This document shows, piece by piece, positions 1 to 64,000 of a stretch of DNA of 64,000 nt. A model generated the notes under the pieces. The model was not told the origin of the DNA. It saw only the letters and a list, made by a program, of their open reading frames with translations, and ran no database searches. Within the stretch, counting starts at the first letter, position 1, and the number at the start of each line of letters is the position of its first letter. This DNA is from Zunongwangia sp. ESRF-bin46 (GTDB taxonomy: Bacteria > Bacteroidota > Bacteroidia > Flavobacteriales > Flavobacteriaceae), in assembly GCA_002631855.1 (NCBI GenBank), contig NTLF01000022.1, forward strand, positions 1 to 64,000, in the 5' to 3' direction. A program made the position numbers and the translations under genes.

Positions 1-816
1 ATTATTAGTGCCAAAGCACGTGATTTAAATCAGTTTGACCGAAACCCACAGTCTTTTATTCAGACCGATGCTGCCGTAAACCGTGGAAACAGTGGAGGAG
101 CCTTGGTAAATGTACGTGGTGAATTAATAGGGATTAATACTGCGATTACTTCGGAAACCGGATCGTATGTAGGGTATTCCTTTGCAGTGCCGTCCAACAA
201 TGCTCGAAAGGTAATCGAAGACATTATGGAATATGGAAATGTACAACGCGCCATACTAGGTATAAGTGGAGCTACGCTTAACACCAATATTGCAAAAGAA
301 TATGGCATCTCTGAAACTCAAGGAGTATATGTAGCCAGTGTAGAAAAAGGAAGTGGCGCTGATAAAAGCGGAGTTAAAAAAGGTGATGTCATTAAAAAAC
401 TTGATAACCTTTCGGTGAGTAAGTTTTCAGATTTATCAGGCTATTTAGGTTCTAAACGCCCTAACGATGTAGTCGATGTTACCATATTGAGAAATGGAAA
501 AGAGAAACACATTCCCGTAACACTGGTTAAGCTGGAAACCTTTGAAATTGATGACCTTGGATTGGAAGTGAGAAATGCAAATTCAGCTCTTCTAAAACAA
601 AGAGGTGTTAACAATGGGGTTATTGTATCAAAAGCATTGAGCAAAGACATGGCTCGATACAATCTAGAAGGTATCATCATCACTAAAATAAACGATGAAA
701 AAATTGAAGATATTGACGATGCAAAACGTATTATGAGCAACCGAGATTACAACGCACCTATTAAGATGACCTTTGTAAATCAACGCGGTGAGTTAAATTC
801 GTTTATTTTTAGATAA
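1..816 (+). CDS. DegQ/HtrA-type periplasmic serine protease, 3' part
   Basis: The reading frame is open from base 1, so the gene starts upstream of the window and 271 residues are visible. The protein is a trypsin-like periplasmic protease/chaperone of the Do/HtrA family, which degrades misfolded envelope proteins. The catalytic serine lies in GNSGG (codon 31 of the visible part, bases 91-93). The His and Asp of the triad must lie upstream. Two PDZ domains follow, at visible residues of roughly 105-175 ([15 protein letters not shown]) and 190-265 ([17 protein letters not shown]). A hairpin terminator lies just after the stop. Family assignment is firm; whether it is DegP or DegQ cannot be told. 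Confidence 0.93.
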
Positions 817-839
817 TATTTTAATAATTTCAAAAAAAG

Positions 840-884
840 AAACACCCCTTGTAAAATTACTTTTATTCTGGGGTGTTTTTTTAG
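840..884 (+). terminator. rho-independent terminator after the HtrA gene
   Basis: A perfect 9-bp stem (AAACACCCC at 840-848, GGGGTGTTT at 870-878) is followed by a T run, 24 bases after the protease stop codon. Confidence 0.85.
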
Positions 885-919
885 TTTTAAATTAACTTCT
901 CCATACCGAAGAAAATACC

Positions 920-927
920 TATTTTTG
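920..927 (+). promoter_or_regulatory. Bacteroidota -7 promoter element of gapdh
   Basis: TATTTTTG matches TAnnTTTG exactly and lies 33 bases before the GAPDH start codon. A good TTTG -33 partner is not visible, so only the -7 box is claimed. Confidence 0.6.
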
Positions 928-959
928 CACCGATTTTTAAACCCTTAAACAACACAACC

Positions 960-2408
960 ATGAGCTTTGATGAAGTTTATGAAAAAGAGCTTTCTTTTCA
1001 AACTGACCGCCGTAAGGCTTCCGTAGAATTTATTAAGATTGTTAGTGACCTTTGGTACGACAAATCTATTGAGTTAGTTCTTTTCCGCAACCAATTAATT
1101 GACCGTAACGTAAGTGAAATTTTAAACCTTCACGAATACGCGGGCGAATTTGTACAAAAACCGATCTCTATTTTTGATTCAGTTGAAATAGCTCAAGCCA
1201 TTAAAACGCTTGATGTTCCGCCGGCAAAATTGGATATAGGAAAACTAACCTACGAATATCACCTTGAGGATAACCAGTATGAAAATGCGATTGCTTTTGT
1301 AAGTGACAAGCTTAAAAATGCAAAAGAAAAAGAAGACATCTCACCTAAAGATGTTGTGCTTTATGGTTTTGGCCGTATTGGCCGTTTACTTGCCCGTGAG
1401 TTGATGACACGTACAGGTCAAGGTAACCAACTACGCTTACGTGCGATTGTGGTTCGTGGTAATGTTGACCAAACTATTTTAGAAAAAAGAGCTTCTTTAT
1501 TACAAAACGATTCGGTTCATGGAGATTTCCCTGGTACAGTTCGTGTAGATTTAGATAACAAAGCATTGGTCATTAACGGGACGACCGTTCATATTATTTC
1601 AGCAAACGCTCCGGAAGACATTGATTATACCGATTATGGTATTGAAGATGCCTTAATTATTGACAACACAGGTGCTTTTAGAGATGAAGAAGCCTTGTCA
1701 AGACACTTAAAAGCCAAAGGTGCAGCAAAAGTATTATTGACTGCTCCAGGCAAAGGGGTTCCTAATATTGTACACGGTGTAAACCATACAGAGCACAATC
1801 CAGAAACAGTGGATATCTTCTCTGCTGCCTCTTGTACTACAAACGCTATTACACCTGTTTTAAAGGCCGTTGAAGATTCATTGGGCGTTGTGCACGGACA
1901 TTTGGAAACTATCCACGCATACACTAACGACCAGAACTTGGTAGATAACATGCACAAGAAATACCGAAGAGGTCGTGCTGCTGCTTTAAACATGGTAATT
2001 ACTGAAACCGGTGCTGGAAAAGCAGTTTCAAAAGCATTGCCTTCCTTTGAAGGGAAATTAACTTCAAACGCTATCCGGGTTCCTGTTCCTAATGGGTCGT
2101 TAGCTATTTTGAATTTAGAATTAGAATCTAAAACATCTGTTGATGGTATTAATTCTATTATGAAAAAATATGCCCTAGAAGGTGATTTAGTAGAGCAAAT
2201 AAAATATTCATTGAGCAATGAGTTGGTATCCAGCGATATTGTTGGATCTTCTGCCCCTTCCATTTACGATAGTAACGCAACTATTGTTACCGAAGACGGT
2301 AAAAATGCTGTGTTGTACGTTTGGTACGATAATGAATATGGCTATAGCCATCAAGTAATTCGTTTAGCGAAGTATATTGCTGAAGTAAGACGCTATACGT
2401 ATTATTAG
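960..2408 (+). CDS. gap: glyceraldehyde-3-phosphate dehydrogenase, long form
   Basis: Cytosolic glycolytic/gluconeogenic enzyme that converts glyceraldehyde 3-phosphate, NAD(P)+ and phosphate to 1,3-bisphosphoglycerate. At 482 residues it carries an N-terminal helical extension of about 130 residues absent from the classical form of about 335 residues. The Rossmann motif GFGRIG is at residues 136-141. The catalytic Cys292 lies in SCTTN, and the His of the HAYT segment follows at about 313. The long form is common in Bacteroidota. The gene is monocistronic, with its own -7 promoter box and terminator. Cofactor preference cannot be read from the sequence. Confidence 0.95.
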   Translation: MSFDEVYEKELSFQTDRRKASVEFIKIVSDLWYDKSIELVLFRNQLIDRNVSEILNLHEYAGEFVQKPISIFDSVEIAQAIKTLDVPPAKLDIGKLTYEYHLEDNQYENAIAFVSDKLKNAKEKEDISPKDVVLYGFGRIGRLLARELMTRTGQGNQLRLRAIVVRGNVDQTILEKRASLLQNDSVHGDFPGTVRVDLDNKALVINGTTVHIISANAPEDIDYTDYGIEDALIIDNTGAFRDEEALSRHLKAKGAAKVLLTAPGKGVPNIVHGVNHTEHNPETVDIFSAASCTTNAITPVLKAVEDSLGVVHGHLETIHAYTNDQNLVDNMHKKYRRGRAAALNMVITETGAGKAVSKALPSFEGKLTSNAIRVPVPNGSLAILNLELESKTSVDGINSIMKKYALEGDLVEQIKYSLSNELVSSDIVGSSAPSIYDSNATIVTEDGKNAVLYVWYDNEYGYSHQVIRLAKYIAEVRRYTYY

Positions 2409-2432
2409 TAGACTACTAAAATTTAATGATTT

Positions 2433-2464
2433 AAAGTCCCGCATTTCTGTGGGACTTTTTTTAT
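2433..2464 (+). terminator. terminator after gapdh
   Basis: Stem AAAGTCCC (2433-2440) / GGGACTTT (2451-2458) with a 10-base loop and a T tract. Confidence 0.88.
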
Positions 2465-2529
2465 AACTTTAGTAACTGAAAAAACGTCTATTTCCTTCAA
2501 GTTTAATTAATTTTTCAGAAACAACAGCG

Positions 2530-2970
2530 ATGAAAATACTGCAAGCCACCGATGAACACTTAAACCAACTAACAAGACTATTCAATGGCTACAGAATGTT
2601 CTATAAACAACCAGACAATCTAGATAAAGCTGAAGCATTTTTAAAAGACCGTTTTCGGCAAAACGACTCGGTTATATTTATAGCTTTTTCTTCGAAAAAT
2701 GAAGCTGTTGGCTTTACACAATTATACCCAAGTTTTTCTTCGGTTTCAGTACAGCGAACGTACATTTTAAATGATTTATTTGTTTCAGAAAAAAATAGAG
2801 GTCAAGGAATTGGCGAAGCATTATTAAACCACGCCAAACAATTTGCTAAAAAAGAAGGTAGTAAAGGACTCACACTGGAAACCGAAACCAACAACCCAGC
2901 GCAACATTTATACGAACGCTTAGGCTGGAAAAAAGACGAACATACCTTTCACTATACTTGGGAGGTTTAA
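2530..2970 (+). CDS. GNAT family N-acetyltransferase
   Basis: A 146-residue protein with the GNAT fold, which transfers an acetyl group from acetyl-CoA to an amine. The acetyl-CoA-binding motif A is clear as [13 protein letters not shown] (about residues 94-106), preceded by the strand YILNDLFVS. The C-terminal motif B region reads [10 protein letters not shown]. The substrate is unknown; small standalone GNATs modify antibiotics, polyamines or proteins. The gene sits alone between the gapdh terminator and trmD. Confidence 0.88.
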
Positions 2971-2986
2971 TTCTTCTAATTTACTG

Positions 2987-2994
2987 TACTTTTG
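2987..2994 (+). promoter_or_regulatory. -7 promoter element of trmD
   Basis: TACTTTTG is an exact TAnnTTTG match, 28 bases upstream of the trmD start, followed by the common flavobacterial start-region context CAACCA. No convincing -33 TTTG is seen. Confidence 0.55.
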
Positions 2995-3022
2995 CAACCA
3001 AATAGATAATCTTTTTTCAGAA

Positions 3023-3700
3023 ATGCGCATAGACATCCTCACAGTAGTCCCTGAATTATTACGAAGCCCTTTTGAAGCTTCTATACTACAACGTGCCATT
3101 GATAAGAAAATCGTCTCTGTGCACTTGCATAACTTACGCGATTATTCAAGCAACAACTATAAACAAATTGATGACTATCAATACGGTGGCGGAGCTGGAA
3201 TGGTCATGATGATCGAACCTATTGACAAATGCATAACCCAACTTAAATCTGAAAGGGAGTATGACGAAATAATCTATATGACGCCCGATGGCACTACTTT
3301 TAACCAAAGTATTGCGAATGAATTGTCTTTAAAAGGAAACATCATCATTCTTTGCGGTCATTATAAAGGGGTGGACCAGCGGGTACGTGACCATTTTATT
3401 ACACGGGAGATCTCGGTAGGTGATTTTGTGTTAAGCGGTGGCGAATTAGGTGCAGCTTTAGTGGCAGATGCCGTAATTAGGCTTATTCCCGGTGTATTAG
3501 GGAATGAAACCTCAGCTTTAACCGATTCTTTTCAAGATAATTTACTTGCCCCACCTGTTTACACACGTCCTGCGGAATACAAAGGTTGGAAAGTCCCTGA
3601 TATTTTAACCAGTGGCAATACCCCTAAAATTGAACAATGGCGGGAAGATCAAGCCTTGCAGCGTACCCAAAAATTACGTCCAGATCTTTTGGATGAATAA
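3023..3700 (+). CDS. trmD: tRNA (guanine-N1-)-methyltransferase
   Basis: Methylates G37 of tRNAs reading CNN codons, using S-adenosylmethionine, and so prevents +1 frameshifting. The 225-residue length is normal. Family signatures are visible in order: [12 protein letters not shown] (51-62), [11 protein letters not shown] (110-120) and [11 protein letters not shown] (131-141), which together form the trefoil-knot SAM site of the SPOUT superfamily. TrmD is often in an rpsP-rimM-trmD-rplS operon in other phyla. Here it stands alone with its own promoter box. Its client tRNA-Pro(GGG), which has G37, lies 6 kb away. Confidence 0.97.
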
Positions 3701-3773
3701 TGGTAGCACGCTATTTTTTGTAGCATTCTGAAATTTAAGGGATTATACGTACGGTAGTTTTTAAAAAAGAAAC

Positions 3774-3781
3774 TATCTTTA
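3774..3781 (+). promoter_or_regulatory. probable -7 element of the kinase/regulator pair
   Basis: TATCTTTA is close to TAnnTTTG and lies 28 bases before the start of the histidine kinase gene. It is a single-box match only. Confidence 0.4.
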
Positions 3782-3809
3782 GCAGTAACTAACAATCAAT
3801 CATCATACA

Positions 3810-5696
3810 ATGAAACCTCTATTACTGTTCGCGGTATTAGCTTGCGTTTCGTGGAACAGTCTCCCTCAGGATTCTTCCAAAACACAAGGGGATACAATTA
3901 ATCTAAGTGTTGGTAACGGAGATGTTCAAGTCCCCATTATCAGTGACTCTATTCTGGAATATGAAAGTTTCAAGAAAACGATATCAGTTTCAAAAAAGAA
4001 CAATAACCTTGAGAAGCTGGCACATACCTATGTCGATTTAGCCCAATGGCACGAAAAACACACGGTGCTAGATTCTTCCATAGCCTATCTTAAAAAAGCC
4101 ATTGCCCTATACAAAGAACAAGGGTTAAACAAAAAATTAGCCGAAACATATCTTTTACTAAAAGCTAATTATGGTAGCACCGCAGCATACGAGAAAGCCT
4201 CAAAGGCTGTTTATGCTGCTCTAGCTATATACGAAGAAATGCAAGATCAACAAGGTATTGCAAAATGTTATACTTCCATCGGTGATTTATTTTATTATTC
4301 AAACAGGTATTCAGAAGGTGCAGAATATTGCAAAAAAGCCATTGCAATACAAAAAGAATATGGCTACGAAAAAGACATAGCACTCTCCTACCGAAGATTA
4401 GCAGAAAATCAATTATTTCTTTCCAGTTTAGAAGAAAGCCTGCAAAACATGAACAAAGCCATACAGACCTATAAAGAAGTTGGTGAGACTGGTGCCCCAC
4501 TTTTAGCCTGTTACAATGGACGTGGAAACATCTATAAATATCTTGAAGAGTATGATAAAGCCATTGCAAATTACAACTTGTGCTATGAAGGTGCTAAAAA
4601 AATGGGTTTAGAGCAATACATGATGCCCCCAACAGCAAACATTGGCCATGTGTATTTATTGCAAGGAAATTATGCTGAAGCACTGCCTTATAATTTAAAG
4701 GCAATAGAAATTATGAAACGTACTGGAAACACCAAAAATCTTTGGGAAAACTATATGCACGTTTCAAATATATACCGAGAACTGGGTGATTATAAAAATG
4801 CCTTGGAATACCATGAATTGTACGAGAAAGGTCACTCAGATTATTTAACCTCAATTACATCTAGAGTTGAGAGCGAAGCTCATGTAAAATATGAAACGGC
4901 TAAAAAAACTATCGAAATTGGACAGCAGAAAAATAAAATTGAACAGCAAAAAAAAATACAGACACTCTACATAAGCCTTGCCGCCCTCCTTGCCATTATT
5001 CTATTCGGGATGTATTTCACGATAAAAAATATCCGAAAAAAACGAAAAGCCCTCTCACTTTTAAATGCTGAACTCGATACCAAAAACAAACAAAACGAGC
5101 TCTTGCTTAAGGAAATACATCACCGTGTGAAAAACAATCTGGAAATGGTAAAAAGCCTTATCGCGTTACAATCGGCACAACTCACCGACAAAGCCAGCAA
5201 AGAGGCCATGCTCGCTAGCCAGAACCGCGTACAGAGTATGGGCATAATCCATCAAAAACTCTATCAAGGCACCAATCTCGGTGCTATTGAGATGAAGGAC
5301 TATTTTATAAATTTAAGCGAAGGGGTTTTAGACACCTTCAATGCAGAAGACAAAGTGAAGATAGAATGTGCCATGGAAAAGCTAAACCTTGATGTAGATA
5401 CCGCAGTGCCCATTGGCTTAATTGTAAACGAACTTTTGACCAACGCATTAAAATATGCATTCCCTAAAGGGGCACAAGGAAAAATAAACATCACCTTAAA
5501 AGAAGAAAACAACGACTTGAAGTTAAAAGTATCTGACAATGGAATTGGTAAAACTGAAGGTGCAGCCCCCAAGGGAACTGGATTTGGAACGCAGTTGATA
5601 CAATTGCTCACACAACAGCTCAATGGAACCCTTTCTGAAGAACACAAAAAAGGAACCACCGTATTTTTTACTTTCAAAAACTATAAAGTTGCTTAA
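3810..5696 (+). CDS. TPR-containing sensor histidine kinase (HisKA_2 type)
   Basis: The 628-residue protein starts with a hydrophobic signal-like segment (3-19). Tetratricopeptide repeats follow (about 65-345), predicted to be periplasmic, then one membrane span (384-405) and a cytoplasmic kinase. The phosphoacceptor is His438 in HHRVKNN, the HisKA_2 signature. The HATPase_c domain follows with an N-box NELLTNALKYAF (540-551), DNGIG (576-580) and a GTGFGTQL lid motif. It phosphorylates its partner regulator, whose gene starts inside the kinase stop codon (TAATG overlap). The signal sensed is unknown; TPR input domains usually bind peptides or proteins. Confidence 0.93.
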   Translation: MKPLLLFAVLACVSWNSLPQDSSKTQGDTINLSVGNGDVQVPIISDSILEYESFKKTISVSKKNNNLEKLAHTYVDLAQWHEKHTVLDSSIAYLKKAIALYKEQGLNKKLAETYLLLKANYGSTAAYEKASKAVYAALAIYEEMQDQQGIAKCYTSIGDLFYYSNRYSEGAEYCKKAIAIQKEYGYEKDIALSYRRLAENQLFLSSLEESLQNMNKAIQTYKEVGETGAPLLACYNGRGNIYKYLEEYDKAIANYNLCYEGAKKMGLEQYMMPPTANIGHVYLLQGNYAEALPYNLKAIEIMKRTGNTKNLWENYMHVSNIYRELGDYKNALEYHELYEKGHSDYLTSITSRVESEAHVKYETAKKTIEIGQQKNKIEQQKKIQTLYISLAALLAIILFGMYFTIKNIRKKRKALSLLNAELDTKNKQNELLLKEIHHRVKNNLEMVKSLIALQSAQLTDKASKEAMLASQNRVQSMGIIHQKLYQGTNLGAIEMKDYFINLSEGVLDTFNAEDKVKIECAMEKLNLDVDTAVPIGLIVNELLTNALKYAFPKGAQGKINITLKEENNDLKLKVSDNGIGKTEGAAPKGTGFGTQLIQLLTQQLNGTLSEEHKKGTTVFFTFKNYKVA

Positions 5697-6445
5697 TGGC
5701 TCAACCTGTAAAAATATTAATCGTTGAAGATGAAATGGTCATCGCCGCAAATATCTCACTACAATTGAGCGATTTGGGATATGAAGTAACAGGTATTTTA
5801 CCTAGAGGGGAAGAAGCCCTCATACAGATTCAAGAAGAAATGCCCGATATTGTTTTAATGGACATTCAGTTAAAAGGTGAGCTGGACGGAATAGAGACCG
5901 CACATCTTATGCAGGTTGAACACAATATTCCCGTAATTTATCTCACCGCCAATGCTGACGACGCACATTTTAACCGTGCTAAAGAAACCCATCCTTATGG
6001 ATTTATTTCGAAGCCTTTTAAAAAATTAGATCTGCAACGTGCCATAGAGTTGACCGTTGAAAGGATAAACCATAAAAAAGCTTCTGAAAATGGAGTGAGT
6101 TTAGAAAAAAAACAGCACGACCCCTTTATCTTGAGCGACCGTATTTTTGTACGACACCAAGAGCGAATGGTAAAAATAGACACCAAGGATATATACTATA
6201 TCGAAGCAGACCGTAACTATTGCCGTATTTTTTCAAAAACCCGAGAATATCTTTTGGTCATGCCATTAAAGGACGTTGATGAAAAATTGCCTGCAAAACA
6301 TTTTTTACGCATTCATAGGTCCTACATCATCAACCTTACCTGTGTTGATGAAATTGCCGGAACCCATGTGGTCATTTCAAAAAAAGCCATCCCGATGAGC
6401 AAGGTCATGCGAACAGAACTGTTAAAGCGTTTACAAACTATTTGA
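5696..6445 (+). CDS. LytTR-family response regulator
   Basis: A 249-residue regulator with an N-terminal receiver domain (acidic pair Glu11/Asp12, phosphoacceptor Asp56 in LMDIQL, Lys106 in SKPFKK). The C-terminal LytTR DNA-binding domain covers about residues 140-245 (DIYYIEADRNYCRIF ... FLRIHRSYIIN). It is translationally coupled to the upstream TPR kinase by a one-base overlap, so the two form one two-component system. LytTR proteins bind pairs of short direct repeats near promoters; no target site could be recognised here. Confidence 0.96.
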   Translation: MAQPVKILIVEDEMVIAANISLQLSDLGYEVTGILPRGEEALIQIQEEMPDIVLMDIQLKGELDGIETAHLMQVEHNIPVIYLTANADDAHFNRAKETHPYGFISKPFKKLDLQRAIELTVERINHKKASENGVSLEKKQHDPFILSDRIFVRHQERMVKIDTKDIYYIEADRNYCRIFSKTREYLLVMPLKDVDEKLPAKHFLRIHRSYIINLTCVDEIAGTHVVISKKAIPMSKVMRTELLKRLQTI

Positions 6446-6615
6446 ACGCTATCTGTTTACTAAAAAAGCAGCATACAAATTAAGAAAACATCTATGAAAG
6501 GTATTGCTATACCTGTTCTACTTGTAATTTTAATCCAGAAAAAAAAGAACTAAATTAGAAACAATCGTAAAAGAAAACGTTGATAGTTTATAGCTTAGGG
6601 GAAAAGCAAAAATAA

Positions 6616-6646
6616 TTTGTCCATTTAAAAGAATCGTGTATATTCG
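6616..6646 (+). promoter_or_regulatory. Bacteroidota promoter of the DUF805-DUF922 pair
   Basis: TTTG (6616-6619), 19 bases, then TATATTCG (6639-6646), 23 bases before the start codon at 6670. Both the spacing and the -33 box fit the TTTG-N19-TAnnTTTG model. The T to C change in the -7 box is tolerated in flavobacterial promoters. Confidence 0.7.
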
Positions 6647-6669
6647 CAAGCGTTAGTACTTTAGCTTAC

Positions 6670-7446
6670 ATGTTCAGACAACCATTTTCTTTTAAAGGCA
6701 GAATACGCCGCACCGAATATGCATTAAGTTACCTACTCTTTTTAGTGGGGATTTTCATAATTTCTATTCTCAGCGAGTCTACTTTAATAGGAGATTTAAA
6801 CGGTATAGTATATTTTGTAGCTATATATTGGTTTTTAATTTCACAAAGTACTAAGCGTTGTCATGATTTAGATCAAAATGGATTTTACCAGTTAATACCC
6901 CTCTATTTTTTTGTCTTGTTATTCAGTGAAGGGCTTAACCGTAAAAACAGATATGGTCAAGACCCCAAATTAACTGAACTAGAAGAGCAACAAAAACCGA
7001 AATTATCCTTTAAAGAAAAAACAGCTCTTCCTAAGAGTAAGACTTATCAATTAATTGGAAGCGAACTTCTAGTTGGTGTTTTACTCACCACATTATTGGT
7101 CGCTTTTACAGATGTTTATTTTAGTGAAGGAATCTATATATTTATTTATCTTGCTGAAACGGTCGCTATTGCTACTGGTTTTTTTCTGTTGCTATACCTT
7201 TCAAATGCTGGGACGCCGCAGCCTAACCAAACCTATTACAAGTTAATTTATAGGATTATATTTTCAGTAGTATTAGCTATTTGTATAGGGACGTTCCGTT
7301 ATTTTTTTCTAAACAATTTAGTTTTTGGAGTGTTCGAATTGATTGAACAACTTTTTTACATAGTTTCTATTTTTTGTTTTACCTACCTAGGCTCCTTAAT
7401 ATATTCAGCAACCCGAAAGAAATCTGTTTCTTATGTTAAAGCCTAA
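6670..7446 (+). CDS. DUF805-like multi-span membrane protein
   Basis: The N-terminus FRQPFSFKGRIRRTEYALSY is the start signature of DUF805 inner-membrane proteins of unknown function. The first 100 residues also have the usual STKRCHDLDQNGF segment after the first spans. At 258 residues it is about twice the usual DUF805 length. The second half adds about four more predicted spans (around 137-155, 158-180, 196-216 and 220-243), with no family I recognise. Its last 14 bases overlap the start of the next gene, so the two are co-translated. Function unknown. Confidence 0.75.
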   Translation: MFRQPFSFKGRIRRTEYALSYLLFLVGIFIISILSESTLIGDLNGIVYFVAIYWFLISQSTKRCHDLDQNGFYQLIPLYFFVLLFSEGLNRKNRYGQDPKLTELEEQQKPKLSFKEKTALPKSKTYQLIGSELLVGVLLTTLLVAFTDVYFSEGIYIFIYLAETVAIATGFFLLLYLSNAGTPQPNQTYYKLIYRIIFSVVLAICIGTFRYFFLNNLVFGVFELIEQLFYIVSIFCFTYLGSLIYSATRKKSVSYVKA

Positions 7447-10105
7447 ATACAATCTATTTATATCGTTTGTTCTTTTGGTTATTCTAATAGGGTTTGGATG
7501 GTCTTTTAAGACTGAAACCAAAGAATTCATCAATTGGAAGGAGCGTTCCCTAACGTGGGATGACTTTCCTGAAGTTACAAGCATAGAGGGTGGCTATGAT
7601 GCAATGGTCTATTCAAATTTTATATATGACGTTGATATAGATAACAACCACTTTAAGGTTTATGCATATATGAACCCCAATAAATCCGGGCATAAAAAAA
7701 CCGATACAATAGGAAATGAACAATTATTGATTCACGAACAGTATCATTTTAATATAACTGAATACTGTGCGCGCCGGTTAAGAAAAGACATTGTAAAACT
7801 TGGGGAAGACAAATTAACACAAGAAAAGCTAGAAGATTTAGTTGAAACTTACAGCACGCTTCGGGACAGTTTACAATATGAATATGACACTCAATCTGAA
7901 CATAATGCCATTCTAGAAAACCAACGATACTGGGAGTTGTACGTAGACGGCTTACTTAGAGAAACAGCCTATTATGAAAATGATGATATTTTTAGTTATC
8001 AAGCTTTTACTGGAGCTAAGACTAAATATTTTAGAGCATTAAACTATACTATGTCTTGTAAGCTACAACCTTCAATTCCTGAAACTAAAGAAAAAAGTAA
8101 AAATGGAGCTGTATATCATATAGAAAACAAAAATGACAGTACTGTTATTTCATATTATAATAATGGGAAGCTAAGTGAAGGTGGCTACTTTGAAACCCCT
8201 ATTACAATACTAGTTAAAAAAGACAGCTTACATTTTGAGACACATTTCTATAATGAAAATATGGTCTACAGAAATACCAAAGACCACTGTATTGTTAAGA
8301 CTACTTTTGATAAACAAGGAAACATACGCACAAAATACTATAACGATCAAGGAAAACCTGTAAAAAGAGAAGGTGTAGCTTCCGTAAAGCGTGAGTTTGA
8401 TGCCAAAACAAACAGCTATTTATCTTCATACTATAACCTTAAAGGAAATCAAATTAAAAGAAAGGAAGGCTTTTTTTATGAAAAACGAACATTGGACAAA
8501 TTAGAACGTACTAAAAAAATAACCTACTTAAACCTACAAAAAAAACCTACCTATAATACTGATTTTGTTTCAAGTTATGAGTATGATTTCAATGATAACC
8601 ATCAAGTAATACAAGTGAAAAGTTTTGATAAAAAAGACAATTTTGCTTTTCATATTGAAGACTACAATACACAATACTTGTATGATGAAAGAGGGTGTTT
8701 AAGAGAAGTTCAACTTTTGGATAATTTTGCAAGACCCACATCAGACAATAAAGGGGTCTCTCGTTACCAATATACCTACGATATCTACGGAAATCTTACA
8801 GACATAAGAAACTTCAACATAAACAATAAAGCAGTTTTAGGCACTTCTGAAGTCTTTCAAACCGTTCAATTATTTGATAGTATTGGCCGTATTACTTTTG
8901 AAGCTAGTTATTTACCAAACTATGTCCTCCAGTTTACCGAAAACAAATGGGGAGCTTCCCAATACACATATATAAATAATACAAGACGTATTAATTATAA
9001 CAAAGATGCATTTGGCGAAAATTTAAATACCACACTTGGAGTTGGTTATATTGAAGAACTATTAGATGAAAAGGGAAATTTACTTGAAGAGACATATAGG
9101 AATATAAATGGCAGCTATGCTATTACCACTGATAGTATTGTAAGATATAGACATAAATATGATGACAATAATAATAAAATTGAAACAACAGGTTATAACT
9201 CCAAGCTTGAAAAATATCCTTTTGAAAATGATGTAGCTACCACCAAGTGGGAATATGACAAAAACAACAATAAAATAAAAACCACTTATTTTACAAAAGA
9301 TAATACCCTTGCCGATGCACTTCAAAATGTAACCTTTAATACATTTAAATATAATGATAACAATGTTCTAATCGAACGTAAAAACTACGATAGTAATTTA
9401 AAACCAGCCCTTTGGGATGGTGTATATAGAACAGATATAAAAATAAATCGTTTCGGGAAAGATTCTTTAATCACCTATTATAATCAACAGAATAAATTAC
9501 AAAGTGGAATTTGTAAAATTTTATATACCTATAATGAATTTGGCACCCTAATTTCTGAACAATTTTTCGATAAAAACAACAACCCAATATACGATGAAAC
9601 AAATACACACCAAATTGTTTATCTGTATGATAAGTTTCAAAGAAATATTGGTTATGAGTACTACGGAAAAAATAAAGAGAAAATAAATAATAGTTATGGG
9701 TTTTTTCGAGAAGAAAAAAAACTTACTAAAGTTGGCTTTATAGAAAAACAATCTTTCAGAGATAAAAATGACAATGCTGTTTTTGGTCCTGACGGATATC
9801 ACAGCATAGAATATTTGTGGAACAAAGCAGATGAAATCACACGAATTAGCACTTTTGACACACATCAAATTTTAGTAAACGATGCAGAAGGTATTGCTGA
9901 TGTTGTTTTTCATAAAAACGAATCTGGAATGATCACCCGTGTATCTTATTACAATAAAGACAGAGTTTTAACAGAAGATGCAGATGGAGTGGCTGAGTAC
10001 TTTTATATTCCTTCTCGAAATGGTCTGTATTTCTTAGAGCAAATGAAAGATGCTTCTGGTAATATAGTAGAAGAATCCTATGCGGATGATGAACTTGCAG
10101 AATAA
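7433..10105 (+). CDS. DUF922 metalloprotease-like domain fused to YD-type repeats
   Basis: An 890-residue protein with an N-terminal signal anchor (8-24). Residues 35-180 look like DUF922, a family of predicted secreted zinc proteases; His101-Glu102...His105 forms the HExxH motif in LLIHEQYHF. From about residue 220 to the end there are many degenerate repeats with the pattern Y-x-Y-D-x-x-G/N-N, as in YEYDFNDN, YTYDIYGN and YTYNEFGT. These recall RHS/YD repeats that fold into long extracellular shells or stalks. No toxin tip is recognisable at the C-terminus. The gene overlaps the DUF805 gene by 14 bases. Surface protease, adhesin or effector are all possible. Confidence 0.72.
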   Translation: MLKPKYNLFISFVLLVILIGFGWSFKTETKEFINWKERSLTWDDFPEVTSIEGGYDAMVYSNFIYDVDIDNNHFKVYAYMNPNKSGHKKTDTIGNEQLLIHEQYHFNITEYCARRLRKDIVKLGEDKLTQEKLEDLVETYSTLRDSLQYEYDTQSEHNAILENQRYWELYVDGLLRETAYYENDDIFSYQAFTGAKTKYFRALNYTMSCKLQPSIPETKEKSKNGAVYHIENKNDSTVISYYNNGKLSEGGYFETPITILVKKDSLHFETHFYNENMVYRNTKDHCIVKTTFDKQGNIRTKYYNDQGKPVKREGVASVKREFDAKTNSYLSSYYNLKGNQIKRKEGFFYEKRTLDKLERTKKITYLNLQKKPTYNTDFVSSYEYDFNDNHQVIQVKSFDKKDNFAFHIEDYNTQYLYDERGCLREVQLLDNFARPTSDNKGVSRYQYTYDIYGNLTDIRNFNINNKAVLGTSEVFQTVQLFDSIGRITFEASYLPNYVLQFTENKWGASQYTYINNTRRINYNKDAFGENLNTTLGVGYIEELLDEKGNLLEETYRNINGSYAITTDSIVRYRHKYDDNNNKIETTGYNSKLEKYPFENDVATTKWEYDKNNNKIKTTYFTKDNTLADALQNVTFNTFKYNDNNVLIERKNYDSNLKPALWDGVYRTDIKINRFGKDSLITYYNQQNKLQSGICKILYTYNEFGTLISEQFFDKNNNPIYDETNTHQIVYLYDKFQRNIGYEYYGKNKEKINNSYGFFREEKKLTKVGFIEKQSFRDKNDNAVFGPDGYHSIEYLWNKADEITRISTFDTHQILVNDAEGIADVVFHKNESGMITRVSYYNKDRVLTEDADGVAEYFYIPSRNGLYFLEQMKDASGNIVEESYADDELAE

Positions 10106-10107
10106 AA

Positions 10108-10134
10108 AAACTGTCAAAATAGACAGTCTTTTTT
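10108..10134 (+). terminator. terminator after the DUF922-YD gene
   Basis: ACTGTC (10110-10115) / GACAGT (10122-10127) with a 6-base loop, flanked by an A run and a T run. It lies directly against the 3' end of the opposing tRNA gene. Confidence 0.75.
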
Positions 10135-10135
10135 G

Positions 10136-10210
10136 TCGGGATGAGAGGATTCGAACCTCCGATCTCACGGCCCCCAGCCGTGCACTTTAACCGGACTAAG
10201 CTACATCCCG
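10136..10210 (-). tRNA. tRNA-Pro (anticodon GGG)
   Basis: Read on the minus strand, the acceptor stem pairs CGGGATG with CATCCCG. The anticodon stem CACGG/CCGTG encloses the 7-base loop CTGGGGG, which gives anticodon GGG with G37. The T arm contains GGTTCGAATCC. The discriminator is A, and CCA is not encoded. The first base C of the acceptor stem is typical of bacterial tRNA-Pro. It reads CCC/CCU codons and is a TrmD substrate type. Confidence 0.95.
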
Positions 10211-10272
10211 AATTGAGTGCAAAAATAATTAATTAAGATACCTGCACAAACCAAATAGAAGCTTTATTGCAT

Positions 10273-10302
10273 AAAAAAAGAGCAATATACATTGCTCTTT
10301 TT
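10273..10302 (-). terminator. terminator after the DUF4168 gene
   Basis: A 12-bp stem AAAAAGAGCAAT (10275-10286) / ATTGCTCTTTTT (10291-10302) with a 4-base loop. It is symmetric, so it could act on both strands, and it lies 29 bases past the stop of the minus-strand gene. Confidence 0.82.
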
Positions 10303-10330
10303 AATTACATAAGTATTGGGTACTAGTTTT

Positions 10331-10789
10331 CTAGTTTTGTTTTGCATTTTTCATCATAATGCTTTGAAAACGCTGCTGTAAACTTTTATCTTGTTGTAAC
10401 GCAGTACCAATAGCTTGATAACGTTCTATTGTAATTCCAGAATCGGCAACTGCTTTTTCCATTTTAGCCTCAATAGCTGGTTGCATTTTCTTGATTTCAG
10501 CCATAATCGCATCGTGCTTCTTCATCTCCGCATCTGTAGCATCTGCCTCTTGATTAGGGTTCGAAACTGCTTGTTGAATCGTAGAAAAACGCTCTACTTC
10601 CATTCCGTTATCAGTAATAACCGTTGCCATTTTCTGTTGTGCTTTCTGGTTCTCCATTTGCACTACTTGAAAAGCATCCGCAAATTTATTTAATTCAGCA
10701 TCGCTTATTTTATCTTGAGCTTGTGCAAAAGACACACCACCTAATAGGGTTACAAATAATAATAAAGTTGTTGCTTTTAATTTTGACAT
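10331..10789 (-). CDS. DUF4168 secreted protein
   Basis: A 152-residue exported protein. I start it at the ATG ending at 10789 because MSKLKATTLLLFVTLLGGVS gives a clean signal peptide ending at AQA; a longer frame upstream adds 17 residues that would bury it. The mature part has two similar segments of about 50 residues, each with helix-rich ERF/ERY-Q motifs (FADAFQVVQ ... ERYQAIGTALQQD), which fit DUF4168. The function of the family is unknown; it is periplasmic or envelope-associated. A hairpin terminator follows. Confidence 0.82.
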   Translation of the reverse strand: MSKLKATTLLLFVTLLGGVSFAQAQDKISDAELNKFADAFQVVQMENQKAQQKMATVITDNGMEVERFSTIQQAVSNPNQEADATDAEMKKHDAIMAEIKKMQPAIEAKMEKAVADSGITIERYQAIGTALQQDKSLQQRFQSIMMKNAKQN

Positions 10790-10946
10790 TATTCCGTTTT
10801 TTAATTTATTAATGTATAAGGCACAATGGTAACCAAACATATTCCGAATTAAAAATAATGCCTACTCATTTTGGGTGTTTTTAAAAAACATTTAACAAAA
10901 TAAGGCTCTAGTTTTTACATTTACTAATAAAATTAACGTCAACTTT

Positions 10947-12488
10947 TTATAACGGAATATTTCCATGTTTACGTTTAGGCCTTTCTACCGTTTTGGTTTC
11001 CAACATTGAAAAAGATTTTAAAAGCTTTCTTCTTGTTTCTTTTGGCTGAATTACTTCGTCTATAAATCCACGTTGCGCAGCTTTAAATGGATTAGCGAAT
11101 TTCTCTGCATATTCGGCTTCTTTTTCTGAAAGTTTCAACTCTGGATCATCTGCAGCAGCAATTTCTTTTCTGAAAATAATCTCACTGGCTCCCTTTGCTC
11201 CCATTACGGCAATTTCGGCCGTAGGCCAAGCATAGTTCATATCCGCTCCAATATGTTTACTGTTCATAACGTCATACGCACCTCCATAGGCCTTTCTTGT
11301 AATAACCGTAACTCTTGGCACCGTTGCTTCGCTTAACGCATACAATAGTTTAGCTCCGTTTAAAATGATACCGTTCCATTCTTGATCGGTTCCCGGTAAA
11401 AAGCCTGGTACATCCACCAATACTAATAGCGGAATATTAAAAGCATCGCAAAAACGGGTAAAACGTGCTCCCTTTTTACTGCTATCCACATCGAGAACGC
11501 CGGCAAGGCTCATTGGCTGATTGGCAACAATACCAATACTTCTTCCACCTAATCTGGCAAAACCGACAATAATATTATCGGCATAATCTTTATGTACTTC
11601 AAAAAAGGAATCTTTATCTATGATACCGCCAATTACCGTATGCATATCGTACGGCTTGTTTGAAGAATCTGGCACAATGCTTTCTAATTCTTCTCGCACC
11701 TCATCCCCCATTTCATAGGGAAGAGATTCGGGTGCAGTTTGGTTATTTTGCGGCAAATAGCTTAGTAATTGTTTTATCTGCTCTAAGCATACAATATCGT
11801 TACTCGCTGTAAAGTGCGTTACCCCACTTTTTGTTGCGTGAGTATGAGCGCCACCTAATTCTTCTGAAGTTACATTTTCATTCGTTACAGTTTTCACTAC
11901 GTTAGGTCCCGTTACAAACATATAACTACTGTCTTGTACCATCATCGTAAAATCGGTCATCGCTGGGGAATATACGGCTCCACCGGCGCAAGGCCCCATT
12001 ATTGCTGAAATCTGCGGAATCACTCCAGAAGACTGCACGTTTCGGTAAAAAATATCGGCATAACCACCTAACGAACGTACCCCTTCTTGAATTCGGGCCC
12101 CACCTGAATCATTAAGCCCAATTAAAGGGGCTCCTACCCGTAAGGCATGATCCATAATTTTACAAATTTTCTCTGCGTGTGTTTCAGATAAAGCACCACC
12201 AAATACAGTGAAATCTTGGGCAAACACGTAAATAAGTCGGTTGTCTATTGTTCCGTATCCAGTTACAACTCCATCACCGTAATATGTTTGTTTTTCCATA
12301 CCAAAATCGGTGGTACGGTGAGTAACAAGAATGCCCATTTCTTCAAAAGAGCCTTCGTCTAATAGATATTCTATTCGCTCACGCGCTGTGAGTTTCTTCT
12401 TTTCGTGTTGTTTTTCTATTCTTTTTTCGCCTCCGCCTAATTTTGCTTCGGCTATCTTTTTCTGTAATTCTTTATTCGTATCGCTCAT
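10947..12488 (-). CDS. acyl-CoA carboxylase carboxyltransferase (beta) subunit, propionyl-CoA type
   Basis: A 513-residue carboxyltransferase that moves CO2 from carboxybiotin to an acyl-CoA. Both crotonase-like halves are present: the N-terminal half has [20 protein letters not shown] (about 18-37) and GGARIQEGV, and the C-terminal half has [14 protein letters not shown] and [10 protein letters not shown]. Length and motifs fit the PccB family. It is the last gene of a minus-strand operon with a biotin carboxylase and a biotin carrier protein, giving a complete enzyme. With the mutase genes 10 kb away, propionyl-CoA to methylmalonyl-CoA is the likely main reaction, though such enzymes can also accept acetyl-CoA. 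Confidence 0.93.
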
Positions 12489-12502
12489 AAACTCTATCGC
12501 TA

Positions 12503-13951
12503 TTAATGTTTTGGTACTCGTAATTGCTCCACTTCTTTCAGGTAGGTTTTCAAAGCAATTTTAGCTGCTATTTCGGCTTCTTCTTTTATTTCTTCTTTTA
12601 GTAAATCTTCGGAATAAAATTTCTTCACAAAATGCGTATCAAAATTCCCACTTCGGAAAGCTTCATGCTCGCAAACAAATTTCCCGAAAGGCAAGGTAGT
12701 ACTTACCCCTTCTACTTCATAAGCAGCAATAGCTTCAATCATATGTTGAATGGCTTCGTTACGGGTTTTTCCGTAGGTAATCAGCTTGGCCAACATAGGA
12801 TCGTATTGAATAGGAACTTCCATTCCTTCTTCAAAACCATCGTCCATTCTAATGTGTTTTCCTTTTGGTGGTTGATACACATCTAATGTACCCACACTCG
12901 GCATAAAATTATCAAGGGAATCTTCTGCATACACACGCAACTCGAGAGCGTGACCGTTTATTTCTAAATCCTCTTGTGTAAACGATAGTTCTTGTCCGTC
13001 GGCTATTTTAATTTGCTCTTCTACTAGATCGATTCCGGTTATCCATTCGGTTACTGGATGTTCCACTTGTAGACGCGTATTCATTTCTAAAAAGTAGAAG
13101 TTATGATTTTCATCGAGCAAAAACTCAACCGTTCCGGCACCTACATAATCACAAGCCTTAGCTACTTTTATCGCTGCTTCGCCCATTTTTTGGCGTAATT
13201 GAGGTGTTAAAACCGCAGAAGGTGCTTCTTCTACAACTTTTTGATGTCTTCGTTGTACACTACATTCACGTTCAAATAAATGCAACACATTACCGTGTGT
13301 ATCGGCTAATACTTGAATTTCAATATGTCGTGGCGATGCAACGTACTTTTCAATAAAAACGGCACCATTACCAAAGGCAGATTCGGCTTCACTAATAGCT
13401 CGTTTCATTTGTTCGGCCAGTTCTTTTTCCTCTTCTACAACACGCATCCCTTTTCCACCACCACCAGCAGCGGCTTTTATTAAAATAGGGAATCCAATAT
13501 CTTTTGCAATTTTTGTTACTTTCTCTACATCGGTAATAGCTTCGTCTATTCCAGGTACCATTGGGATATCGTAATCTTTCACAGCATCTTTAGCCGCCAA
13601 CTTGTCCCCCATTACTTTAATAGCGTACGATTTTGGACCAACGAAAATCAATCCTGCTTTTTCTATTGCTTCAGCAAAATCTGCATTTTCACTTAAAAAT
13701 CCGTAACCAGGATGTATCGCATCAGCTCCTAACTCTTTTGCTGTTTCAATAATCAAATCACCTTTTAGATAAGACTCTGAAGAAGGTGGCGGGCCAATAC
13801 ATACGGCTTCATCTGCAAATTTAACGTGTGGGGCATTGCGGTCTGCTTCCGAAAAAACAGCTACCGTTTTCAAGCCCATATTTCGAGCGGTTTTCATAAC
13901 GCGAAGGGCAATTTCCCCTCGGTTAGCAACCAATATTTTTTTAATATCCAT
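12503..13951 (-). CDS. biotin carboxylase subunit of acyl-CoA carboxylase
   Basis: A 482-residue ATP-grasp enzyme that carboxylates biotin using ATP and bicarbonate. Visible features are the N-terminal [15 protein letters not shown], the glycine-rich ATP loop GGGGKGM (163-169) and the active-site run [14 protein letters not shown] (about 290-303). Its start codon overlaps the stop of the carrier protein gene by one base (TAATG). The carboxyltransferase starts 14 bases downstream. It differs from the single fatty-acid-synthesis AccC only by context, so assignment to the propionyl-CoA type complex rests on the operon. Confidence 0.93.
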
Positions 13952-14439
13952 TAGTCTTCTAGTTCAATTAACAATGCGTTTTTATCTACCGTTTCTCCGG
14001 TGGCAATGTGTACCGCTTTTACCACACCATCTCTAGGTGCGCCTAAGGCATTTTCCATCTTCATAGCTTCCAGCACACAAAGGGAATCGCCTTCACTCAC
14101 CGTATCGCCTGCTTTTACGTTTACTTCTAAAATTAATCCCGGCATTGGGGCGTGAATTTCATTTTCAATTGAATCATTCCCCAAAGAAAGTCCCATTTCA
14201 GTAATAAGGGCATCGAGTTCGTTTTCAATTTTAACAGTATACCTATTTCCGTTTACTTTAATCGTATAGGTTCTATTAAGTAGGTCTTTGGAAATCACCT
14301 CGGCAGTGACCGATTTGTTTTTTTGAAGTAGGTGTACTTTATTTTTTGTTTCAGAAACGCTATCTAACGTTTCTATGTCATCGCCAGGTATCGAGAACTC
14401 AAACGAGTCATTAACCACGGCTTTATAAGTTGCACTCAT
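13951..14439 (-). CDS. biotin carboxyl carrier protein of acyl-CoA carboxylase
   Basis: A 162-residue carrier. Biotinylation is expected at Lys127 in EAMKMEN. The preceding APMPGLILEV is the usual start of the biotinyl domain (about 95-162). The N-terminal 90 residues resemble the beta-barrel linker seen in propionyl-CoA and oxaloacetate carboxylase carriers. I start at the ATG ending at 14439; the upstream in-frame ATG adds a cysteine-rich hydrophobic stretch unlike the family and lies in the promoter region shared with the divergent yebC gene. It is the first gene of the carboxylase operon. Confidence 0.92.
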   Translation of the reverse strand: MSATYKAVVNDSFEFSIPGDDIETLDSVSETKNKVHLLQKNKSVTAEVISKDLLNRTYTIKVNGNRYTVKIENELDALITEMGLSLGNDSIENEIHAPMPGLILEVNVKAGDTVSEGDSLCVLEAMKMENALGAPRDGVVKAVHIATGETVDKNALLIELED

Positions 14440-14597
14440 AGAAAAGAATTTTCCGTAAAGATACGGTTTTGAAAAATTGGTACAAAGAATGTAAAAAACG
14501 CAAATTGAAAAATTCATCTTTTCAGAAAACTTTAAGAAAATGTATTTTTAAGAAATTGAAAAAACAAGTAGGTTTTACTTTTTAAATTTCTCAAACT

Positions 14598-15359
14598 ATG
14601 GCAGGACACAGTAAATGGGCAAATATTAAACACCGAAAGGGCGCACAGGATAAAAAACGCGCTAAGCAATTTACCCGGGTAATTAAAGAAATTACCGTTG
14701 CAATAAAGGAAAACAACCAAAATGGCGATCCGGAGACCAATCCGTCTTTGCGTAACGCCATACAAAATGCCAAAGGTGTCAATATGCCTAAAGACACCAT
14801 TGAACGGGCTATAAAAAAGGCTTCGGGCGCTGATGCTGACAGCTATGAAAAAATGACTTTTGAAGGCTACGGACCTCACGGTATTGCTTTTTACGTAGAG
14901 TGCACCACCGATAACACCAACCGTACCGTAGCTTCGGTTCGTTCTATTTTCACAAAGCATAATGGTAGTTTGGGCACAAATGGTTCGTTGGAATTTCTAT
15001 TTGACCGAAAAGGTGTTTTTACTTTGAAAAAAGAAGGGTTGGATTGGGATTTGGAAGAATTGCAATTAGAGTTAATTGAAGCTGGCGCCACTAAGTTTGA
15101 AAATGAAGACGACTTTTTTGTAATCTATACCAATTTTACTGATTTCGGTAGGATGTCAGAAAAACTAGAATCTTTATCTATTGAAACCCACAACGCCAAA
15201 TTGCAACGAATCCCCTTAAATACAGAAACCTTACCCGTTGATGAAGCAAAGCAAATTGTGAACCTCATTGAAGCGTTTGAAGACGATGACGATGTACAAG
15301 ACGTGTTTCATAACCTAGAAATGACCGATGAACTGGAAGCCGCTTTAGAGGAAGATTAA
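14598..15359 (+). CDS. yebC: YebC/PmpR-family regulatory protein
   Basis: A 253-residue cytosolic protein starting with the invariant MAGHSKWANIKHRKGAQDKK. The second and third domains contain the FEGYGPHG and LFDRKGVF segments of the family. YebC proteins have been described both as DNA-binding regulators and as ribosome-associated factors that relieve stalling at proline runs, so the gene name PmpR should not be taken literally. It is divergent from the carboxylase operon. A weak -7 box TATTTTTA lies at 14543-14550. Confidence 0.95.
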   Translation: MAGHSKWANIKHRKGAQDKKRAKQFTRVIKEITVAIKENNQNGDPETNPSLRNAIQNAKGVNMPKDTIERAIKKASGADADSYEKMTFEGYGPHGIAFYVECTTDNTNRTVASVRSIFTKHNGSLGTNGSLEFLFDRKGVFTLKKEGLDWDLEELQLELIEAGATKFENEDDFFVIYTNFTDFGRMSEKLESLSIETHNAKLQRIPLNTETLPVDEAKQIVNLIEAFEDDDDVQDVFHNLEMTDELEAALEED

Positions 15360-15602
15360 AAACACTTTATATAAAATGCTGCAAACAAGTTTGAAAAATA
15401 GCAAACGAAGTATAATAGCTGCTTTTATCTTAATTTTTATTATTAATACTTTTTATTATTAGCTAACGACGTAAATGGTTTTGAACCTACCAAAATATCT
15501 GAAAATTTATGCCACAGCTTTTCACAGTTTATCATTAGTAGGATGTTGTTTAAACCTGCGACGATCTGTGGCCTTTAAAATTATTTCTGATTATATAACA
15601 AT

Positions 15603-16085
15603 TTAGTCTTTATTAGATCCCGGCATTGCATCTATAGGCTCTTCAAAAGCTATAAATAGAACACAGGGTTCATCCGACAGGCACGAGGCTGTATGCGGGC
15701 GTTCGGCTGGGCCATATGCGTAGTCGCCTGCCTGTAATACTTCTGGAGCCTGCCCGTCATAGTTTACCCGCATCATTCCTGATATCAACACCATACGCTC
15801 AGGTGAGTTATGCCAGTGTCGGGGCACAGATGTATTTCCTTTCATCTTGAACAAGATATCAGTATTTGGTTTTTTGGGATTGCCGTGCAACACGGTAATA
15901 TTACATCCATCGCCCATAAAAGAAGGGCAAGGACCCCATTTCAGGTCTTCGTCACTGGCATTCCTAACGATTGCATTTTCGGTTGTACCGCTGCCTTGTC
16001 CTCTAACCATGTAACCACTGCAAATAAGCAAGAGGACTAGTATCGTTTCTGTTAAATTTGGTAATCGAAATTTTAAATTTTTCAT
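15603..16085 (-). CDS. secreted cupin-domain protein
   Basis: A 160-residue protein with an N-terminal hydrophobic signal (about 10-28, ending near GQG). The cupin barrel shows HWHNSPERMVLISG (motif 1, with the metal-binding His residues and Glu) and, further on, GDYAYGPAERPHTASC (motif 2). The usual metal site is therefore intact. Substrate is unknown; ChrR/anti-sigma-like or small-molecule dioxygenase-like cupins look similar. It lies 37 bases downstream of the flavoenzyme gene on the same strand, so co-transcription and a linked role in oxidation of a small molecule are plausible. Confidence 0.82.
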   Translation of the reverse strand: MKNLKFRLPNLTETILVLLLICSGYMVRGQGSGTTENAIVRNASDEDLKWGPCPSFMGDGCNITVLHGNPKKPNTDILFKMKGNTSVPRHWHNSPERMVLISGMMRVNYDGQAPEVLQAGDYAYGPAERPHTASCLSDEPCVLFIAFEEPIDAMPGSNKD

Positions 16086-16122
16086 AGTTTCTAAATTTTA
16101 GATTTATTTTTAGTTATTATAC

Positions 16123-17493
16123 TTATGCTGGTTTTATATTCTGGTTAATCCGAAAGAAATTTTCTGGATCATATTTTGCTTTAACCTTCTGTAACCGCTG
16201 ATAGTTTTCACCATAGGAAGCCTTGACCCGTTCATCACCTTCTTTCATTAAAAAATTAACATAAGCCGCTCCAGCACTATAAGGATAGGTGGCCTCCCAA
16301 AGGTCTAGAGCCCAGCTTTTTATTTTGTCGGTGTCAGTCGGGTCTGTTGCTACACCTGCAATTACCATCGACCAATTTACGTCACGATGTTTCCAGGCTG
16401 TTTCCGTGGCATTTTTATTATGTACTGCACCATTAATCGGATACAAGTGCATAGTAGAAAGTGACGTAGGCACTTCTGCATAATTGAGATGCTTAGTTAT
16501 GGCCTCATCTGACAATTCATTTACAAAATCCCCTTTCCAATACCACTGCAAACCGGGACAGTATAGCTCGTCAAACATACTCTGCAATTTCGGGTATGGC
16601 ATTGAGCCAACATGCTCAAACAAAGGTTTGGCAACATTTCGTGCTTCTTGCAAAAACGTCTCGGTATCTTCCTCTGAACCCATAACACACCACATTAGCC
16701 CACAAACTTTTTCGCCGTGAAGTTCTGGCGGGAATGGATCACCGGGCACCTCAGCAGTTAAGAAAAAGGCATATACATCGTTTGGTGCTTTGGGTAGCCA
16801 GTCACGATACCATTTCATTATTTTTTCCGTTTGGCTGATTGGCCACATCATAGGACCTGCTACAACTTGATCTACAGGATGGAGATTGTACTTAAAAGAG
16901 GTCACAACTCCAAAATTTCCACCACCCCCACGAAGTGCCCAAAAGAGCTCTTTGTTTTCCGTTTCACTGGCAGTTACAAAACTTCCGTCAGCAAGGACTA
17001 CATCGGCTTCAATCAAGTTATCGACAGTCAATCCGTATTTTCTGCTAAGGTAACCATGGCCGCCACCCAATGTAAGCCCAGCAATTCCCGTAGTCGAAAT
17101 AACTCCACTAACTGTAGCAAGACCAAAAGCATGGGAAGCGTGATCGACATCTGCCCAAGTGCAACCAGCTTCAGCTCGTACAGTTTTGGCTTCGGGGTTA
17201 ACGCGCACTCCTTTCATATTTGATACATCGATTACCAGTCCGTCATCTACCAGGGCAAGTCCCGGGCCATTGTGGCCACCACCTAATATGGATGTGGGCA
17301 GGTTGTTTTCCCTTGCAAATTTTACACAGGTAATGACATCCGCCACGTTTCTGCATTTGGCAATACACGAGGGTTTTTTATCAATCATGGCATTGTAAAT
17401 AGTTCGAGCTTCATCGTATTTTTCATCATCGGGACTTATTAATATCCCCCTCAATTGAGTCTTTAATGTTTCTATTTTATCTTTTGTAATCAT
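16123..17493 (-). CDS. FAD-linked oxidoreductase, berberine-bridge-enzyme type
   Basis: A 456-residue flavoprotein of the VAO/PCMH fold. The FAD domain begins at about residue 40, and the histidine of SILGGGHNGPG is the conserved covalent 8-alpha FAD attachment site. The second flavin loop reads GLTLGGGHGYLSRKYG. The cysteine that makes FAD bicovalent in plant berberine bridge enzymes appears to be replaced (GVISTTG), so single covalent attachment is predicted. The C-terminal BBE motif is YDPENFFRINQNI. No export signal is seen. Family members oxidise sugars, alkaloids or alcohols; the substrate here is unknown. Confidence 0.9.
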   Translation of the reverse strand: MITKDKIETLKTQLRGILISPDDEKYDEARTIYNAMIDKKPSCIAKCRNVADVITCVKFARENNLPTSILGGGHNGPGLALVDDGLVIDVSNMKGVRVNPEAKTVRAEAGCTWADVDHASHAFGLATVSGVISTTGIAGLTLGGGHGYLSRKYGLTVDNLIEADVVLADGSFVTASETENKELFWALRGGGGNFGVVTSFKYNLHPVDQVVAGPMMWPISQTEKIMKWYRDWLPKAPNDVYAFFLTAEVPGDPFPPELHGEKVCGLMWCVMGSEEDTETFLQEARNVAKPLFEHVGSMPYPKLQSMFDELYCPGLQWYWKGDFVNELSDEAITKHLNYAEVPTSLSTMHLYPINGAVHNKNATETAWKHRDVNWSMVIAGVATDPTDTDKIKSWALDLWEATYPYSAGAAYVNFLMKEGDERVKASYGENYQRLQKVKAKYDPENFFRINQNIKPA

Positions 17494-17747
17494 TTATCAA
17501 TATTTTTTGATGGATTTATTTGTCCAGTTTATGTTCTGGACTTTAGCAAGATGAAAGGTTAAGTTTGAAACAAAAAGAAATAGCACATATAAACCGTGCA
17601 CAATCAGTTTATTACATGTGTATAACTTAAACAAGATGTTAAAAAAAGGTATACAATAGGTAGACAATGGTTTGTAAAAAATTGAAAATCAATTATTTAT
17701 AAATAAATATTATTCTATGTTTAATTTGAGGGTGAAGGTAATACGGC

Positions 17748-19430
17748 CTACTTTCCAGTTTGAAGAAGAAAGGAAAAAAGGTCTTCATCAGATTCTAATC
17801 TTAACTTTTTACGAAGTCGATAACGAGCCGTTTTTACACTATCGGGTGAAATACCTAAAATTTCTGAAATTTCTTTACTGTTTAAGTTAAGTCTTATAAG
17901 CTTGCATAATTTCAGGTCATTGGCTGTAAGTTCAGGATACTTAGCTGTTAGTTTTTGGTCAAAACCAATGTAAACCGACTCAAACAGTCGTTTAAAATCT
18001 TCCCAATCTTTATCGAAAAGTTGCTCTTGTTTTAAAATATTGCCCAGATTTTTAATAATATCTATCCGCTCCTTTTCCGAAGCATTTTTCGCTATTTTCA
18101 ATTGCTGTTTCAAATCCTCTATCAGTTCGTTCTTTTTAACAAAGTTCAAGGTATATGCTGTAAGCTCTCGGTTTTTATGTTCTATCTTTTGTTCAAGTTC
18201 TTTTTGTTTTAACCTGGCGTTTTCCGAAGTGGTATCTGTCAGCTCTTTTTGTGAAAGGATAAGTTGTTGCTTTTTTCTCAAGAGTTCTTTGCTTTTTCTT
18301 TTATCTCTTATGCGGGCACGGAATACTAAAAAGGTTATCGCTGATAGTAACACCCCGCCAACGATCAATCCCCAAATAATTAGTTTGTTTTTTTCTTCAT
18401 TTTCCTGCAACAGGCTTAGCCTCTTTGTTTTTGTCTCCAATTGGTTTCTAAATTCCGTTGCTGCCAATTGTTTTGATTTTTCAGTGTTGAAGATCGAATC
18501 TTTCAAAGCATTATAGTGGTCATAGTAAATAAATGCTTTTGCAAAACTGTCCTGTTCTTTTTTGAGTTCTTTTAATTCGTAATAAGACTGAAGTTCAAAT
18601 TTTTTTAAATTATGCTGCTTTGCCTTGCTAAGGCTCAATTTTAAGTGCTGTTCAGATAAGTCGAGGTCCCCATCCAACCGAAGTAGCTTTCCATAAAGTA
18701 CCAAATTATTTATTCGCCCATAAGTGTCATTGATTTCGTTCCCCAACATAATGGATTTCCTTAAATTATCAAAGGCAAGTTCATTATTGCCTTCGGACAT
18801 ATAAAGTAATGCCAGCCGGTTGTGTACTTCAGAAATGCCATATTTAAAATTTTTTTTCTGATGGATTTTCAAAGCGTTTTCGAGATATTCTTTGGCTTCA
18901 TAATAAATACCTTTTTCAATAAGTATCGTAGCTATTTTTGTGTATGTAGTACCTATTCGGCCTTTTAACCCCAATGCTGAAAATTTATCGATGGCTTTGT
19001 TATAGTATTCCATCGCAGTATCATAATCCTGAATGTCGGCATAAACCATCCCAGTATTCAAAAGAACGTTGGCCAATCCACTGTCATCCTTTAGTTTGGT
19101 GTACTTTTGCTTTGCTTTTAAAAGATGGGAAAGAGCAGCGGTTATTTCTCCTTGTGTCCAGTAGGCAACGCCCAGTATTCTATTGGCCTTGGCTTGTCCT
19201 TCTGGATTCTTTATTTTTTTTGAAATGGAAAGGGCTTTATTTCCATACGCAATCGATTTTTTTGAATCGATAATCCAATATTCAAAACCCAATTGATTCA
19301 ATAGTTTTACCTTCTTGATATTTTCATTAGGAGTTTTTTCTAATTCTTGTTTAAGACTATCGATTTCAGTTTGCCCGCTTAAAGGCAAAGCAGAAAAAAT
19401 CACTAAAATGAGAAAATAAAAATTACGCAT
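17748..19430 (-). CDS. TPR regulator with a C-terminal LuxR-like HTH
   Basis: A 560-residue protein. Order: signal peptide (MRNFYFLILVIFSALPLSG), about seven tetratricopeptide repeats (30-315), a membrane span (about 346-368), a coiled coil (370-460), and a helix-turn-helix with LTANDLKLCKLIRLN and SKEISEILGISPDSVKTARY (about 500-550). This one-component transmembrane regulator layout is common in Bacteroidota. It sits 254 bases upstream of the flavoenzyme/cupin pair on the same strand, so it may control them, but no operator was identified. Confidence 0.88.
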   Translation of the reverse strand: MRNFYFLILVIFSALPLSGQTEIDSLKQELEKTPNENIKKVKLLNQLGFEYWIIDSKKSIAYGNKALSISKKIKNPEGQAKANRILGVAYWTQGEITAALSHLLKAKQKYTKLKDDSGLANVLLNTGMVYADIQDYDTAMEYYNKAIDKFSALGLKGRIGTTYTKIATILIEKGIYYEAKEYLENALKIHQKKNFKYGISEVHNRLALLYMSEGNNELAFDNLRKSIMLGNEINDTYGRINNLVLYGKLLRLDGDLDLSEQHLKLSLSKAKQHNLKKFELQSYYELKELKKEQDSFAKAFIYYDHYNALKDSIFNTEKSKQLAATEFRNQLETKTKRLSLLQENEEKNKLIIWGLIVGGVLLSAITFLVFRARIRDKRKSKELLRKKQQLILSQKELTDTTSENARLKQKELEQKIEHKNRELTAYTLNFVKKNELIEDLKQQLKIAKNASEKERIDIIKNLGNILKQEQLFDKDWEDFKRLFESVYIGFDQKLTAKYPELTANDLKLCKLIRLNLNSKEISEILGISPDSVKTARYRLRKKLRLESDEDLFSFLLQTGK

Positions 19431-19598
19431 AATACCCTGATTACATATATCTTACTACCTACAAAGGTAAGGTTTAGAATAACACTTATTAAAAAGCTAT
19501 TATAAGGTAAAACCAAGTGTACTTTTTTTCCGTATATATAATTGAAGTCAGAGATCCATCAGTTAGAATGGTTAGACTTTTAAAATAATGCCCCCCGC

Positions 19599-19632
19599 AA
19601 AGTCCCTTTGGTTTATAAACCAAAGGGACTTT
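19599..19632. repeat. perfect 34-bp palindrome between divergent genes
   Basis: The 17-base arm starting AAAGTCCCTTTGG is followed directly by its exact reverse complement, with no loop. Because both neighbouring genes are transcribed away from it and neither side has a T run, it does not fit a terminator. It lies 45 bases before the sugar dehydrogenase start. An operator, a protein-binding palindrome or a small repeat element are possible. Confidence 0.8.
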
Positions 19633-19676
19633 CACATTTCACTCTAAATTAGTATCTTTTCAAAAAAAGATTTACT

Positions 19677-20798
19677 ATGAAAAAATTACTAATCCTTTTA
19701 CTCTGCTTTACTGTTTTAACCTCTTGTGCACAACGTAAAAAAGAAAACGATGTAGCTTTAACAACACAAGAAACCCGAAGTTATAGTACCGAAAAAGTAG
19801 TAAACAACCTTAATAATCCTTGGGGGATGACGTGGTTGCCAGACGGCAGCATGTTAATTACCGAAAAAGCTGGTATCCTCATTCATTTTAAAGACGGAAA
19901 CAAAACCGAAATAAAAAACGTTCCAGAAGTGTATAACCGTGGACAGGGCGGTTTATTAGATATTGAATTACACCCAAATTATTCTGAAAACGGTTGGATT
20001 TACATAACGTATGCTTCCACTGAAGGTGACGGTAACGGAGGAAACACCAAGCTTATTCGATGTAAGCTAACGAACGGTTCTTTAACTGAAATTGATGAGC
20101 TTTACAAAGCTACCCCAAATACCACAAGAGGACAGCATTTTGGTTCGCGTATTGAATTTGACAACGAGGGCTATCTATATTTTTCAATAGGCGAACGGGG
20201 AAATCGCGATGTGAATCCGCAAGATATTACTCGAGATGGTGGTAAAATTTACCGTTTGAATGACGATGGTAGTATTCCAAACGATAATCCTTTCGTAGAT
20301 GAAGCAAATGCAAAAAAAGCAATTTACACTTACGGAAACAGAAATCCTCAAGGCGTAGCAAAACACCCCACAACCGGAAAAATATGGATCCACGAACACG
20401 GTCCCAAAGGCGGTGACGAAATAAACATTATAGAAAAAGGGGCTAATTACGGCTGGCCAGTAGTTTCATATGGAGTAAACTATAGTGGTACAAAATTTAC
20501 AGATATCACTTCAAAACCCGGAATGAAACAACCCGTCTATTATTGGGTTCCTTCTGTCGCACCCTGCGGAATGGACTTTGTAACCGGAGATAACTACCCA
20601 GAATGGAAAGGTCATTTGTTGGTTGGTTCATTAAAGTTTAATTACGTTGAACTGGTTAAACTGAACGGAACCGAAGTTACAGGCCGTGAAAAAATTGCCC
20701 AAGATATTGGTCGAGTACGCAATGTAAAAATGGGCCCAGATGATTATATTTACATCGCTGTTGAAGGGCAAGGAATATTCAAAGTTGTTCCTCAATAA
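19677..20798 (+). CDS. PQQ-dependent sugar dehydrogenase-like lipoprotein
   Basis: A 373-residue lipoprotein (lipobox LTSC, Cys17) with the six-bladed fold of soluble glucose/aldose sugar dehydrogenases, which oxidise sugars with PQQ. Visible family motifs are NLNNPWGMTWLPDG (about 45-58), GLLDIELHPNY, GQHFGSRIEF with His154 as the likely catalytic base, GNRNPQG (220-226) and EHGPKGGDEIN (240-250). It is followed 39 bases later by a cytochrome c lipoprotein gene, a natural electron acceptor. PQQ synthesis genes are not in this window, so the cofactor may be imported. Confidence 0.92.
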   Translation: MKKLLILLLCFTVLTSCAQRKKENDVALTTQETRSYSTEKVVNNLNNPWGMTWLPDGSMLITEKAGILIHFKDGNKTEIKNVPEVYNRGQGGLLDIELHPNYSENGWIYITYASTEGDGNGGNTKLIRCKLTNGSLTEIDELYKATPNTTRGQHFGSRIEFDNEGYLYFSIGERGNRDVNPQDITRDGGKIYRLNDDGSIPNDNPFVDEANAKKAIYTYGNRNPQGVAKHPTTGKIWIHEHGPKGGDEINIIEKGANYGWPVVSYGVNYSGTKFTDITSKPGMKQPVYYWVPSVAPCGMDFVTGDNYPEWKGHLLVGSLKFNYVELVKLNGTEVTGREKIAQDIGRVRNVKMGPDDYIYIAVEGQGIFKVVPQ

Positions 20799-20837
20799 TT
20801 TTATAAAAATATCAATCACTATTTTACATTTTAACCT

Positions 20838-21299
20838 ATGCAAAAAATTGCCGCAATTCTATTTACTTTTATAATATTAACCGCTTGTAACGATTCAAAA
20901 AAAGATAAAAAAGAACCCATAAAAATTGGAAACACTACGGCTGAAATGTCGCAAGAAAAAAAGACACCTCAACAAGCCAGTAAAGAAAATGGTGCCATTA
21001 TCTACACCGATTTCTGTATGCAATGCCACTTAGGAAACGGTAAAGGAGTCCCAAACACTTTCCCGCCTTTGGCAGGATCTAATTGGTTAACCGAAAAAAG
21101 GGAAGAAAGCATTCATGCCGTAAAATATGGCCAAAGTGGAGAAATTGAAGTTAACGGTAAAAAATACGATGGTGTAATGGTTCCTATGGGGTTGAGCGAC
21201 AAAGAAGTTGCCGATGTATTAAATTACGTGATGACCTCTTGGGGAAATACGCAAGACAAACCAGTTACCGAAGAAGAAGTAGCGAAGATTGAAAAGTAG
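20838..21299 (+). CDS. cytochrome c lipoprotein
   Basis: A 153-residue lipoprotein (lipobox LTAC, Cys17) with a lysine-rich linker and one class I cytochrome c domain. The heme site is CMQCH (60-64), followed by FPPLAGSNW. The distal ligand is a Met in the DGVMVPMGLSDKE segment (Met114 or Met117). It is probably anchored in the outer leaflet of the inner membrane or in the outer membrane, accepting electrons from the sugar dehydrogenase encoded just upstream. Confidence 0.93.
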   Translation: MQKIAAILFTFIILTACNDSKKDKKEPIKIGNTTAEMSQEKKTPQQASKENGAIIYTDFCMQCHLGNGKGVPNTFPPLAGSNWLTEKREESIHAVKYGQSGEIEVNGKKYDGVMVPMGLSDKEVADVLNYVMTSWGNTQDKPVTEEEVAKIEK

Positions 21300-21352
21300 A
21301 TAAAGACTTTTCTTTATTCTGTCCGCTATATCCTATATTCTTATTTAATCCC

Positions 21353-21360
21353 TACTTTTG
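21353..21360 (+). promoter_or_regulatory. -7 promoter element of the udk-mutase operon
   Basis: TACTTTTG is an exact TAnnTTTG match, 16 bases before the udk start codon. Confidence 0.55.
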
Positions 21361-21376
21361 TAAAAACTAAAAAAAC

Positions 21377-21997
21377 ATGCTCATAATTGGCATTGCTGGC
21401 GGTACTGGAAGTGGAAAAACAACCGTTGTGCAACAAATTGTTGAAGAATTACCAGCAGATGAAGTTTGTATCATCTCGCAAGACTCATATTATAAAGATA
21501 CTTCTCACTTATCGCTTGAAGAACGGGTAAAAATAAATTTTGACCATCCACAAGCCATTGATTTCGACTTGTTAGTGAGTCATTTAAAAGAACTGAAAGA
21601 TGGAAACAGTTTTGAACAACCAGTCTATAGTTTTGTAGATCATAACCGAACTGGCGAAACCGTTACCACGCATCCTAGAAAAGTGGTTATTGTAGAAGGA
21701 ATTTTAATATTAACCCACCCAGATATTAGGGAGTTGTTCGATATTAAAATATTTGTTCACGCCGATAGTGATGAGCGTTTAATACGAAGGTTAAAACGGG
21801 ATATCGCAGAACGAGGCAGGGATTTGGATGAAGTGTTAACCCGCTACCAAACCACCTTAAAACCTATGCATCAGCAGTTCATTGAACCAACAAAAGAATT
21901 TGCCGATATTATTATCCCTACCAATAAATATAATACGGTTGCCGTTAATTTAATACGAAGCATCATCAATCAAAAATTAGGAAAAAACGAATCGTGA
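21377..21997 (+). CDS. udk: uridine kinase
   Basis: A 206-residue P-loop kinase that phosphorylates uridine and cytidine (pyrimidine salvage). The Walker A loop GGTGSGKTT covers residues 8-16. The SQDSYYKD and NFDHPQAID segments that bind nucleoside are present, as is RLIRRLKRDIAERGRD, the lid region. Length is normal. It is the first gene of a tightly packed run; its stop overlaps the GTG start of the next gene. Confidence 0.96.
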   Translation: MLIIGIAGGTGSGKTTVVQQIVEELPADEVCIISQDSYYKDTSHLSLEERVKINFDHPQAIDFDLLVSHLKELKDGNSFEQPVYSFVDHNRTGETVTTHPRKVVIVEGILILTHPDIRELFDIKIFVHADSDERLIRRLKRDIAERGRDLDEVLTRYQTTLKPMHQQFIEPTKEFADIIIPTNKYNTVAVNLIRSIINQKLGKNES

Positions 21998-22329
21998 AAT
22001 TTTCAGAAATAAAACAGAAAAAATGGTTCAAAATACTGAGCAACAAATACATGCTCATTGTTTTGGTGTTTCTGACATGGATGGTTTTTTTTGATACTAA
22101 TTCCTGGTTTATTCACGAAGAATTAGACGAAGACATTAAAGGGTTACAAGAAAATGCCGAATTTTATAAAACTGAAATAGAAAAAGACAAAGCGTTTATC
22201 GAAAAAATGAAAGATAGTGACGAAGTTGAAAAGTTTGCACGCGAAAAATACTATCTTAAAAGAGAGAACGAAGATATTTATATTATAGAACACGAAGACA
22301 GCCTTAAAAACAAGGAAGACGATGAGTGA
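21994..22329 (+). CDS. septum formation initiator (FtsB/DivIC) family protein
   Basis: A 111-residue bitopic protein: short cytoplasmic N-terminus, one membrane span (about 19-36), then a periplasmic coiled coil (about 45-75) and a FAREKYYLKRENEDIY segment typical of the family. It joins the FtsQ-FtsL division complex. It starts with GTG inside the udk stop codon (GTGA overlap) and ends 8 bases inside the mutase gene, so translation of all three is coupled. Confidence 0.92.
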   Translation: MKFSEIKQKKWFKILSNKYMLIVLVFLTWMVFFDTNSWFIHEELDEDIKGLQENAEFYKTEIEKDKAFIEKMKDSDEVEKFAREKYYLKRENEDIYIIEHEDSLKNKEDDE

Positions 22330-23716
22330 TTTATTTAAAAATTTTGATTCCGTTTCCGCTAAAGAGTGGAAACAAAAAATACAAGCCGACCTAAAAGGTG
22401 CCGATTATAACGAAACGCTCGTTTGGCAAAGTCGGGAAGGTATTCACGTAAAACCGTTTTACCATCCAGACGATTTTGAAGAAGCCTTCACCCCTATTCC
22501 CGGGCAACCTACTACTTGGAATGTTGCACAGCATATATTTATCGATGATGAAGCAATTGCCAATAATTTAGCCATTGATGCCATAAAAAGAGGTGCTGAG
22601 GCGATTCTTTTTGAAGCAGAAAATGAATTTGATATTGAAAAAATATTCAAAGAGTTTCCTTTTAATAAAACCACAATCTATTTCAAGCTAACATTTCTTT
22701 CAGAAGATTTTTTAAGTAAACTAAAGCTATTTCTTTCTGAAAAAAAAGCTACTGTTTATTATAATATTGACTTAATAGGAAATCTCACCCGTTCTGGAAA
22801 TTGGTTTCATAACTTAAAAGAAGACCACAGAATTTTAGAAAAATTTGTTTCCAAAAATCCTTCCGAAGCAATTATAAGTGTTGATACAACCGGCTATCAA
22901 AATGCTGGAGCAACGATAGTACAACAATTGGCCTATGCGCTTGCCCACGCCAATGAATATTTAAATCATTTTGACAATGTCACCCTGAGCGCAGTCGAAG
23001 GGTCAAACTCACAGCAATCTCTTGAAATCACTTTCAAAGTCGCCGTAGGGTCTAACTACTTTTTTGAAATCGCAAAGATCAGGGCGCTTCGAAAATTATA
23101 CGCCGCATTAGCTTCAGAATATAAAATTTCTGAAACGTGTCATATTATCGCAATGCCTTCAAAACGTAATAAAACATTATATGATTATAATGTAAACCTA
23201 CTAAGAACTACTACCGAATGTATGAGCGCTGTATTAGGAGGAGCCGATACTATATGTAATTTACCGTATGATGCCTTGTACCATAAAAGCAATGAATTTG
23301 GAGAGCGCATAAGCCGTAACCAATTATTGGTTTTGAAAGAAGAAAGCTATTTCGATACGGTTAGCAATGCAGCCGATGGAACATACTACATAGAAAGTTT
23401 AACTGATGAATTGGCCGAAAAAGCACTGGAATTATTTAAAACCATTGAAAAAGGTAGAGGATTTCTACAACAGTTGAAAGAAGGGAAAATTCAGCAAAAA
23501 ATTAAAGAAAGTGCCGAAAAGGAGCAAAAACTTTACGACGAAGGAAAACTTAAATTGTTAGGTACAAATTATCATACCAATCCTGAAGATCGCATGAAGG
23601 ATGATTTAGATTTATACCCTTTTGTAAAAACAAAGCCAAGAAAAACAATTATTGAGCCAATTATAGAAAAAAGATTGGCAGAGCAAACGGAACAAGAACG
23701 CTTAAAACAAGAGTAA
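22322..23716 (+). CDS. mutA: methylmalonyl-CoA mutase small subunit
   Basis: A 464-residue non-catalytic subunit of the B12-dependent mutase that interconverts succinyl-CoA and methylmalonyl-CoA. It resembles the TIM-barrel part of the large subunit (GREGIHVKPFY, TTECMSAVLGGADTI, NEFGERISRNQ) and lacks a B12-binding Rossmann domain. Residues 220-229 (VTLSAVEGSN) are encoded by a short palindromic repeat element inserted in frame just before the conserved FKVAVGSNYFFEIAK region. It overlaps the FtsB-like gene by 8 bases and the next small gene by 1 base. Confidence 0.93.
   Translation: MSDLFKNFDSVSAKEWKQKIQADLKGADYNETLVWQSREGIHVKPFYHPDDFEEAFTPIPGQPTTWNVAQHIFIDDEAIANNLAIDAIKRGAEAILFEAENEFDIEKIFKEFPFNKTTIYFKLTFLSEDFLSKLKLFLSEKKATVYYNIDLIGNLTRSGNWFHNLKEDHRILEKFVSKNPSEAIISVDTTGYQNAGATIVQQLAYALAHANEYLNHFDNVTLSAVEGSNSQQSLEITFKVAVGSNYFFEIAKIRALRKLYAALASEYKISETCHIIAMPSKRNKTLYDYNVNLLRTTTECMSAVLGGADTICNLPYDALYHKSNEFGERISRNQLLVLKEESYFDTVSNAADGTYYIESLTDELAEKALELFKTIEKGRGFLQQLKEGKIQQKIKESAEKEQKLYDEGKLKLLGTNYHTNPEDRMKDDLDLYPFVKTKPRKTIIEPIIEKRLAEQTEQERLKQE
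22979..23005 (+). repeat. REP-like palindromic element inside mutA
   Basis: The core CCCTGAGCGCAGTCGAAGGG (22983-23002) is an imperfect palindrome (ACCCT...AGGGT ends) of a type widely scattered between genes in Flavobacteriia. Here it is read in frame as LSAVEG. I saw no second copy in the window. Confidence 0.65.
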
Positions 23717-23898
23717 TGAGTAGAGAAGCACTTGAAATAATCTTAGGCATTGGGTTTGCTATTATAGGCCTTGCCTTATTTTTAAGAAGGGACACCTTAA
23801 GCAAATCGAAATATTATAGAATTATAATGATTATTGCCGCTATTTTGTTTGTAACATTTGCGGTCTATTTAGGAGTTAGAAGTTTTAATAGTTATTAG
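23716..23898 (+). CDS. small two-span membrane protein
   Basis: A 60-residue protein with two hydrophobic segments (about 6-23 and 37-55) separated by a basic loop (RRDTLSKSKYYR). No family recognised. The start codon overlaps the mutA stop (TAATG), which supports translation. It sits between the two mutase subunit genes. Confidence 0.7.
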   Translation: MSREALEIILGIGFAIIGLALFLRRDTLSKSKYYRIIMIIAAILFVTFAVYLGVRSFNSY

Positions 23899-23934
23899 TA
23901 GGATTAATTATTTATTGTAAGGAAAAAACCAAAA

Positions 23935-24498
23935 GTGAAGGACATAGAGGATCAGCTTAAAGACTTCGATGATATTTTTGAAGACTTTTATTATTCTAAA
24001 AAGTTTGAAAATTCTATTAAAGAAATTTCAAACTGGTTTTTAGGAATATCATTAGGCCTATTTACAATCTTATTATTAAAAATTGAAATTAGTGATTCAC
24101 CTGATTACCTTAGCATAAAGCCATATTATAAAATTTTATTAATTTTTGTTTTTATAGGAATTGGGTTTTCAGGGTTTTGTAAATATAGATTTCTTAAACG
24201 AGACTTTAAGATGAACTATTGGCGTAGTTTAATGAAAAAAGATAATATATTCATTAAACTATATTTAAAAGAATTAAAAGAAAAGAAATTAAAGGAAGAG
24301 ACTAGTTTTAATGAAAATCAAACAGAAGAATTAAAGTTAAAACTAGAAGAATATGAGAAAAACTATAAAAATTACTATAATAAATTCATTAAAGTTTTCA
24401 ATGAAATAAGTTTTCTTCATAAACTAGTTAATTTTATTATCATATATACATTTATAGAATTATTACTTCTTTCTATCTTCTTAATAACTATCATTTAA
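23935..24498 (+). CDS. hypothetical membrane protein between mutase subunit genes
   Basis: A 187-residue protein starting at GTG, with AAGGA 12 bases upstream. An acidic N-terminus ([20 protein letters not shown]) is followed by two spans (about 37-57 and 72-92), a charged coiled coil (about 100-155) and a C-terminal span (163-187). The codon use is much more AT-rich than in the flanking mutase genes, with many AAA, TTA and ATA codons, which suggests later acquisition. The family is not recognised. It ends 1 base before the large mutase subunit gene. Confidence 0.72.
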
Positions 24499-24499
24499 T

Positions 24500-26641
24500 A
24501 TGAGTAGAAAAGATATTCAACATATTAGCTTAAACAAAACGGAAGGTAAAAGTCCGAAACCGAGCGTAGCGAATAAAACGTACACCACTGCTGAAAAAAT
24601 CGATGTTAAAAATCGGTATTCGGCTGAAGATTTAAAGAATTTAGATCATTTAGAGTTTGCCGCCGGAATTTCACCATATCTACGAGGTCCCTACTCTACT
24701 ATGTACGTTCGCAGACCTTGGACCATCCGTCAATATGCAGGTTTTTCAACTGCGGAAGAGAGCAACGCTTTTTACCGCAGAAACTTAGCTGCAGGACAAA
24801 AGGGACTTTCAGTAGCATTTGATTTGGCTACCCACCGTGGATACGATAGTGACCATGAACGTGTTTTTGGCGATGTAGGAAAAGCAGGAGTTGCCATTGA
24901 TTCAGTTGAAGATATGAAAATTCTTTTCGACCAAATTCCGTTGGACAAAATGAGTGTTTCTATGACCATGAATGGTGCTGTTTTACCTATTATGGCATTT
25001 TATATTGTCGCTGCCGAAGAACAAGGCGTTTCACCCGAAGCCTTGGCAGGAACTATCCAAAACGATATTTTAAAGGAGTTTATGGTGCGGAACACTTACA
25101 TCTATCCGCCTACGCCATCGATGAAAATAATCAGTGATATTTTTGAATTCACGTCCAAAAATATGCCGCGTTTTAATTCTATTTCTATTTCAGGTTATCA
25201 TATGCAAGAAGCAGGAGCTACTTGTGACATTGAATTAGCATATACACTAGCAGATGGATTAGATTACATTCGCACCGGTATCGATGCTGGTATGGATATT
25301 GACACCTTTGCCCCTCGCCTTTCTTTTTTCTGGGCAATCGGGATGAACCATTTTATGGAAATCGCAAAAATGCGAGCCGCTCGTATGTTATGGGCAAAAT
25401 TGGTAAAACGATTTAATCCTAAAAACCCAAAATCATTATCCCTTCGAACACACTGTCAAACCAGTGGTTGGAGTTTAACCGAACAAGATCCTTTTAATAA
25501 TGTAGCCCGTACGTGTATTGAAGCTTCGGCTGCCGCTTTTGGTGGTACACAATCATTACATACCAATGCGTTGGACGAAGCAATCGCTTTACCTACAGAC
25601 TTTTCAGCAAGAATTGCACGAAACACACAAATTTACCTTCAAGAAGAAACTGAAATCACTAAAACTGTCGATCCTTGGGCAGGCAGTTACTACGTAGAAA
25701 AATTGACTGATGACATCGCAAAAAGTGCTTGGGCACTTATTGAAGAAGTGGAAGAATTAGGCGGTATGACCAAAGCGATTGAAAAGGGAATCCCGAAATT
25801 GCGTATTGAAGAAGCTTCTGCAAGAAAACAAGCTCGTATTGATAGTGGTCAAGACGTTATTGTTGGTACTAACAAATACCGACTTGAAAAAGAAGATCCA
25901 CTTCAAATTTTAGACGTGGATAACCAAAAGGTCCGCACCTCTCAAGTAGAACGTTTAGAGCGTATAAAAAAAGAACGGAACACTCAAAAAGTAAAAGAAT
26001 CGCTTCAAAAATTAACTGAATGTGCTAAAACAGGTGACGGAAATTTATTAGCTTTAGCCATAGATGCAGCACGGGAACGTGCTACATTAGGTGAAATTTC
26101 AGATGCTTTGGAAGAAGAATTTGGAAGGTATAAAGCACAAGTAAAATCAGTTAGCGGCGTGTATAGTAACGAAATAAAGAAAGACCCATCGTTTGCAAAA
26201 GCAAGGGAATTAGCAGATCAATTTGCTGAATTAGAAGGGCGTCGACCCCGAATTATGATTGCAAAAATGGGGCAAGACGGTCACGACCGTGGTGCCAAAG
26301 TAGTGTCTACCGGTTATGCCGATGTAGGCTTTGATGTAGATATTGGTCCGTTATTTCAAACACCTGCAGAAGCAGCCAAACAAGCGGTTGAAAACGATGT
26401 ACATATTTTAGGAGTTTCCTCATTAGCTGCAGGACACAAAACCTTGGTTCCGCAGGTTATTGAAGAATTAAAGAAACACGACCGTGAAGATATCATGGTA
26501 ATTGTAGGAGGGGTAATCCCTTCGCAAGATTATCAATATTTATTTGATGCTGGAGCTACTGCTGTGTATGGCCCTGGAACGAAAATCAGTGATGCGGCCA
26601 TTGAAATACTACAAGTTTTAATCGATGCTGTGGAAGATTAA
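24500..26641 (+). CDS. scpA: methylmalonyl-CoA mutase large (catalytic) subunit
   Basis: A 713-residue adenosylcobalamin enzyme. The barrel domain contains [20 protein letters not shown] (58-77, acyl-CoA side), [12 protein letters not shown] and [14 protein letters not shown]. The C-terminal B12 domain has Asp593-x-His595-x-x-Gly598 in [12 protein letters not shown], the His being the lower cobalt ligand, followed by [10 protein letters not shown] and VVGGVIP segments. Together with MutA it links propionyl-CoA metabolism to succinyl-CoA. A GNAT gene starts in its stop codon. Confidence 0.97.
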
Positions 26642-27174
26642 TGAAAGACTATATTCTTAAAACAGAGCGATTAGGATTACGAAATTGGGAAGCTTCAGAT
26701 ATAGAACCCTTTACTGAAATGGGAAAAGACCCTGAAGTAATGAAGTACTTCCCTAGTCTACTTTCAGAAGAAGAATCGCGTAATCTCATTCAGAAACTAC
26801 AAAAGCATTTTATTTTACACGGCTACTGCTATTTTGCTGTTGATATATTAGAAACTTCAGAATTTATCGGCTTTACTGGGTTTATGAATCAAACGTGGGA
26901 AAGTAAGTTTACACCTTGTGTAGATATGGGTTGGCGTTTAAAACGCAGCGCTTGGGGAAAAGGCTACGCAACAGAAGCCGCCAAAGCCTGTTTGGAAGCC
27001 GCTCTGCCAAAATTCAACCTAAAAGAAGTGTATGCTTTTACCCCAGATAAAAATATCCCATCACAAAAAGTAATGCAGAAAATTGGGATGAAATATACAG
27101 GTGATTTTCAGCATCCAAAATTAATTGGGGATGATCGGTTTAAGTATTGTGTGGCTTATAAGAAAAGCTGGTAA
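26641..27174 (+). CDS. RimJ/RimL-type GNAT acetyltransferase
   Basis: A 177-residue GNAT of the Acetyltransf_3 kind (TERLGLRNWEASDIEPF at the N-terminus, KRSAWGKGYATEAAKACLEA as the acetyl-CoA loop, and NIPSQKVMQKIGM near the end). Such enzymes acetylate protein N-termini or small amines. Its start overlaps the mutase stop by one base, so it is co-translated, but no functional link to the mutase is known to me. Confidence 0.9.
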   Translation: MKDYILKTERLGLRNWEASDIEPFTEMGKDPEVMKYFPSLLSEEESRNLIQKLQKHFILHGYCYFAVDILETSEFIGFTGFMNQTWESKFTPCVDMGWRLKRSAWGKGYATEAAKACLEAALPKFNLKEVYAFTPDKNIPSQKVMQKIGMKYTGDFQHPKLIGDDRFKYCVAYKKSW

Positions 27175-27214
27175 TTATTTTACTATGCACGCATACTAAT
27201 TAAAAGCGATTCCC

Positions 27215-27222
27215 TATTTTTA
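27215..27222 (+). promoter_or_regulatory. probable -7 element of the SDR gene
   Basis: TATTTTTA, one base off TAnnTTTG, 21 bases before the start codon. Confidence 0.4.
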
Positions 27223-27243
27223 CAAGACTAAAAAAAAACAGCT

Positions 27244-28128
27244 ATGGATACTTCAGCAAAAATGCTTCGTGACGATGCACTTAAAGGAAAAACAATAGTC
27301 GTTACCGGTGGCGGTAGCGGATTGGGAAAATCAATGACTACCTATTTTTTAGAATTAGGTGCCAATGTGGTAATCACTTCTAGAAATATTGAAAAGTTAG
27401 AAACCGTTAAAAAAGAACTGGAAGAAGAGACTGGCGGAAAAGTTTTACCCGTTCAATGTGACGTGCGAAATTATGAAGAAGTTGAAGCGATGGTGAAAGC
27501 TTCGGTTAAAGAATTTGGAACAGTGGACGTTTTACTAAACAACGCCGCAGGAAACTTTATTTCCCCTACCGAGCGTCTTTCAGCCAATGCTTTTGATACG
27601 ATTATCGATATCGTTTTAAAAGGAACAAAAAACTGTACGCTTGCCTTTGGAAAACATTGGATAGATAAAAAAGAAGAAAATAAAACCGTTTTAAACATTG
27701 TAACAACTTACGCGTTTACGGGATCTGCCTACGTAGTACCTAGCGCAACTGCAAAAGCTGGAATTTTAGCCTTAACACGTTCGCTAGCGGTAGAATGGGC
27801 AAAATATGGTATTCGCTTTAATGCCATTGCGCCAGGCCCATTCCCTACAAAAGGTGCGTGGGATCGTTTATTACCAGGCGATTTAAAAGAGAAATTTGAT
27901 TTAGCTAAAAAAGTACCTTTAAAGCGTGTGGGTGACCACCAAGAATTAGCAAATTTAGCAGCATACTTAGTTTCAGATTTTTCGGCTTATTTAAATGGCG
28001 AAGTAGTTGTAATTGATGGTGGTGAATGGCTTAAAGGCGCCGGACAAATGAACTTGTTAGAAGATGTACCGGATGAAATGTGGGATATGCTGGAAATGAT
28101 GATTCGTTCAAAAAAGAATAAATCGTAA
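27244..28128 (+). CDS. SDR oxidoreductase, 2,4-dienoyl-CoA reductase-like
   Basis: A 294-residue Rossmann enzyme with the NAD(P) motif TGGGSGLGKS (about 20-29) and NNAAGNF. The usual YxxxK catalytic pair is replaced by SATAK in VVPSATAKAGI. This Tyr loss is shared with the dienoyl-CoA reductase branch (DECR/PDCR-like), which reduces 2,4-dienoyl-CoA during beta-oxidation of unsaturated fatty acids. FNAIAPGPFPTKGAW is also typical of that branch. The context of acyl-CoA metabolism genes agrees. Substrate assignment is by family resemblance. Confidence 0.87.
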   Translation: MDTSAKMLRDDALKGKTIVVTGGGSGLGKSMTTYFLELGANVVITSRNIEKLETVKKELEEETGGKVLPVQCDVRNYEEVEAMVKASVKEFGTVDVLLNNAAGNFISPTERLSANAFDTIIDIVLKGTKNCTLAFGKHWIDKKEENKTVLNIVTTYAFTGSAYVVPSATAKAGILALTRSLAVEWAKYGIRFNAIAPGPFPTKGAWDRLLPGDLKEKFDLAKKVPLKRVGDHQELANLAAYLVSDFSAYLNGEVVVIDGGEWLKGAGQMNLLEDVPDEMWDMLEMMIRSKKNKS

Positions 28129-28178
28129 CATTTCAGAAAATTTAATACTAACTACACAAATTAAATAAACAGTACATT

Positions 28179-31022
28179 ATGAAATCTAACTTTACGAAGT
28201 TGGCTTTTGCAGTGTTATTTACCGTAACATCAACTGCAATTGCTCAAAAGGACATTAAAGAACAATCAAAACCAGTAGATGCCACTGAAATTCCTGTAAA
28301 CCCAGATGTTTTAACAGGTAAACTGGATAATGGCCTTACCTATTACATTCAGAACAATGGAAAACCGGAAGATAAAGTAGAGCTGCGCTTAGTTGTGAAT
28401 GCTGGTTCTATTTTAGAGAATGAAAACCAACTTGGTCTTGCCCATTTTATGGAGCATATGAACTTTAACGGTACAAAGAATTTTCAGAAAAATGAATTAG
28501 TAGATTACTTGCAAAGTATTGGTGTGAAGTTTGGGGCTGACCTAAATGCTTATACCAGTTTTGATGAAACGGTATACATTTTACCAATTCCAAGTGATGA
28601 CCCTGAGACTCTAGAAAAAGGTTTCCAAATTATAGAAGATTGGGCCCATAATGCGACCTTGACCGATGAAGCCATCGATGACGAACGCGGTGTTGTTCTT
28701 GAAGAATATCGCTTAGGCTTAGGTCCTGATAAACGGATGATGAAAGACTACTTACCAAAATTATTGTATGGGTCTAAATATGCAGAACGCCTTCCTATTG
28801 GCACCAAAGAAAATCTTGAAAATTTTGATTACGAAGATGTTAGAAGCTATTATAGAGACTGGTACCGTCCAGACTTAATGGCCGTAGTAGCCGTGGGTGA
28901 CCTTGATGTAAAAACATTAAAAGCAAAAATTGAAAAGCATTTTGGGTCTATAGCAAAAGCTAAAAACCCTAAAAGACGTGAAACTTTTGAGCTTCCCAAT
29001 CACAAAGAAACATTGGTTTCCATCGCAAGTGACAAAGAAGCCCCTTTTACCCGTGTACAAGTGGTGTACAAAGACCGTTTTGAAGCCCCCGAAGTAGAAA
29101 CAGTTGTAGATTACAAAGAACAATTGACCAAAAATTTGTTTTCAACAATGATCAATAACAGGCTTCGCGAATTGAGCAATAGTGCAAACCCACCTTTCGT
29201 TTTTGGATTCTCTTATTATGGAAGTACTTACGCACGAGGTAAAAACGCATACCAAAGTATCGCTTCAACCAGCGAAACTGGACAGATGGAAGGACTAAAA
29301 GCCATATTGGAAGAAAACCAGCGTGTAAAATTATATGGTTTTCAAGAAGGCGAATTTGAGCGTGCTAAAAAAACATTTTTAGCGCAAATGGAAAAGCAAT
29401 ACAATGACCGCGACAAACAAGAAAGTGGAAGGATGGTTAATGAATTTGTAAATAATTTCCTTGAAAATGAACCTATTCCAGGTATTGAATGGGAGTATAA
29501 AACCAGTAAAGAAATACTTCCTTCTATTACTCTTGCTGAAGTAAATGAATTGATAAATCAGTTTATACACGAAGACAACCGGGTCATTATGTTAACCGGT
29601 CCTGAAAAAGAGGGCTTAAAACAGCCTACCGAAGCGGAAGTATTGGCTTTGTTAAAAGAAGTTAAAACTTCAAAAGTAGAGGCATACGAGGATACTGAAG
29701 TGCGTCAAAACTTGGTTGAAAGCCTAAAACCGGAAGGCTCTATTGTTAAGACCGAACAAAACGAAGCGCTTGGTTCTACTACGTTTACGTTAAGTAATGG
29801 TGCGATGGTAACCGTTAAGCCCACCGATTTTAAAAATGATGAAGTATTGTTTGAAGCTTTCAGCTTTGGAGGAACAAGTTTATATTCAGATGAAGATTAC
29901 CTTGCAACAGCCTTTGCAAACCAAGGATTGGCTGAAGCCGGAATTGGTGGTCTTTCAAAAACCGATTTATCCAAAATGATGAGTGGTAAAATTGCATCTG
30001 TAAGTCCATACATAAGGAATCTTACCGAAGGTTTGAGTGGTCAAGCTGCCCCAAAAGACCTGGAGACGATGTTTGAAATGATTTATCTATACTTTACAAA
30101 CTTGAATAAAGATACGGAAGCCTATCAATCGTTCATTTCAAAACAAAAAGGGTTTTTAGGCAACTTAATGTCCAACCCACAATTTTATTTTTCAGATCAA
30201 ATAGGAAAATTTAAAAACAAAGGAAACGACAGGTATACAGGCTTTCCAACACCAGAAGCTTTAGACAAAGCTGATTATGACCTTGCTTACAAAAAATACC
30301 AGCAACGTTTTGCCGATGCGGGTGACTTCCATTTCTACTTTGTAGGAAATGTGGATGAAGAAAAATTAAAAGAGTTTTCAAAAAAATACATTGCTTCGTT
30401 ACCATCTACCAAGTCTAACGAATCATACAAGATAGACGATTTCCGTGAAGATGATAGTTTCAGAAAAAAAGTAATCAATAAAGGAACAGATCCAAAAAGT
30501 TTGGTCACTATTTCTTGGATTGAAGACGATGTTACATATTCAGCAAAGAAAGAGCTTCAAATGAAAGCTTTAGGTGAAATCCTTACCATTAAGCTTATTG
30601 AAAAGCTACGGGAAGAAGAAGGCGGGGTTTACGGTGCTGGTGCCCGTGGAAATTTCAGTAAAATACCGTATGGAGAGGCTTCGTTCAGTATTTCGTTCCC
30701 TTGCGGACCTGAAAACGTAGATAAATTGGTAGAAGCTTCATTAGCTGAAGTAGAAAAAATAAAGACTGAAGGCCCAAGCGATAAAGACCTTGCCAAGGTA
30801 AAAGAAACATTTCTTTTAGAGCATAAGGAAAGTATGAAACAAAACAAGTATTGGCTCTCTTCTATGGTAACTGCAGCTAAAGAAAGCAGGGACGCTTCAA
30901 AAATGCTCAATTTTGAAAAAGCAGTAGAAGCATTGAACAAAAAAGATATCCAGAAAATGGCAAATGATATTCTGGACAAAAACTATTTATTGGGAATCTT
31001 AATGCCTGAGGAACAAAAATAG
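28179..31022 (+). CDS. M16 family zinc peptidase (pitrilysin-like), exported
   Basis: A 947-residue periplasmic or outer-membrane-associated protease with a signal peptide (about 1-22, ending AIAQ). The inverted zinc motif HxxEH is His89-Phe-Met-Glu92-His93, and the third ligand is likely Glu169 in DDERGVV. The protein has two tandem M16 halves. The second half (from about 530) lacks the zinc motif, as is normal. The R/Y substrate motif region reads REEEGGVYGAGARG. Bacteroidota commonly carry one of these in the cell envelope for peptide breakdown. Confidence 0.95.
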   Translation: MKSNFTKLAFAVLFTVTSTAIAQKDIKEQSKPVDATEIPVNPDVLTGKLDNGLTYYIQNNGKPEDKVELRLVVNAGSILENENQLGLAHFMEHMNFNGTKNFQKNELVDYLQSIGVKFGADLNAYTSFDETVYILPIPSDDPETLEKGFQIIEDWAHNATLTDEAIDDERGVVLEEYRLGLGPDKRMMKDYLPKLLYGSKYAERLPIGTKENLENFDYEDVRSYYRDWYRPDLMAVVAVGDLDVKTLKAKIEKHFGSIAKAKNPKRRETFELPNHKETLVSIASDKEAPFTRVQVVYKDRFEAPEVETVVDYKEQLTKNLFSTMINNRLRELSNSANPPFVFGFSYYGSTYARGKNAYQSIASTSETGQMEGLKAILEENQRVKLYGFQEGEFERAKKTFLAQMEKQYNDRDKQESGRMVNEFVNNFLENEPIPGIEWEYKTSKEILPSITLAEVNELINQFIHEDNRVIMLTGPEKEGLKQPTEAEVLALLKEVKTSKVEAYEDTEVRQNLVESLKPEGSIVKTEQNEALGSTTFTLSNGAMVTVKPTDFKNDEVLFEAFSFGGTSLYSDEDYLATAFANQGLAEAGIGGLSKTDLSKMMSGKIASVSPYIRNLTEGLSGQAAPKDLETMFEMIYLYFTNLNKDTEAYQSFISKQKGFLGNLMSNPQFYFSDQIGKFKNKGNDRYTGFPTPEALDKADYDLAYKKYQQRFADAGDFHFYFVGNVDEEKLKEFSKKYIASLPSTKSNESYKIDDFREDDSFRKKVINKGTDPKSLVTISWIEDDVTYSAKKELQMKALGEILTIKLIEKLREEEGGVYGAGARGNFSKIPYGEASFSISFPCGPENVDKLVEASLAEVEKIKTEGPSDKDLAKVKETFLLEHKESMKQNKYWLSSMVTAAKESRDASKMLNFEKAVEALNKKDIQKMANDILDKNYLLGILMPEEQK

Positions 31023-31043
31023 TCTATCTCTTACTTGATTACA

Positions 31044-31075
31044 GAAGGGTTTCCGAACAGGAAGCCCTTTTTTAT
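31044..31075 (+). terminator. terminator after the M16 peptidase gene
   Basis: AAGGGTTTCC (31045-31054) pairs with GGAAGCCCTT (31060-31069), with one mismatch and a 5-base loop, followed by a T run. Confidence 0.8.
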
Positions 31076-31159
31076 TAAAAAAAACACCGTTTCATCAAAT
31101 TTGAAAAAAATGTTCACTTCCTGTTAACAAAAATGATTTTATGTCCGCAGAATTAATCG

Positions 31160-31167
31160 TATTTTTA
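31160..31167 (+). promoter_or_regulatory. probable -7 element of the parA operon
   Basis: TATTTTTA, one base from TAnnTTTG, 23 bases before the parA start and past the upstream terminator. Confidence 0.4.
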
Positions 31168-31190
31168 GCCTTTAAACCATAACAGACTTA

Positions 31191-31952
31191 ATGGGTAAAA
31201 TAATAGCAATTGCCAATCAAAAAGGAGGCGTGGGCAAAACCACCACCTCGGTAAATTTAGCTGCCTCTTTAGGCGTATTAGAGAAAAAAGTTTTATTGAT
31301 TGATGCCGATCCCCAGGCCAATGCTACTTCGGGATTGGGTATTGATGTAGAAGAAGTTGAAAAAGGTACGTACCAAATACTGGAACACACCATAGCTGCT
31401 GCCGATGCCATTATGGAAACTTCTTCGCCTAATTTGCACCTTATTCCGGCGCATATAGACTTGGTTGCCATAGAAATTGAACTGGTTGATCAAGACAAGC
31501 GTGAATCGATGCTGAAAAATGCAATTACAGGCTTAAAAGAGCAATACGACTATATTTTAATTGATTGTGCGCCATCACTTGGGTTGCTTACACTAAATGC
31601 TTTAACAGCTGCAGATTCTGTCATCATTCCTATTCAGTGTGAATACTTTGCTTTGGAAGGTTTAGGAAAATTATTAAACACAATAAAAAGTGTTCAAAAA
31701 ATACATAATAACAACCTCGATATTGAAGGCTTGTTATTGACTATGTACGATTCTCGTTTACGCCTTTCCAACCAAGTGGTAGATGAAGTTAAAAAACATT
31801 TTGACGAAATGGTCTTTAAGACAATCATTATGCGAAATGTCCGTTTAAGTGAAGCACCTAGCTATGGCGAAAGTATCATTAGCTATGATGCAAGTAGTAA
31901 AGGCGCCAATAATTATTTAAGTTTGGCACAAGAGTTAATTGAAAAAAACTAG
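31191..31952 (+). CDS. parA: chromosome-partitioning ATPase ParA
   Basis: A 253-residue deviant Walker A ATPase: KGGVGKTT at residues 11-18, then LLIDADPQANATSGLG and ILIDCAPSLGLLT. It forms a DNA-bound gradient that moves the ParB-parS complex and so segregates the chromosome origin. The length is that of chromosomal ParA/Soj without an N-terminal HTH. parB starts 9 bases downstream. Confidence 0.96.
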   Translation: MGKIIAIANQKGGVGKTTTSVNLAASLGVLEKKVLLIDADPQANATSGLGIDVEEVEKGTYQILEHTIAAADAIMETSSPNLHLIPAHIDLVAIEIELVDQDKRESMLKNAITGLKEQYDYILIDCAPSLGLLTLNALTAADSVIIPIQCEYFALEGLGKLLNTIKSVQKIHNNNLDIEGLLLTMYDSRLRLSNQVVDEVKKHFDEMVFKTIIMRNVRLSEAPSYGESIISYDASSKGANNYLSLAQELIEKN

Positions 31953-31961
31953 AAACGATCG

Positions 31962-32864
31962 ATGGCGAAAGCAACAAAAAAACAAGCCTTAGGACGAGGA
32001 CTTTCAGCTTTACTGAATGATCCCTCAAATGATATAAAATCTGCTGAAGATAAAAACGCAGACAAAGTAGTTGGTAATATTGTTGAATTGGAACTGGAAA
32101 CGATTGAAGTAAATCCATTTCAACCACGTACCAGCTTTAATGAAGAAACATTGCGTGAGTTAGCTTCTTCCATAAAAGAATTAGGAGTAATTCAGCCTAT
32201 AACCGTTCGTAAATTAGGTTTTAATAAATACCAATTAGTAAGTGGAGAGCGTCGTTATAGAGCTTCAAAACTAATAGGCTTAGAGCGTATTCCTGCATAC
32301 ATACGCATTGCGAACGATCAAGAGTCGTTAGAGATGGCCTTGGTAGAAAATATTCAACGCCAAGATTTAGACCCTATAGAAATTGCACTCTCTTACCAAC
32401 GTTTAATTGAAGAAATTGAAATTACACAAGAAGAATTAAGTGATCGTGTGGGTAAAAACCGTTCGACGATTGCCAATTATTTACGTCTTTTAAAACTTGA
32501 CCCTATTATCCAAACCGGAATGCGGGATGGGTTTATTTCAATGGGTCACGGACGTGCTTTAATCAATGTTGATAACACTGATCATCAATTGGACATTTAC
32601 GAAAAAATTCTTAGCAACAAGCTCTCTGTACGTGATACCGAGGCTTTGGTACGCACCTACAAGTCTGGTGATGAAAAACAAAGCAAGCCAGCTAAAAAGG
32701 CAACACCTCAATTTGCCAATAAAGGCAGAAAAGAATTAGAAGATCTTTTAGAAACAAAAGTTAATGTAAAAGTTTCAAAGTCAGGAAAAGGGCAATTGGT
32801 TGTTCCTTTTAAAAACAAAGAAGATTTTCTACGCATTCTCAAGCTATTAAAAAGTGAAAAGTAG
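31962..32864 (+). CDS. parB: chromosome-partitioning protein ParB
   Basis: A 300-residue CTP-dependent clamp that loads at parS. The N-terminal CTPase domain has the motifs NPFQPR, LVSGERRYRA and ALVENIQRQDL. The central HTH reads ITQEELSDRVGKNRSTIANYLRLLKL. A C-terminal dimer domain ends the protein. I searched by eye for a perfect TGTTTCACGTGAAACA-type parS near the genes and did not find one. The parA-parB location suggests, but does not prove, that the origin is nearby. Confidence 0.96.
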   Translation: MAKATKKQALGRGLSALLNDPSNDIKSAEDKNADKVVGNIVELELETIEVNPFQPRTSFNEETLRELASSIKELGVIQPITVRKLGFNKYQLVSGERRYRASKLIGLERIPAYIRIANDQESLEMALVENIQRQDLDPIEIALSYQRLIEEIEITQEELSDRVGKNRSTIANYLRLLKLDPIIQTGMRDGFISMGHGRALINVDNTDHQLDIYEKILSNKLSVRDTEALVRTYKSGDEKQSKPAKKATPQFANKGRKELEDLLETKVNVKVSKSGKGQLVVPFKNKEDFLRILKLLKSEK

Positions 32865-33453
32865 GTTTTTAAATATCCTATTTCTTGTACTGGCAATTTC
32901 AACTTTTGCACAAGAAGCCGATTCTACTGCTGTACAAAAAGATAGCGTGGTTGTATCTGAAAAGAATAATGGTATCGTAATAAAAGATACTGTTTTAGAA
33001 AAAAAACCATATAATCCATTAGCACCATCAAAAGCTGCATTCTATTCTGCTGTGGTACCAGGTTTAGGACAAGCTTACAATAAAAAGTACTGGAAAATCC
33101 CTATCGTTTATGCAGGAATGGCTACTGGGGTTTATTTTTATTTAAAAAATGATGATGATTATAACCAGTTTAGAGATGCCTATAAAAGACGTTTAGCTGG
33201 TTTTACTGATGATGAGTTTCAAGGTATTTCAGACGATCGATTAATAGACGCACAGCGAAACGCTAAAAAAAATAAAGATTACAGCATTATTGCTGTGGTC
33301 GTTGTATATATGTTGAATATTGTCGACGCGAATGTTGATGCACACCTTCAGCAGTATAATATTTCTGAAGACCTTTCAATTACTCCAAATTTTGAAGTAA
33401 ACCCAATTAACACACAAGCCAATTACGGTTTATCATTTCGATTTAAATTATAA
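32854..33453 (+). CDS. DUF5683 exported protein
   Basis: A 199-residue protein, GTG start inside the end of parB (11-base overlap), with a signal peptide MKSRFLNILFLVLAISTFAQ. The DUF5683 core follows: PLAPSKAAFYSAVVPGLGQAYNKKYWKIPIVY, a hydrophobic YAGMATGVYFYL segment and, later, VVVVYMLNIVDANVDAHL. Members are conserved across Bacteroidota, commonly beside parAB and dapB; the function is unknown. Probably an inner-membrane protein. Confidence 0.9.
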   Translation: MKSRFLNILFLVLAISTFAQEADSTAVQKDSVVVSEKNNGIVIKDTVLEKKPYNPLAPSKAAFYSAVVPGLGQAYNKKYWKIPIVYAGMATGVYFYLKNDDDYNQFRDAYKRRLAGFTDDEFQGISDDRLIDAQRNAKKNKDYSIIAVVVVYMLNIVDANVDAHLQQYNISEDLSITPNFEVNPINTQANYGLSFRFKL

Positions 33454-34157
33454 TGAAATTAGCAATTTTAGGATACGGTAAAATGGGTAAGACCATTGAA
33501 AAGTTAGCTCTTGAAAAAGGCCACGAGATTGTATATATATCAGGTAGTGATTTTGAAGAAGGAAACCTTAAAAACGCCGAAGCAGCTATAGAGTTTTCAG
33601 TACCCGAAGCGGCTGTAAAAAATATAACACTTTGTTTTAAAGAAAGTATTCCTGTTGTTTGTGGTACAACTGGCTGGCTCGATGATTATGAAAAAGTGCT
33701 AAATAAATGTGAAGAGCGTAACGGAAGATTCATTTATGCGTCCAACTTCAGTGTAGGTGTTAATTTATTTTTCAGTATGAATGAGCATGTAGCTAAGTTA
33801 ATGGCGCCGTGGGATGAATATGATGTTTCTGTAGAGGAAATTCACCACACGCAAAAGAAAGATGCCCCTAGCGGCACGGCCATTACCATTGCAGAAGGGA
33901 TTATAAAACATTCTGATAAAGAAAACTGGAAGTTGGATGAAGCTTCAGAAAAAACAATTCCAATAACAGCAAAACGGGAAGGTGATGTAAAAGGGACACA
34001 CAGTGTGGAATATAGCTCAAAAATTGATACTATTTCAATAAAGCACAAGGCTCATACACGCGACGGATTTGCAAAAGGTGCTATCCTTGCTGCAGAATGG
34101 CTTTCAAAAAAAGAAAGCGGTGTTTACACGATGAAAGATGTGTTGGGAATTTCGTAG
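33453..34157 (+). CDS. dapB: 4-hydroxy-tetrahydrodipicolinate reductase
   Basis: A 234-residue enzyme of lysine and peptidoglycan meso-DAP synthesis, using NAD(P)H. Visible features are the Rossmann start LAILGYGKMGKTIE, VCGTTGW, the SNFSVGVNLFF substrate loop and HHTQKKDAPSGTA. Length is slightly below the usual 240-270, as in other Bacteroidota. The start overlaps the DUF5683 stop (TAATG). Confidence 0.95.
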   Translation: MKLAILGYGKMGKTIEKLALEKGHEIVYISGSDFEEGNLKNAEAAIEFSVPEAAVKNITLCFKESIPVVCGTTGWLDDYEKVLNKCEERNGRFIYASNFSVGVNLFFSMNEHVAKLMAPWDEYDVSVEEIHHTQKKDAPSGTAITIAEGIIKHSDKENWKLDEASEKTIPITAKREGDVKGTHSVEYSSKIDTISIKHKAHTRDGFAKGAILAAEWLSKKESGVYTMKDVLGIS

Positions 34158-34226
34158 TATTGCATTGTAATTATTAAAAAAATTAGATAAAAAAGAAGAT
34201 ACATATCTTCAGAAAATATATAAAAG

Positions 34227-35801
34227 ATGAGTTGGACAGGTTGGTTAATATTTTTCCTATTAGTACAAGTAATCCACTTTTTGGGCACTTGGAAGTTATA
34301 CGTTAAAGCTGGAAGACAAGCTTGGGAAGCTGCAGTTCCTGTTTATAATGCTGTGGTTTTAATGAAAATTATCAACCGCCCTTGGTGGTGGACCATTCTA
34401 CTTTTTATTCCTATTGTTAACTTAATTATGTTCCCCGTTGTTTGGGTAGAAACTCTTAGAAGTTTTGGCCGAAACAGCAATGCAGATACTTTTCTTGCCA
34501 TTATTACAGTTGGTTTATACATCTATTACATTAACTATACGCAAGAAGTAACCTACATTGAAGAGCGTAGCTTAAAACCACGAACTGCTGCGGGAGAATG
34601 GGTAAGTTCCATATTATTTGCTGTAGTGGCAGCAACTATTGTACACACCTATTTTATGCAACCGTTTACCATCCCTACCGCATCGTTGGAAAAAACATTA
34701 TTGGTAGGTGATTTTCTATTTGTAAGCAAGTTTCATTATGGTGCTAGAGCGCCTATGACGCCTCTTTCATTCCCAATGGTTCACGATACCATTCCGGTGG
34801 TAAAAACAAAGTCATACATTCCAAAACCACAAATACCATATTTTAGGTTTCCAGGGTTTGAAGATATTGAACGCAATGATATTGTTGTGTTTAACTGGCC
34901 AATTGATGAGTTTGAAGATATTGGACCACCACCAAAAGGTCATGCTTACAAGCCTATTGACAAAAAATCGAACTACGTAAAACGTTGTGTGGGCTTACCA
35001 GGAGACTCTTTAGAAATTCGTGATGGGTATGTATACATTGACGGAAAACAAAATGACTTACCAGACCGTTCTAAAATTCAGTTTTCATATGCATTTAGAA
35101 CAAAAGGTAAAATCAATCCAAATATATTTAGAAATCAATATGATATTACCGACGGTATTGGGTATGACGAAAATTTAAAAGCATACATTCTACCAGCAGT
35201 TTCAGATGAGGCGTTGGCTAAGATGAAGAAGAATCCAAATATAGCTGAGGTTTTCAGGTATAAATCTGAAGAAGACGTGTTTGATGCTGGGATTTTTCCG
35301 CAAGACGATCGGTATAAATGGAACGCCGATAATTTTGGACCAATTTATATTCCGAAGAAAGGTGCTACAGTTGACATAAACCTTGAATCACTTCCGTTTT
35401 ACCGTCGCATAATAGAGGTATATGAAGGCAGCGAATTAGGTATTGACAATAAAATAACCACTTCTGGAAACCAAGTATTGCTCAATGGAAATCCTATGAG
35501 CAACTACACCTTTAAACAAGATTACTACTGGATGATGGGTGATAACCGTAACAACTCGCAAGATGCGCGTATGTGGGGTTATGTACCTTTTAACCACGTA
35601 GTTGGTAAACCGGTTTTTATCTGGATGAGCTGGGATAGCACCAAACAAGGTATTATGAATAAAATACGTTGGGAACGTCTCTTTACAACGGTAGGCGGCA
35701 AAGGTAAACCGGTTTCATACCTTTCTTATTTCTTAGTTTTATTAGGTATTTGGTTTGCTTTTGATTTTTTCAGAAAAAGAAGAAAAAAGAGCGGTAAGTA
35801 A
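34227..35801 (+). CDS. lepB: signal peptidase I, long form
   Basis: A 524-residue membrane protease that cleaves Sec signal peptides. The first 100 residues are a multi-span region like DUF5684, as usual in Bacteroidota. Another span lies before the catalytic domain (about 126-143). The Ser-Lys dyad is Ser153 in PTASLEKTL and Lys252 in NYVKRCVGLPGDSLEI. GDNRNNSQDARMWGYVP is the conserved box E. A C-terminal span ends in a basic tail (RKRRKKSGK). Much longer than the E. coli enzyme because of inserts in the catalytic domain. Confidence 0.95.
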   Translation: MSWTGWLIFFLLVQVIHFLGTWKLYVKAGRQAWEAAVPVYNAVVLMKIINRPWWWTILLFIPIVNLIMFPVVWVETLRSFGRNSNADTFLAIITVGLYIYYINYTQEVTYIEERSLKPRTAAGEWVSSILFAVVAATIVHTYFMQPFTIPTASLEKTLLVGDFLFVSKFHYGARAPMTPLSFPMVHDTIPVVKTKSYIPKPQIPYFRFPGFEDIERNDIVVFNWPIDEFEDIGPPPKGHAYKPIDKKSNYVKRCVGLPGDSLEIRDGYVYIDGKQNDLPDRSKIQFSYAFRTKGKINPNIFRNQYDITDGIGYDENLKAYILPAVSDEALAKMKKNPNIAEVFRYKSEEDVFDAGIFPQDDRYKWNADNFGPIYIPKKGATVDINLESLPFYRRIIEVYEGSELGIDNKITTSGNQVLLNGNPMSNYTFKQDYYWMMGDNRNNSQDARMWGYVPFNHVVGKPVFIWMSWDSTKQGIMNKIRWERLFTTVGGKGKPVSYLSYFLVLLGIWFAFDFFRKRRKKSGK

Positions 35802-35842
35802 AAAAGAAAAGCATCTCTATTAGCTTAGCTAATTTTGTTGAA

Positions 35843-36463
35843 ATGGAATCTATTTTAGTACATCCTACTTATTTTCCTTCCATCGCACAAATGGTGGCTG
35901 TAAGCCAAGCTGAAAAGGTAGTTTTTGAAGTGGCTGGCAATTACCAAAAACAGTCATACCGCACTCGTGCGTATATTGCACATAGTAATGGAAAGCTGTT
36001 GCTCAACATTCCTATTAAACATACAGGAAAACGTCAAAAGTCTAAAGAAGTTATGGTAGAAAATGATTTTCCTTGGCAATCTCAACACTGGAAATCATTA
36101 GAAACGGCGTACCGCACTTCCCCCTTTTTTGAGTTTTATGAGGACGAACTATATCCGTTGTTTAACGAACCAGCTGAAAGGCTCTTAGACCACAATATCC
36201 GTATTTTTAATACTGTTTGTGAATTAATAGAGTTAGAAGTTCCTATTACTTACACACAAGAATATTTAAAAGAACCTGAAAACAACAAAGACTTGCGCTA
36301 TTTAGCTAAAGCAAAAAACCAAAAAACATTTAATTTAAAGCCTTACAAACAAGTTTTTGAAGCTAACCACGGATTTCTATCAAACCTATCAATTTTGGAT
36401 CTATTATTTAATGAAGGACCCAACACGCTTAACTATTTGCAACAACAGGAAGTTCAGTTTTGA
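35843..36463 (+). CDS. WbqC family protein
   Basis: A 206-residue protein. It has the family start region HPTYFPSIAQMVAVSQAEKV, basic NIPIKHTGKRQKSKE, WQSQHWKSLETAYRTSPFFEFY and LSILDLLFNEG near the end. WbqC-like proteins occur in polysaccharide clusters in other phyla, but in Flavobacteriia they usually sit next to lepB as here, and their function is not established. It converges with bshC, with only 11 bases between the stops. Confidence 0.88.
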   Translation: MESILVHPTYFPSIAQMVAVSQAEKVVFEVAGNYQKQSYRTRAYIAHSNGKLLLNIPIKHTGKRQKSKEVMVENDFPWQSQHWKSLETAYRTSPFFEFYEDELYPLFNEPAERLLDHNIRIFNTVCELIELEVPITYTQEYLKEPENNKDLRYLAKAKNQKTFNLKPYKQVFEANHGFLSNLSILDLLFNEGPNTLNYLQQQEVQF

Positions 36464-36474
36464 GGTTTATTATA

Positions 36475-38067
36475 TTAGAGTTCTAAAACAGTAAACTTAT
36501 TCACTAAGGGATCTAAATTATTTTTAACTTCAGAAAGTAAACCCGTTCCATGTTCTAAGTAAAATTCTGAAAAATTCATGGTGCGTTCTTGCAAACTTTG
36601 GTTGGGAAATAAGGTGTTTTGAATTTTTGTCAGTCGTTCTAACTCATCTGCCAATTTACGTTTCTGCGCTTTCAATAAACGCTTTTCTAAGTTATCTAAC
36701 CCGTTTAATTGCTTTTTCTCTTGTGCACCAACGGCTCCTAAAAAAGAAGCATCTGTTTTTTCAGCAATTGTATATAAATCTTTAAACTGCTGTTGAAGAT
36801 GCTCACGCTGTTCAGAAAAATCGATATCAATTTCTGAAATTCGATGCGTGTGCTTTATTTTCAATTCATGTTGTTTCAGGAATAAGTCTTCTACTGAAAC
36901 ATTTAACTTATCAAGTTTTTTTGAAAGCTTAGAAGGTAGAAGCAACACTGAGTTCCGAAGCAATAGCATAGGGAAAGGCACTTCTACCGCATTAAAATAA
37001 TCTTTTAATTGAAACCAATAGGCCAATTCACCACCACCGCCAACATAACATAGATTAGGTAACACCACCTCTTGAAACAGTGGTCTAAGTAACGCATTGG
37101 GTGAAAACCGCTCGGGATGATTCTCTAACTCTTCAAGCAATTCTTCTTTTGTAAACGACAGGTCAGTTTCGTTAATATAGAAGGTTCCGTCTCGTTCAAT
37201 GATACGTTCGCGAAGCCCTTCTTTCAAGTAAAACAGGTTTATTTCCCGTGGGTGTACTTGTTCGGTATAACCCAAATCGGTGAGTTGTTTGGTGGTTTCT
37301 GTTACTTTTTTAAAAGATAGGTTTTCAGTCAACTCTTTTTCAGCATACGGGATAAACGCTTTTTTAAGTGAAGCATCATTTCCATCAATAATTACTAAAC
37401 CGTATGTTTTAAATAATTCGTTAGCAAGGTAACGAGTAGCAGCTGTTAGGTTTTTATGTTTCGTATAGGCTTCTGCAAAAAGGTCGGTTAGGTATTGTGC
37501 GTGTTCACTATTTCCTAATTTGGCTTTTACTGCTCCTAAAACCTCATCTAATCCTTTTGTAGATAATTCCCCTACTGCTCCAGACGCTTCCCTACTCCAC
37601 TGTATTTTTTTCCCTTCGAGATTAAAATAGTTTATCTCTTCAAAATCGTGGTCTTCGCTTGCCATCCAATAAACCGGTACAAAATGGTTTTCAGGGTCTT
37701 CTTTGTTTAGTTTTTCTGAAAGATTAATTACCGAGAATATTTTATATAAAAAATAAAGTGGCCCTGTAAATAAATTGAGTTGATGGCCAGTAGTGATGGT
37801 AAGGGTATTCTTATCTGCGAGCGATTGTATATTATCCCGCGTTTCTTTGGAAATGGAAGCGTTTATATATTGCTTTTTTAATGCTTCAACTAATATATCT
37901 CTAGATTCTTGTGTAAAACTTTGCTTGGCTTCTATCTGTTTTTTGAAGTTCCCCACCTTCGGAAAATTTCCGTAGAAAGAGGTTAAACTATCATTTTCAG
38001 CAAGATAGTCGCAAATTAAGTTTGAAAAATAACCTGTTTCGGCGTACGGGATTGTTTTAGTTGGCAT
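36475..38067 (-). CDS. bshC: bacillithiol biosynthesis cysteine-adding enzyme
   Basis: A 530-residue enzyme proposed to add cysteine to glucosaminyl-malate, the last step of bacillithiol synthesis. Family segments seen: TITTGHQLNLFTGPLYFLYKIFSVI (about 94-118), PVYWMASEDHDFEEI, YCYVGGGGELAYW-like run NLCYVGGGGELAYWFQLK, and PFPMLLLRNSVLLL. A coiled coil of about 60 residues lies near the C-terminus. Its presence indicates bacillithiol rather than glutathione as the main low-molecular-weight thiol. bshA and bshB are not in this window. Confidence 0.95.
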   Translation of the reverse strand: MPTKTIPYAETGYFSNLICDYLAENDSLTSFYGNFPKVGNFKKQIEAKQSFTQESRDILVEALKKQYINASISKETRDNIQSLADKNTLTITTGHQLNLFTGPLYFLYKIFSVINLSEKLNKEDPENHFVPVYWMASEDHDFEEINYFNLEGKKIQWSREASGAVGELSTKGLDEVLGAVKAKLGNSEHAQYLTDLFAEAYTKHKNLTAATRYLANELFKTYGLVIIDGNDASLKKAFIPYAEKELTENLSFKKVTETTKQLTDLGYTEQVHPREINLFYLKEGLRERIIERDGTFYINETDLSFTKEELLEELENHPERFSPNALLRPLFQEVVLPNLCYVGGGGELAYWFQLKDYFNAVEVPFPMLLLRNSVLLLPSKLSKKLDKLNVSVEDLFLKQHELKIKHTHRISEIDIDFSEQREHLQQQFKDLYTIAEKTDASFLGAVGAQEKKQLNGLDNLEKRLLKAQKRKLADELERLTKIQNTLFPNQSLQERTMNFSEFYLEHGTGLLSEVKNNLDPLVNKFTVLEL

Positions 38068-38189
38068 ATAACATTAGAAAATTGACACAAAGGTAACCAC
38101 TTTGCGTGGTTTGTGATTTTAAAGATACGTTAATGTTGGCGGGTTTCAAATTCGAAACTTTTTTGAGATTTCAATTCTATAAATTCAGC

Positions 38190-38197
38190 TATCTTTA
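38190..38197 (+). promoter_or_regulatory. probable -7 element of the M14 peptidase gene
   Basis: TATCTTTA, 25 bases before the start codon; the nearest TTTG is 24 bases upstream, which is a little too far. Confidence 0.35.
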
Positions 38198-38222
38198 ACG
38201 CTTCAAAGAAAAACACATACGA

Positions 38223-40712
38223 ATGAACAAGCTTTTTACTCTCCTCTTTTTATTTGTTTCAACATGTATTTTTGCACAAGTACAATCTCCAGACGAATTT
38301 TTAGGATACAAAATAGGCACTCAGTTTTCGCGTCATGCCGATGTGGTAAATTACTTTCAGCATGTAGCCGATAACAGCAATATGGTTACCTACCAAACGT
38401 ACGGTAAAACTAACGAGCGGCGTCCGCTTACCTATGCCATTGTTTCTTCAGAAGAAAATCTAGCAAATATTGAAACCATTAGAACCAATAATTTAAAAAG
38501 TATAGGAATAGAATCGGGATCTGCAAATCCTGAAAAAGCTATCGTATGGCTTAGTTACAATGTACACGGTAACGAAGCTTCCAGTACCGAGGCAGCAATG
38601 ACAACACTGTACGAATTAATTACTAAAAAGCAAGATTGGTTGCAAAACACCGTCGTAATTATCGATCCATGTGTTAATCCCGATGGTCGTGATCGGTATG
38701 CAAATTGGTACAATCAAGTAAAGGCAACACCTTACAACCCTTCACAAGATGCAACCGAACATCACGAACCTTGGCCAGGCGGGCGTCCTAATCATTATCT
38801 TTTCGATTTAAACCGTGATTGGGCGTGGGCTTCTCAAGTAGAAACACGCCAACGTTTAAAAATTTATAACCAATGGATGCCGCACGTTCACGTAGATTTT
38901 CATGAACAAGGCATTAACGAACCATATTACTTTGCTCCTGCAGCCGAACCGTTTCACGAAATCATTACTCCGTTTCAGCGAGATTTTCAAACACAGATTG
39001 GTAAAAACCACGCCAAGTATTTTGATAAAGAAGGCTGGCTGTTCTTTACACGTGAACGTTTTGATCTGTTATACCCTAGCTATGGGGACACCTACCCTGT
39101 TTTTATGGGAGCCATTGGTATGACCTATGAGCAGGCCGGGCACGGTTTTGCAGGCTTGGGCGTCAATACCGACGAAGGCTTCGAGCTTACGTTAAAAGAC
39201 CGTGTAGCACATCATACCACTACTGGTCTTTCTACCATAGAAGTAGCTTCAAAGAATGCAGCTACATTAACTTCAGAGTTTAAAAAGTTTTTTACCACTA
39301 CTAATTCTAAATATAAAAGCTATGTTCTTACTGGAAAAAAAGATAATATTCGTGCTCTAACCGAACTATTGGACATACACCAAATACAATATGGATACAC
39401 CAATAGCGGCTCGGTAACGGGATATAACTATGCCGATGCCCAAACAGGCTCTATAAAAGCTGAGAACGCTTTGGTAGTGAGCACCAACCAACCAAAAGGT
39501 AAAATGGTAAAAGTATTGTTCGAGCCTAAAACAAAACTATCCACTCCCGTAACGTATGATATTACCGCGTGGAGCCTGCCGTATGCGTATGGGTTAGATG
39601 CCGTAGCAAGTACATCGTTGGTTTCGGCTAATGCCAATCCGCTTACTACTTTTAAAACTAATACTGCTGTTTCAAGCGCAGCAGGTTATATTGCTAAGTG
39701 GAACAGTATGTATGATGCTATTTTTTTAGCTGACTTACTGAAACATGACATCCGTGTGCGGTTTTCTGAAAAGAAATTAAGCTTTAATGGTAATACATTT
39801 GACCGTGGAAGTTTGATTATTACTCGAAGTGACAATAAAAGCAATTCAGCTTTTGATACAACGGTAACCAAACTTGCCAATAAGCATAAGCGTGAGTTAT
39901 ATGCTTCTAGTACCAGTTTTGCTGATACGATGACCGATTTTGGTTCGCCCGATATTAAAGTAGTGAACAAACAGCGTATTGCTGTATTGCAAGGCGAAGG
40001 TACTTCTTCGTTAAGCTATGGTACCATTTGGCATTTCTTTGAAAAACAGTTAGAATACCCTATTACCTCAATCAACACCGATGATTTTGATGATATTAAC
40101 CTAAGTAACTATGATGTATTGGTCATGCCGAGCGGATGGTATGGTAGCGTTTTAGGTGATGACATGTTTAATACGCTAAAAGATTGGGTTCGTAGTGGAG
40201 GAAAAGTAATAGCCATTGGCAATGCAGTACGCAGCTTTAAAAACAAAGATGGGTTTGCTCTTCAATTAAATGATGATGAATCTAAAGAAGAAAGCACAGA
40301 TTCAACCAAAAAAAATAACCTCACCCCTTACGATCAACGTGAGCAGGAAGGTACGGAAAACATGATAACAGGAAGTATCTTTAAAGTAACCATGGACCCT
40401 TCACACCCAATGGCTTTTGGGTACGGCGACAACTATTTCAGTTTAAAATTGGGAAGCACCTCGTATCGTTTTTTAGATTCTGGGTATAATGTTGGATACA
40501 TTAAAGGCGAAGCAGAAAACGTTTCCGGATTTGCAGGCAATGAAGCTAAAAAAGGCTTGACCGACTCTTTGGTGTTTGGTGAAGACCGTATTGGTCAAGG
40601 TTCGGTAGTATATTTGGTAGATGATGTGCTGTTCCGTTCGTTTTGGCAAAACGGAAAACTACTGTTTGTAAACAGTCTGTTTTTTGTAAATAACAATGCT
40701 TTTACCCTTTAA
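38223..40712 (+). CDS. M14 family zinc carboxypeptidase, exported
   Basis: An 829-residue protein with a signal peptide (MNKLFTLLFLFVSTCIFAQ). The M14 domain (about 25-350) shows His-x-x-Glu zinc ligands in VHGNEASSTEA, DPCVNPDGRDRY, the substrate Arg/Asn segment DLNRDWAWAS and HVDFHEQG with the third zinc His. The C-terminal part (about 560-800) resembles a glutamine amidotransferase-like beta/alpha domain (NYDVLVMPSGWYG, SGGKVIAIGNAVR), seen in large Bacteroidota M14 proteins. Likely involved in extracellular peptide degradation. Confidence 0.93.
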   Translation: MNKLFTLLFLFVSTCIFAQVQSPDEFLGYKIGTQFSRHADVVNYFQHVADNSNMVTYQTYGKTNERRPLTYAIVSSEENLANIETIRTNNLKSIGIESGSANPEKAIVWLSYNVHGNEASSTEAAMTTLYELITKKQDWLQNTVVIIDPCVNPDGRDRYANWYNQVKATPYNPSQDATEHHEPWPGGRPNHYLFDLNRDWAWASQVETRQRLKIYNQWMPHVHVDFHEQGINEPYYFAPAAEPFHEIITPFQRDFQTQIGKNHAKYFDKEGWLFFTRERFDLLYPSYGDTYPVFMGAIGMTYEQAGHGFAGLGVNTDEGFELTLKDRVAHHTTTGLSTIEVASKNAATLTSEFKKFFTTTNSKYKSYVLTGKKDNIRALTELLDIHQIQYGYTNSGSVTGYNYADAQTGSIKAENALVVSTNQPKGKMVKVLFEPKTKLSTPVTYDITAWSLPYAYGLDAVASTSLVSANANPLTTFKTNTAVSSAAGYIAKWNSMYDAIFLADLLKHDIRVRFSEKKLSFNGNTFDRGSLIITRSDNKSNSAFDTTVTKLANKHKRELYASSTSFADTMTDFGSPDIKVVNKQRIAVLQGEGTSSLSYGTIWHFFEKQLEYPITSINTDDFDDINLSNYDVLVMPSGWYGSVLGDDMFNTLKDWVRSGGKVIAIGNAVRSFKNKDGFALQLNDDESKEESTDSTKKNNLTPYDQREQEGTENMITGSIFKVTMDPSHPMAFGYGDNYFSLKLGSTSYRFLDSGYNVGYIKGEAENVSGFAGNEAKKGLTDSLVFGEDRIGQGSVVYLVDDVLFRSFWQNGKLLFVNSLFFVNNNAFTL

Positions 40713-40787
40713 ATTAAACTCTTAAAATAGTGTAAAACAGCCTATAAAAGTATGCACTTTATAGTACCTTCGGAAAAAAGAAGTATT

Positions 40788-41591
40788 ATGAAACGTATAT
40801 TTTTACTTACCCTAACGGTGCTGTTTTTTGCAGCCTGTAATAATTCAGAAAAGAAGAAAACGGAAGAAGCTTCCATGACTGCGGAAACGGAACAACCTAA
40901 AAAAATGGAGGAACCCGCTTCCGAAGATTTTATAGACATCACCCCTATTGAGCACGCCACGATGGTATTGCAATGGGATGACACAGTACTTTATGTAGAC
41001 CCTGTTGGCGGTGCTAAAGCTTTTGAAGGCCAGCCAAGTCCCAATATAATATTGGTAACCGATATTCACGGCGACCATATGAATGCCGAAACCATTCAGG
41101 CTGTACTAACCGAGAACACCAAACTCATTGCCCCACAAGCCGTAGCCGATAAACTACCAAAAGCATTACAAGAACGAGTTCAAGTAATGAACAATGGTGA
41201 AAGTGCCATACATTCTAATATTGCCATAGAAGCCATCCCAATGTACAACCTACGTGAAGAGGCCTTGAAATTTCATAAAAAAGGACGCGGTAATGGTTAT
41301 ATCCTTGAAAAAGATGATAAGCGGGTATATATTTCCGGAGATACAGAAGACATCCCAGAAATGCGCAACCTAACCAATATTGACATTGCTTTTGTATGTA
41401 TGAATTTACCCTACACCATGCCAGTTGATAAAGCTGCCGAAGCCGTTTTAGCCTTTAAGCCCAACGTAGTATATCCATATCACTTTAGGGGTACAGAAGG
41501 GCTAAGCGATGTTAGCAAGTTTAAAGATTTGGTAAACAAAGGAGACGAATCTATTACGGTAACCCAATTGGATTGGTATCCCAATCAATAA
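40788..41591 (+). CDS. MBL-fold lipoprotein hydrolase, UlaG-like
   Basis: A 267-residue lipoprotein. I start at the ATG at 40788 because MKRIFLLTLTVLFFAAC then gives an ideal lipobox (Cys17); an upstream in-frame ATG at 40752 would place 12 polar residues ahead. The beta-lactamase-fold motif reads TDIHGDHMN, so the first His of HxHxDH is an Asp here, while the second His, Asp and third His remain. Later ligands are probably Asp of ISGDTED and His of YPYHFRG. The substrate is unknown; UlaG relatives include lactonases and phosphodiesterases. Confidence 0.85.
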   Translation: MKRIFLLTLTVLFFAACNNSEKKKTEEASMTAETEQPKKMEEPASEDFIDITPIEHATMVLQWDDTVLYVDPVGGAKAFEGQPSPNIILVTDIHGDHMNAETIQAVLTENTKLIAPQAVADKLPKALQERVQVMNNGESAIHSNIAIEAIPMYNLREEALKFHKKGRGNGYILEKDDKRVYISGDTEDIPEMRNLTNIDIAFVCMNLPYTMPVDKAAEAVLAFKPNVVYPYHFRGTEGLSDVSKFKDLVNKGDESITVTQLDWYPNQ

Positions 41592-41608
41592 AAAATAGAT
41601 TAGTTTTA

Positions 41609-41642
41609 TATCAAAACCATTACTTTCGTAATGGTTTTGATA
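41609..41642. repeat. 15-bp perfect inverted repeat ahead of the XRE gene
   Basis: TATCAAAACCATTAC (41609-41623), 4-base loop TTTC, then the exact reverse complement (41628-41642). It lies 17 bases after the lipoprotein stop and 9 bases before the XRE start codon. It lacks a long T run. It could be a terminator, an operator for the adjacent regulator, or both. Confidence 0.75.
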
Positions 41643-41651
41643 TTATAAACA

Positions 41652-42191
41652 ATGACCAAACTAACCCAATACCGAGAACAACATAACTTAACACAAGAAG
41701 AGCTAGCTGAAAAAGCTGGCGTTTCGGTGCGCACTATTCAACGTATTGAAGCGGGTGCTACCCCAAAAGGTTATACCTTAAAAACACTTGCTTCGGTCTT
41801 AGGTGTAGCTGAAGACGCCTTACGAGCAACTACCCCAGCAGAACCCCTCCCTACTCCTCATTTAGTTAAAATAATCAACCTATCATCGTTGGCATTTTTT
41901 ATACTTCCGTTTGGGAATATTATCCTACCGCTTATTTTAATGCACTATAAAAAAGAAGTGAATACGCTTACCAAACAAATTGTTTCTGTCCAAATACTTT
42001 GGACTATCATTTCAAGTGTTCTTATAATGTTAAGTCCTTTTATTCAAAAGTGGTTTTCCCTGACCAGACAACTTATCCTCATTGTAATTATAGTTTGTGT
42101 TCTTACCAACCTATTTATTATTATTAGGAATACCGTTTCCTTAGACCAACAAAATAAACTATATATTAAACTGAATTTCAGCTTTATATAA
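41652..42191 (+). CDS. XRE-family HTH protein with membrane domain
   Basis: A 179-residue protein. The N-terminal lambda-type HTH covers about residues 5-55 (HNLTQEELAEKAGVSVRTIQRIE). After a proline-rich linker come three or four hydrophobic segments (about 73-94, 108-130, 135-160) resembling the DUF4870 kind of C-terminus. It is probably a membrane-tethered regulator. The strong inverted repeat immediately upstream is a candidate autoregulatory site. Confidence 0.85.
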   Translation: MTKLTQYREQHNLTQEELAEKAGVSVRTIQRIEAGATPKGYTLKTLASVLGVAEDALRATTPAEPLPTPHLVKIINLSSLAFFILPFGNIILPLILMHYKKEVNTLTKQIVSVQILWTIISSVLIMLSPFIQKWFSLTRQLILIVIIVCVLTNLFIIIRNTVSLDQQNKLYIKLNFSFI

Positions 42192-42298
42192 ACTTGTCAT
42201 AAAAATGTCGGGCTATTGTCGGCTATGCTTTTACTACTTTCTGAAAGAACTTTCTGAAAATTGTATTTCGTTTTAACATTAAAAAAACTACACCTACT

Positions 42299-43813
42299 AT
42301 GCAATATTTTCAAAATTTATGTACCGTAATTTTTATAGTTATTGCAGCACAAACCAATGCTCAAATACCTACAAATTCTTCTATTTTTAATGCATTAAAA
42401 AAAGCAGACAGCCTCGTCTTTACAGAAGGGTTTAATCGTTGTAATTTTTCCGCACTTAAAAAAATATTACATAAAGATCTTGAGTTTCTACACGATCAAA
42501 ATGGAACTCAGGATTTAAATCAATTCTATGAGGCATTTACAAAAAGTATTTGTTCAGACTCTACTTTTAAGCCCATTCGTAAATTAATTCCTGAAACACT
42601 ACAAGTATTTTCTTTACACAACAAAGGACAACTCTATGGAGCCATACAAACAGGTGATCACGTGTTCTACATTAAAGAACCAAATAAAGATGCCTATGCT
42701 ACATCAAAAGGAAAGTTTATTCATACTTGGGTTTTAGAAAACGAACAATGGAAATTAAAACGTATCGTAAGTTACGAACATGCCCCACCAGAGGAAGAGT
42801 ATGGAGCCAAGTTTAATGCAGATTACATTTTACCCTTATTTAACAATGACCATACCATTGAGACCTTATTAAAAAAACATCAAATCCCATCTATCTCTAT
42901 TGGTTACATTAAAAATGGAGCATTACAACAAATACGTGCATTTGGCTCTAAAAAAGAAGGCAAACCTGTTACACACAATAGCCTGTATAAAATAGCGTCA
43001 TTAACAAAACCCATTTGTGCAATAGTAGTACTAAAACTAATTAATAAAGAGGTTTGGAGTTTAGATGAACCCGTTTCTACTTATTTTGTCGATCCCGATA
43101 TTGCAAATAGCCCATATATGAACACGTTAACAACTCGTCATATATTATCACATCAATCAGGGTTTCCTAATTGGAGGTACCTCACAGCAGATAAAAAACT
43201 AGCGTTTCAGTTTGAACCTGGCACCCAGTTTCAATATTCGGGAGAAGGATTTGAGTATCTTCGAAAAGCAATAGAACATAAACTAAACCGCCCTTTTGAA
43301 GCTATCGCTACTGAAATACTCTTTGAGCCTCTTGGTATGGATAATACTCATTTTTATTGGACTCCAGAAGTCAATGAAGACAAGTATGCAGTAGAGCATA
43401 ATGAACAAGGTAAACCTATTGCTTTTAAAAAGTACACCCGTATTAATGCCGCTGCAAACGTAATAACGACAGCTGAGGACTACTCTAAATTTCTGCTTCA
43501 TATATTGGATGGTGCCGGACTATCACAACCCCTGTATCGATCATTTATTTCAACACAAGCCAATCAACAAAAAGGAATAGATTGGGGGCTCGGTATGCAG
43601 CTGCTATCTGGACTACCCAATAATGAGCTTGCTATTATGCATACTGGTGGAGATTACGGAACTAAAACCATTGCTATTCTATTACAGGAATCTAAACAAG
43701 GGTTGGTTTTGTTTACCAATTCTGAAAACGGTATGGTACTATGGCAAAAGATTATAACTGAATACTTTGGAGATATAGGAAAAGAAATAGTTACCAGAAA
43801 TTTACAAGAATAA
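42299..43813 (+). CDS. exported serine hydrolase (class C beta-lactamase fold) with NTF2-like domain
   Basis: A 504-residue protein with a signal peptide (about 1-22). Residues 30-165 look like a DUF4440/NTF2-like domain (FNRCNFSALKKILHKDLEFLHDQNG ... LENEQWKLKRIVSYEH, shown as segments). The serine hydrolase domain follows: Ser234-x-x-Lys237 in SLTK, the YSGEGFEYL tyrosine motif, and MHTGGDYGT near the end in place of KTG. The fold is that of AmpC, EstB and D-aminopeptidases. True beta-lactamase activity is unlikely without KTG; peptidase or esterase is more likely. Confidence 0.88.
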   Translation: MQYFQNLCTVIFIVIAAQTNAQIPTNSSIFNALKKADSLVFTEGFNRCNFSALKKILHKDLEFLHDQNGTQDLNQFYEAFTKSICSDSTFKPIRKLIPETLQVFSLHNKGQLYGAIQTGDHVFYIKEPNKDAYATSKGKFIHTWVLENEQWKLKRIVSYEHAPPEEEYGAKFNADYILPLFNNDHTIETLLKKHQIPSISIGYIKNGALQQIRAFGSKKEGKPVTHNSLYKIASLTKPICAIVVLKLINKEVWSLDEPVSTYFVDPDIANSPYMNTLTTRHILSHQSGFPNWRYLTADKKLAFQFEPGTQFQYSGEGFEYLRKAIEHKLNRPFEAIATEILFEPLGMDNTHFYWTPEVNEDKYAVEHNEQGKPIAFKKYTRINAAANVITTAEDYSKFLLHILDGAGLSQPLYRSFISTQANQQKGIDWGLGMQLLSGLPNNELAIMHTGGDYGTKTIAILLQESKQGLVLFTNSENGMVLWQKIITEYFGDIGKEIVTRNLQE

Positions 43814-43858
43814 TGAGCTACTTCTATAAAATACATATATCGTACTAATTGTGAATCT

Positions 43859-44407
43859 ATGACATCCATCAACATCACTTTTAAATACATGTTAGCTACG
43901 TTCGCTGCTGTATTTTTTACATGGCTAATTCACGAGTTTGCACATTGGAGTATGGCCGAAGTTCTTGGGTATACAGCTAATATGGCCTTAAACGGCACCT
44001 CGTTTGTAGCTGGGGAAGATCCTAGCACAGGGCAGCGTATCATCATTTCAGCGGCGGGACCTGTAATTACCATAATACAAGCAATTGTGGTTTTTCTATT
44101 CTTAAACTATAAACGGTGGAATCAATACCTATATCCTTTGCTATTTACTGCTTTTTATATGCGATTGTTAGCTGGAGGTATGAATGTCATCAACCCAAAT
44201 GATGAAGGCCGTATTAGTCAGTTTTTAGGATTGGGCACCTACACCATACCGGTATTAGTTAGTGCCTTTTTACTGTATTTGGTGTACAGGGTTGCCAAAC
44301 GTCACCAACTTTCTTGGAAGCTTCAAGCTACCACTACCCTATTGGTCATGGTTTTTAGCTCTATTCTTATTCTTTTAGATCAATTTTTAAGTGTTCAATT
44401 GCTATAA
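43859..44407 (+). CDS. M50-like membrane metalloprotease
   Basis: A 182-residue membrane protein with HExxH (His25-Glu26...His29 in LIHEFAHW) at the end of the first span, like site-2 proteases. Further spans lie at about 60-80, 90-105, 122-142 and 155-175. GGMNVINPNDEGRIS may supply the third zinc ligand, corresponding to the NPDG-like motif. Short stand-alone members of this type are of unknown function. It is the last ordinary gene before the repeat-rich region. Confidence 0.78.
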   Translation: MTSINITFKYMLATFAAVFFTWLIHEFAHWSMAEVLGYTANMALNGTSFVAGEDPSTGQRIIISAAGPVITIIQAIVVFLFLNYKRWNQYLYPLLFTAFYMRLLAGGMNVINPNDEGRISQFLGLGTYTIPVLVSAFLLYLVYRVAKRHQLSWKLQATTTLLVMVFSSILILLDQFLSVQLL

Positions 44408-44630
44408 AAACCGAGTGTTTTCCTGCCTTCACTCTAGTTTGCTTCGGGGTTTCTTCGCAAAACGTCCTTTTTTGGAAAATAGCCCCAACCCGTTCCCGAA
44501 GGATCCCCGAAGGAAACCCGAACAAAACCCCTTAAAATTTGGGTATAATCTGCATATGTCGTCACATGAATGCAGAGGAATGCAAATACCTTCATGTACC
44601 ATCACAGATTTGCAGCTCTTACCAGACTCG

Positions 44631-44670
44631 GTCAATCGTCGTCAAACTCCGTCATTTGTTGTCAATTGGC
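44631..44670 (+). repeat. four GTCA-starting direct repeats in 10-base phase
   Basis: GTCAATCGTC, GTCAAACTCC, GTCATTTGTT and GTCAATTGGC follow one another without gaps. One repeat per helical turn suggests an array of protein-binding sites on one face of the DNA. Confidence 0.6.
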
Positions 44671-44793
44671 TGCAAGTTGTTGGGGAATATGAAAGGTTTG
44701 ATTAGCTTTAAACCACGGATATACCTGCTTTTAGGAAAAATATTCGTTTGATGTATCGCTTAAAAAAACGAAACAAAAACCTATTTACAAGAT

Positions 44794-44823
44794 TTTGTAA
44801 AGTGGAATTTTTAAGTATATTTG
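44794..44823 (+). promoter_or_regulatory. Bacteroidota promoter of the 44985 lipoprotein gene
   Basis: TTTG (44794-44797), 18 bases, TATATTTG (44816-44823): both boxes match the consensus exactly. The leader to the start codon would be about 155 bases. A near copy occurs at 45621-45650. Confidence 0.75.
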
Positions 44824-44984
44824 GCGGCAATTTAACTTTTTATTAAGATTTCAAAGCTTTAACCCCAAACACTAATTACCCATTTTAAACCCATACAATA
44901 AACCAAACATACTACTAAAGGCTATGCCTTTTTGTGGTGGGTTATTTATTACCATAAACAAAAACCAATATTTAAATTAAACAG

Positions 44985-45590
44985 ATGAGAAGTATTAAGA
45001 TTACCCTACTATTAATTTCAGTTATTATAGCAACAAGTTGTGCCTCTGGGTATAAAATGATTGAACCAAAATCAATTAATTATGTTTCAAGAAACGAAAA
45101 CAATGGAGCAAAACTAGAGTACAAATATGATTTGCTCGATAAAAAGTATGCAAAAAAAGAAGTAAAAAAAGGGGTAAAGTTAGTGGCTGTTAAAATAACG
45201 AATGAGTCTGATAGGGACTTAATGTTTGGAAGGGAAATTAAACTTACTTATGAAAACGGAAAGGAAATAGTGGCCATGGAAAACGACAAGGTGTTTAAAT
45301 CCTTAAAGCAAAGCCCAGCTTCTTATTTGTTTTATCTTTTGTTAACCCCTTTAAATTTATACACATCAAGTTCAGATGGCGACACAAGTTCTACGCCTAT
45401 AGGGCTAGTAATTGGACCTGGCCTTGCCGGCGGAAACATGATTGCAGCCGGGTCTGCAAACAAGAAATTTAAAACAGAGCTTTTAGAGTACAACATCAAT
45501 GGAACCCTAATTAAAAAAGGCGAAACCAAATATGGACTGGTAGGAATAAAATCTGACTCTTTTGATGCTTTAAAAATAAAAGTGGAATAA
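44985..45590 (+). CDS. hypothetical lipoprotein
   Basis: A 201-residue lipoprotein (lipobox ATSC at residues 17-20). The mature part is rich in Lys and Glu, with a NESDRDLMFGREIKLTYENG segment that suggests a beta-sandwich, and a hydrophobic glycine-rich stretch (GLVIGPGLAGGNMIAAG, about 140-157) that could touch a membrane. No family recognised. First unit of the repeat-bounded region; it has its own promoter. Confidence 0.8.
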   Translation: MRSIKITLLLISVIIATSCASGYKMIEPKSINYVSRNENNGAKLEYKYDLLDKKYAKKEVKKGVKLVAVKITNESDRDLMFGREIKLTYENGKEIVAMENDKVFKSLKQSPASYLFYLLLTPLNLYTSSSDGDTSSTPIGLVIGPGLAGGNMIAAGSANKKFKTELLEYNINGTLIKKGETKYGLVGIKSDSFDALKIKVE

Positions 45591-45620
45591 AAACAAGAGC
45601 CGCAAGAAAAGATATATGAT

Positions 45621-45650
45621 TTTGTGAGTTGCGTTTTTTAAGTATATTTG
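45621..45650 (+). promoter_or_regulatory. Bacteroidota promoter of the CBS-HEPN gene
   Basis: TTTG (45621-45624), 18 bases, TATATTTG (45643-45650), exact in both boxes. The segments GATTTTGT and TTTTTAAGTATATTTG are shared with the promoter at 44794-44823. Confidence 0.75.
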
Positions 45651-45690
45651 AGACAGCACTCCCCTTTTAAATTAATATAGTAAGAACACT

Positions 45691-45776
45691 TTTTCTAGTT
45701 AGTACTGCGCATAGCATGCCAAATAGAGGAACTAACAGCGGAAAAACCGTTCATATAAACAAGTTGTGTGTAATGC
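45691..45776 (+). repeat. cassette-boundary element B (left of CBS-HEPN gene)
   Basis: An imperfect hairpin: TTTTTC (45690-45695) and GTTAGT (45698-45703) on the left arm, ACTAAC (45731-45736) and GAAAAA (45741-45746) on the right. It ends with CCGTTCATATAAACAA and then GTTGTGTGTAATGC (45763-45776), which is the inverted mate of GCACTACACACAAC after the gene (46626-46639; 13 of 14 bases). Confidence 0.55.
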
Positions 45777-45790
45777 GAAAAAAAATATAG

Positions 45791-46624
45791 ATGGGATTTG
45801 AACTTTGGTACTCAAAACATACAGGAATTAGAAGAAAAGGAACATCTTTTTCCGAATTACAAGACATATTTATCGATGACATTACCGCCAAATACATTTT
45901 TGAACCATTAGCTTGTTGCCAAATAACTGACAACCCATTTGAAGTAAAAAACACGCTCAAACAGAGAGATTTTGATACACTTGGTGTTGTAGATGATAAT
46001 GGAGTTAAACTCGGATATATCGTAAGAGAAAAACTCGGAGAAAAAACGATTGACAATTATCTTGAAAAATTTGATATAGAAATTGTTATATCGGAATCCA
46101 CACCATTATCGGAACTTTTTGAAATTCTACTTGAAAAAGAGTATGTATATATTTTGAGTAAAAACACTATTGATGGAATTGTCACTCGTGCAGACATTAA
46201 CAAACCTATAGTTAGAATTTATCTTTTCGGATTAATATCACTATTCGAATTACATTTAAATTATTGGATAACCCAAAATTATGACAACGAATCTTGGATA
46301 GATGTTTTAAAACAAGTAAGAATTGAATCCGCAGAAAAAATCTTTAATGAAAGAAAAGGGAATAATGTACAATTGACTTTGTTAGAATGTATTCAAATGT
46401 GCGACAAGAGAGATATTTTACGAACTACTGATGATTTTATAAAAGAATTCGACTTTACGAAAAACGGATTTGAAAGGCTTCTTAAAGATGTTGAAAAAAT
46501 AAGAAATGAATTAGCTCATAGTCAAAATTCAATAATAGCAAATTTGGAATGGACTGTCTTTGTGAATACAATTAAAAATGCAAAAGAGTTTTTAGTAAAG
46601 TCCGAGGAAAAAATTGAAAAATAA
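45791..46624 (+). CDS. CBS-domain protein with C-terminal HEPN-like RNase motif
   Basis: A 277-residue protein. Residues 15-135 look like a CBS pair, a nucleotide-sensing module (FDTLGVVDDNGVKLGYIVREKLG and EYVYILSKNTIDGIVTRADINK as the two cores). The helical C-terminus contains Arg238-Asn-Glu-Leu-Ala-His243, the Rx4H motif of HEPN RNases, in IRNELAHSQ. A nucleotide-gated RNase for stress or phage defence is a reasonable guess, but this RxxxxH motif also occurs in non-nuclease HEPN proteins. The gene is bracketed by a 14-bp inverted repeat, with no partner antitoxin gene in the same unit. Confidence 0.72.
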   Translation: MGFELWYSKHTGIRRKGTSFSELQDIFIDDITAKYIFEPLACCQITDNPFEVKNTLKQRDFDTLGVVDDNGVKLGYIVREKLGEKTIDNYLEKFDIEIVISESTPLSELFEILLEKEYVYILSKNTIDGIVTRADINKPIVRIYLFGLISLFELHLNYWITQNYDNESWIDVLKQVRIESAEKIFNERKGNNVQLTLLECIQMCDKRDILRTTDDFIKEFDFTKNGFERLLKDVEKIRNELAHSQNSIIANLEWTVFVNTIKNAKEFLVKSEEKIEK

Positions 46625-46625
46625 A

Positions 46626-46771
46626 GCACTACACACAACAATGTATAATCGCAATTACGGCGGATTCGACTACGTCCGAATCCACTCGGAATTGCGAGCG
46701 TCAGTGCCAAACCGAAAATTAACGCATATTAACCCGTAACTGACGGTTATACGAGACCGTTACCCACAATT
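46626..46771 (+). repeat. cassette-boundary element C
   Basis: It runs from GCACTACACACAAC (46626-46639) through AATGTATAA to CGAGACC and GTTACCCACAATT (46759-46771). Inside are nested inverted repeats: GTATAA/TTATAC, TCGCAATT/AATTGCGA, GGATTCG/CGAATCC and CGTCAGT/ACTGACG. The core 46644-46758 aligns with 51386-51499 at about 74 percent identity by hand. The right end is the inverted mate of the segment after the next gene. Confidence 0.8.
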
Positions 46772-47917
46772 ATGAGAAAAATACTGCTGACATTAATAAT
46801 CTGCTTTTTGAGTCTAATTAATTATGCTCAAGAAAATATCACATCTGAATTAGAAAAAATTTATGGAGACGAAAAATATGATTTGATTATTTCCGAGCAT
46901 TCTGAAAAAGTAAACGACTATCCCGCAAAAGCAGTTTACTATGTTGCTATGGCTTATTATATGAAAACGAATGACAATAAAGTATTGGAATTAATGGATT
47001 TGTCTATTCAAAAGGACAAAACCGACCCTGATGCATATTTTATTAAAGGAATGACTTTTAATTATATGGGACAATTTGACAAAGCAATTGAATCTTTCAG
47101 TAAAGCAATCGAATTAGATTCCACAAACTCAAATTACTTCAGCGGTTTAGGAGATTCATATATTAGTCAAGAAAAATATAAAGACGCACTAACAGCATAT
47201 ACTACTGCAACTGAAAAAAAAGAGCCGATTGACCGACCATTTACAATGATTCCACAAATTTATGCTGAACTGAATCAACCTGAAAAGGCTTTAGAGGCCT
47301 TTTATAAATCAAAACAAACCATATCAAAAGAATCTGATTCATATATAAACGCATTATATAATATCGGACTTTACGAGTTTCTAAATAAGGAATTTGAAAA
47401 ATCCGAAATTGCTTTTAAAGAACTAATTGAATTAGTACCAAATGATTATCATTCAATTTCAAAGCTGGTTCAAGTTTATTATGGGCAAAAAGAATATGAG
47501 AAAACTAAACCTCTAAAAGAAAAATTATATAAGGCTTATAACCAAGGCAAACTCAAAGACAATTTAAAAGACCAATTTTGCTTTGACCAATTTGATTGGG
47601 AAGATAAGTACATTTTTGCGTTTGAAAGGTTTGCAGAAAAAGAAGGAAAACTTTATTACAAACACATTTTTCACGTAACAGACAAAGAAAATGGAAAAAC
47701 CAAATTTACCATTCAAACTGAGAACTCGCCAATTTCAGTTGAGTTAGGTGGACCAAAATATGTTCTTGGAATGGATAAAAATGGAACTCATTCAACATTC
47801 AGATATGGATTTGAAGAAGACTTCAATTACGAAGATTTAAAAAAGACAGTGCTTCTTGTCCTTGAAAAGAAAATTAAGGCTGGAGCGAGTTCAAGACCAA
47901 CTAAAAAGAATAAATAA
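46772..47917 (+). CDS. TPR protein, exported
   Basis: A 381-residue protein with a signal peptide (MRKILLTLIICFLSLINYAQ) and six or so tetratricopeptide repeats over about 25-260 (AYFIKGMTFNYMGQFDKAIE, YFSGLGDSYISQEKYKDAL). The C-terminal 100 residues are a beta-rich part (FDWEDKYIFAFERFAEKEG) that I do not recognise. The gene is bracketed by a perfect 13-bp inverted repeat (46759-46771 and 47920-47932) lying directly against the start codon and 2 bases after the stop. This marks it as one unit of the array. Confidence 0.85.
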   Translation: MRKILLTLIICFLSLINYAQENITSELEKIYGDEKYDLIISEHSEKVNDYPAKAVYYVAMAYYMKTNDNKVLELMDLSIQKDKTDPDAYFIKGMTFNYMGQFDKAIESFSKAIELDSTNSNYFSGLGDSYISQEKYKDALTAYTTATEKKEPIDRPFTMIPQIYAELNQPEKALEAFYKSKQTISKESDSYINALYNIGLYEFLNKEFEKSEIAFKELIELVPNDYHSISKLVQVYYGQKEYEKTKPLKEKLYKAYNQGKLKDNLKDQFCFDQFDWEDKYIFAFERFAEKEGKLYYKHIFHVTDKENGKTKFTIQTENSPISVELGGPKYVLGMDKNGTHSTFRYGFEEDFNYEDLKKTVLLVLEKKIKAGASSRPTKKNK

Positions 47918-47919
47918 CT

Positions 47920-48017
47920 AATTGTGGGTAACAATGGCTATAAGTAACTGCTTGTTCTCGCCTACTTAAGTGCTAACTCATGCAACTACTCATGGCCGAG
48001 ACCATTGTGGCACATTT
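47920..48017 (+). repeat. cassette-boundary element D
   Basis: Left end AATTGTGGGTAAC (47920-47932), exact reverse complement of 46759-46771. Then AATGGCTATAA, a variable middle, and GGCCGAGACC (47994-48003) followed by ATTGTGGCACATTT. AACAATGG at the left pairs with CCATTGT at the right (48002-48008). It shares the TATAA and GAGACC boxes with element C. Confidence 0.75.
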
Positions 48018-48029
48018 GACCAAAAATCT

Positions 48030-49007
48030 ATGAAACAAAAAATTACTCTACTTTTATCCTTATTCTTTTCACTTGCAATTTACAGTCAAATTGATTCAAC
48101 AAAAATTGCCTTTATTGCATATTGGTCAATAGGCGATGATTACGATTTTAAAGTATCAAAAGTCAAAAGAGAATGGAAAAATGATGTGTTAACCAAAAAA
48201 GATTCATCGCAGTATATTGCAAATTTTAAAGTTTTAGATTCTACAGAAGAATCATATAAAATTCAATGGACGTATAAAAACAATATTGTAAGTACATTTC
48301 AAGAGAAAGCTGAAAAAATATTCGAAGACAAAGAAGCTGTCAATCAAATTCTCAAAAAAAATGACCTCTCAAAAGTAATTTATAAAACAAATGAACTTGG
48401 AGAATTTATTGAAATTTTAAATTGGAAAGAGTTAGGAGAATCAACAAAATTATTGCTGCAAGAAATGCTAAATAATTTTGAAAAAAAGAATCCAGAAAAA
48501 GTTAACGAATTAAGAAATGCTATGAACCCAATTATTGATATATATAGTTCTAAACAAGGTCTCGAACAATTGGCGATTAAAGAACTTCAATATTTTCACT
48601 CTCCATTTGGACTGGAATACGATATTACAGAGCCAATTGAATATAAACAAGAACTTCCGAATGTTTTGGGAGGTGAACCAATTTTGGCAGATGCTACGCT
48701 AACCTTTGAGGAAGTAGACTTTGAAAATAGCTTTTGTTCATTGAAAGAGGAGACTGTCATAAATCCAGATGATACCAAACGAGTAGTTCAAGAATTATTC
48801 ACGAGAATGAAAATTGACGAATCAAAAACTGACAACACTTTCGATAATGCAGTTTTTGATATAACAGATTTAAACTACTATCAATATTATTTTTATCCAG
48901 GAGTACCCCATTACATTTATGGAGGTAGAAAGTTCGTTTTAAAAATGGAAAAAACAGACATAGAAAAAATTGAAGAACTTTATATTGAGTTAATTTACGA
49001 TGAATAA
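48030..49007 (+). CDS. hypothetical exported protein
   Basis: A 325-residue protein. The start at 48030 is chosen because MKQKITLLLSLFFSLAIYSQ is a clear signal peptide. A longer in-frame start at 47970 would translate part of the boundary element and hide the signal. The mature protein is charged and probably mixed alpha/beta (QWTYKNNIVSTFQEKAEKIF, EYDITEPIEYKQELPNVLGG). No family recognised. No other gene lies between its two boundary elements, so it forms a single-gene unit. Confidence 0.8.
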   Translation: MKQKITLLLSLFFSLAIYSQIDSTKIAFIAYWSIGDDYDFKVSKVKREWKNDVLTKKDSSQYIANFKVLDSTEESYKIQWTYKNNIVSTFQEKAEKIFEDKEAVNQILKKNDLSKVIYKTNELGEFIEILNWKELGESTKLLLQEMLNNFEKKNPEKVNELRNAMNPIIDIYSSKQGLEQLAIKELQYFHSPFGLEYDITEPIEYKQELPNVLGGEPILADATLTFEEVDFENSFCSLKEETVINPDDTKRVVQELFTRMKIDESKTDNTFDNAVFDITDLNYYQYYFYPGVPHYIYGGRKFVLKMEKTDIEKIEELYIELIYDE

Positions 49008-49010
49008 AAA

Positions 49011-49060
49011 AATGCCAAAACAACATATATAGCTCATTGCAGCTTGTTTTTCGTAAAGAT
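49011..49060 (+). repeat. cassette-boundary element E (partial)
   Basis: AATGCCAAAACAACATATATAGCTCATTGCAGC after the gene (given here as 49011-49043 in two parts: AATGCCAAAACAAC and ATATATAGCTCATTGCAGC) matches the left-end pattern of the other elements and is roughly the inverted mate of TTGTGGCACATTT before the gene. AAAACAA pairs with TTGTTTT at 49045-49051. The right-hand GAGACC box is missing, so this copy looks degenerate. Confidence 0.5.
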
Positions 49061-49105
49061 CCAAATACAAAACCAAATCAAATAATTTAAAATATAAATG
49101 TACAA

Positions 49106-49756
49106 ATGAAAAAAATTACAATTATCAGTTGTTTAATATTACTAACTACCAGTGTTTTTGGGCAAGATAGTACCACAGAATTTGGTATTAAAGGTGGAAT
49201 AAATTACTCAAAGCATACCCCAAATATTGAAGTTAACGGTGTAGAAGCGTTAGATTTTAATCGAAAAGTTGGTTTTTATGTTGGGGGTTATGCTAATTTT
49301 GAGATTTCAGATATTTTAAAGTTGCAACCTGAATTACTTTTTGCATTGCAAGGTACAAACACCTCAACCGAAATCGAAATTAGAGAATCTGCTGATCAAG
49401 CACCAATGCTCGCCGAATTTAAAACAAGCGTTACCGAATCAACTATTTCCCTTCCAATAATGCTCCAACTATATCCGTCAGAAAATTTTTATTTTGAAAT
49501 TGGTCCGCAATTAGGATACATTGTAAGTAGAAAGGATAAATTTACAGAGAATCCATTTTCGGAACCAGGAATGCCATTAGGGATTAGTGAAGGTTGTCCA
49601 AGTTGTGATAAGTTTGATTTTGGTGCCGCTTTAGGTATTGGATATAATTTTACAAATCAAATTGGAATTAATGCTCGATATTTTGCTGGACTAATTGAGC
49701 GAAACAATACAATAAAATCATCTGTTATAAATCTGGGCGTTAATTACAAGCTGTAA
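49106..49756 (+). CDS. PorT-family outer-membrane beta-barrel protein
   Basis: A 216-residue protein with a signal peptide (MKKITIISCLILLTTSVFGQ) and the outer_membrane_beta-brl_2/PorT pattern: EFGIKGGINYSKHTP, VGFYVGGYANFEISDILKLQPELLFALQG split over two strands, ENFYFEIGPQLGYI, and a last strand SSVINLGVNYKL ending at the C-terminus. Two close cysteines in EGCPSCDKFD are unusual in such loops and might form a disulfide. A barrel of eight strands is likely. Role unknown. Confidence 0.88.
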   Translation: MKKITIISCLILLTTSVFGQDSTTEFGIKGGINYSKHTPNIEVNGVEALDFNRKVGFYVGGYANFEISDILKLQPELLFALQGTNTSTEIEIRESADQAPMLAEFKTSVTESTISLPIMLQLYPSENFYFEIGPQLGYIVSRKDKFTENPFSEPGMPLGISEGCPSCDKFDFGAALGIGYNFTNQIGINARYFAGLIERNNTIKSSVINLGVNYKL

Positions 49757-49759
49757 ACT

Positions 49760-49919
49760 ATTGTAACAACGTATTTAAAATACTACTATTACAGACTTTC
49801 TCAAAGGCTTATGTGTATTTTTGCAGACAGACAAATTTTTAAACTTGGCTCTTGTATAACCCGAAAAGTCAGCGTCTTTTTATACGCTACGTTTCATATA
49901 CATAACTGTTGTGCGCAAT
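49760..49919 (+). repeat. cassette-boundary element F
   Basis: Left end TTGTAACAACGTAT (from 49771), right end ATACATAACTGTTGTGCGCAAT (49898-49919), with AAC...GTT at the tips. Inside, GTATAA (49855-49860) and TTATAC (49880-49885) pair. The sulfotransferase gene downstream is followed by GCATACACATTTTGTATAA, an approximate inverted mate of the right end. A -7-like box TATTTTTG lies at 49816-49823. Confidence 0.55.
49816..49823 (+). promoter_or_regulatory. possible -7 element within boundary element F
   Basis: TATTTTTG is an exact TAnnTTTG match about 110 bases before the sulfotransferase gene, with no good -33 box. Confidence 0.4.
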
Positions 49920-49928
49920 AAAAAATAC

Positions 49929-50702
49929 ATGAAAATGAATAAGCGACAAATTAAAAAAGTACTTGAAAAAACATTAAACATTAAGGTTAGTCGTCTAAAA
50001 AACAATGAAGGAAAAATGACTTCCTTAGTTATTAATGAGGCTATCAATTTTGAAAAAGAAGTTATTTTTATTGCAATTCCCAAGACTGGTACAACTTCGG
50101 TAAGAACACAATTAAAGCAACCTGGAATACCGATAATTGAGAATCCTCATTTAGACATTTCCCAAATTCAAGACTTAATCTATATTTATTTACTTAAAGA
50201 GAACCTTGGAACAAACAGGACTTTCCCGAATGGCAATATTGCAAATGATGAAGAATTAAGACAAGAGGCAGAGAAAATATTTAACTCTTTTTTTAAATTT
50301 TCAGCAGTTAGAAACCCATGGGCGAGAGCAGTCTCTTTATACAGTAGAAGAGAAGGCATAAAATTAAAAGATAAAATTACTTTTGACGAGTTCTGTGAAA
50401 ACCACTTCTACGCAAGTGATACATGTTTCCACCCAACCTTGCATAAAAATCAAATAGACTGGTTGACTTCAAATAACGGAAAACTTTTAATGGATTTTGT
50501 GTATAAAGTTGAAGAGTATGAGAATGCTATTGATGAGATTAGTAAAATAACTAATGGTCGCTTATTATTAGATAATGTTAAACGAAATGTAAACCCAAAT
50601 TCAAAGTCCAGTGACTATCGGAACATGTACAATGATAAAACACGAAAAATAATAGAAAAACGATTTGAAAAAGATATAGATTATTTCAAGTATACATTCT
50701 AA
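49929..50702 (+). CDS. sulfotransferase family protein
   Basis: A protein of about 257 residues that transfers sulfate from PAPS. The 5'-phosphosulfate loop is FIAIPKTGTTSVRTQL (near residues 46-61). The 3'-phosphate-binding motif is SAVRNPWARAVSLYSRR (about 127-143). I choose the ATG at 49929 (or 49935) because a GTG at 49911 overlaps the boundary element F repeat. Carbohydrate sulfotransferases of this type modify surface polysaccharides. No glycan genes are nearby, so this single-gene unit would act in trans. Confidence 0.87.
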   Translation: MKMNKRQIKKVLEKTLNIKVSRLKNNEGKMTSLVINEAINFEKEVIFIAIPKTGTTSVRTQLKQPGIPIIENPHLDISQIQDLIYIYLLKENLGTNRTFPNGNIANDEELRQEAEKIFNSFFKFSAVRNPWARAVSLYSRREGIKLKDKITFDEFCENHFYASDTCFHPTLHKNQIDWLTSNNGKLLMDFVYKVEEYENAIDEISKITNGRLLLDNVKRNVNPNSKSSDYRNMYNDKTRKIIEKRFEKDIDYFKYTF

Positions 50703-50711
50703 CAATAAACT

Positions 50712-50792
50712 AAAGCATACACATTTTGTATAAGTAATGGCAGTCACCTTTTTCAGCCCTACAATTTTTATACAAGACCATTATAACACACT
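50712..50792 (+). repeat. cassette-boundary element G
   Basis: A compact copy. TTGTATAA (50726-50733) is the exact reverse complement of TTATACAA (50768-50775), and TAATGG (50735-50740) pairs with CCATTA (50778-50783). The right end reads ATACAAGACCATT, the same box as in C, D and H, and the next start codon is at 50793. Confidence 0.7.
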
Positions 50793-51356
50793 ATGAGAAA
50801 AGCCCTAATAATATTAGTAATTATTCTAACTTCAAATATAACCTACGCACAATTTATAAAGGAAAAATCAATCAATGCTCAAATTGGGTATGGGCTGAGT
50901 GCGCCGTACAATAGTAATGATGATTTCGTCAATGATGGATTTTTTGCACAAGGAGAGTTGGTGCTTAAGGTCACTTCCTGGGTTGAGTTTAGACCTTATG
51001 TAGGTTTCATTTTAACAAGCTCAGATGGAAAAGACTTAAATGACAATCCAACTGATGAAAAAGCGGAATCAAAGGCCTTGTTGCTTGGCGGAAAGGCAAG
51101 AGTTAGGGCACCAATCCCTTGGGTAGCGCCTTATGTTGAAATTGGAATAGGAACTTCGATTGGAAAATTTAATACACTAACAGCGTTTGATGACATCGAT
51201 AAAGGCGGAATTATTTACCATATTCCCTTCTCATTTGGAGTGGAGTTGGGAAAAAATAATAACGTTGATTTAGGGTTTGCTTATTACTTTCAGCCATCTG
51301 TTGAACAATTTGTTGGAGCGTTGGCTGTTGGAGTCACATTTCCGTTGAAAAATTGA
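50793..51356 (+). CDS. outer-membrane beta-barrel-like exported protein
   Basis: A 187-residue protein with a signal peptide (MRKALIILVIILTSNITYAQ) and alternating hydrophobic strands (INAQIGYGLSAPYN, WVEFRPYVGFILTSS, WVAPYVEIGIGTSIG, NVDLGFAYYFQPS) ending in VGALAVGVTFPLKN. An eight-stranded barrel is likely. No named family recognised. The start codon lies 13 bases after the AAGACC box of element G. Confidence 0.78.
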   Translation: MRKALIILVIILTSNITYAQFIKEKSINAQIGYGLSAPYNSNDDFVNDGFFAQGELVLKVTSWVEFRPYVGFILTSSDGKDLNDNPTDEKAESKALLLGGKARVRAPIPWVAPYVEIGIGTSIGKFNTLTAFDDIDKGGIIYHIPFSFGVELGKNNNVDLGFAYYFQPSVEQFVGALAVGVTFPLKN

Positions 51357-51686
51357 AGCTAAAATAAAAATGCCGGATAATAATATATAACCCTAATTAC
51401 GACGGATTTGACTACGGCTGAACACAATCGGAATTATCAACGTCAGTATCAAACTGAATAAATTCGTACATTTATCCGAAACTGGGGTTCTACGAGACCT
51501 TTAGAAAGTATTATAAACAACCTGTAAAGATTATATCATTTAGGTTATCTAAATTCGCTGGAGCGTATTTAAAATGTTTCTTTTTTTTACGTAAAGACCA
51601 GGCAGCTGTGCCAGCAAAGATAACAATCAAACACCCAATGAAGTTTTGTGTAGAAATTACACAAAGGTTTTAAAAAGAAATTTGTT
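51357..51686. other. 330-base gene-free stretch with boundary element H
   Basis: The left half (51372-51514) is boundary element H. The right half (51515-51686) has no coding signal; it contains a possible hairpin TTTTGTGTAGAAATTACACAAAGG at 51641-51668 (stem TTTGTGTA/TACACAAA), about 20 bases before the next start codon. Confidence 0.6.
51372..51514 (+). repeat. cassette-boundary element H
   Basis: Core 51386-51499 aligns end to end with 46644-46758 of element C with about 30 differences and one gap. Shared blocks include AATTACG-CGGATT-GACTACG, TCGGAATT, CGTCAGT and CTACGAGACC. AACCC (51389-51393) pairs with GGGTT (51485-51489). The inner stems of C (TCGCAATT/AATTGCGA) are partly lost here, so this copy is more decayed. 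Confidence 0.75.
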
Positions 51687-52523
51687 ATGAACAATTTAGC
51701 TACTAATTTAAAAACCATAGCAAACAAGACCCCCATAATAAAACCAGTTAAAGATTATCTTGTAAGTAAAGTAAGGGACTTTCAATATGAAAAGATAAAA
51801 TCCGATTCCGCTAAACATATTTACCAAATCTACGGTGTTAGAAGGTCGGGGAATCATGCCATCATTGAATGGATTATAGAAAACTCCCCTTCTAGTGGCT
51901 TTTTCTGTAATGATGTTTCCCTTAATCATTCCCCTAAAAGTGCTAGAAGGAGAAAAGCTTTTTATGGGGAAAAGCCAAATATTCTAATGGTTTCTTACGA
52001 AAATATTAAAACTGATTTTATTAATAACATAACCTGCAATGATGTTGGGGAATACAAGAATTTAAAGAATATACTCATTCTTAGAGACCCTTTCAATCTT
52101 TTTGCAAGTTGGTATAATTGGGAAATGTTTTTTGGGGAAAAATTTAGAGAGAATAGTACATATAGAGAATCAGTTGTTGACACTTGGATTCAAAATGCCA
52201 AACTATATTTAGAATTACAGCAGATTAAGAACCCAAACCTTCTAGTTATTAACTATAACAGCTGGATGGCAAGTGCGGACTACCGAATTAAATTGTCCAG
52301 GCAGCTCGAAATAAACGAGACTAATAATTTATATGACAAAACACCCGTTTTTGGGCAAGGTAGCTCGTTTAAGAATGATTCCGATCAAGAACTTACGCGA
52401 CTGAACAGGTTTTTGAAGTTTAAAGATGACCCTGTATTTAGATCAATATTCAATAATGAAGTATGGAGCCTTTCCAATAAAATTTTTGGAGAAATCCAAA
52501 ACTCAAACGTGCTAAAACCATAG
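51687..52523 (+). CDS. sulfotransferase-like P-loop protein
   Basis: A 278-residue protein. YGVRRSGNHAIIEWII (about residues 49-64) looks like a sulfotransferase 5'-phosphosulfate loop of the RSGNH type, and ILILRDPFNLFASWYNW (about 130-146) like the 3'-phosphate-binding helix. It differs clearly from the sulfotransferase 2 kb upstream, so the two are not a recent duplication. No signal peptide. Function inferred from the two motifs only. Confidence 0.72.
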   Translation: MNNLATNLKTIANKTPIIKPVKDYLVSKVRDFQYEKIKSDSAKHIYQIYGVRRSGNHAIIEWIIENSPSSGFFCNDVSLNHSPKSARRRKAFYGEKPNILMVSYENIKTDFINNITCNDVGEYKNLKNILILRDPFNLFASWYNWEMFFGEKFRENSTYRESVVDTWIQNAKLYLELQQIKNPNLLVINYNSWMASADYRIKLSRQLEINETNNLYDKTPVFGQGSSFKNDSDQELTRLNRFLKFKDDPVFRSIFNNEVWSLSNKIFGEIQNSNVLKP

Positions 52524-52538
52524 GTAAACAAGGTAGAT

Positions 52539-52931
52539 ATGAACCGTGAAATTCAAGCCTATAATAACAAGCAAACAGCTACTGACAAAGAAATTTGCGA
52601 TCAGCTCGCAATAACAATTAATAGCGAATTATCTGAAGTTGAAAGCAAAATATGGCACGCCCACCCTGTCTGGTTTATAGAAGGCAACCCTATTGCAGGA
52701 TACAGCAAGTTAAAGAACTGTATACGCTTAATGTTCTGGAGTGGGGCAGATTTTGAAGAAGAAAACTTGAAACCCAGCACGGGTAAGTTTAAGGACGCGT
52801 CTATTCGGTATACTGCCATAGACCAAATAAATTTAACTGATTTAAAAAGATGGTTACAGAAATCTAAAGAAATACAATGGGACTATAAAAACATTGTAAA
52901 AAGAAAAGGAGAATTAATAAGATTGAAATAA
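52539..52931 (+). CDS. DUF1801 domain protein
   Basis: A 130-residue protein with the YdhG/DUF1801 features SEVESKIWHAHPVWFIEGNPIAGY, LMFWSGADFEE and an ITDLKRWLQKSK-like C-terminal helix (QINLTDLKRWLQKSKEI). The fold is related to the frataxin-like YdhG family; the cellular role is unknown. It is 1 base upstream of the DUF2200 gene and 15 bases after the sulfotransferase-like gene, so the three look like one transcript rather than three separate cassettes. Confidence 0.87.
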   Translation: MNREIQAYNNKQTATDKEICDQLAITINSELSEVESKIWHAHPVWFIEGNPIAGYSKLKNCIRLMFWSGADFEEENLKPSTGKFKDASIRYTAIDQINLTDLKRWLQKSKEIQWDYKNIVKRKGELIRLK

Positions 52932-52932
52932 T

Positions 52933-53298
52933 ATGAAAACTACACCCGAACACAATGACCGAATGGCAAAACTAACATTTGCATCGGTATATCCACACTA
53001 CATTACAAAAGTTGAGCGTAAAGACAGAACCAAAGAAGAACTACATCAAGTAATAGAATGGCTAACGGGTTTTGACAAGAGTGATTTGCAAACATTGATC
53101 GATGAGAAAGTGACCTTTAAGACATTCTTTGATAAAGCAACATTAAACCCAAACGCTACGCAGATAACAGGTGTTATTTGTGGTTATAGAATAGAGGAAA
53201 TTGATAATCCGTTAACAAAACAGGTTCGATATTTAGATAAATTAGTTGACGAATTAGCAAAAGGCAAAAAGATGGAAAAGATATTACGCGGTGAATAA
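52933..53298 (+). CDS. DUF2200 family protein
   Basis: A 121-residue protein with the family run RMAKLTFASVYPHYITKVERK (first 20: positions 10-29), EVIEWLTGFDKSDLQ-like HQVIEWLTGFD, and NPNATQITGVICGYRIEEI, ending in YLDKLVDELAKGKKMEKILR. The family is small, cytosolic and often found beside DUF1801 or other mobile small genes; function unknown. Confidence 0.88.
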   Translation: MKTTPEHNDRMAKLTFASVYPHYITKVERKDRTKEELHQVIEWLTGFDKSDLQTLIDEKVTFKTFFDKATLNPNATQITGVICGYRIEEIDNPLTKQVRYLDKLVDELAKGKKMEKILRGE

Positions 53299-53363
53299 GT
53301 ACTACTAAATACTGTACACAAAATTACTATCTAAATTACAGCTGAAGTAAAAACAGGTATCGC

Positions 53364-53786
53364 TTACTCTCTTTCACACAATATACCCCAAATAGTAATA
53401 GCCTGCTCAGCAGTATTTACTTTTACCTTGTTTTCATTGAGCACTTCTACCTCATCAGGGTTGTTGTATTGAGCATCAAACAAAGCAGTTGCATCAAAAC
53501 CATTACTTAAAAATTGAAGTGTTTTCCAACTACCCTCCCCTGTGTATGTTCCTTTTTCGGAGCGTACTACGGGTTTGTCATTGGTTTCCGGTTGTGGGAT
53601 GCTTTTAAAGTTTAGCTGGAAGGTATTATTTTTAAAAAAGACCAAGGAAATAGCAGCTACGCCATTACCTAAACTTTTATAGGCTACGGTCTGCTCACTA
53701 CCAATGGTAACCTCAGCAATATCTTTCTTACTGCCGCAGGAAGTTACTACGGCAGTAAGAAGTATGATGGTTATAATGGTACGCAT
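53364..53786 (-). CDS. hypothetical lipoprotein
   Basis: A 140-residue lipoprotein (lipobox VTSC at residues 14-17). The mature part is beta-rich (NTFQLNFKSI, KGTYTGEGSWKT, LFDAQYNN), resembling small lipocalin-like or META-like proteins, but I do not recognise a family. It starts 3 bases after ettA on the same strand, so it is probably the second gene of that operon. Confidence 0.8.
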   Translation of the reverse strand: MRTIITIILLTAVVTSCGSKKDIAEVTIGSEQTVAYKSLGNGVAAISLVFFKNNTFQLNFKSIPQPETNDKPVVRSEKGTYTGEGSWKTLQFLSNGFDATALFDAQYNNPDEVEVLNENKVKVNTAEQAITIWGILCERE

Positions 53787-53788
53787 GC

Positions 53789-55480
53789 CTATCGTATTAG
53801 CTTTTTATACTTGATACGTTTTGGCATGACATCGCCACCCAAACGTTTCTTTTTGTTTTCTTCATAGTCACTAAAGCCACCTTCAAAGAAATAAACTTCA
53901 CTGTTTCCTTCAAATGCTAAGATATGCGTACAAATACGGTCTAAGAACCAACGGTCGTGAGAAATGACCACAGCACAACCTGCAAAGTTTTCTAGTCCTT
54001 CTTCTAACGCTCGTAAAGTATTTACATCTAAGTCGTTTGTTGGCTCATCAAGTAAAAGAACATTCCCTTCTTCTTTAAGAGTCATTGCTAAGTGCAAACG
54101 GTTACGTTCCCCTCCAGATAGTTTAGAAACAGTTTTATTTTGTTCGCTTCCACTAAAATTAAAACGACTTAAGTAGGCACGGCTATTCACTTGCTTACCA
54201 CCCATCATTACTAATTCTTGTCCGTCACTAAAGTTTTGCCAAATGCTCTTTTCAGGATCAATATTGGAATGCGACTGATCTACATAGGCAATCTTCGCTG
54301 TTTCTCCTACTTCAAAAGTACCTTTATCAGGTTCTATCTCATCCATAATCATTTTAAAGATGGTGGTTTTACCTGCACCGTTGGGGCCTATAATACCTAC
54401 AATTCCAGCTTGTGGTAACTTAAAGTTAAGGTCGTCATACAATAATTTATCGTCAAATGCTTTTGAAACACCTTTGGCCTCAATCACATTTGTACCCAAA
54501 CGCGGTCCGTTAGGGATATAAATTTCTAACTTATCTTCAAGTTTGCTTTGATCTTGGCTCAATAATTTATCGTAGTTATTTAAACGTGCTTTTTGTTTAG
54601 ACTGTCGTCCTTTAGGAGCCATCTTTACCCATTCTAGCTCGCGTTCCAATGTTTTTTGACGTTTACTAGCTTGCTTCTGTTCTTGCGCCATACGCTTGGA
54701 CTTCTGGTCTAACCAAGAAGAGTAGTTTCCTTTCCACGGAATACCTTCACCACGGTCTAATTCGAGTATCCATCCGGCTACGTTGTCTAAAAAGTACCTA
54801 TCGTGTGTTACCGCAATCACGGTTCCTTTGTATTGTGCTAAGTGGTGTTCTAACCAGTGTACACTTTCTGCATCTAAATGGTTGGTAGGCTCATCGAGCA
54901 ATAGAACATCTGGTTGTTGTAATAGCAGACGGCATAATGCAACCCGACGACGCTCCCCTCCAGAAAGGACACTTATCTTTTTATCTTTCTCAGGTGTACG
55001 CAAGGCATCCATTGCTATTTCTAGCTTGGTGTCCAATTCCCACGCATTTGTAGCATCAATTTTATCTTGGAGTTTGGCTTGCTTATCCATAAGCTCCTGC
55101 ATTTTGTCTGCATCTTCATACACTTCTGGCAGGCCAAACATATCATTAATTTTGTTGTATTCATCCAGAACATCAACCACTTCCTTCACGCCTTCTTTTA
55201 CCACTTCCATCACGGTTTTATCTTCATCCAGTTCGGGTTCTTGCCCTAACATCCCTACACTGTAATTGGGTGCAAAAACTACATCACCTTGATAATTCTG
55301 GTCTTTCCCAGCGATAATCTTTAATAAAGTAGATTTACCGCTTCCGTTCAATCCTAAAATACCAATCTTGGCACCGTAAAAGAAGCTTAAATAAATGTTT
55401 TTAAGTACCGGTGTCTGTGCGCTTGGAAACGTCTTAGTTACACCGGACATAGAGAAAATTACTTTTTTATCGTCAGACAT
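53789..55480 (-). CDS. ettA: energy-dependent translational throttle protein EttA (ABC-F)
   Basis: A 563-residue ABC-F ATPase that binds the ribosomal E site and tunes early elongation to the ATP/ADP ratio. It has two nucleotide-binding domains without membrane parts: Walker A GLNGSGKST (about 42-50) and GPNGAGKTT (about 355-363), signatures LSGGERRRVALCRLLL and LSGGERNRLHLAM, and DEPTNHLD / DEPTNDLD. The P-site tRNA interaction motif linker region (ELEWVKMAPKGRQSKQKARL) matches EttA specifically. Length agrees with the family. Confidence 0.96.
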   Translation of the reverse strand: MSDDKKVIFSMSGVTKTFPSAQTPVLKNIYLSFFYGAKIGILGLNGSGKSTLLKIIAGKDQNYQGDVVFAPNYSVGMLGQEPELDEDKTVMEVVKEGVKEVVDVLDEYNKINDMFGLPEVYEDADKMQELMDKQAKLQDKIDATNAWELDTKLEIAMDALRTPEKDKKISVLSGGERRRVALCRLLLQQPDVLLLDEPTNHLDAESVHWLEHHLAQYKGTVIAVTHDRYFLDNVAGWILELDRGEGIPWKGNYSSWLDQKSKRMAQEQKQASKRQKTLERELEWVKMAPKGRQSKQKARLNNYDKLLSQDQSKLEDKLEIYIPNGPRLGTNVIEAKGVSKAFDDKLLYDDLNFKLPQAGIVGIIGPNGAGKTTIFKMIMDEIEPDKGTFEVGETAKIAYVDQSHSNIDPEKSIWQNFSDGQELVMMGGKQVNSRAYLSRFNFSGSEQNKTVSKLSGGERNRLHLAMTLKEEGNVLLLDEPTNDLDVNTLRALEEGLENFAGCAVVISHDRWFLDRICTHILAFEGNSEVYFFEGGFSDYEENKKKRLGGDVMPKRIKYKKLIR

Positions 55481-55660
55481 TGTTCTGTTTTCTTTTTAAT
55501 TCTTTTTCTAATTAATTAAGTGGTACCACTCGTTGTGTAAACCTAATAATCGCAGTAGGATATCAAGTTTCCTATTTGAATGGTTATTAAGATATTCATA
55601 TCACCAAAAGGATTTTTTGCATTAGATTTTTATGTTCTACGATCATAAGGTGACGAGCTG

Positions 55661-55837
55661 TTACACTCTTCCTTTTAGGGCATTAAAAACCCATGCAATG
55701 GCAAAGAAACCAATTCCTACGGAAGCAAAGCCCCAACCAGCTACATCATCATATCTAAAAGCGCCCATAGCAATTAAAGCAACGCCTACTACTATCATTA
55801 TAAAAGTGGCCCACGCCAATACGGTATTTTTATTCAT
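55661..55837 (-). CDS. CAL67264-family small membrane protein
   Basis: A 58-residue frame with two membrane segments (about 6-23 and 33-51), starting MNKNTVLAWATF and ending NALKGRV. This matches what I recall of the CAL67264 family, small membrane proteins conserved in Flavobacteriia. The plus-strand frame over the same bases has no protein-like composition. A second ATG immediately upstream (55840) would add one residue. Function unknown. It lies between ettA and the stand-alone carboxylase gene and was easy to miss because of its size. Confidence 0.82.
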   Translation of the reverse strand: MNKNTVLAWATFIMIVVGVALIAMGAFRYDDVAGWGFASVGIGFFAIAWVFNALKGRV

Positions 55838-55987
55838 CATATTTGTTTCATTCTTAACATATGTTTCAGTAGTATACCTAATTTAATTGGGTCATACAAC
55901 TTAAGCACATATTTGCTGTAACTTATTAGCAAAGACAAATATCGGTAATAAAATAGAGATTTACCGTACCAAAATGTCATAGTTTCG

Positions 55988-55995
55988 TATTTTTG
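55988..55995 (+). promoter_or_regulatory. -7 promoter element of the second carboxylase gene
   Basis: TATTTTTG, exact TAnnTTTG. It lies only 11 bases before the first ATG (56007), which would leave a very short leader, so translation may start at 56016 or 56022. Confidence 0.55.
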
Positions 55996-56006
55996 GGGAA
56001 ATTGCA

Positions 56007-57659
56007 ATGACTATTATGGACATGACTTTTAATAAAAACGAAGATCACAACAAACTATCCGTTTCCGAACTTAAAAAGAGACTTGCTAAAGTTAAATTAG
56101 GGGGTGGAGAAAAACGAATAGAAAAACATCACGCCAAAGGGAAAATGACAGCTAGGGAACGAGTTGATTATTTACTTGACCCAAAAAAGCCCAGTATTGA
56201 AATCGGTGCTTTTGCAGGAGATGGTATGTACGAAGAGCACGGCGGTTGCCCAAGTGGCGGTGTGGTAGTCAAAATTGGTTATGTAAAAGGCAAACAGTGC
56301 GTAGTCGTTGCAAATGACGCCACGGTTAAGGCGGGAGCTTGGTTCCCGATTACCGCAAAAAAGAATTTACGCGCACAGGAAATTTCCATAGAAAACAGAC
56401 TACCAATTATTTATTTAGTAGATAGTGCGGGGGTTTACCTTCCTATGCAAGATGAAATTTTTCCTGACAAGGAACACTTCGGAAGAATTTTCCGTAACAA
56501 TGCCGTAATGAGCAGTATGGGGATAACTCAAATTGCTGCTGTAATGGGAAGTTGCGTTGCCGGAGGAGCTTATTTGCCCATTATGAGTGATGAAGCATTA
56601 ATAGTTGATAAAACAGGAAGTATCTTTCTTGCCGGAAGCTATTTAGTAAAAGCGGCTATTGGCGAAAGTATTGAAAATGAAGATTTAGGTGGTGCAACTA
56701 CCCACTCTGAAGTAAGCGGAGTAACCGATTATAAAGCTGAAGATGATAAAGATGCGTTAAACAAAATTCAAAATATAGTTTCAAAAATTGGTGATTTTGA
56801 CAAGACAGGGTTTAATAGAGACAAAGCTGCCAAACCAAAAGAAGACCCTAAAGAAATCTACGGAATACTACCAAAATCACGTACCGAACAATACGATATG
56901 CGTGAAATAATACATCGTTTGGTAGACGACAGTGATTTTGAAGAATACAAAAAAGGCTACGGTCAAACTATTTTAACGGGGTACGCTCGTATTGACGGCT
57001 GGGCCGTTGGTATTGTTGCCAATCAACGAAAACTGGTAAAAACTACGAAAGCTAAAACCAAACCTAGCGAAATGCAGTTTGGTGGTGTGATTTATAGCGA
57101 CAGTGCCGATAAAGCCACTCGATTTATAGCAAATTGCAACCAAAAGAAGATTCCGTTGGTCTTTTTACAAGATGTAACCGGTTTTATGGTAGGTAGTAAG
57201 AGTGAGCACGGTGGCATTATAAAAGATGGAGCCAAAATGGTAAATGCTGTAAGTAATAGTGTGGTTCCAAAGTTTACTATTGTCATAGGTAACAGTTATG
57301 GCGCTGGTAATTATGCCATGTGCGGAAAAGCCTACGACCCAAGATTAATAGCTGCCTGGCCCAGTGCCGAATTGGCTGTGATGAGCGGGAATAGTGCCGC
57401 CAAAGTATTATTGCAAATTGAAACCGCTTCGCTTAAAAAACAAGGTAAAGAGATTACACCTGAAGTGGAAAAGGAATTGTTTGATAAAATTAAAAAAAGC
57501 TACGACGAGCAGATTTCACCCTATTATGCCGCCGCCCGTATCTGGACAGATGCTGTTATAGACCCATTAGACACTCGAAAATGGATCTCAATGGGTATTG
57601 AGGCTGCCGACCATGCCCCTATTGAAAAGAAATTTAATATGGGAGTGTTACAAGTTTAA
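56007..57659 (+). CDS. stand-alone acyl-CoA carboxylase beta subunit
   Basis: A 550-residue carboxyltransferase of the methylcrotonyl/propionyl-CoA carboxylase beta group. N-terminal half: [21 protein letters not shown] (about 31-51, in two parts), AAVMGSCVAGGAYLPIMSDE. C-terminal half: FLQDVTGFMVGSKSEHGGI, GNSYGAGNYAMCGKAYDPR and AWPSAELAVMSG. The AYDPR and CGKA features resemble MccB (methylcrotonyl-CoA, leucine breakdown). It is longer than and distinct from the carboxylase beta subunit in the operon at 11-14 kb, and no biotin carboxylase is adjacent. The start is uncertain (56007, 56016 or 56022). Confidence 0.9.
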   Translation: MTIMDMTFNKNEDHNKLSVSELKKRLAKVKLGGGEKRIEKHHAKGKMTARERVDYLLDPKKPSIEIGAFAGDGMYEEHGGCPSGGVVVKIGYVKGKQCVVVANDATVKAGAWFPITAKKNLRAQEISIENRLPIIYLVDSAGVYLPMQDEIFPDKEHFGRIFRNNAVMSSMGITQIAAVMGSCVAGGAYLPIMSDEALIVDKTGSIFLAGSYLVKAAIGESIENEDLGGATTHSEVSGVTDYKAEDDKDALNKIQNIVSKIGDFDKTGFNRDKAAKPKEDPKEIYGILPKSRTEQYDMREIIHRLVDDSDFEEYKKGYGQTILTGYARIDGWAVGIVANQRKLVKTTKAKTKPSEMQFGGVIYSDSADKATRFIANCNQKKIPLVFLQDVTGFMVGSKSEHGGIIKDGAKMVNAVSNSVVPKFTIVIGNSYGAGNYAMCGKAYDPRLIAAWPSAELAVMSGNSAAKVLLQIETASLKKQGKEITPEVEKELFDKIKKSYDEQISPYYAAARIWTDAVIDPLDTRKWISMGIEAADHAPIEKKFNMGVLQV

Positions 57660-57720
57660 TTTCTCTATTTGGCTAATTATTAGTAACTTAGTTACGTCAT
57701 AAACCTAAAAACAGGTAGCC

Positions 57721-58143
57721 ATGGGAACTATTAAATCACTGAATAAATGGGCGAATAAAAACACATATTACCCATTAGATCTTTTACGGATAGCCTTAGG
57801 TGTTTTTCTTTTCATTCAAGGTATTAATTTTATGAGCAATGTTGAAATGCTGATGGAGTTATTTGAACCCATCGAAAGTTATGGCGTTGGCATGCTTGCT
57901 TTACATTATGTTGCACCAGCACATTTTGTTGGTGGTATTTTAATCACATTTGGTTTGCTAACCCGGTGGGCAGTAATAGCTCAATTGCCAATTCTCGTAG
58001 GAGCTGTATTGATTAATTTTATTGGCACGATGCAAGCTGGAAATTTCATATTAGCACTACTAGCATTAATATTATGTATTTTCTTTGCTTTCTACGGAAG
58101 CGGAAAACATTCTGTAGACTATTATCTAAAAATGCAACAATAA
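57721..58143 (+). CDS. DoxX family membrane protein
   Basis: A 140-residue protein with four predicted spans (about 22-42, 58-82, 86-105 and 110-130), starting with the family-type segment PLDLLRIALGVFLFIQGINF. DoxX proteins are small inner-membrane proteins related to thiosulfate:quinone oxidoreductase subunits; most, as probably here, are of unknown function. It lies 61 bases after the carboxylase gene, and a strong hairpin terminator follows. Confidence 0.88.
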   Translation: MGTIKSLNKWANKNTYYPLDLLRIALGVFLFIQGINFMSNVEMLMELFEPIESYGVGMLALHYVAPAHFVGGILITFGLLTRWAVIAQLPILVGAVLINFIGTMQAGNFILALLALILCIFFAFYGSGKHSVDYYLKMQQ

Positions 58144-58156
58144 TAAATTGATTCAT

Positions 58157-58190
58157 AAAAAAGGAGCGTAAAAACGCTCCTTTCTTTTAG
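58157..58190. terminator. bidirectional terminator between doxX and the VWA gene
   Basis: AAAGGAGCG (58160-58168) / CGCTCCTTT (58175-58183), a 9-bp stem with A and T runs on both sides, located between two convergent stops. Confidence 0.88.
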
Positions 58191-58198
58191 TATATTTT

Positions 58199-60028
58199 TT
58201 ATTTATAACTCTTTACTAGTCTAATAAATTCAGCTCGATAGCCTTCCTCATCGGTTCCTCTGCCTGCTTCGGCTAATTGAATGACATCCTCACTGCTTTT
58301 GGCTTTAATGAATTCTGAATCACGCAATTGCTGTCCAAATAACGCTACAGCAGCAGAAAATTGAAAATCGGTTGAGGTTTTCTTAATATCAACATTGCTA
58401 TCTTTCAACGTTTTGACAATTAATTTACTTTTATCCCCGTCCGGTTCTTTATATCTAAACTTTACTGTAAGCAACTCATCCGTTTTTGAATTGGAAACTT
58501 TTGTATCGGTATATTTTAAATCGTCAATATCCTTTAAATATTCACTTTTCACCCCTACTGGGATCAGCTCGTATAGAGCGGTTACGGTATGGCCACTCCC
58601 TAATTCGCCGGCATCTTTGGTATCATCATTAAAATCTTCATCGTTTAAGAGTCTGTTTTCATAACCAATTAATCGATACGCTTGTACTTTTTTAGGGTTA
58701 AACTCTACTTGTAGTTTTACATCTTTAGCTATGGTATAAATGGTTCCGAAGAATTCTGTACCCAATACTTTCTTCGCTTCTTGCATGGTATCGATATACG
58801 CGTGGTTTCCGTTGCCTTTATCAGCTAAAGTTTCCATTTTAGAATCTTTATAATTTCCCATACCAAAACCAAGACAAGTTAAAAACACTCCACTTTCTCG
58901 CTTTTCTTCAATTAAATCTTCCATCGCTCTATCACTAGATGCACCTACATTAAAATCACCGTCTGTTGCAAGAATAACACGGTTATTACCATCTTTTATG
59001 AAATTTTCCTCAGCTATTTTATACGCTAATTTAATCCCTTCACCACCTGCAGTAGAACCCCCAGCTCTTAGCTTATCGATAGCCTCCATTATTTTTTCTT
59101 TGTTGTTACCGTTGGTAGGTTCTAAAACAGTACCCGCGGCTCCTGCATATACTACGATGCTAACTTTATCTTCTTCCCGAAGCTTATCGACCAACACACC
59201 CATAGCTGACTTTAGTAATCCTAATTTGTTTTCTGAATTCATAGAACCCGAAACATCCAATAAAAACACTAAGTTACTCGCTGGTGTGTTTTCAGTTGCA
59301 ATGTCTTTTCCTTTTAAGCCTATTTTTACCAACTTGGTGTTTGTATTCCAAGGGGAATTGGCGACTTCAGTAATAATTGAAAAAGGTTCGTTACGTTTGG
59401 GTTGTGGGTAATTATAACTGAAATAATTGATCATTTCTTCAATCTTCACGGCATCTTTTGGTATTTTCTGCCCGTGATTGATCATTCGTCGAATGTTACT
59501 ATACCCGGCTTTATCCACATCTATAGAAAAAGTAGATAACGGTGCAGTTGTTACCATTTTAAAAATGTTTTCTTCAATCTTATCATAGGACTCGTTGCTG
59601 GATACTTGATTATTTACTGGGTAAGGTGCAGGGGTATATTGAGCGTTAGAAGTAATTCCTCTAACAGCCATTTTATTCACTTCCATTGCTGCTGGCGGAG
59701 CACTTTCATCCTCCACCACTTCTATTGCCTCATCTAAAGAAACAGAAGGTTTCATTTGTACATCAATAGGCTTTTTACCTTTTACTTTTCTTTCTACCGT
59801 TCCATAGCCCACGTAACTGAATTTTAATTTTTGGCCTATTTCGGCTTTCAATTCATACTTTCCATCTAAATCGGTTTGTGTTCCATTACTAGATCCTTTA
59901 ACTATTACATTGACTCCAGTTAAAGGAAGGTTGCTTTCATCGGTTACTGTTCCGGTTACGGTTATTTCTTGTGCCTGCAGTGTAACAGCTGTCATTAGCA
60001 CACAAATAAGGGTTGCAAATGTCTTCAT
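58199..60028 (-). CDS. exported VWA-domain protein with carboxypeptidase-regulatory-like N-terminus
   Basis: A 609-residue protein. A signal peptide (MKTFATLICVLMTAVTLQAQ) is followed by a CarboxypepD_reg-like beta-sandwich (21-95, GVNVIVKGSSNGTQTDLDG), then a YfbK-type region (about 150-250, FSIDVDKAGYSNIRRMIN). The VWA domain has an intact MIDAS site (Asp258-x-Ser260-x-Ser262 in LLDVSGSMNS), and a DUF3520-like C-terminus follows. VWA domains bind metal-dependent protein partners. The CarboxypepD_reg domain suggests periplasmic or outer-membrane location. It is common in Bacteroidota and of unknown role. Confidence 0.92.
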   Translation of the reverse strand: MKTFATLICVLMTAVTLQAQEITVTGTVTDESNLPLTGVNVIVKGSSNGTQTDLDGKYELKAEIGQKLKFSYVGYGTVERKVKGKKPIDVQMKPSVSLDEAIEVVEDESAPPAAMEVNKMAVRGITSNAQYTPAPYPVNNQVSSNESYDKIEENIFKMVTTAPLSTFSIDVDKAGYSNIRRMINHGQKIPKDAVKIEEMINYFSYNYPQPKRNEPFSIITEVANSPWNTNTKLVKIGLKGKDIATENTPASNLVFLLDVSGSMNSENKLGLLKSAMGVLVDKLREEDKVSIVVYAGAAGTVLEPTNGNNKEKIMEAIDKLRAGGSTAGGEGIKLAYKIAEENFIKDGNNRVILATDGDFNVGASSDRAMEDLIEEKRESGVFLTCLGFGMGNYKDSKMETLADKGNGNHAYIDTMQEAKKVLGTEFFGTIYTIAKDVKLQVEFNPKKVQAYRLIGYENRLLNDEDFNDDTKDAGELGSGHTVTALYELIPVGVKSEYLKDIDDLKYTDTKVSNSKTDELLTVKFRYKEPDGDKSKLIVKTLKDSNVDIKKTSTDFQFSAAVALFGQQLRDSEFIKAKSSEDVIQLAEAGRGTDEEGYRAEFIRLVKSYK

Positions 60029-60129
60029 AGAGTTCTGGTTTTAAGAGTGATTCGTCAATTTTAATAGTAAACTATCAAAAATGAAACCAAAGTTTAAAAC
60101 CCGGTTATTTTAAAAGGAAGAGAAAAGAG

Positions 60130-61197
60130 TTATTTATACTTCTGAAGAATTTCTAACAATGCAGCCCGCTTGATTTTTCCGGTTTCGGTGTAGGGAAATT
60201 TTGATAGGCTAATTACTTTTTTGGGACGTTCGTATTTTGAAAGTACTTCAAAAGCTTTAGAGTAATCAGGAATAGAATCAGATTTTGTTTCAATAACTAA
60301 AATTACACGTTCGCCCAATTCATTATGCTTTTCCGAAGCAACGATAAAAGGTTCCATTATTTTTTCGGAAAGTTTTTCTTCTATCTTTTCAGGAAATATT
60401 TTAACACCACCGCTGTTAATTACATTGTCGTAGCGCCCCATCCAAACAAAGGAAGTTGGCGATTGTAGCGCTACCACATCGTTGGTAATCACTTTTTCTT
60501 CGGAAATATCCGGTGCAGAAATAATCAAACAATCTCGCTCGTCTTGTGAAAATTTCACATTGGGCAATGCCGAAAATGTTTCGCTACGTGCAGGACCATT
60601 AATTCGTCGTACCGCCACGTGTGTAATAGTTTCGGTCATTCCATACGTACCAAAAGCTTCGGTGGAAACTGACTGTAAAGCCTCTTCCAGTTCTTTTGAG
60701 ACAGGTCCGCCACCAATGATTATTTTTTTTACTTTATTTAAATCTTTTAATGAATAATGCACTTGATACGGAACCATCGCCACAAAATCATAGTCATTAT
60801 CATACTGTGTTAATGCATCTTTTTCTGGAGCCACTACGTGCAAATTCCAACCCATCACCATTGCTCGTACCAGCATCATTTTACCGGCAATATAATTAGC
60901 CGGTAGACATAATAATGCCGAAGTACCTTCCCCTAACTTAAAATAGGCAGCCGTTGCTTTTGCGCTATTGACCATTGCCTTTTTTGATAATTGGATCTTT
61001 TTTGGTTTTCCGGTAGAACCTGAGGTTTTTACTTTTACAAAGTCGGTATCATCCAACCAAGCTATTATAAAATCGCCTATATGGATTTCATATTCGTCCC
61101 CCTCATTCTGTAAGCTTTTTGCAAAGGCGAATAACTCCTCCTTTGTGTCATATTGAAGACCATTGAAGGTAAAGGCCGAATGAAAAGGGAGTTCCAT
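60130..61197 (-). CDS. menE: o-succinylbenzoate-CoA ligase, short form
   Basis: A 355-residue AMP-forming acyl-CoA synthetase. Core motifs: TSGSTGKPKKIQLSK (about 59-73, phosphate loop), GTYGMTETITHVA, WMGRYDNVINSGGVKIFPEKIEE-type hinge (WMGRYDNVINSGG) and a final TETGKIKRAALLE with the catalytic Lys. At 355 residues it is about 100 shorter than the E. coli enzyme, because the N-terminal part is reduced, as usual for Bacteroidota MenE. The nearby menC supports the menaquinone assignment. Confidence 0.9.
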   Translation of the reverse strand: MELPFHSAFTFNGLQYDTKEELFAFAKSLQNEGDEYEIHIGDFIIAWLDDTDFVKVKTSGSTGKPKKIQLSKKAMVNSAKATAAYFKLGEGTSALLCLPANYIAGKMMLVRAMVMGWNLHVVAPEKDALTQYDNDYDFVAMVPYQVHYSLKDLNKVKKIIIGGGPVSKELEEALQSVSTEAFGTYGMTETITHVAVRRINGPARSETFSALPNVKFSQDERDCLIISAPDISEEKVITNDVVALQSPTSFVWMGRYDNVINSGGVKIFPEKIEEKLSEKIMEPFIVASEKHNELGERVILVIETKSDSIPDYSKAFEVLSKYERPKKVISLSKFPYTETGKIKRAALLEILQKYK

Positions 61198-61207
61198 AAA
61201 GTTTAAA

Positions 61208-62164
61208 CTAAGATTCTATAATTTCTTCGGAAGGTTTTATGGGTGGCGTTACTTTTCCGAAGAGCTTTTCGCTCCAATTGGTCCATTTGTATTTCCAAGC
61301 CATGATACCTATAAAAACCGGGTACATAACCAAGACAGGAACTAAAATATCAAATCCTGCCGTGGGGTTTGAAATATCTTTTAAAATAGAATTGGTCTGA
61401 AATACCGTCCAATCTGCTGTTACCAACAAAGCAGCGATTAAATTATTACCGGCGTGAAAACCAAGGGCGAGTTCCATTCCTTCGTCCATTAAGGTTATAA
61501 TTCCTAAAAAGAAACCAGTACCAATGTAATAAACCATAATAATATTACCCAATTTATCAACCTCTGGATTAAAAAAGTGAAGTCCGCCGAAAACTACTGA
61601 TGTAATAATCAATGGCAACCATCTGTTCTTTGCCATCACACCGATACCTTGCATTAAATACCCACGAAATAGGTATTCCTCAAAACTGGTTTGCAAGGGA
61701 ATCATAAGAATTGCAATAACCGCTAAAATTATAAACGGTACAGCTTCAAATTGAACCACGTAATCATCGGGGTTTCCGTAATAATCAATTACCGTTAAAA
61801 CAATTGTTGTGATAGCTATTAATAAAAATGAAAACCAAATACGCCCCCAATCTACTTTCTTTCTGCTTGTTGTTGCAGCAACTAAAGGCTGTTTATGAAG
61901 ATATTTTACTACCACCACTACAGCAATTAACCCAAATACAAAACTTAAAAGCATTAAAAACAGTGTCAAATTAGAGTCTAAAACCGTCATTAAAGTAGCC
62001 GGATCGTCTAAGGAAGTAATATCTCCCCCTTCTTGCATTAATTTGAACGCGGCAATTAAAGCAAAAGGAATTGCTCCTAATTGAGAGACTAAAAAAATTA
62101 CAATAGCGCCAACCACATAGCGCCAAGAATCGTGTAAGTAGTTAAAAGCTTGCTTTATAAACAT
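61208..62164 (-). CDS. CPBP-family intramembrane glutamic protease
   Basis: A 318-residue membrane protein with about eight spans. CPBP (Abi/Rce1-like) motifs are TSFEEYLFRGYLMQGI (EExxxR, about 168-183; residues Glu-Glu and Arg), FGGLHFFNPEV (about 203-213) and GFHAGNNLIAALL (about 247-259). All catalytic residues are present. It lies between menC and menE on the same strand with gaps of 18 and 10 bases, so it is co-transcribed with menaquinone genes, though no direct role in that pathway is known. Confidence 0.92.
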   Translation of the reverse strand: MFIKQAFNYLHDSWRYVVGAIVIFLVSQLGAIPFALIAAFKLMQEGGDITSLDDPATLMTVLDSNLTLFLMLLSFVFGLIAVVVVVKYLHKQPLVAATTSRKKVDWGRIWFSFLLIAITTIVLTVIDYYGNPDDYVVQFEAVPFIILAVIAILMIPLQTSFEEYLFRGYLMQGIGVMAKNRWLPLIITSVVFGGLHFFNPEVDKLGNIIMVYYIGTGFFLGIITLMDEGMELALGFHAGNNLIAALLVTADWTVFQTNSILKDISNPTAGFDILVPVLVMYPVFIGIMAWKYKWTNWSEKLFGKVTPPIKPSEEIIES

Positions 62165-62182
62165 TAAATTTCCGTTTTATTT

Positions 62183-63226
62183 TTATTCGTTTAGTAAGGA
62201 CAGGTCCCACTGTTCGTTAGTATCATATTGTATGCTTCCGTTACATACTTTTAGGGGTGAATCTATATTATTGGTGTATAAACTACCTGTTCCTAAACCT
62301 TGTGGCAAGGTAACTTTTTTTGTAAAAGTATATTGCGAAATAGCGTTTAAACCTACATTGCTTTCTAAAGCTGAAGTTATCCACCAATCTGCCCCCATTT
62401 GTTCGGCCAAATCAATCCAAGTGTCACTGCCTTGAAAGCCTCCAATTAAACTTGGTTTTAAAATAATGTATTGTGGTTGTATGGTTTGTAAGAGCTTCTT
62501 TTTTTCTTCGGAAGAAAATACGCCTATTAACTCTTCATCCAACGCAATAGGAAATGGTGTTTCTTCACACAATCGTGTCATTTCTTGCCATTGCCCTTGT
62601 TTGATGGGCTGCTCAATGGAATGTAAATTTAACTCTGAAAGAATTTTTAGTTTTTCTAACGCTTCAGAAGGAGCAAAAGCTCCGTTAGCATCCACTCGTA
62701 GTTCTATTTCTGTAGCAGAAAATTCTTGTCTGATGCTTTTCAACAGTTCAATTTCAGTATCGAAATCGATTGCGCCGATTTTCATTTTTATACATTGAAA
62801 CCCTTCTTTCAGTTTTTCTGAAATTTGCTCTTTCATAAAACTTTTATCGCCCATCCAGATAAGTCCATTTATTGGAATGGCTTTGAAGCCTTTTGAAAAT
62901 TCAGAAGGGAAAATTTGAAAAGGATCATCTGCCTGAAGTGATTTAAAAGCAGTCTCCACCCCTATTTGAATGGATGGAAATTCGGTTAAATTATCATACA
63001 AATAATCTTTTCCTTTTTCAATATTATCACAAACCCACCTCAGCTTTACTTCATAGTCAGGGCGGTCGTCAATACTTAAGCTTCGTAGAATTCCGCATTC
63101 GCCTACACCCCATTTTCCCTTTTCTTCAAGAATTAAAAACCAGGTTTCTTTAGTACGCAAAACGCCCCGGGAAGTTCCGCTGGGACGTTTAAAATTGAGG
63201 ATGTGTTTTTTGTAGCTTGCCTTCAT
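62183..63226 (-). CDS. menC: o-succinylbenzoate synthase
   Basis: A 347-residue enolase-superfamily enzyme that dehydrates SHCHC to o-succinylbenzoate in menaquinone synthesis. The catalytic Lys of KMKIG (CIKMKIGAIDFD, about 144-155) is present, as are the metal ligands: Asp of RVDANGA, Glu of IEQPI and Asp/Glu of ALDEEL. A second Lys (ILKPSLIGG) completes the pair. The N-terminus (TSRGVLRTKETWFL) fits the Bacteroidota branch. Its start is 1 base after the stop of the upstream hydrolase gene. Confidence 0.94.
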   Translation of the reverse strand: MKASYKKHILNFKRPSGTSRGVLRTKETWFLILEEKGKWGVGECGILRSLSIDDRPDYEVKLRWVCDNIEKGKDYLYDNLTEFPSIQIGVETAFKSLQADDPFQIFPSEFSKGFKAIPINGLIWMGDKSFMKEQISEKLKEGFQCIKMKIGAIDFDTEIELLKSIRQEFSATEIELRVDANGAFAPSEALEKLKILSELNLHSIEQPIKQGQWQEMTRLCEETPFPIALDEELIGVFSSEEKKKLLQTIQPQYIILKPSLIGGFQGSDTWIDLAEQMGADWWITSALESNVGLNAISQYTFTKKVTLPQGLGTGSLYTNNIDSPLKVCNGSIQYDTNEQWDLSLLNE

Positions 63227-63907
63227 CTATAACTCTATCGATTCGCCAACGTCTAACAACATCAAATCTTTATCTGCATCGTAAAATTTCTTTTTGGCTT
63301 CTTCGTGATCAATTTCTATATAGCCAAACGTATCATAATGTACGCCCAATACTTTGTCACATTCTATAAAATCGCACGCGATAATAGCATCGTCTACACC
63401 CATCGTGAAGTTATCGCCAATGGGTAAAATAGCAAGATCCAACTTGGTTTGCATTGGGATGAGTTTCATGTCCATTTTCAGCGCTGTATCGCCTGCAATG
63501 TATATATTTTTGTGTTCACCCTCGATTACAAATCCGCCAGGTTGTCCACCGTAACTACCATCTGGAAATGAACTGGTATGAATAGCATTTACATATTTTA
63601 CATATCCAAAATCGAATTGCCAACCTCCGCCATGATTCATGGGATGAACGTCAAAGCCTTTTTCTTCATAATGATTGGCAATTTCAAAATTACTAACGAT
63701 AGTCGCACCTGTATTTTTAGCAATAGCTTCCGCATCGAGAATGTGATCTTGATGTGCATGTGTTAGTAAAATGTAATCCGCTTTTAACTTGTTGATATCA
63801 ACTTTATCTTTTGATAGGTCATTTCCTGTAATAAAAGGATCTATAATTAAATGTTTTCCGCCAACTTCAATGGCAAGACTGTTTTGACCGTAGAATGTAA
63901 TTTTCAT
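63227..63907 (-). CDS. UPF0173-type metal-dependent hydrolase (MBL fold)
   Basis: A 226-residue cytosolic metallo-beta-lactamase-fold protein. The zinc motif is His50-x-His52-x-Asp54-His55 in LTHAHQDHILD; a further His (MNHGG) and Asp of IAGDTAL follow, and the C-terminal His is in GVHYDTFG. The family (UlaG-like) is widespread and its substrate unknown. It is the first gene of the menC-CPBP-menE run. A possible -7 box TATATTTA on the minus strand lies at 63926-63933. Confidence 0.92.
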   Translation of the reverse strand: MKITFYGQNSLAIEVGGKHLIIDPFITGNDLSKDKVDINKLKADYILLTHAHQDHILDAEAIAKNTGATIVSNFEIANHYEEKGFDVHPMNHGGGWQFDFGYVKYVNAIHTSSFPDGSYGGQPGGFVIEGEHKNIYIAGDTALKMDMKLIPMQTKLDLAILPIGDNFTMGVDDAIIACDFIECDKVLGVHYDTFGYIEIDHEEAKKKFYDADKDLMLLDVGESIEL

Positions 63908-63925
63908 GGGTGTTGGTTTTTTCTT

Positions 63926-63933
63926 TAAATATA
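63926..63933 (-). promoter_or_regulatory. possible -7 element of the menaquinone cluster
   Basis: On the minus strand TATATTTA, one base from TAnnTTTG, 18 bases upstream of the hydrolase start codon. Confidence 0.4.
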
Positions 63934-64000
63934 CTAAGCACAGTAAAGAAAACCGTTAAAGTTTTTCAAAAAAAAAGCTATAAGCTCACTGTAATTAAAA

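Follow-up and report, generated by a model that had tools for sequence, protein, structure and literature searches.

What unites six consecutive genes that share one orientation but little else? In the window, by which we mean the whole stretch of 64,000 nucleotides analyzed here (Zunongwangia sp. ESRF-bin46, contig NTLF01000022.1), we found six open reading frames in a single orientation between positions 45791 and 51356, with palindromic elements in between, as a preliminary description of this DNA had it. ORF calling and Pfam gave, in order, a CBS-domain protein, a TPR protein, a protein of unknown function, an outer membrane beta-barrel, a sulfotransferase, and another protein of unknown function. 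We believe, with a probability of roughly 0.9, that the six genes are a partly decayed array of an integron-like gene capture system of Bacteroidota. Sequence comparison bears out the site class, its structure and orientation, the linkage to a recombinase, the position of attI, the pairing of unit ends, and precise transfer.

In our model, a chromosomal tyrosine recombinase of about 360 to 390 amino acids would be transcribed toward an adjacent attI-like site, and genes would travel as circular cassettes, in most cases a single ORF with a site of about 125 nt. Within the circle, the bottom strand would fold so that the two cassette ends pair as its outer stem, made up of the AAC/GTT core and then 7 to 10 cassette-specific pairs. 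The recombinase would insert the cassette at GTT, either in attI or beside another site. The window array would have lost its integrase, with an intact recombinase and an attI-like site lying elsewhere in the genome.

The array in the window

The window array is a partly decayed cassette array without an integrase, decaying from cassette 3 onward (Table 1). Units 1 and 2 each carry unit-specific terminal inverted repeats, overlooked in the preliminary description, and all seven variable end positions are paired in each of them (chance, 0.006 per unit). Across cassettes 3 to 6, end pairing is lost.

Table 1. Features of the window array and its left flank
Feature	Position	Strand	Remarks
Left flanking gene	44985-45590	+	201 aa, no Pfam family; kept in congener G542
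attI-like remnant (element A of the preliminary description, about 45691-45766)	45718-45765	.	ends CCGTTCATATAAACAA, then GTT
Window array, whole	45763-51502		old cassette array, integrase absent, attI-like remnant in front
Cassette 1	45763-46758	+	GTTGTGTGTAATGC (start box, 45763); GCACTACACACAAC (end box, 46626-46639); element B follows
Cassette 1 ORF	45791-46624	+	277 aa, CBS domain
Element B	46637-46761	+	attC-like site, well formed; bottom strand predicted to fold
Cassette 2	46759-48003	+	start box GTTACCCACAATTA; end box TAATTGTGGGTAAC at 47919-47932; then element C
Cassette 2 ORF	46772-47917	+	381 aa, TPR
Element C	47930-48006	+	attC-like site, center shortened
Cassette 3	48004-49021	+	ORF 48030-49007, no Pfam family; decayed boxes, 5/7 paired
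Element D	49019-49078	+	degenerate site; E 0.43, alone not significant
Unit 4 gene	49106-49756	+	OMP_b-brl_2 outer membrane beta-barrel
Element E/F	49765-49910	+	attC-like site
Unit 5	49908-50726	+	sulfotransferase ORF 49929-50702; GTTGTGCGCAATAA as start box, no end box left; 0/7 paired
Element G	50708-50782	+	degenerate site with AAGACCATT; E 0.57, alone not significant
Unit 6	50780-51381	+	ORF 50793-51356; boxes decayed; 87% identical unit in congener G542
Element H	51379-51502	+	attC-like site closing the array

We searched with R1, a covariance model from 25 sites (24 relatives and window element B). On the window it matched B with an E value of 3e-20 (by construction, B itself being among the model sites), H with 2e-11, E/F with 1e-6, and C with 2e-6. 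The preliminary description had proposed a model from C, D, G, and H. These were not the best set: the full-length sites are B and H, and D and G proved degenerate. The right-hand boxes were where that description placed them, GAGACCGTT in B, GAGACCATT in C, AAGACCATT in G, and GAGACCTTT in H. The left box said to be shared, AACAAnnTATAA, is present in B and roughly so in D and E but not in C (AACAATGGCTATAA) or G. Element A, which had been counted among the repeats, does not belong to the site class; its ending is that of the attI-like sites in Algibacter (CCATATAAACAA followed by GTT) and in genome G121 (TTCATATAACTAA followed by GTT).

Is anything at this locus still mobile? The array might be a dead fossil of a system that is real elsewhere, a question limited to this locus that leaves the general explanation untouched. 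A search upstream of the array gave no integrase remnant, and neither an integrase nor a remnant lies near it, in line with the earlier statement that the window has no IntI. The lost pairing in cassettes 3, 5, and 6 and the degenerate elements D and G also speak for a fossil. Against this, cassettes 1 and 2 retain perfect boxes together with elements B and C, and the same genome has an intact recombinase on contig C2. In the congener G542, the left flank is homologous up to 45726 and the right flank is common from 52494; between them the proximal part is wholly different, with other genes inside, while the last cassette is common to both. We regard a dead locus as possible, at somewhat less than even odds.

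Unit ends, predicted site folding, and the adjoining recombinase

In integron cassettes, only in the free circle can the box at the start (R') pair with the one at the end (R''). We examined units picked by element similarity, with end pairing not a criterion, and excluded AAC and GTT from the pairing counts, as these had served to place the borders. All six variable positions paired in 380 of 469 units (shuffled expectation, 6.3). The mean number of paired positions per unit was 5.45, compared to 2.13 ± 0.06 after shuffling; some loci overlap, so that a few units were counted twice, but the effect cannot stem from this. The two ends of one element did not pair (2.17 versus 2.11 shuffled, in the first set of 170 units). 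Thus, complementarity links the two ends of a gene unit and not those of an element, the hallmark of a cassette that forms a circle and folds its site. From this we infer that the cassettes circulate as circles.

At position 10 after GTT, the start has A and the end usually has C, a mismatch (A·C) on the top strand and a wobble (T·G) on the bottom one. At other positions, nearly paired units had 48 mismatches that were G·T on the bottom strand, 2 that were G·T on the top strand, and 120 of other kinds. The bottom strand folded better than the top strand in 182 of 187 elements, and the predicted fold contains a 3-nt bulge. Covariation of the basal stem scored 0.449 (0.139 shuffled; slid controls, ≤0.16), with 85 double-change cells versus 28 shuffled. 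The folded bottom strand is the putative substrate. GTT stood at the border in 169 of 170 units, the borders having been searched as CGTT or CATT, and the core triplets AAC and GTT were invariant in the 25-site alignment. After GTT comes a purine in 96%, and the next bases are free. The preliminary description was right that the ends do not fit the R box consensus RYYYAAC/GTTRRRY; we find GTTR followed by free, cassette-specific bases instead.

The units themselves resemble integron cassettes in being mostly one ORF in one orientation. Counting the longest ORF per unit where it had at least 60 amino acids (112 units had no such ORF), we found 347 along the array and 10 against it. In the median, this ORF starts 32 nt past GTT, stops 15 nt before AAC, and fills 89% of the unit.

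A search for a tyrosine recombinase near any such array, which the preliminary description had suggested, was successful both in related arrays and in the genome itself, where an intact gene lies on contig C2 (3862-5025, minus strand). Recombinases similar to the C2 protein are found at the upstream end of fetched arrays and in the same direction as the array. Named hosts with this layout include Seonamhaeicola aphaedonensis, Winogradskyella ursingii, Algibacter onchidii, Flavobacterium aciduliphilum, Zunongwangia mangrovi, and Algoriphagus ornithinivorans, and the layout also occurs on a Persicobacter plasmid. By a hand tally of genome-wide recombinase and site searches, the 133 genomes with sites included 99 with the recombinase (E below 1e-45), versus 2 of the 16 genomes lacking sites (p ~2e-6); in the other 34 of the 133, no recombinase of this type was detected at this stricter cutoff. 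We think it probable that this recombinase does the chemistry.

Two loci are arranged differently. At locus L133, an exception, the detected sites face away from the recombinase. Contig C2 has a similar back-to-back layout, and there a recombinase fragment precedes the second array.

Had the first cassette of an array entered at attI, its end box would have to recur, as the reverse complement, just after the integrase. We found an exact 9-nt match 44 to 174 bp past the recombinase stop in 17 of 27 arrays, compared to a mean of 0.96 and a maximum of 6 when boxes were permuted among arrays (2000 trials). An exact box within 200 nt was not found in the other 10 of 27. Just before GTT, these sites are of two types, either a palindrome (e.g., ATAAACGCAATTGCGTTTATCCAATT followed by GTT), which stops a few nucleotides short of GTT, or CATATAACCA followed by GTT. 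The C2 recombinase has its own attI-like sequence, GTTCTACGC, 45 bp after the stop. As in an integron, attI thus appears to lie beside the recombinase, with the first cassette apparently inserted there.

A case of movement is a 787-nt unit for what appears, from the protein sequence, to be a secreted superoxide dismutase. It is 99.57% identical in genome G101 and W. ursingii, which belong to different genera (16S identity, 90.96%) and have recombinases on different tree branches. Identity begins between C and GTT and stops at the next GTT, and the neighbors are unrelated. Many repeated units end 3 to 4 nt past the G of the next GTT. Cassettes appear to exchange with exact borders as those of integrons do.

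Known systems and alternative explanations

The system has much in common with IntI integrons, including the Vibrio superintegrons and those of Treponema. A tyrosine recombinase adjoins the insertion site, the core triplets are AAC and GTT, single-gene cassettes form long co-oriented arrays (arrays without integrase also exist among integrons), and the site is predicted to be structured on the bottom strand, with an outer stem split across the cassette ends. Unlike in integrons, the R box is GTTR with free cassette-specific bases, strand asymmetry comes from G·T wobbles and the 3-nt bulge, and one attI type has a palindrome just before GTT. In integrons, intI usually diverges from the cassettes, Treponema being an exception; in integrase-adjacent arrays of the new class, recombinase and cassettes run in the same direction. 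Treponema integrase and cassettes likewise run in one direction (PMC3607928).

Could this be an ordinary IntI integron that diverged in Bacteroidota, its recombinase an IntI that standard models miss? The Treponema layout would agree with that, and the integron integrase model TIGR02249 was the second-best NCBIfam model for the five array recombinases scanned. Its scores of 202 to 213 bits fall below the 265-bit cutoff, however, and the match breaks at the IntI insertion (I2), which is missing from the catalytic domain; the match to NF040815 was about 220 bits. IntI4 is, together with XerA, among the closest folds, and it is also among the closest solved sequences in a PDB search, in which XerA scored 133 bits. 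A published survey found the insertion incompletely conserved in its integron-like subgroup (PMC8138268), which would also favor a diverged IntI. The array recombinases keep all catalytic residues (RKHRHY), but their Lys-to-His spacing is 64 to 65 amino acids in nearly all and 69 in one, versus 105 to 107 in nine true IntI proteins and 70 to 72 in the XerC/D-like proteins of the same genome. Most also carry an additional 90 to 120 residues or so at the N terminus, predicted to form a small beta-beta-alpha-beta-beta-alpha-beta domain for which we found no Pfam family.

In a first tree of 85 proteins, the array group needs two label changes because of L133. For a second tree, four Spirochaetota IntI proteins were added and L133 and many unlabeled relatives left out, a selection that favors a clean result. 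In it, IntI is a single clade (100/100), grouped (93/97) with Xer-like proteins of archaea and Patescibacteria. The array recombinases form a separate group outside it (81/89), and both groups fall on one side of a branch. Together with the site boxes, this makes a diverged IntI unlikely. A reading of the elements as MITE- or REP-like repeats, dispersed between genes with no cassette mechanism, is highly improbable, even though they are palindromic, mutually related, and in some cases decayed. All elements of an array lie on one strand, the genes fill their units in one direction, and a dedicated recombinase with an attI-like site stands at one array end. We reject ordinary repeats as a general explanation because the pairing joins the ends of gene units and not those of elements.

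The system works like an integron, with a recombinase, an attI-like site, cassettes with predicted folded sites, and exact exchange, but since its recombinase has no I2, has an extra N-terminal domain, and stands outside the IntI clade, it is not an IntI integron. With two defining features absent (IntI with its insertion and the GTTRRRY box), we call it an integron-like system. An origin of its own is favored by the tree, which is unrooted and whose members were chosen for their resemblance to the query. In that case, the capture of cassettes through folded single-stranded sites would have arisen independently of IntI, in a Xer-like Bacteroidota lineage that had no I2 and gained an N-terminal domain, giving a second kind of integron now found in most Flavobacteriaceae; we consider the chances of this evenly balanced. 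The I2 helix has been credited with enabling recognition of folded single-stranded sites (PMC4792948). As a recombinase without I2 appears to use such sites here, the need for I2 becomes directly testable.

XerA, XerC, XerD, and other simple tyrosine recombinases are nearest in sequence and catalytic core, although the array recombinases differ from Xer in their N-terminal domain and shorter Lys-His stretch. The substrate of Xer proteins is double-stranded dif, and they are not known to be linked to cassette arrays. Xer/dif modules are flanked by 28-bp dif-like XerC/XerD sites and recombined by the host XerC/XerD, unlike the sites of about 125 nt here, which are tied to their own recombinase. 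We set aside a phage origin: the exact site 16-mer occurred in only 2 of 2.9 million viral contigs, and the recombinases on viral contigs are similar only from about residue 111 on, with the N-terminal domain absent.

Distribution and cargo

The elements are by no means restricted to this locus. R1 matched in 133 of 149 family genomes sampled (117 of 125 among those of good quality), and the family genomes without a match are mostly small, under 2 Mb. As a DNA query, element B was found in 89 of the 149, at up to 97% identity. The genome itself has about 64 sites, with arrays on contigs C2, C6, C11, C15, C18, and C20 besides the window contig, C21. The longest arrays have 96 sites in 78 kb (G113) and 90 sites in 77 kb (G068), on a single strand in each. 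Phylum-wide, 103 of 392 genomes had a match at E ≤ 1e-5, a tally that takes single weak matches as scored. The preliminary proposal, a chromosomal cassette system with a site class of its own, is thus upheld: family and phylum have hundreds of these sites in arrays of one orientation, a recombinase dedicated to them stands at the attI end, cassettes carry single ORFs, and sharing between genera is precise to the cassette. Its limitation to Flavobacteriia was too narrow, as relatives occur in Cytophagia, Bacteroidales, and Sphingobacteriales.

An Rfam search with the element returned no family, and element B had no DNA match among annotated plasmids and phages. A strict pattern of AACAAnGTATAA and GAGACCGTT with a gap of 30 to 60 had no match in the genome itself, as this gap is too short for the sites. 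Our search of the literature, excluding preprints and most subscription papers, found no published description of the system. In its passages on Bacteroidetes, the IntegronFinder 2.0 paper calls integrons rare in this phylum and lists integrase-only elements, known from an earlier study, and a single complete integron, that of Salinibacter ruber M1 (PMC9024848). Those passages name no complete integron in Flavobacteriaceae, the family in which, by the named relatives, the present class is widespread. The S. ruber integron was found with IntegronFinder, which relies on its IntI and attC models. Against this reported rarity stand sites in about nine-tenths of the sampled family genomes and arrays of up to 96 sites. 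With many Bacteroidota arrays and a recombinase other than the integron integrase, such gene capture looks far commoner in the phylum than reported and may have originated more than once.

The system could explain much of the accessory gene turnover in these bacteria. A Pfam scan of 94 cassette proteins gave 41 families, most with one member, among them immunity protein 7, ParE toxin, TIR effector, and MepB-like families. The cargo also includes Cass2, a Pfam "integron-associated effector binding protein."

The array and its genome

A 20-kb part of the window is identical to the last 20 kb of another contig of the same genome, C12, and this identity stops at 46640, within the first bases of element B, the attC-like site after the first cassette. 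The assembly forks here, at a cassette site, owing either to a repeat effect or to two array forms in the sample. Contig C2 carries a back-to-back pair of arrays (L090), the first with an intact recombinase and the second preceded by a 57-residue recombinase fragment.

Beyond element H, the last site of the array, and before the conserved right flank comes another sulfotransferase-like gene, the second of its kind. This gene is missing from the congener G542, in which homology to the window restarts at 52494. It is possibly a cassette that has lost its site.

Coordinates of the features discussed
Feature	Positions	Strand
Window part shared with C12	window 26641-46640	
Matching end of C12	G000:C12:717221-737220	
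Second sulfotransferase-like gene	window 51687-52523	
Paired arrays, L090	G000:C2:1795-13226	first minus, second plus

Recombinase relatives and cassette cargo

A recombinase encoded by a Spirochaetota MAG (L137; 36% identity) is extended in a similar way at its N terminus; no sites of the window's class were detectable in that genome. The 395-kb plasmid CP012862.1 of Persicobacter sp. JZB09 (L189) encodes a recombinase of the array type (40% identity), and two weak sites lie downstream of it; a plasmid is therefore also among the carriers of the system.

Immunity, toxin, and TIR-effector genes, kinds known from anti-phage defense, are found among the cassettes of the long-array genome G068 (L036-L040) and of the window's own genome (alignment A5).
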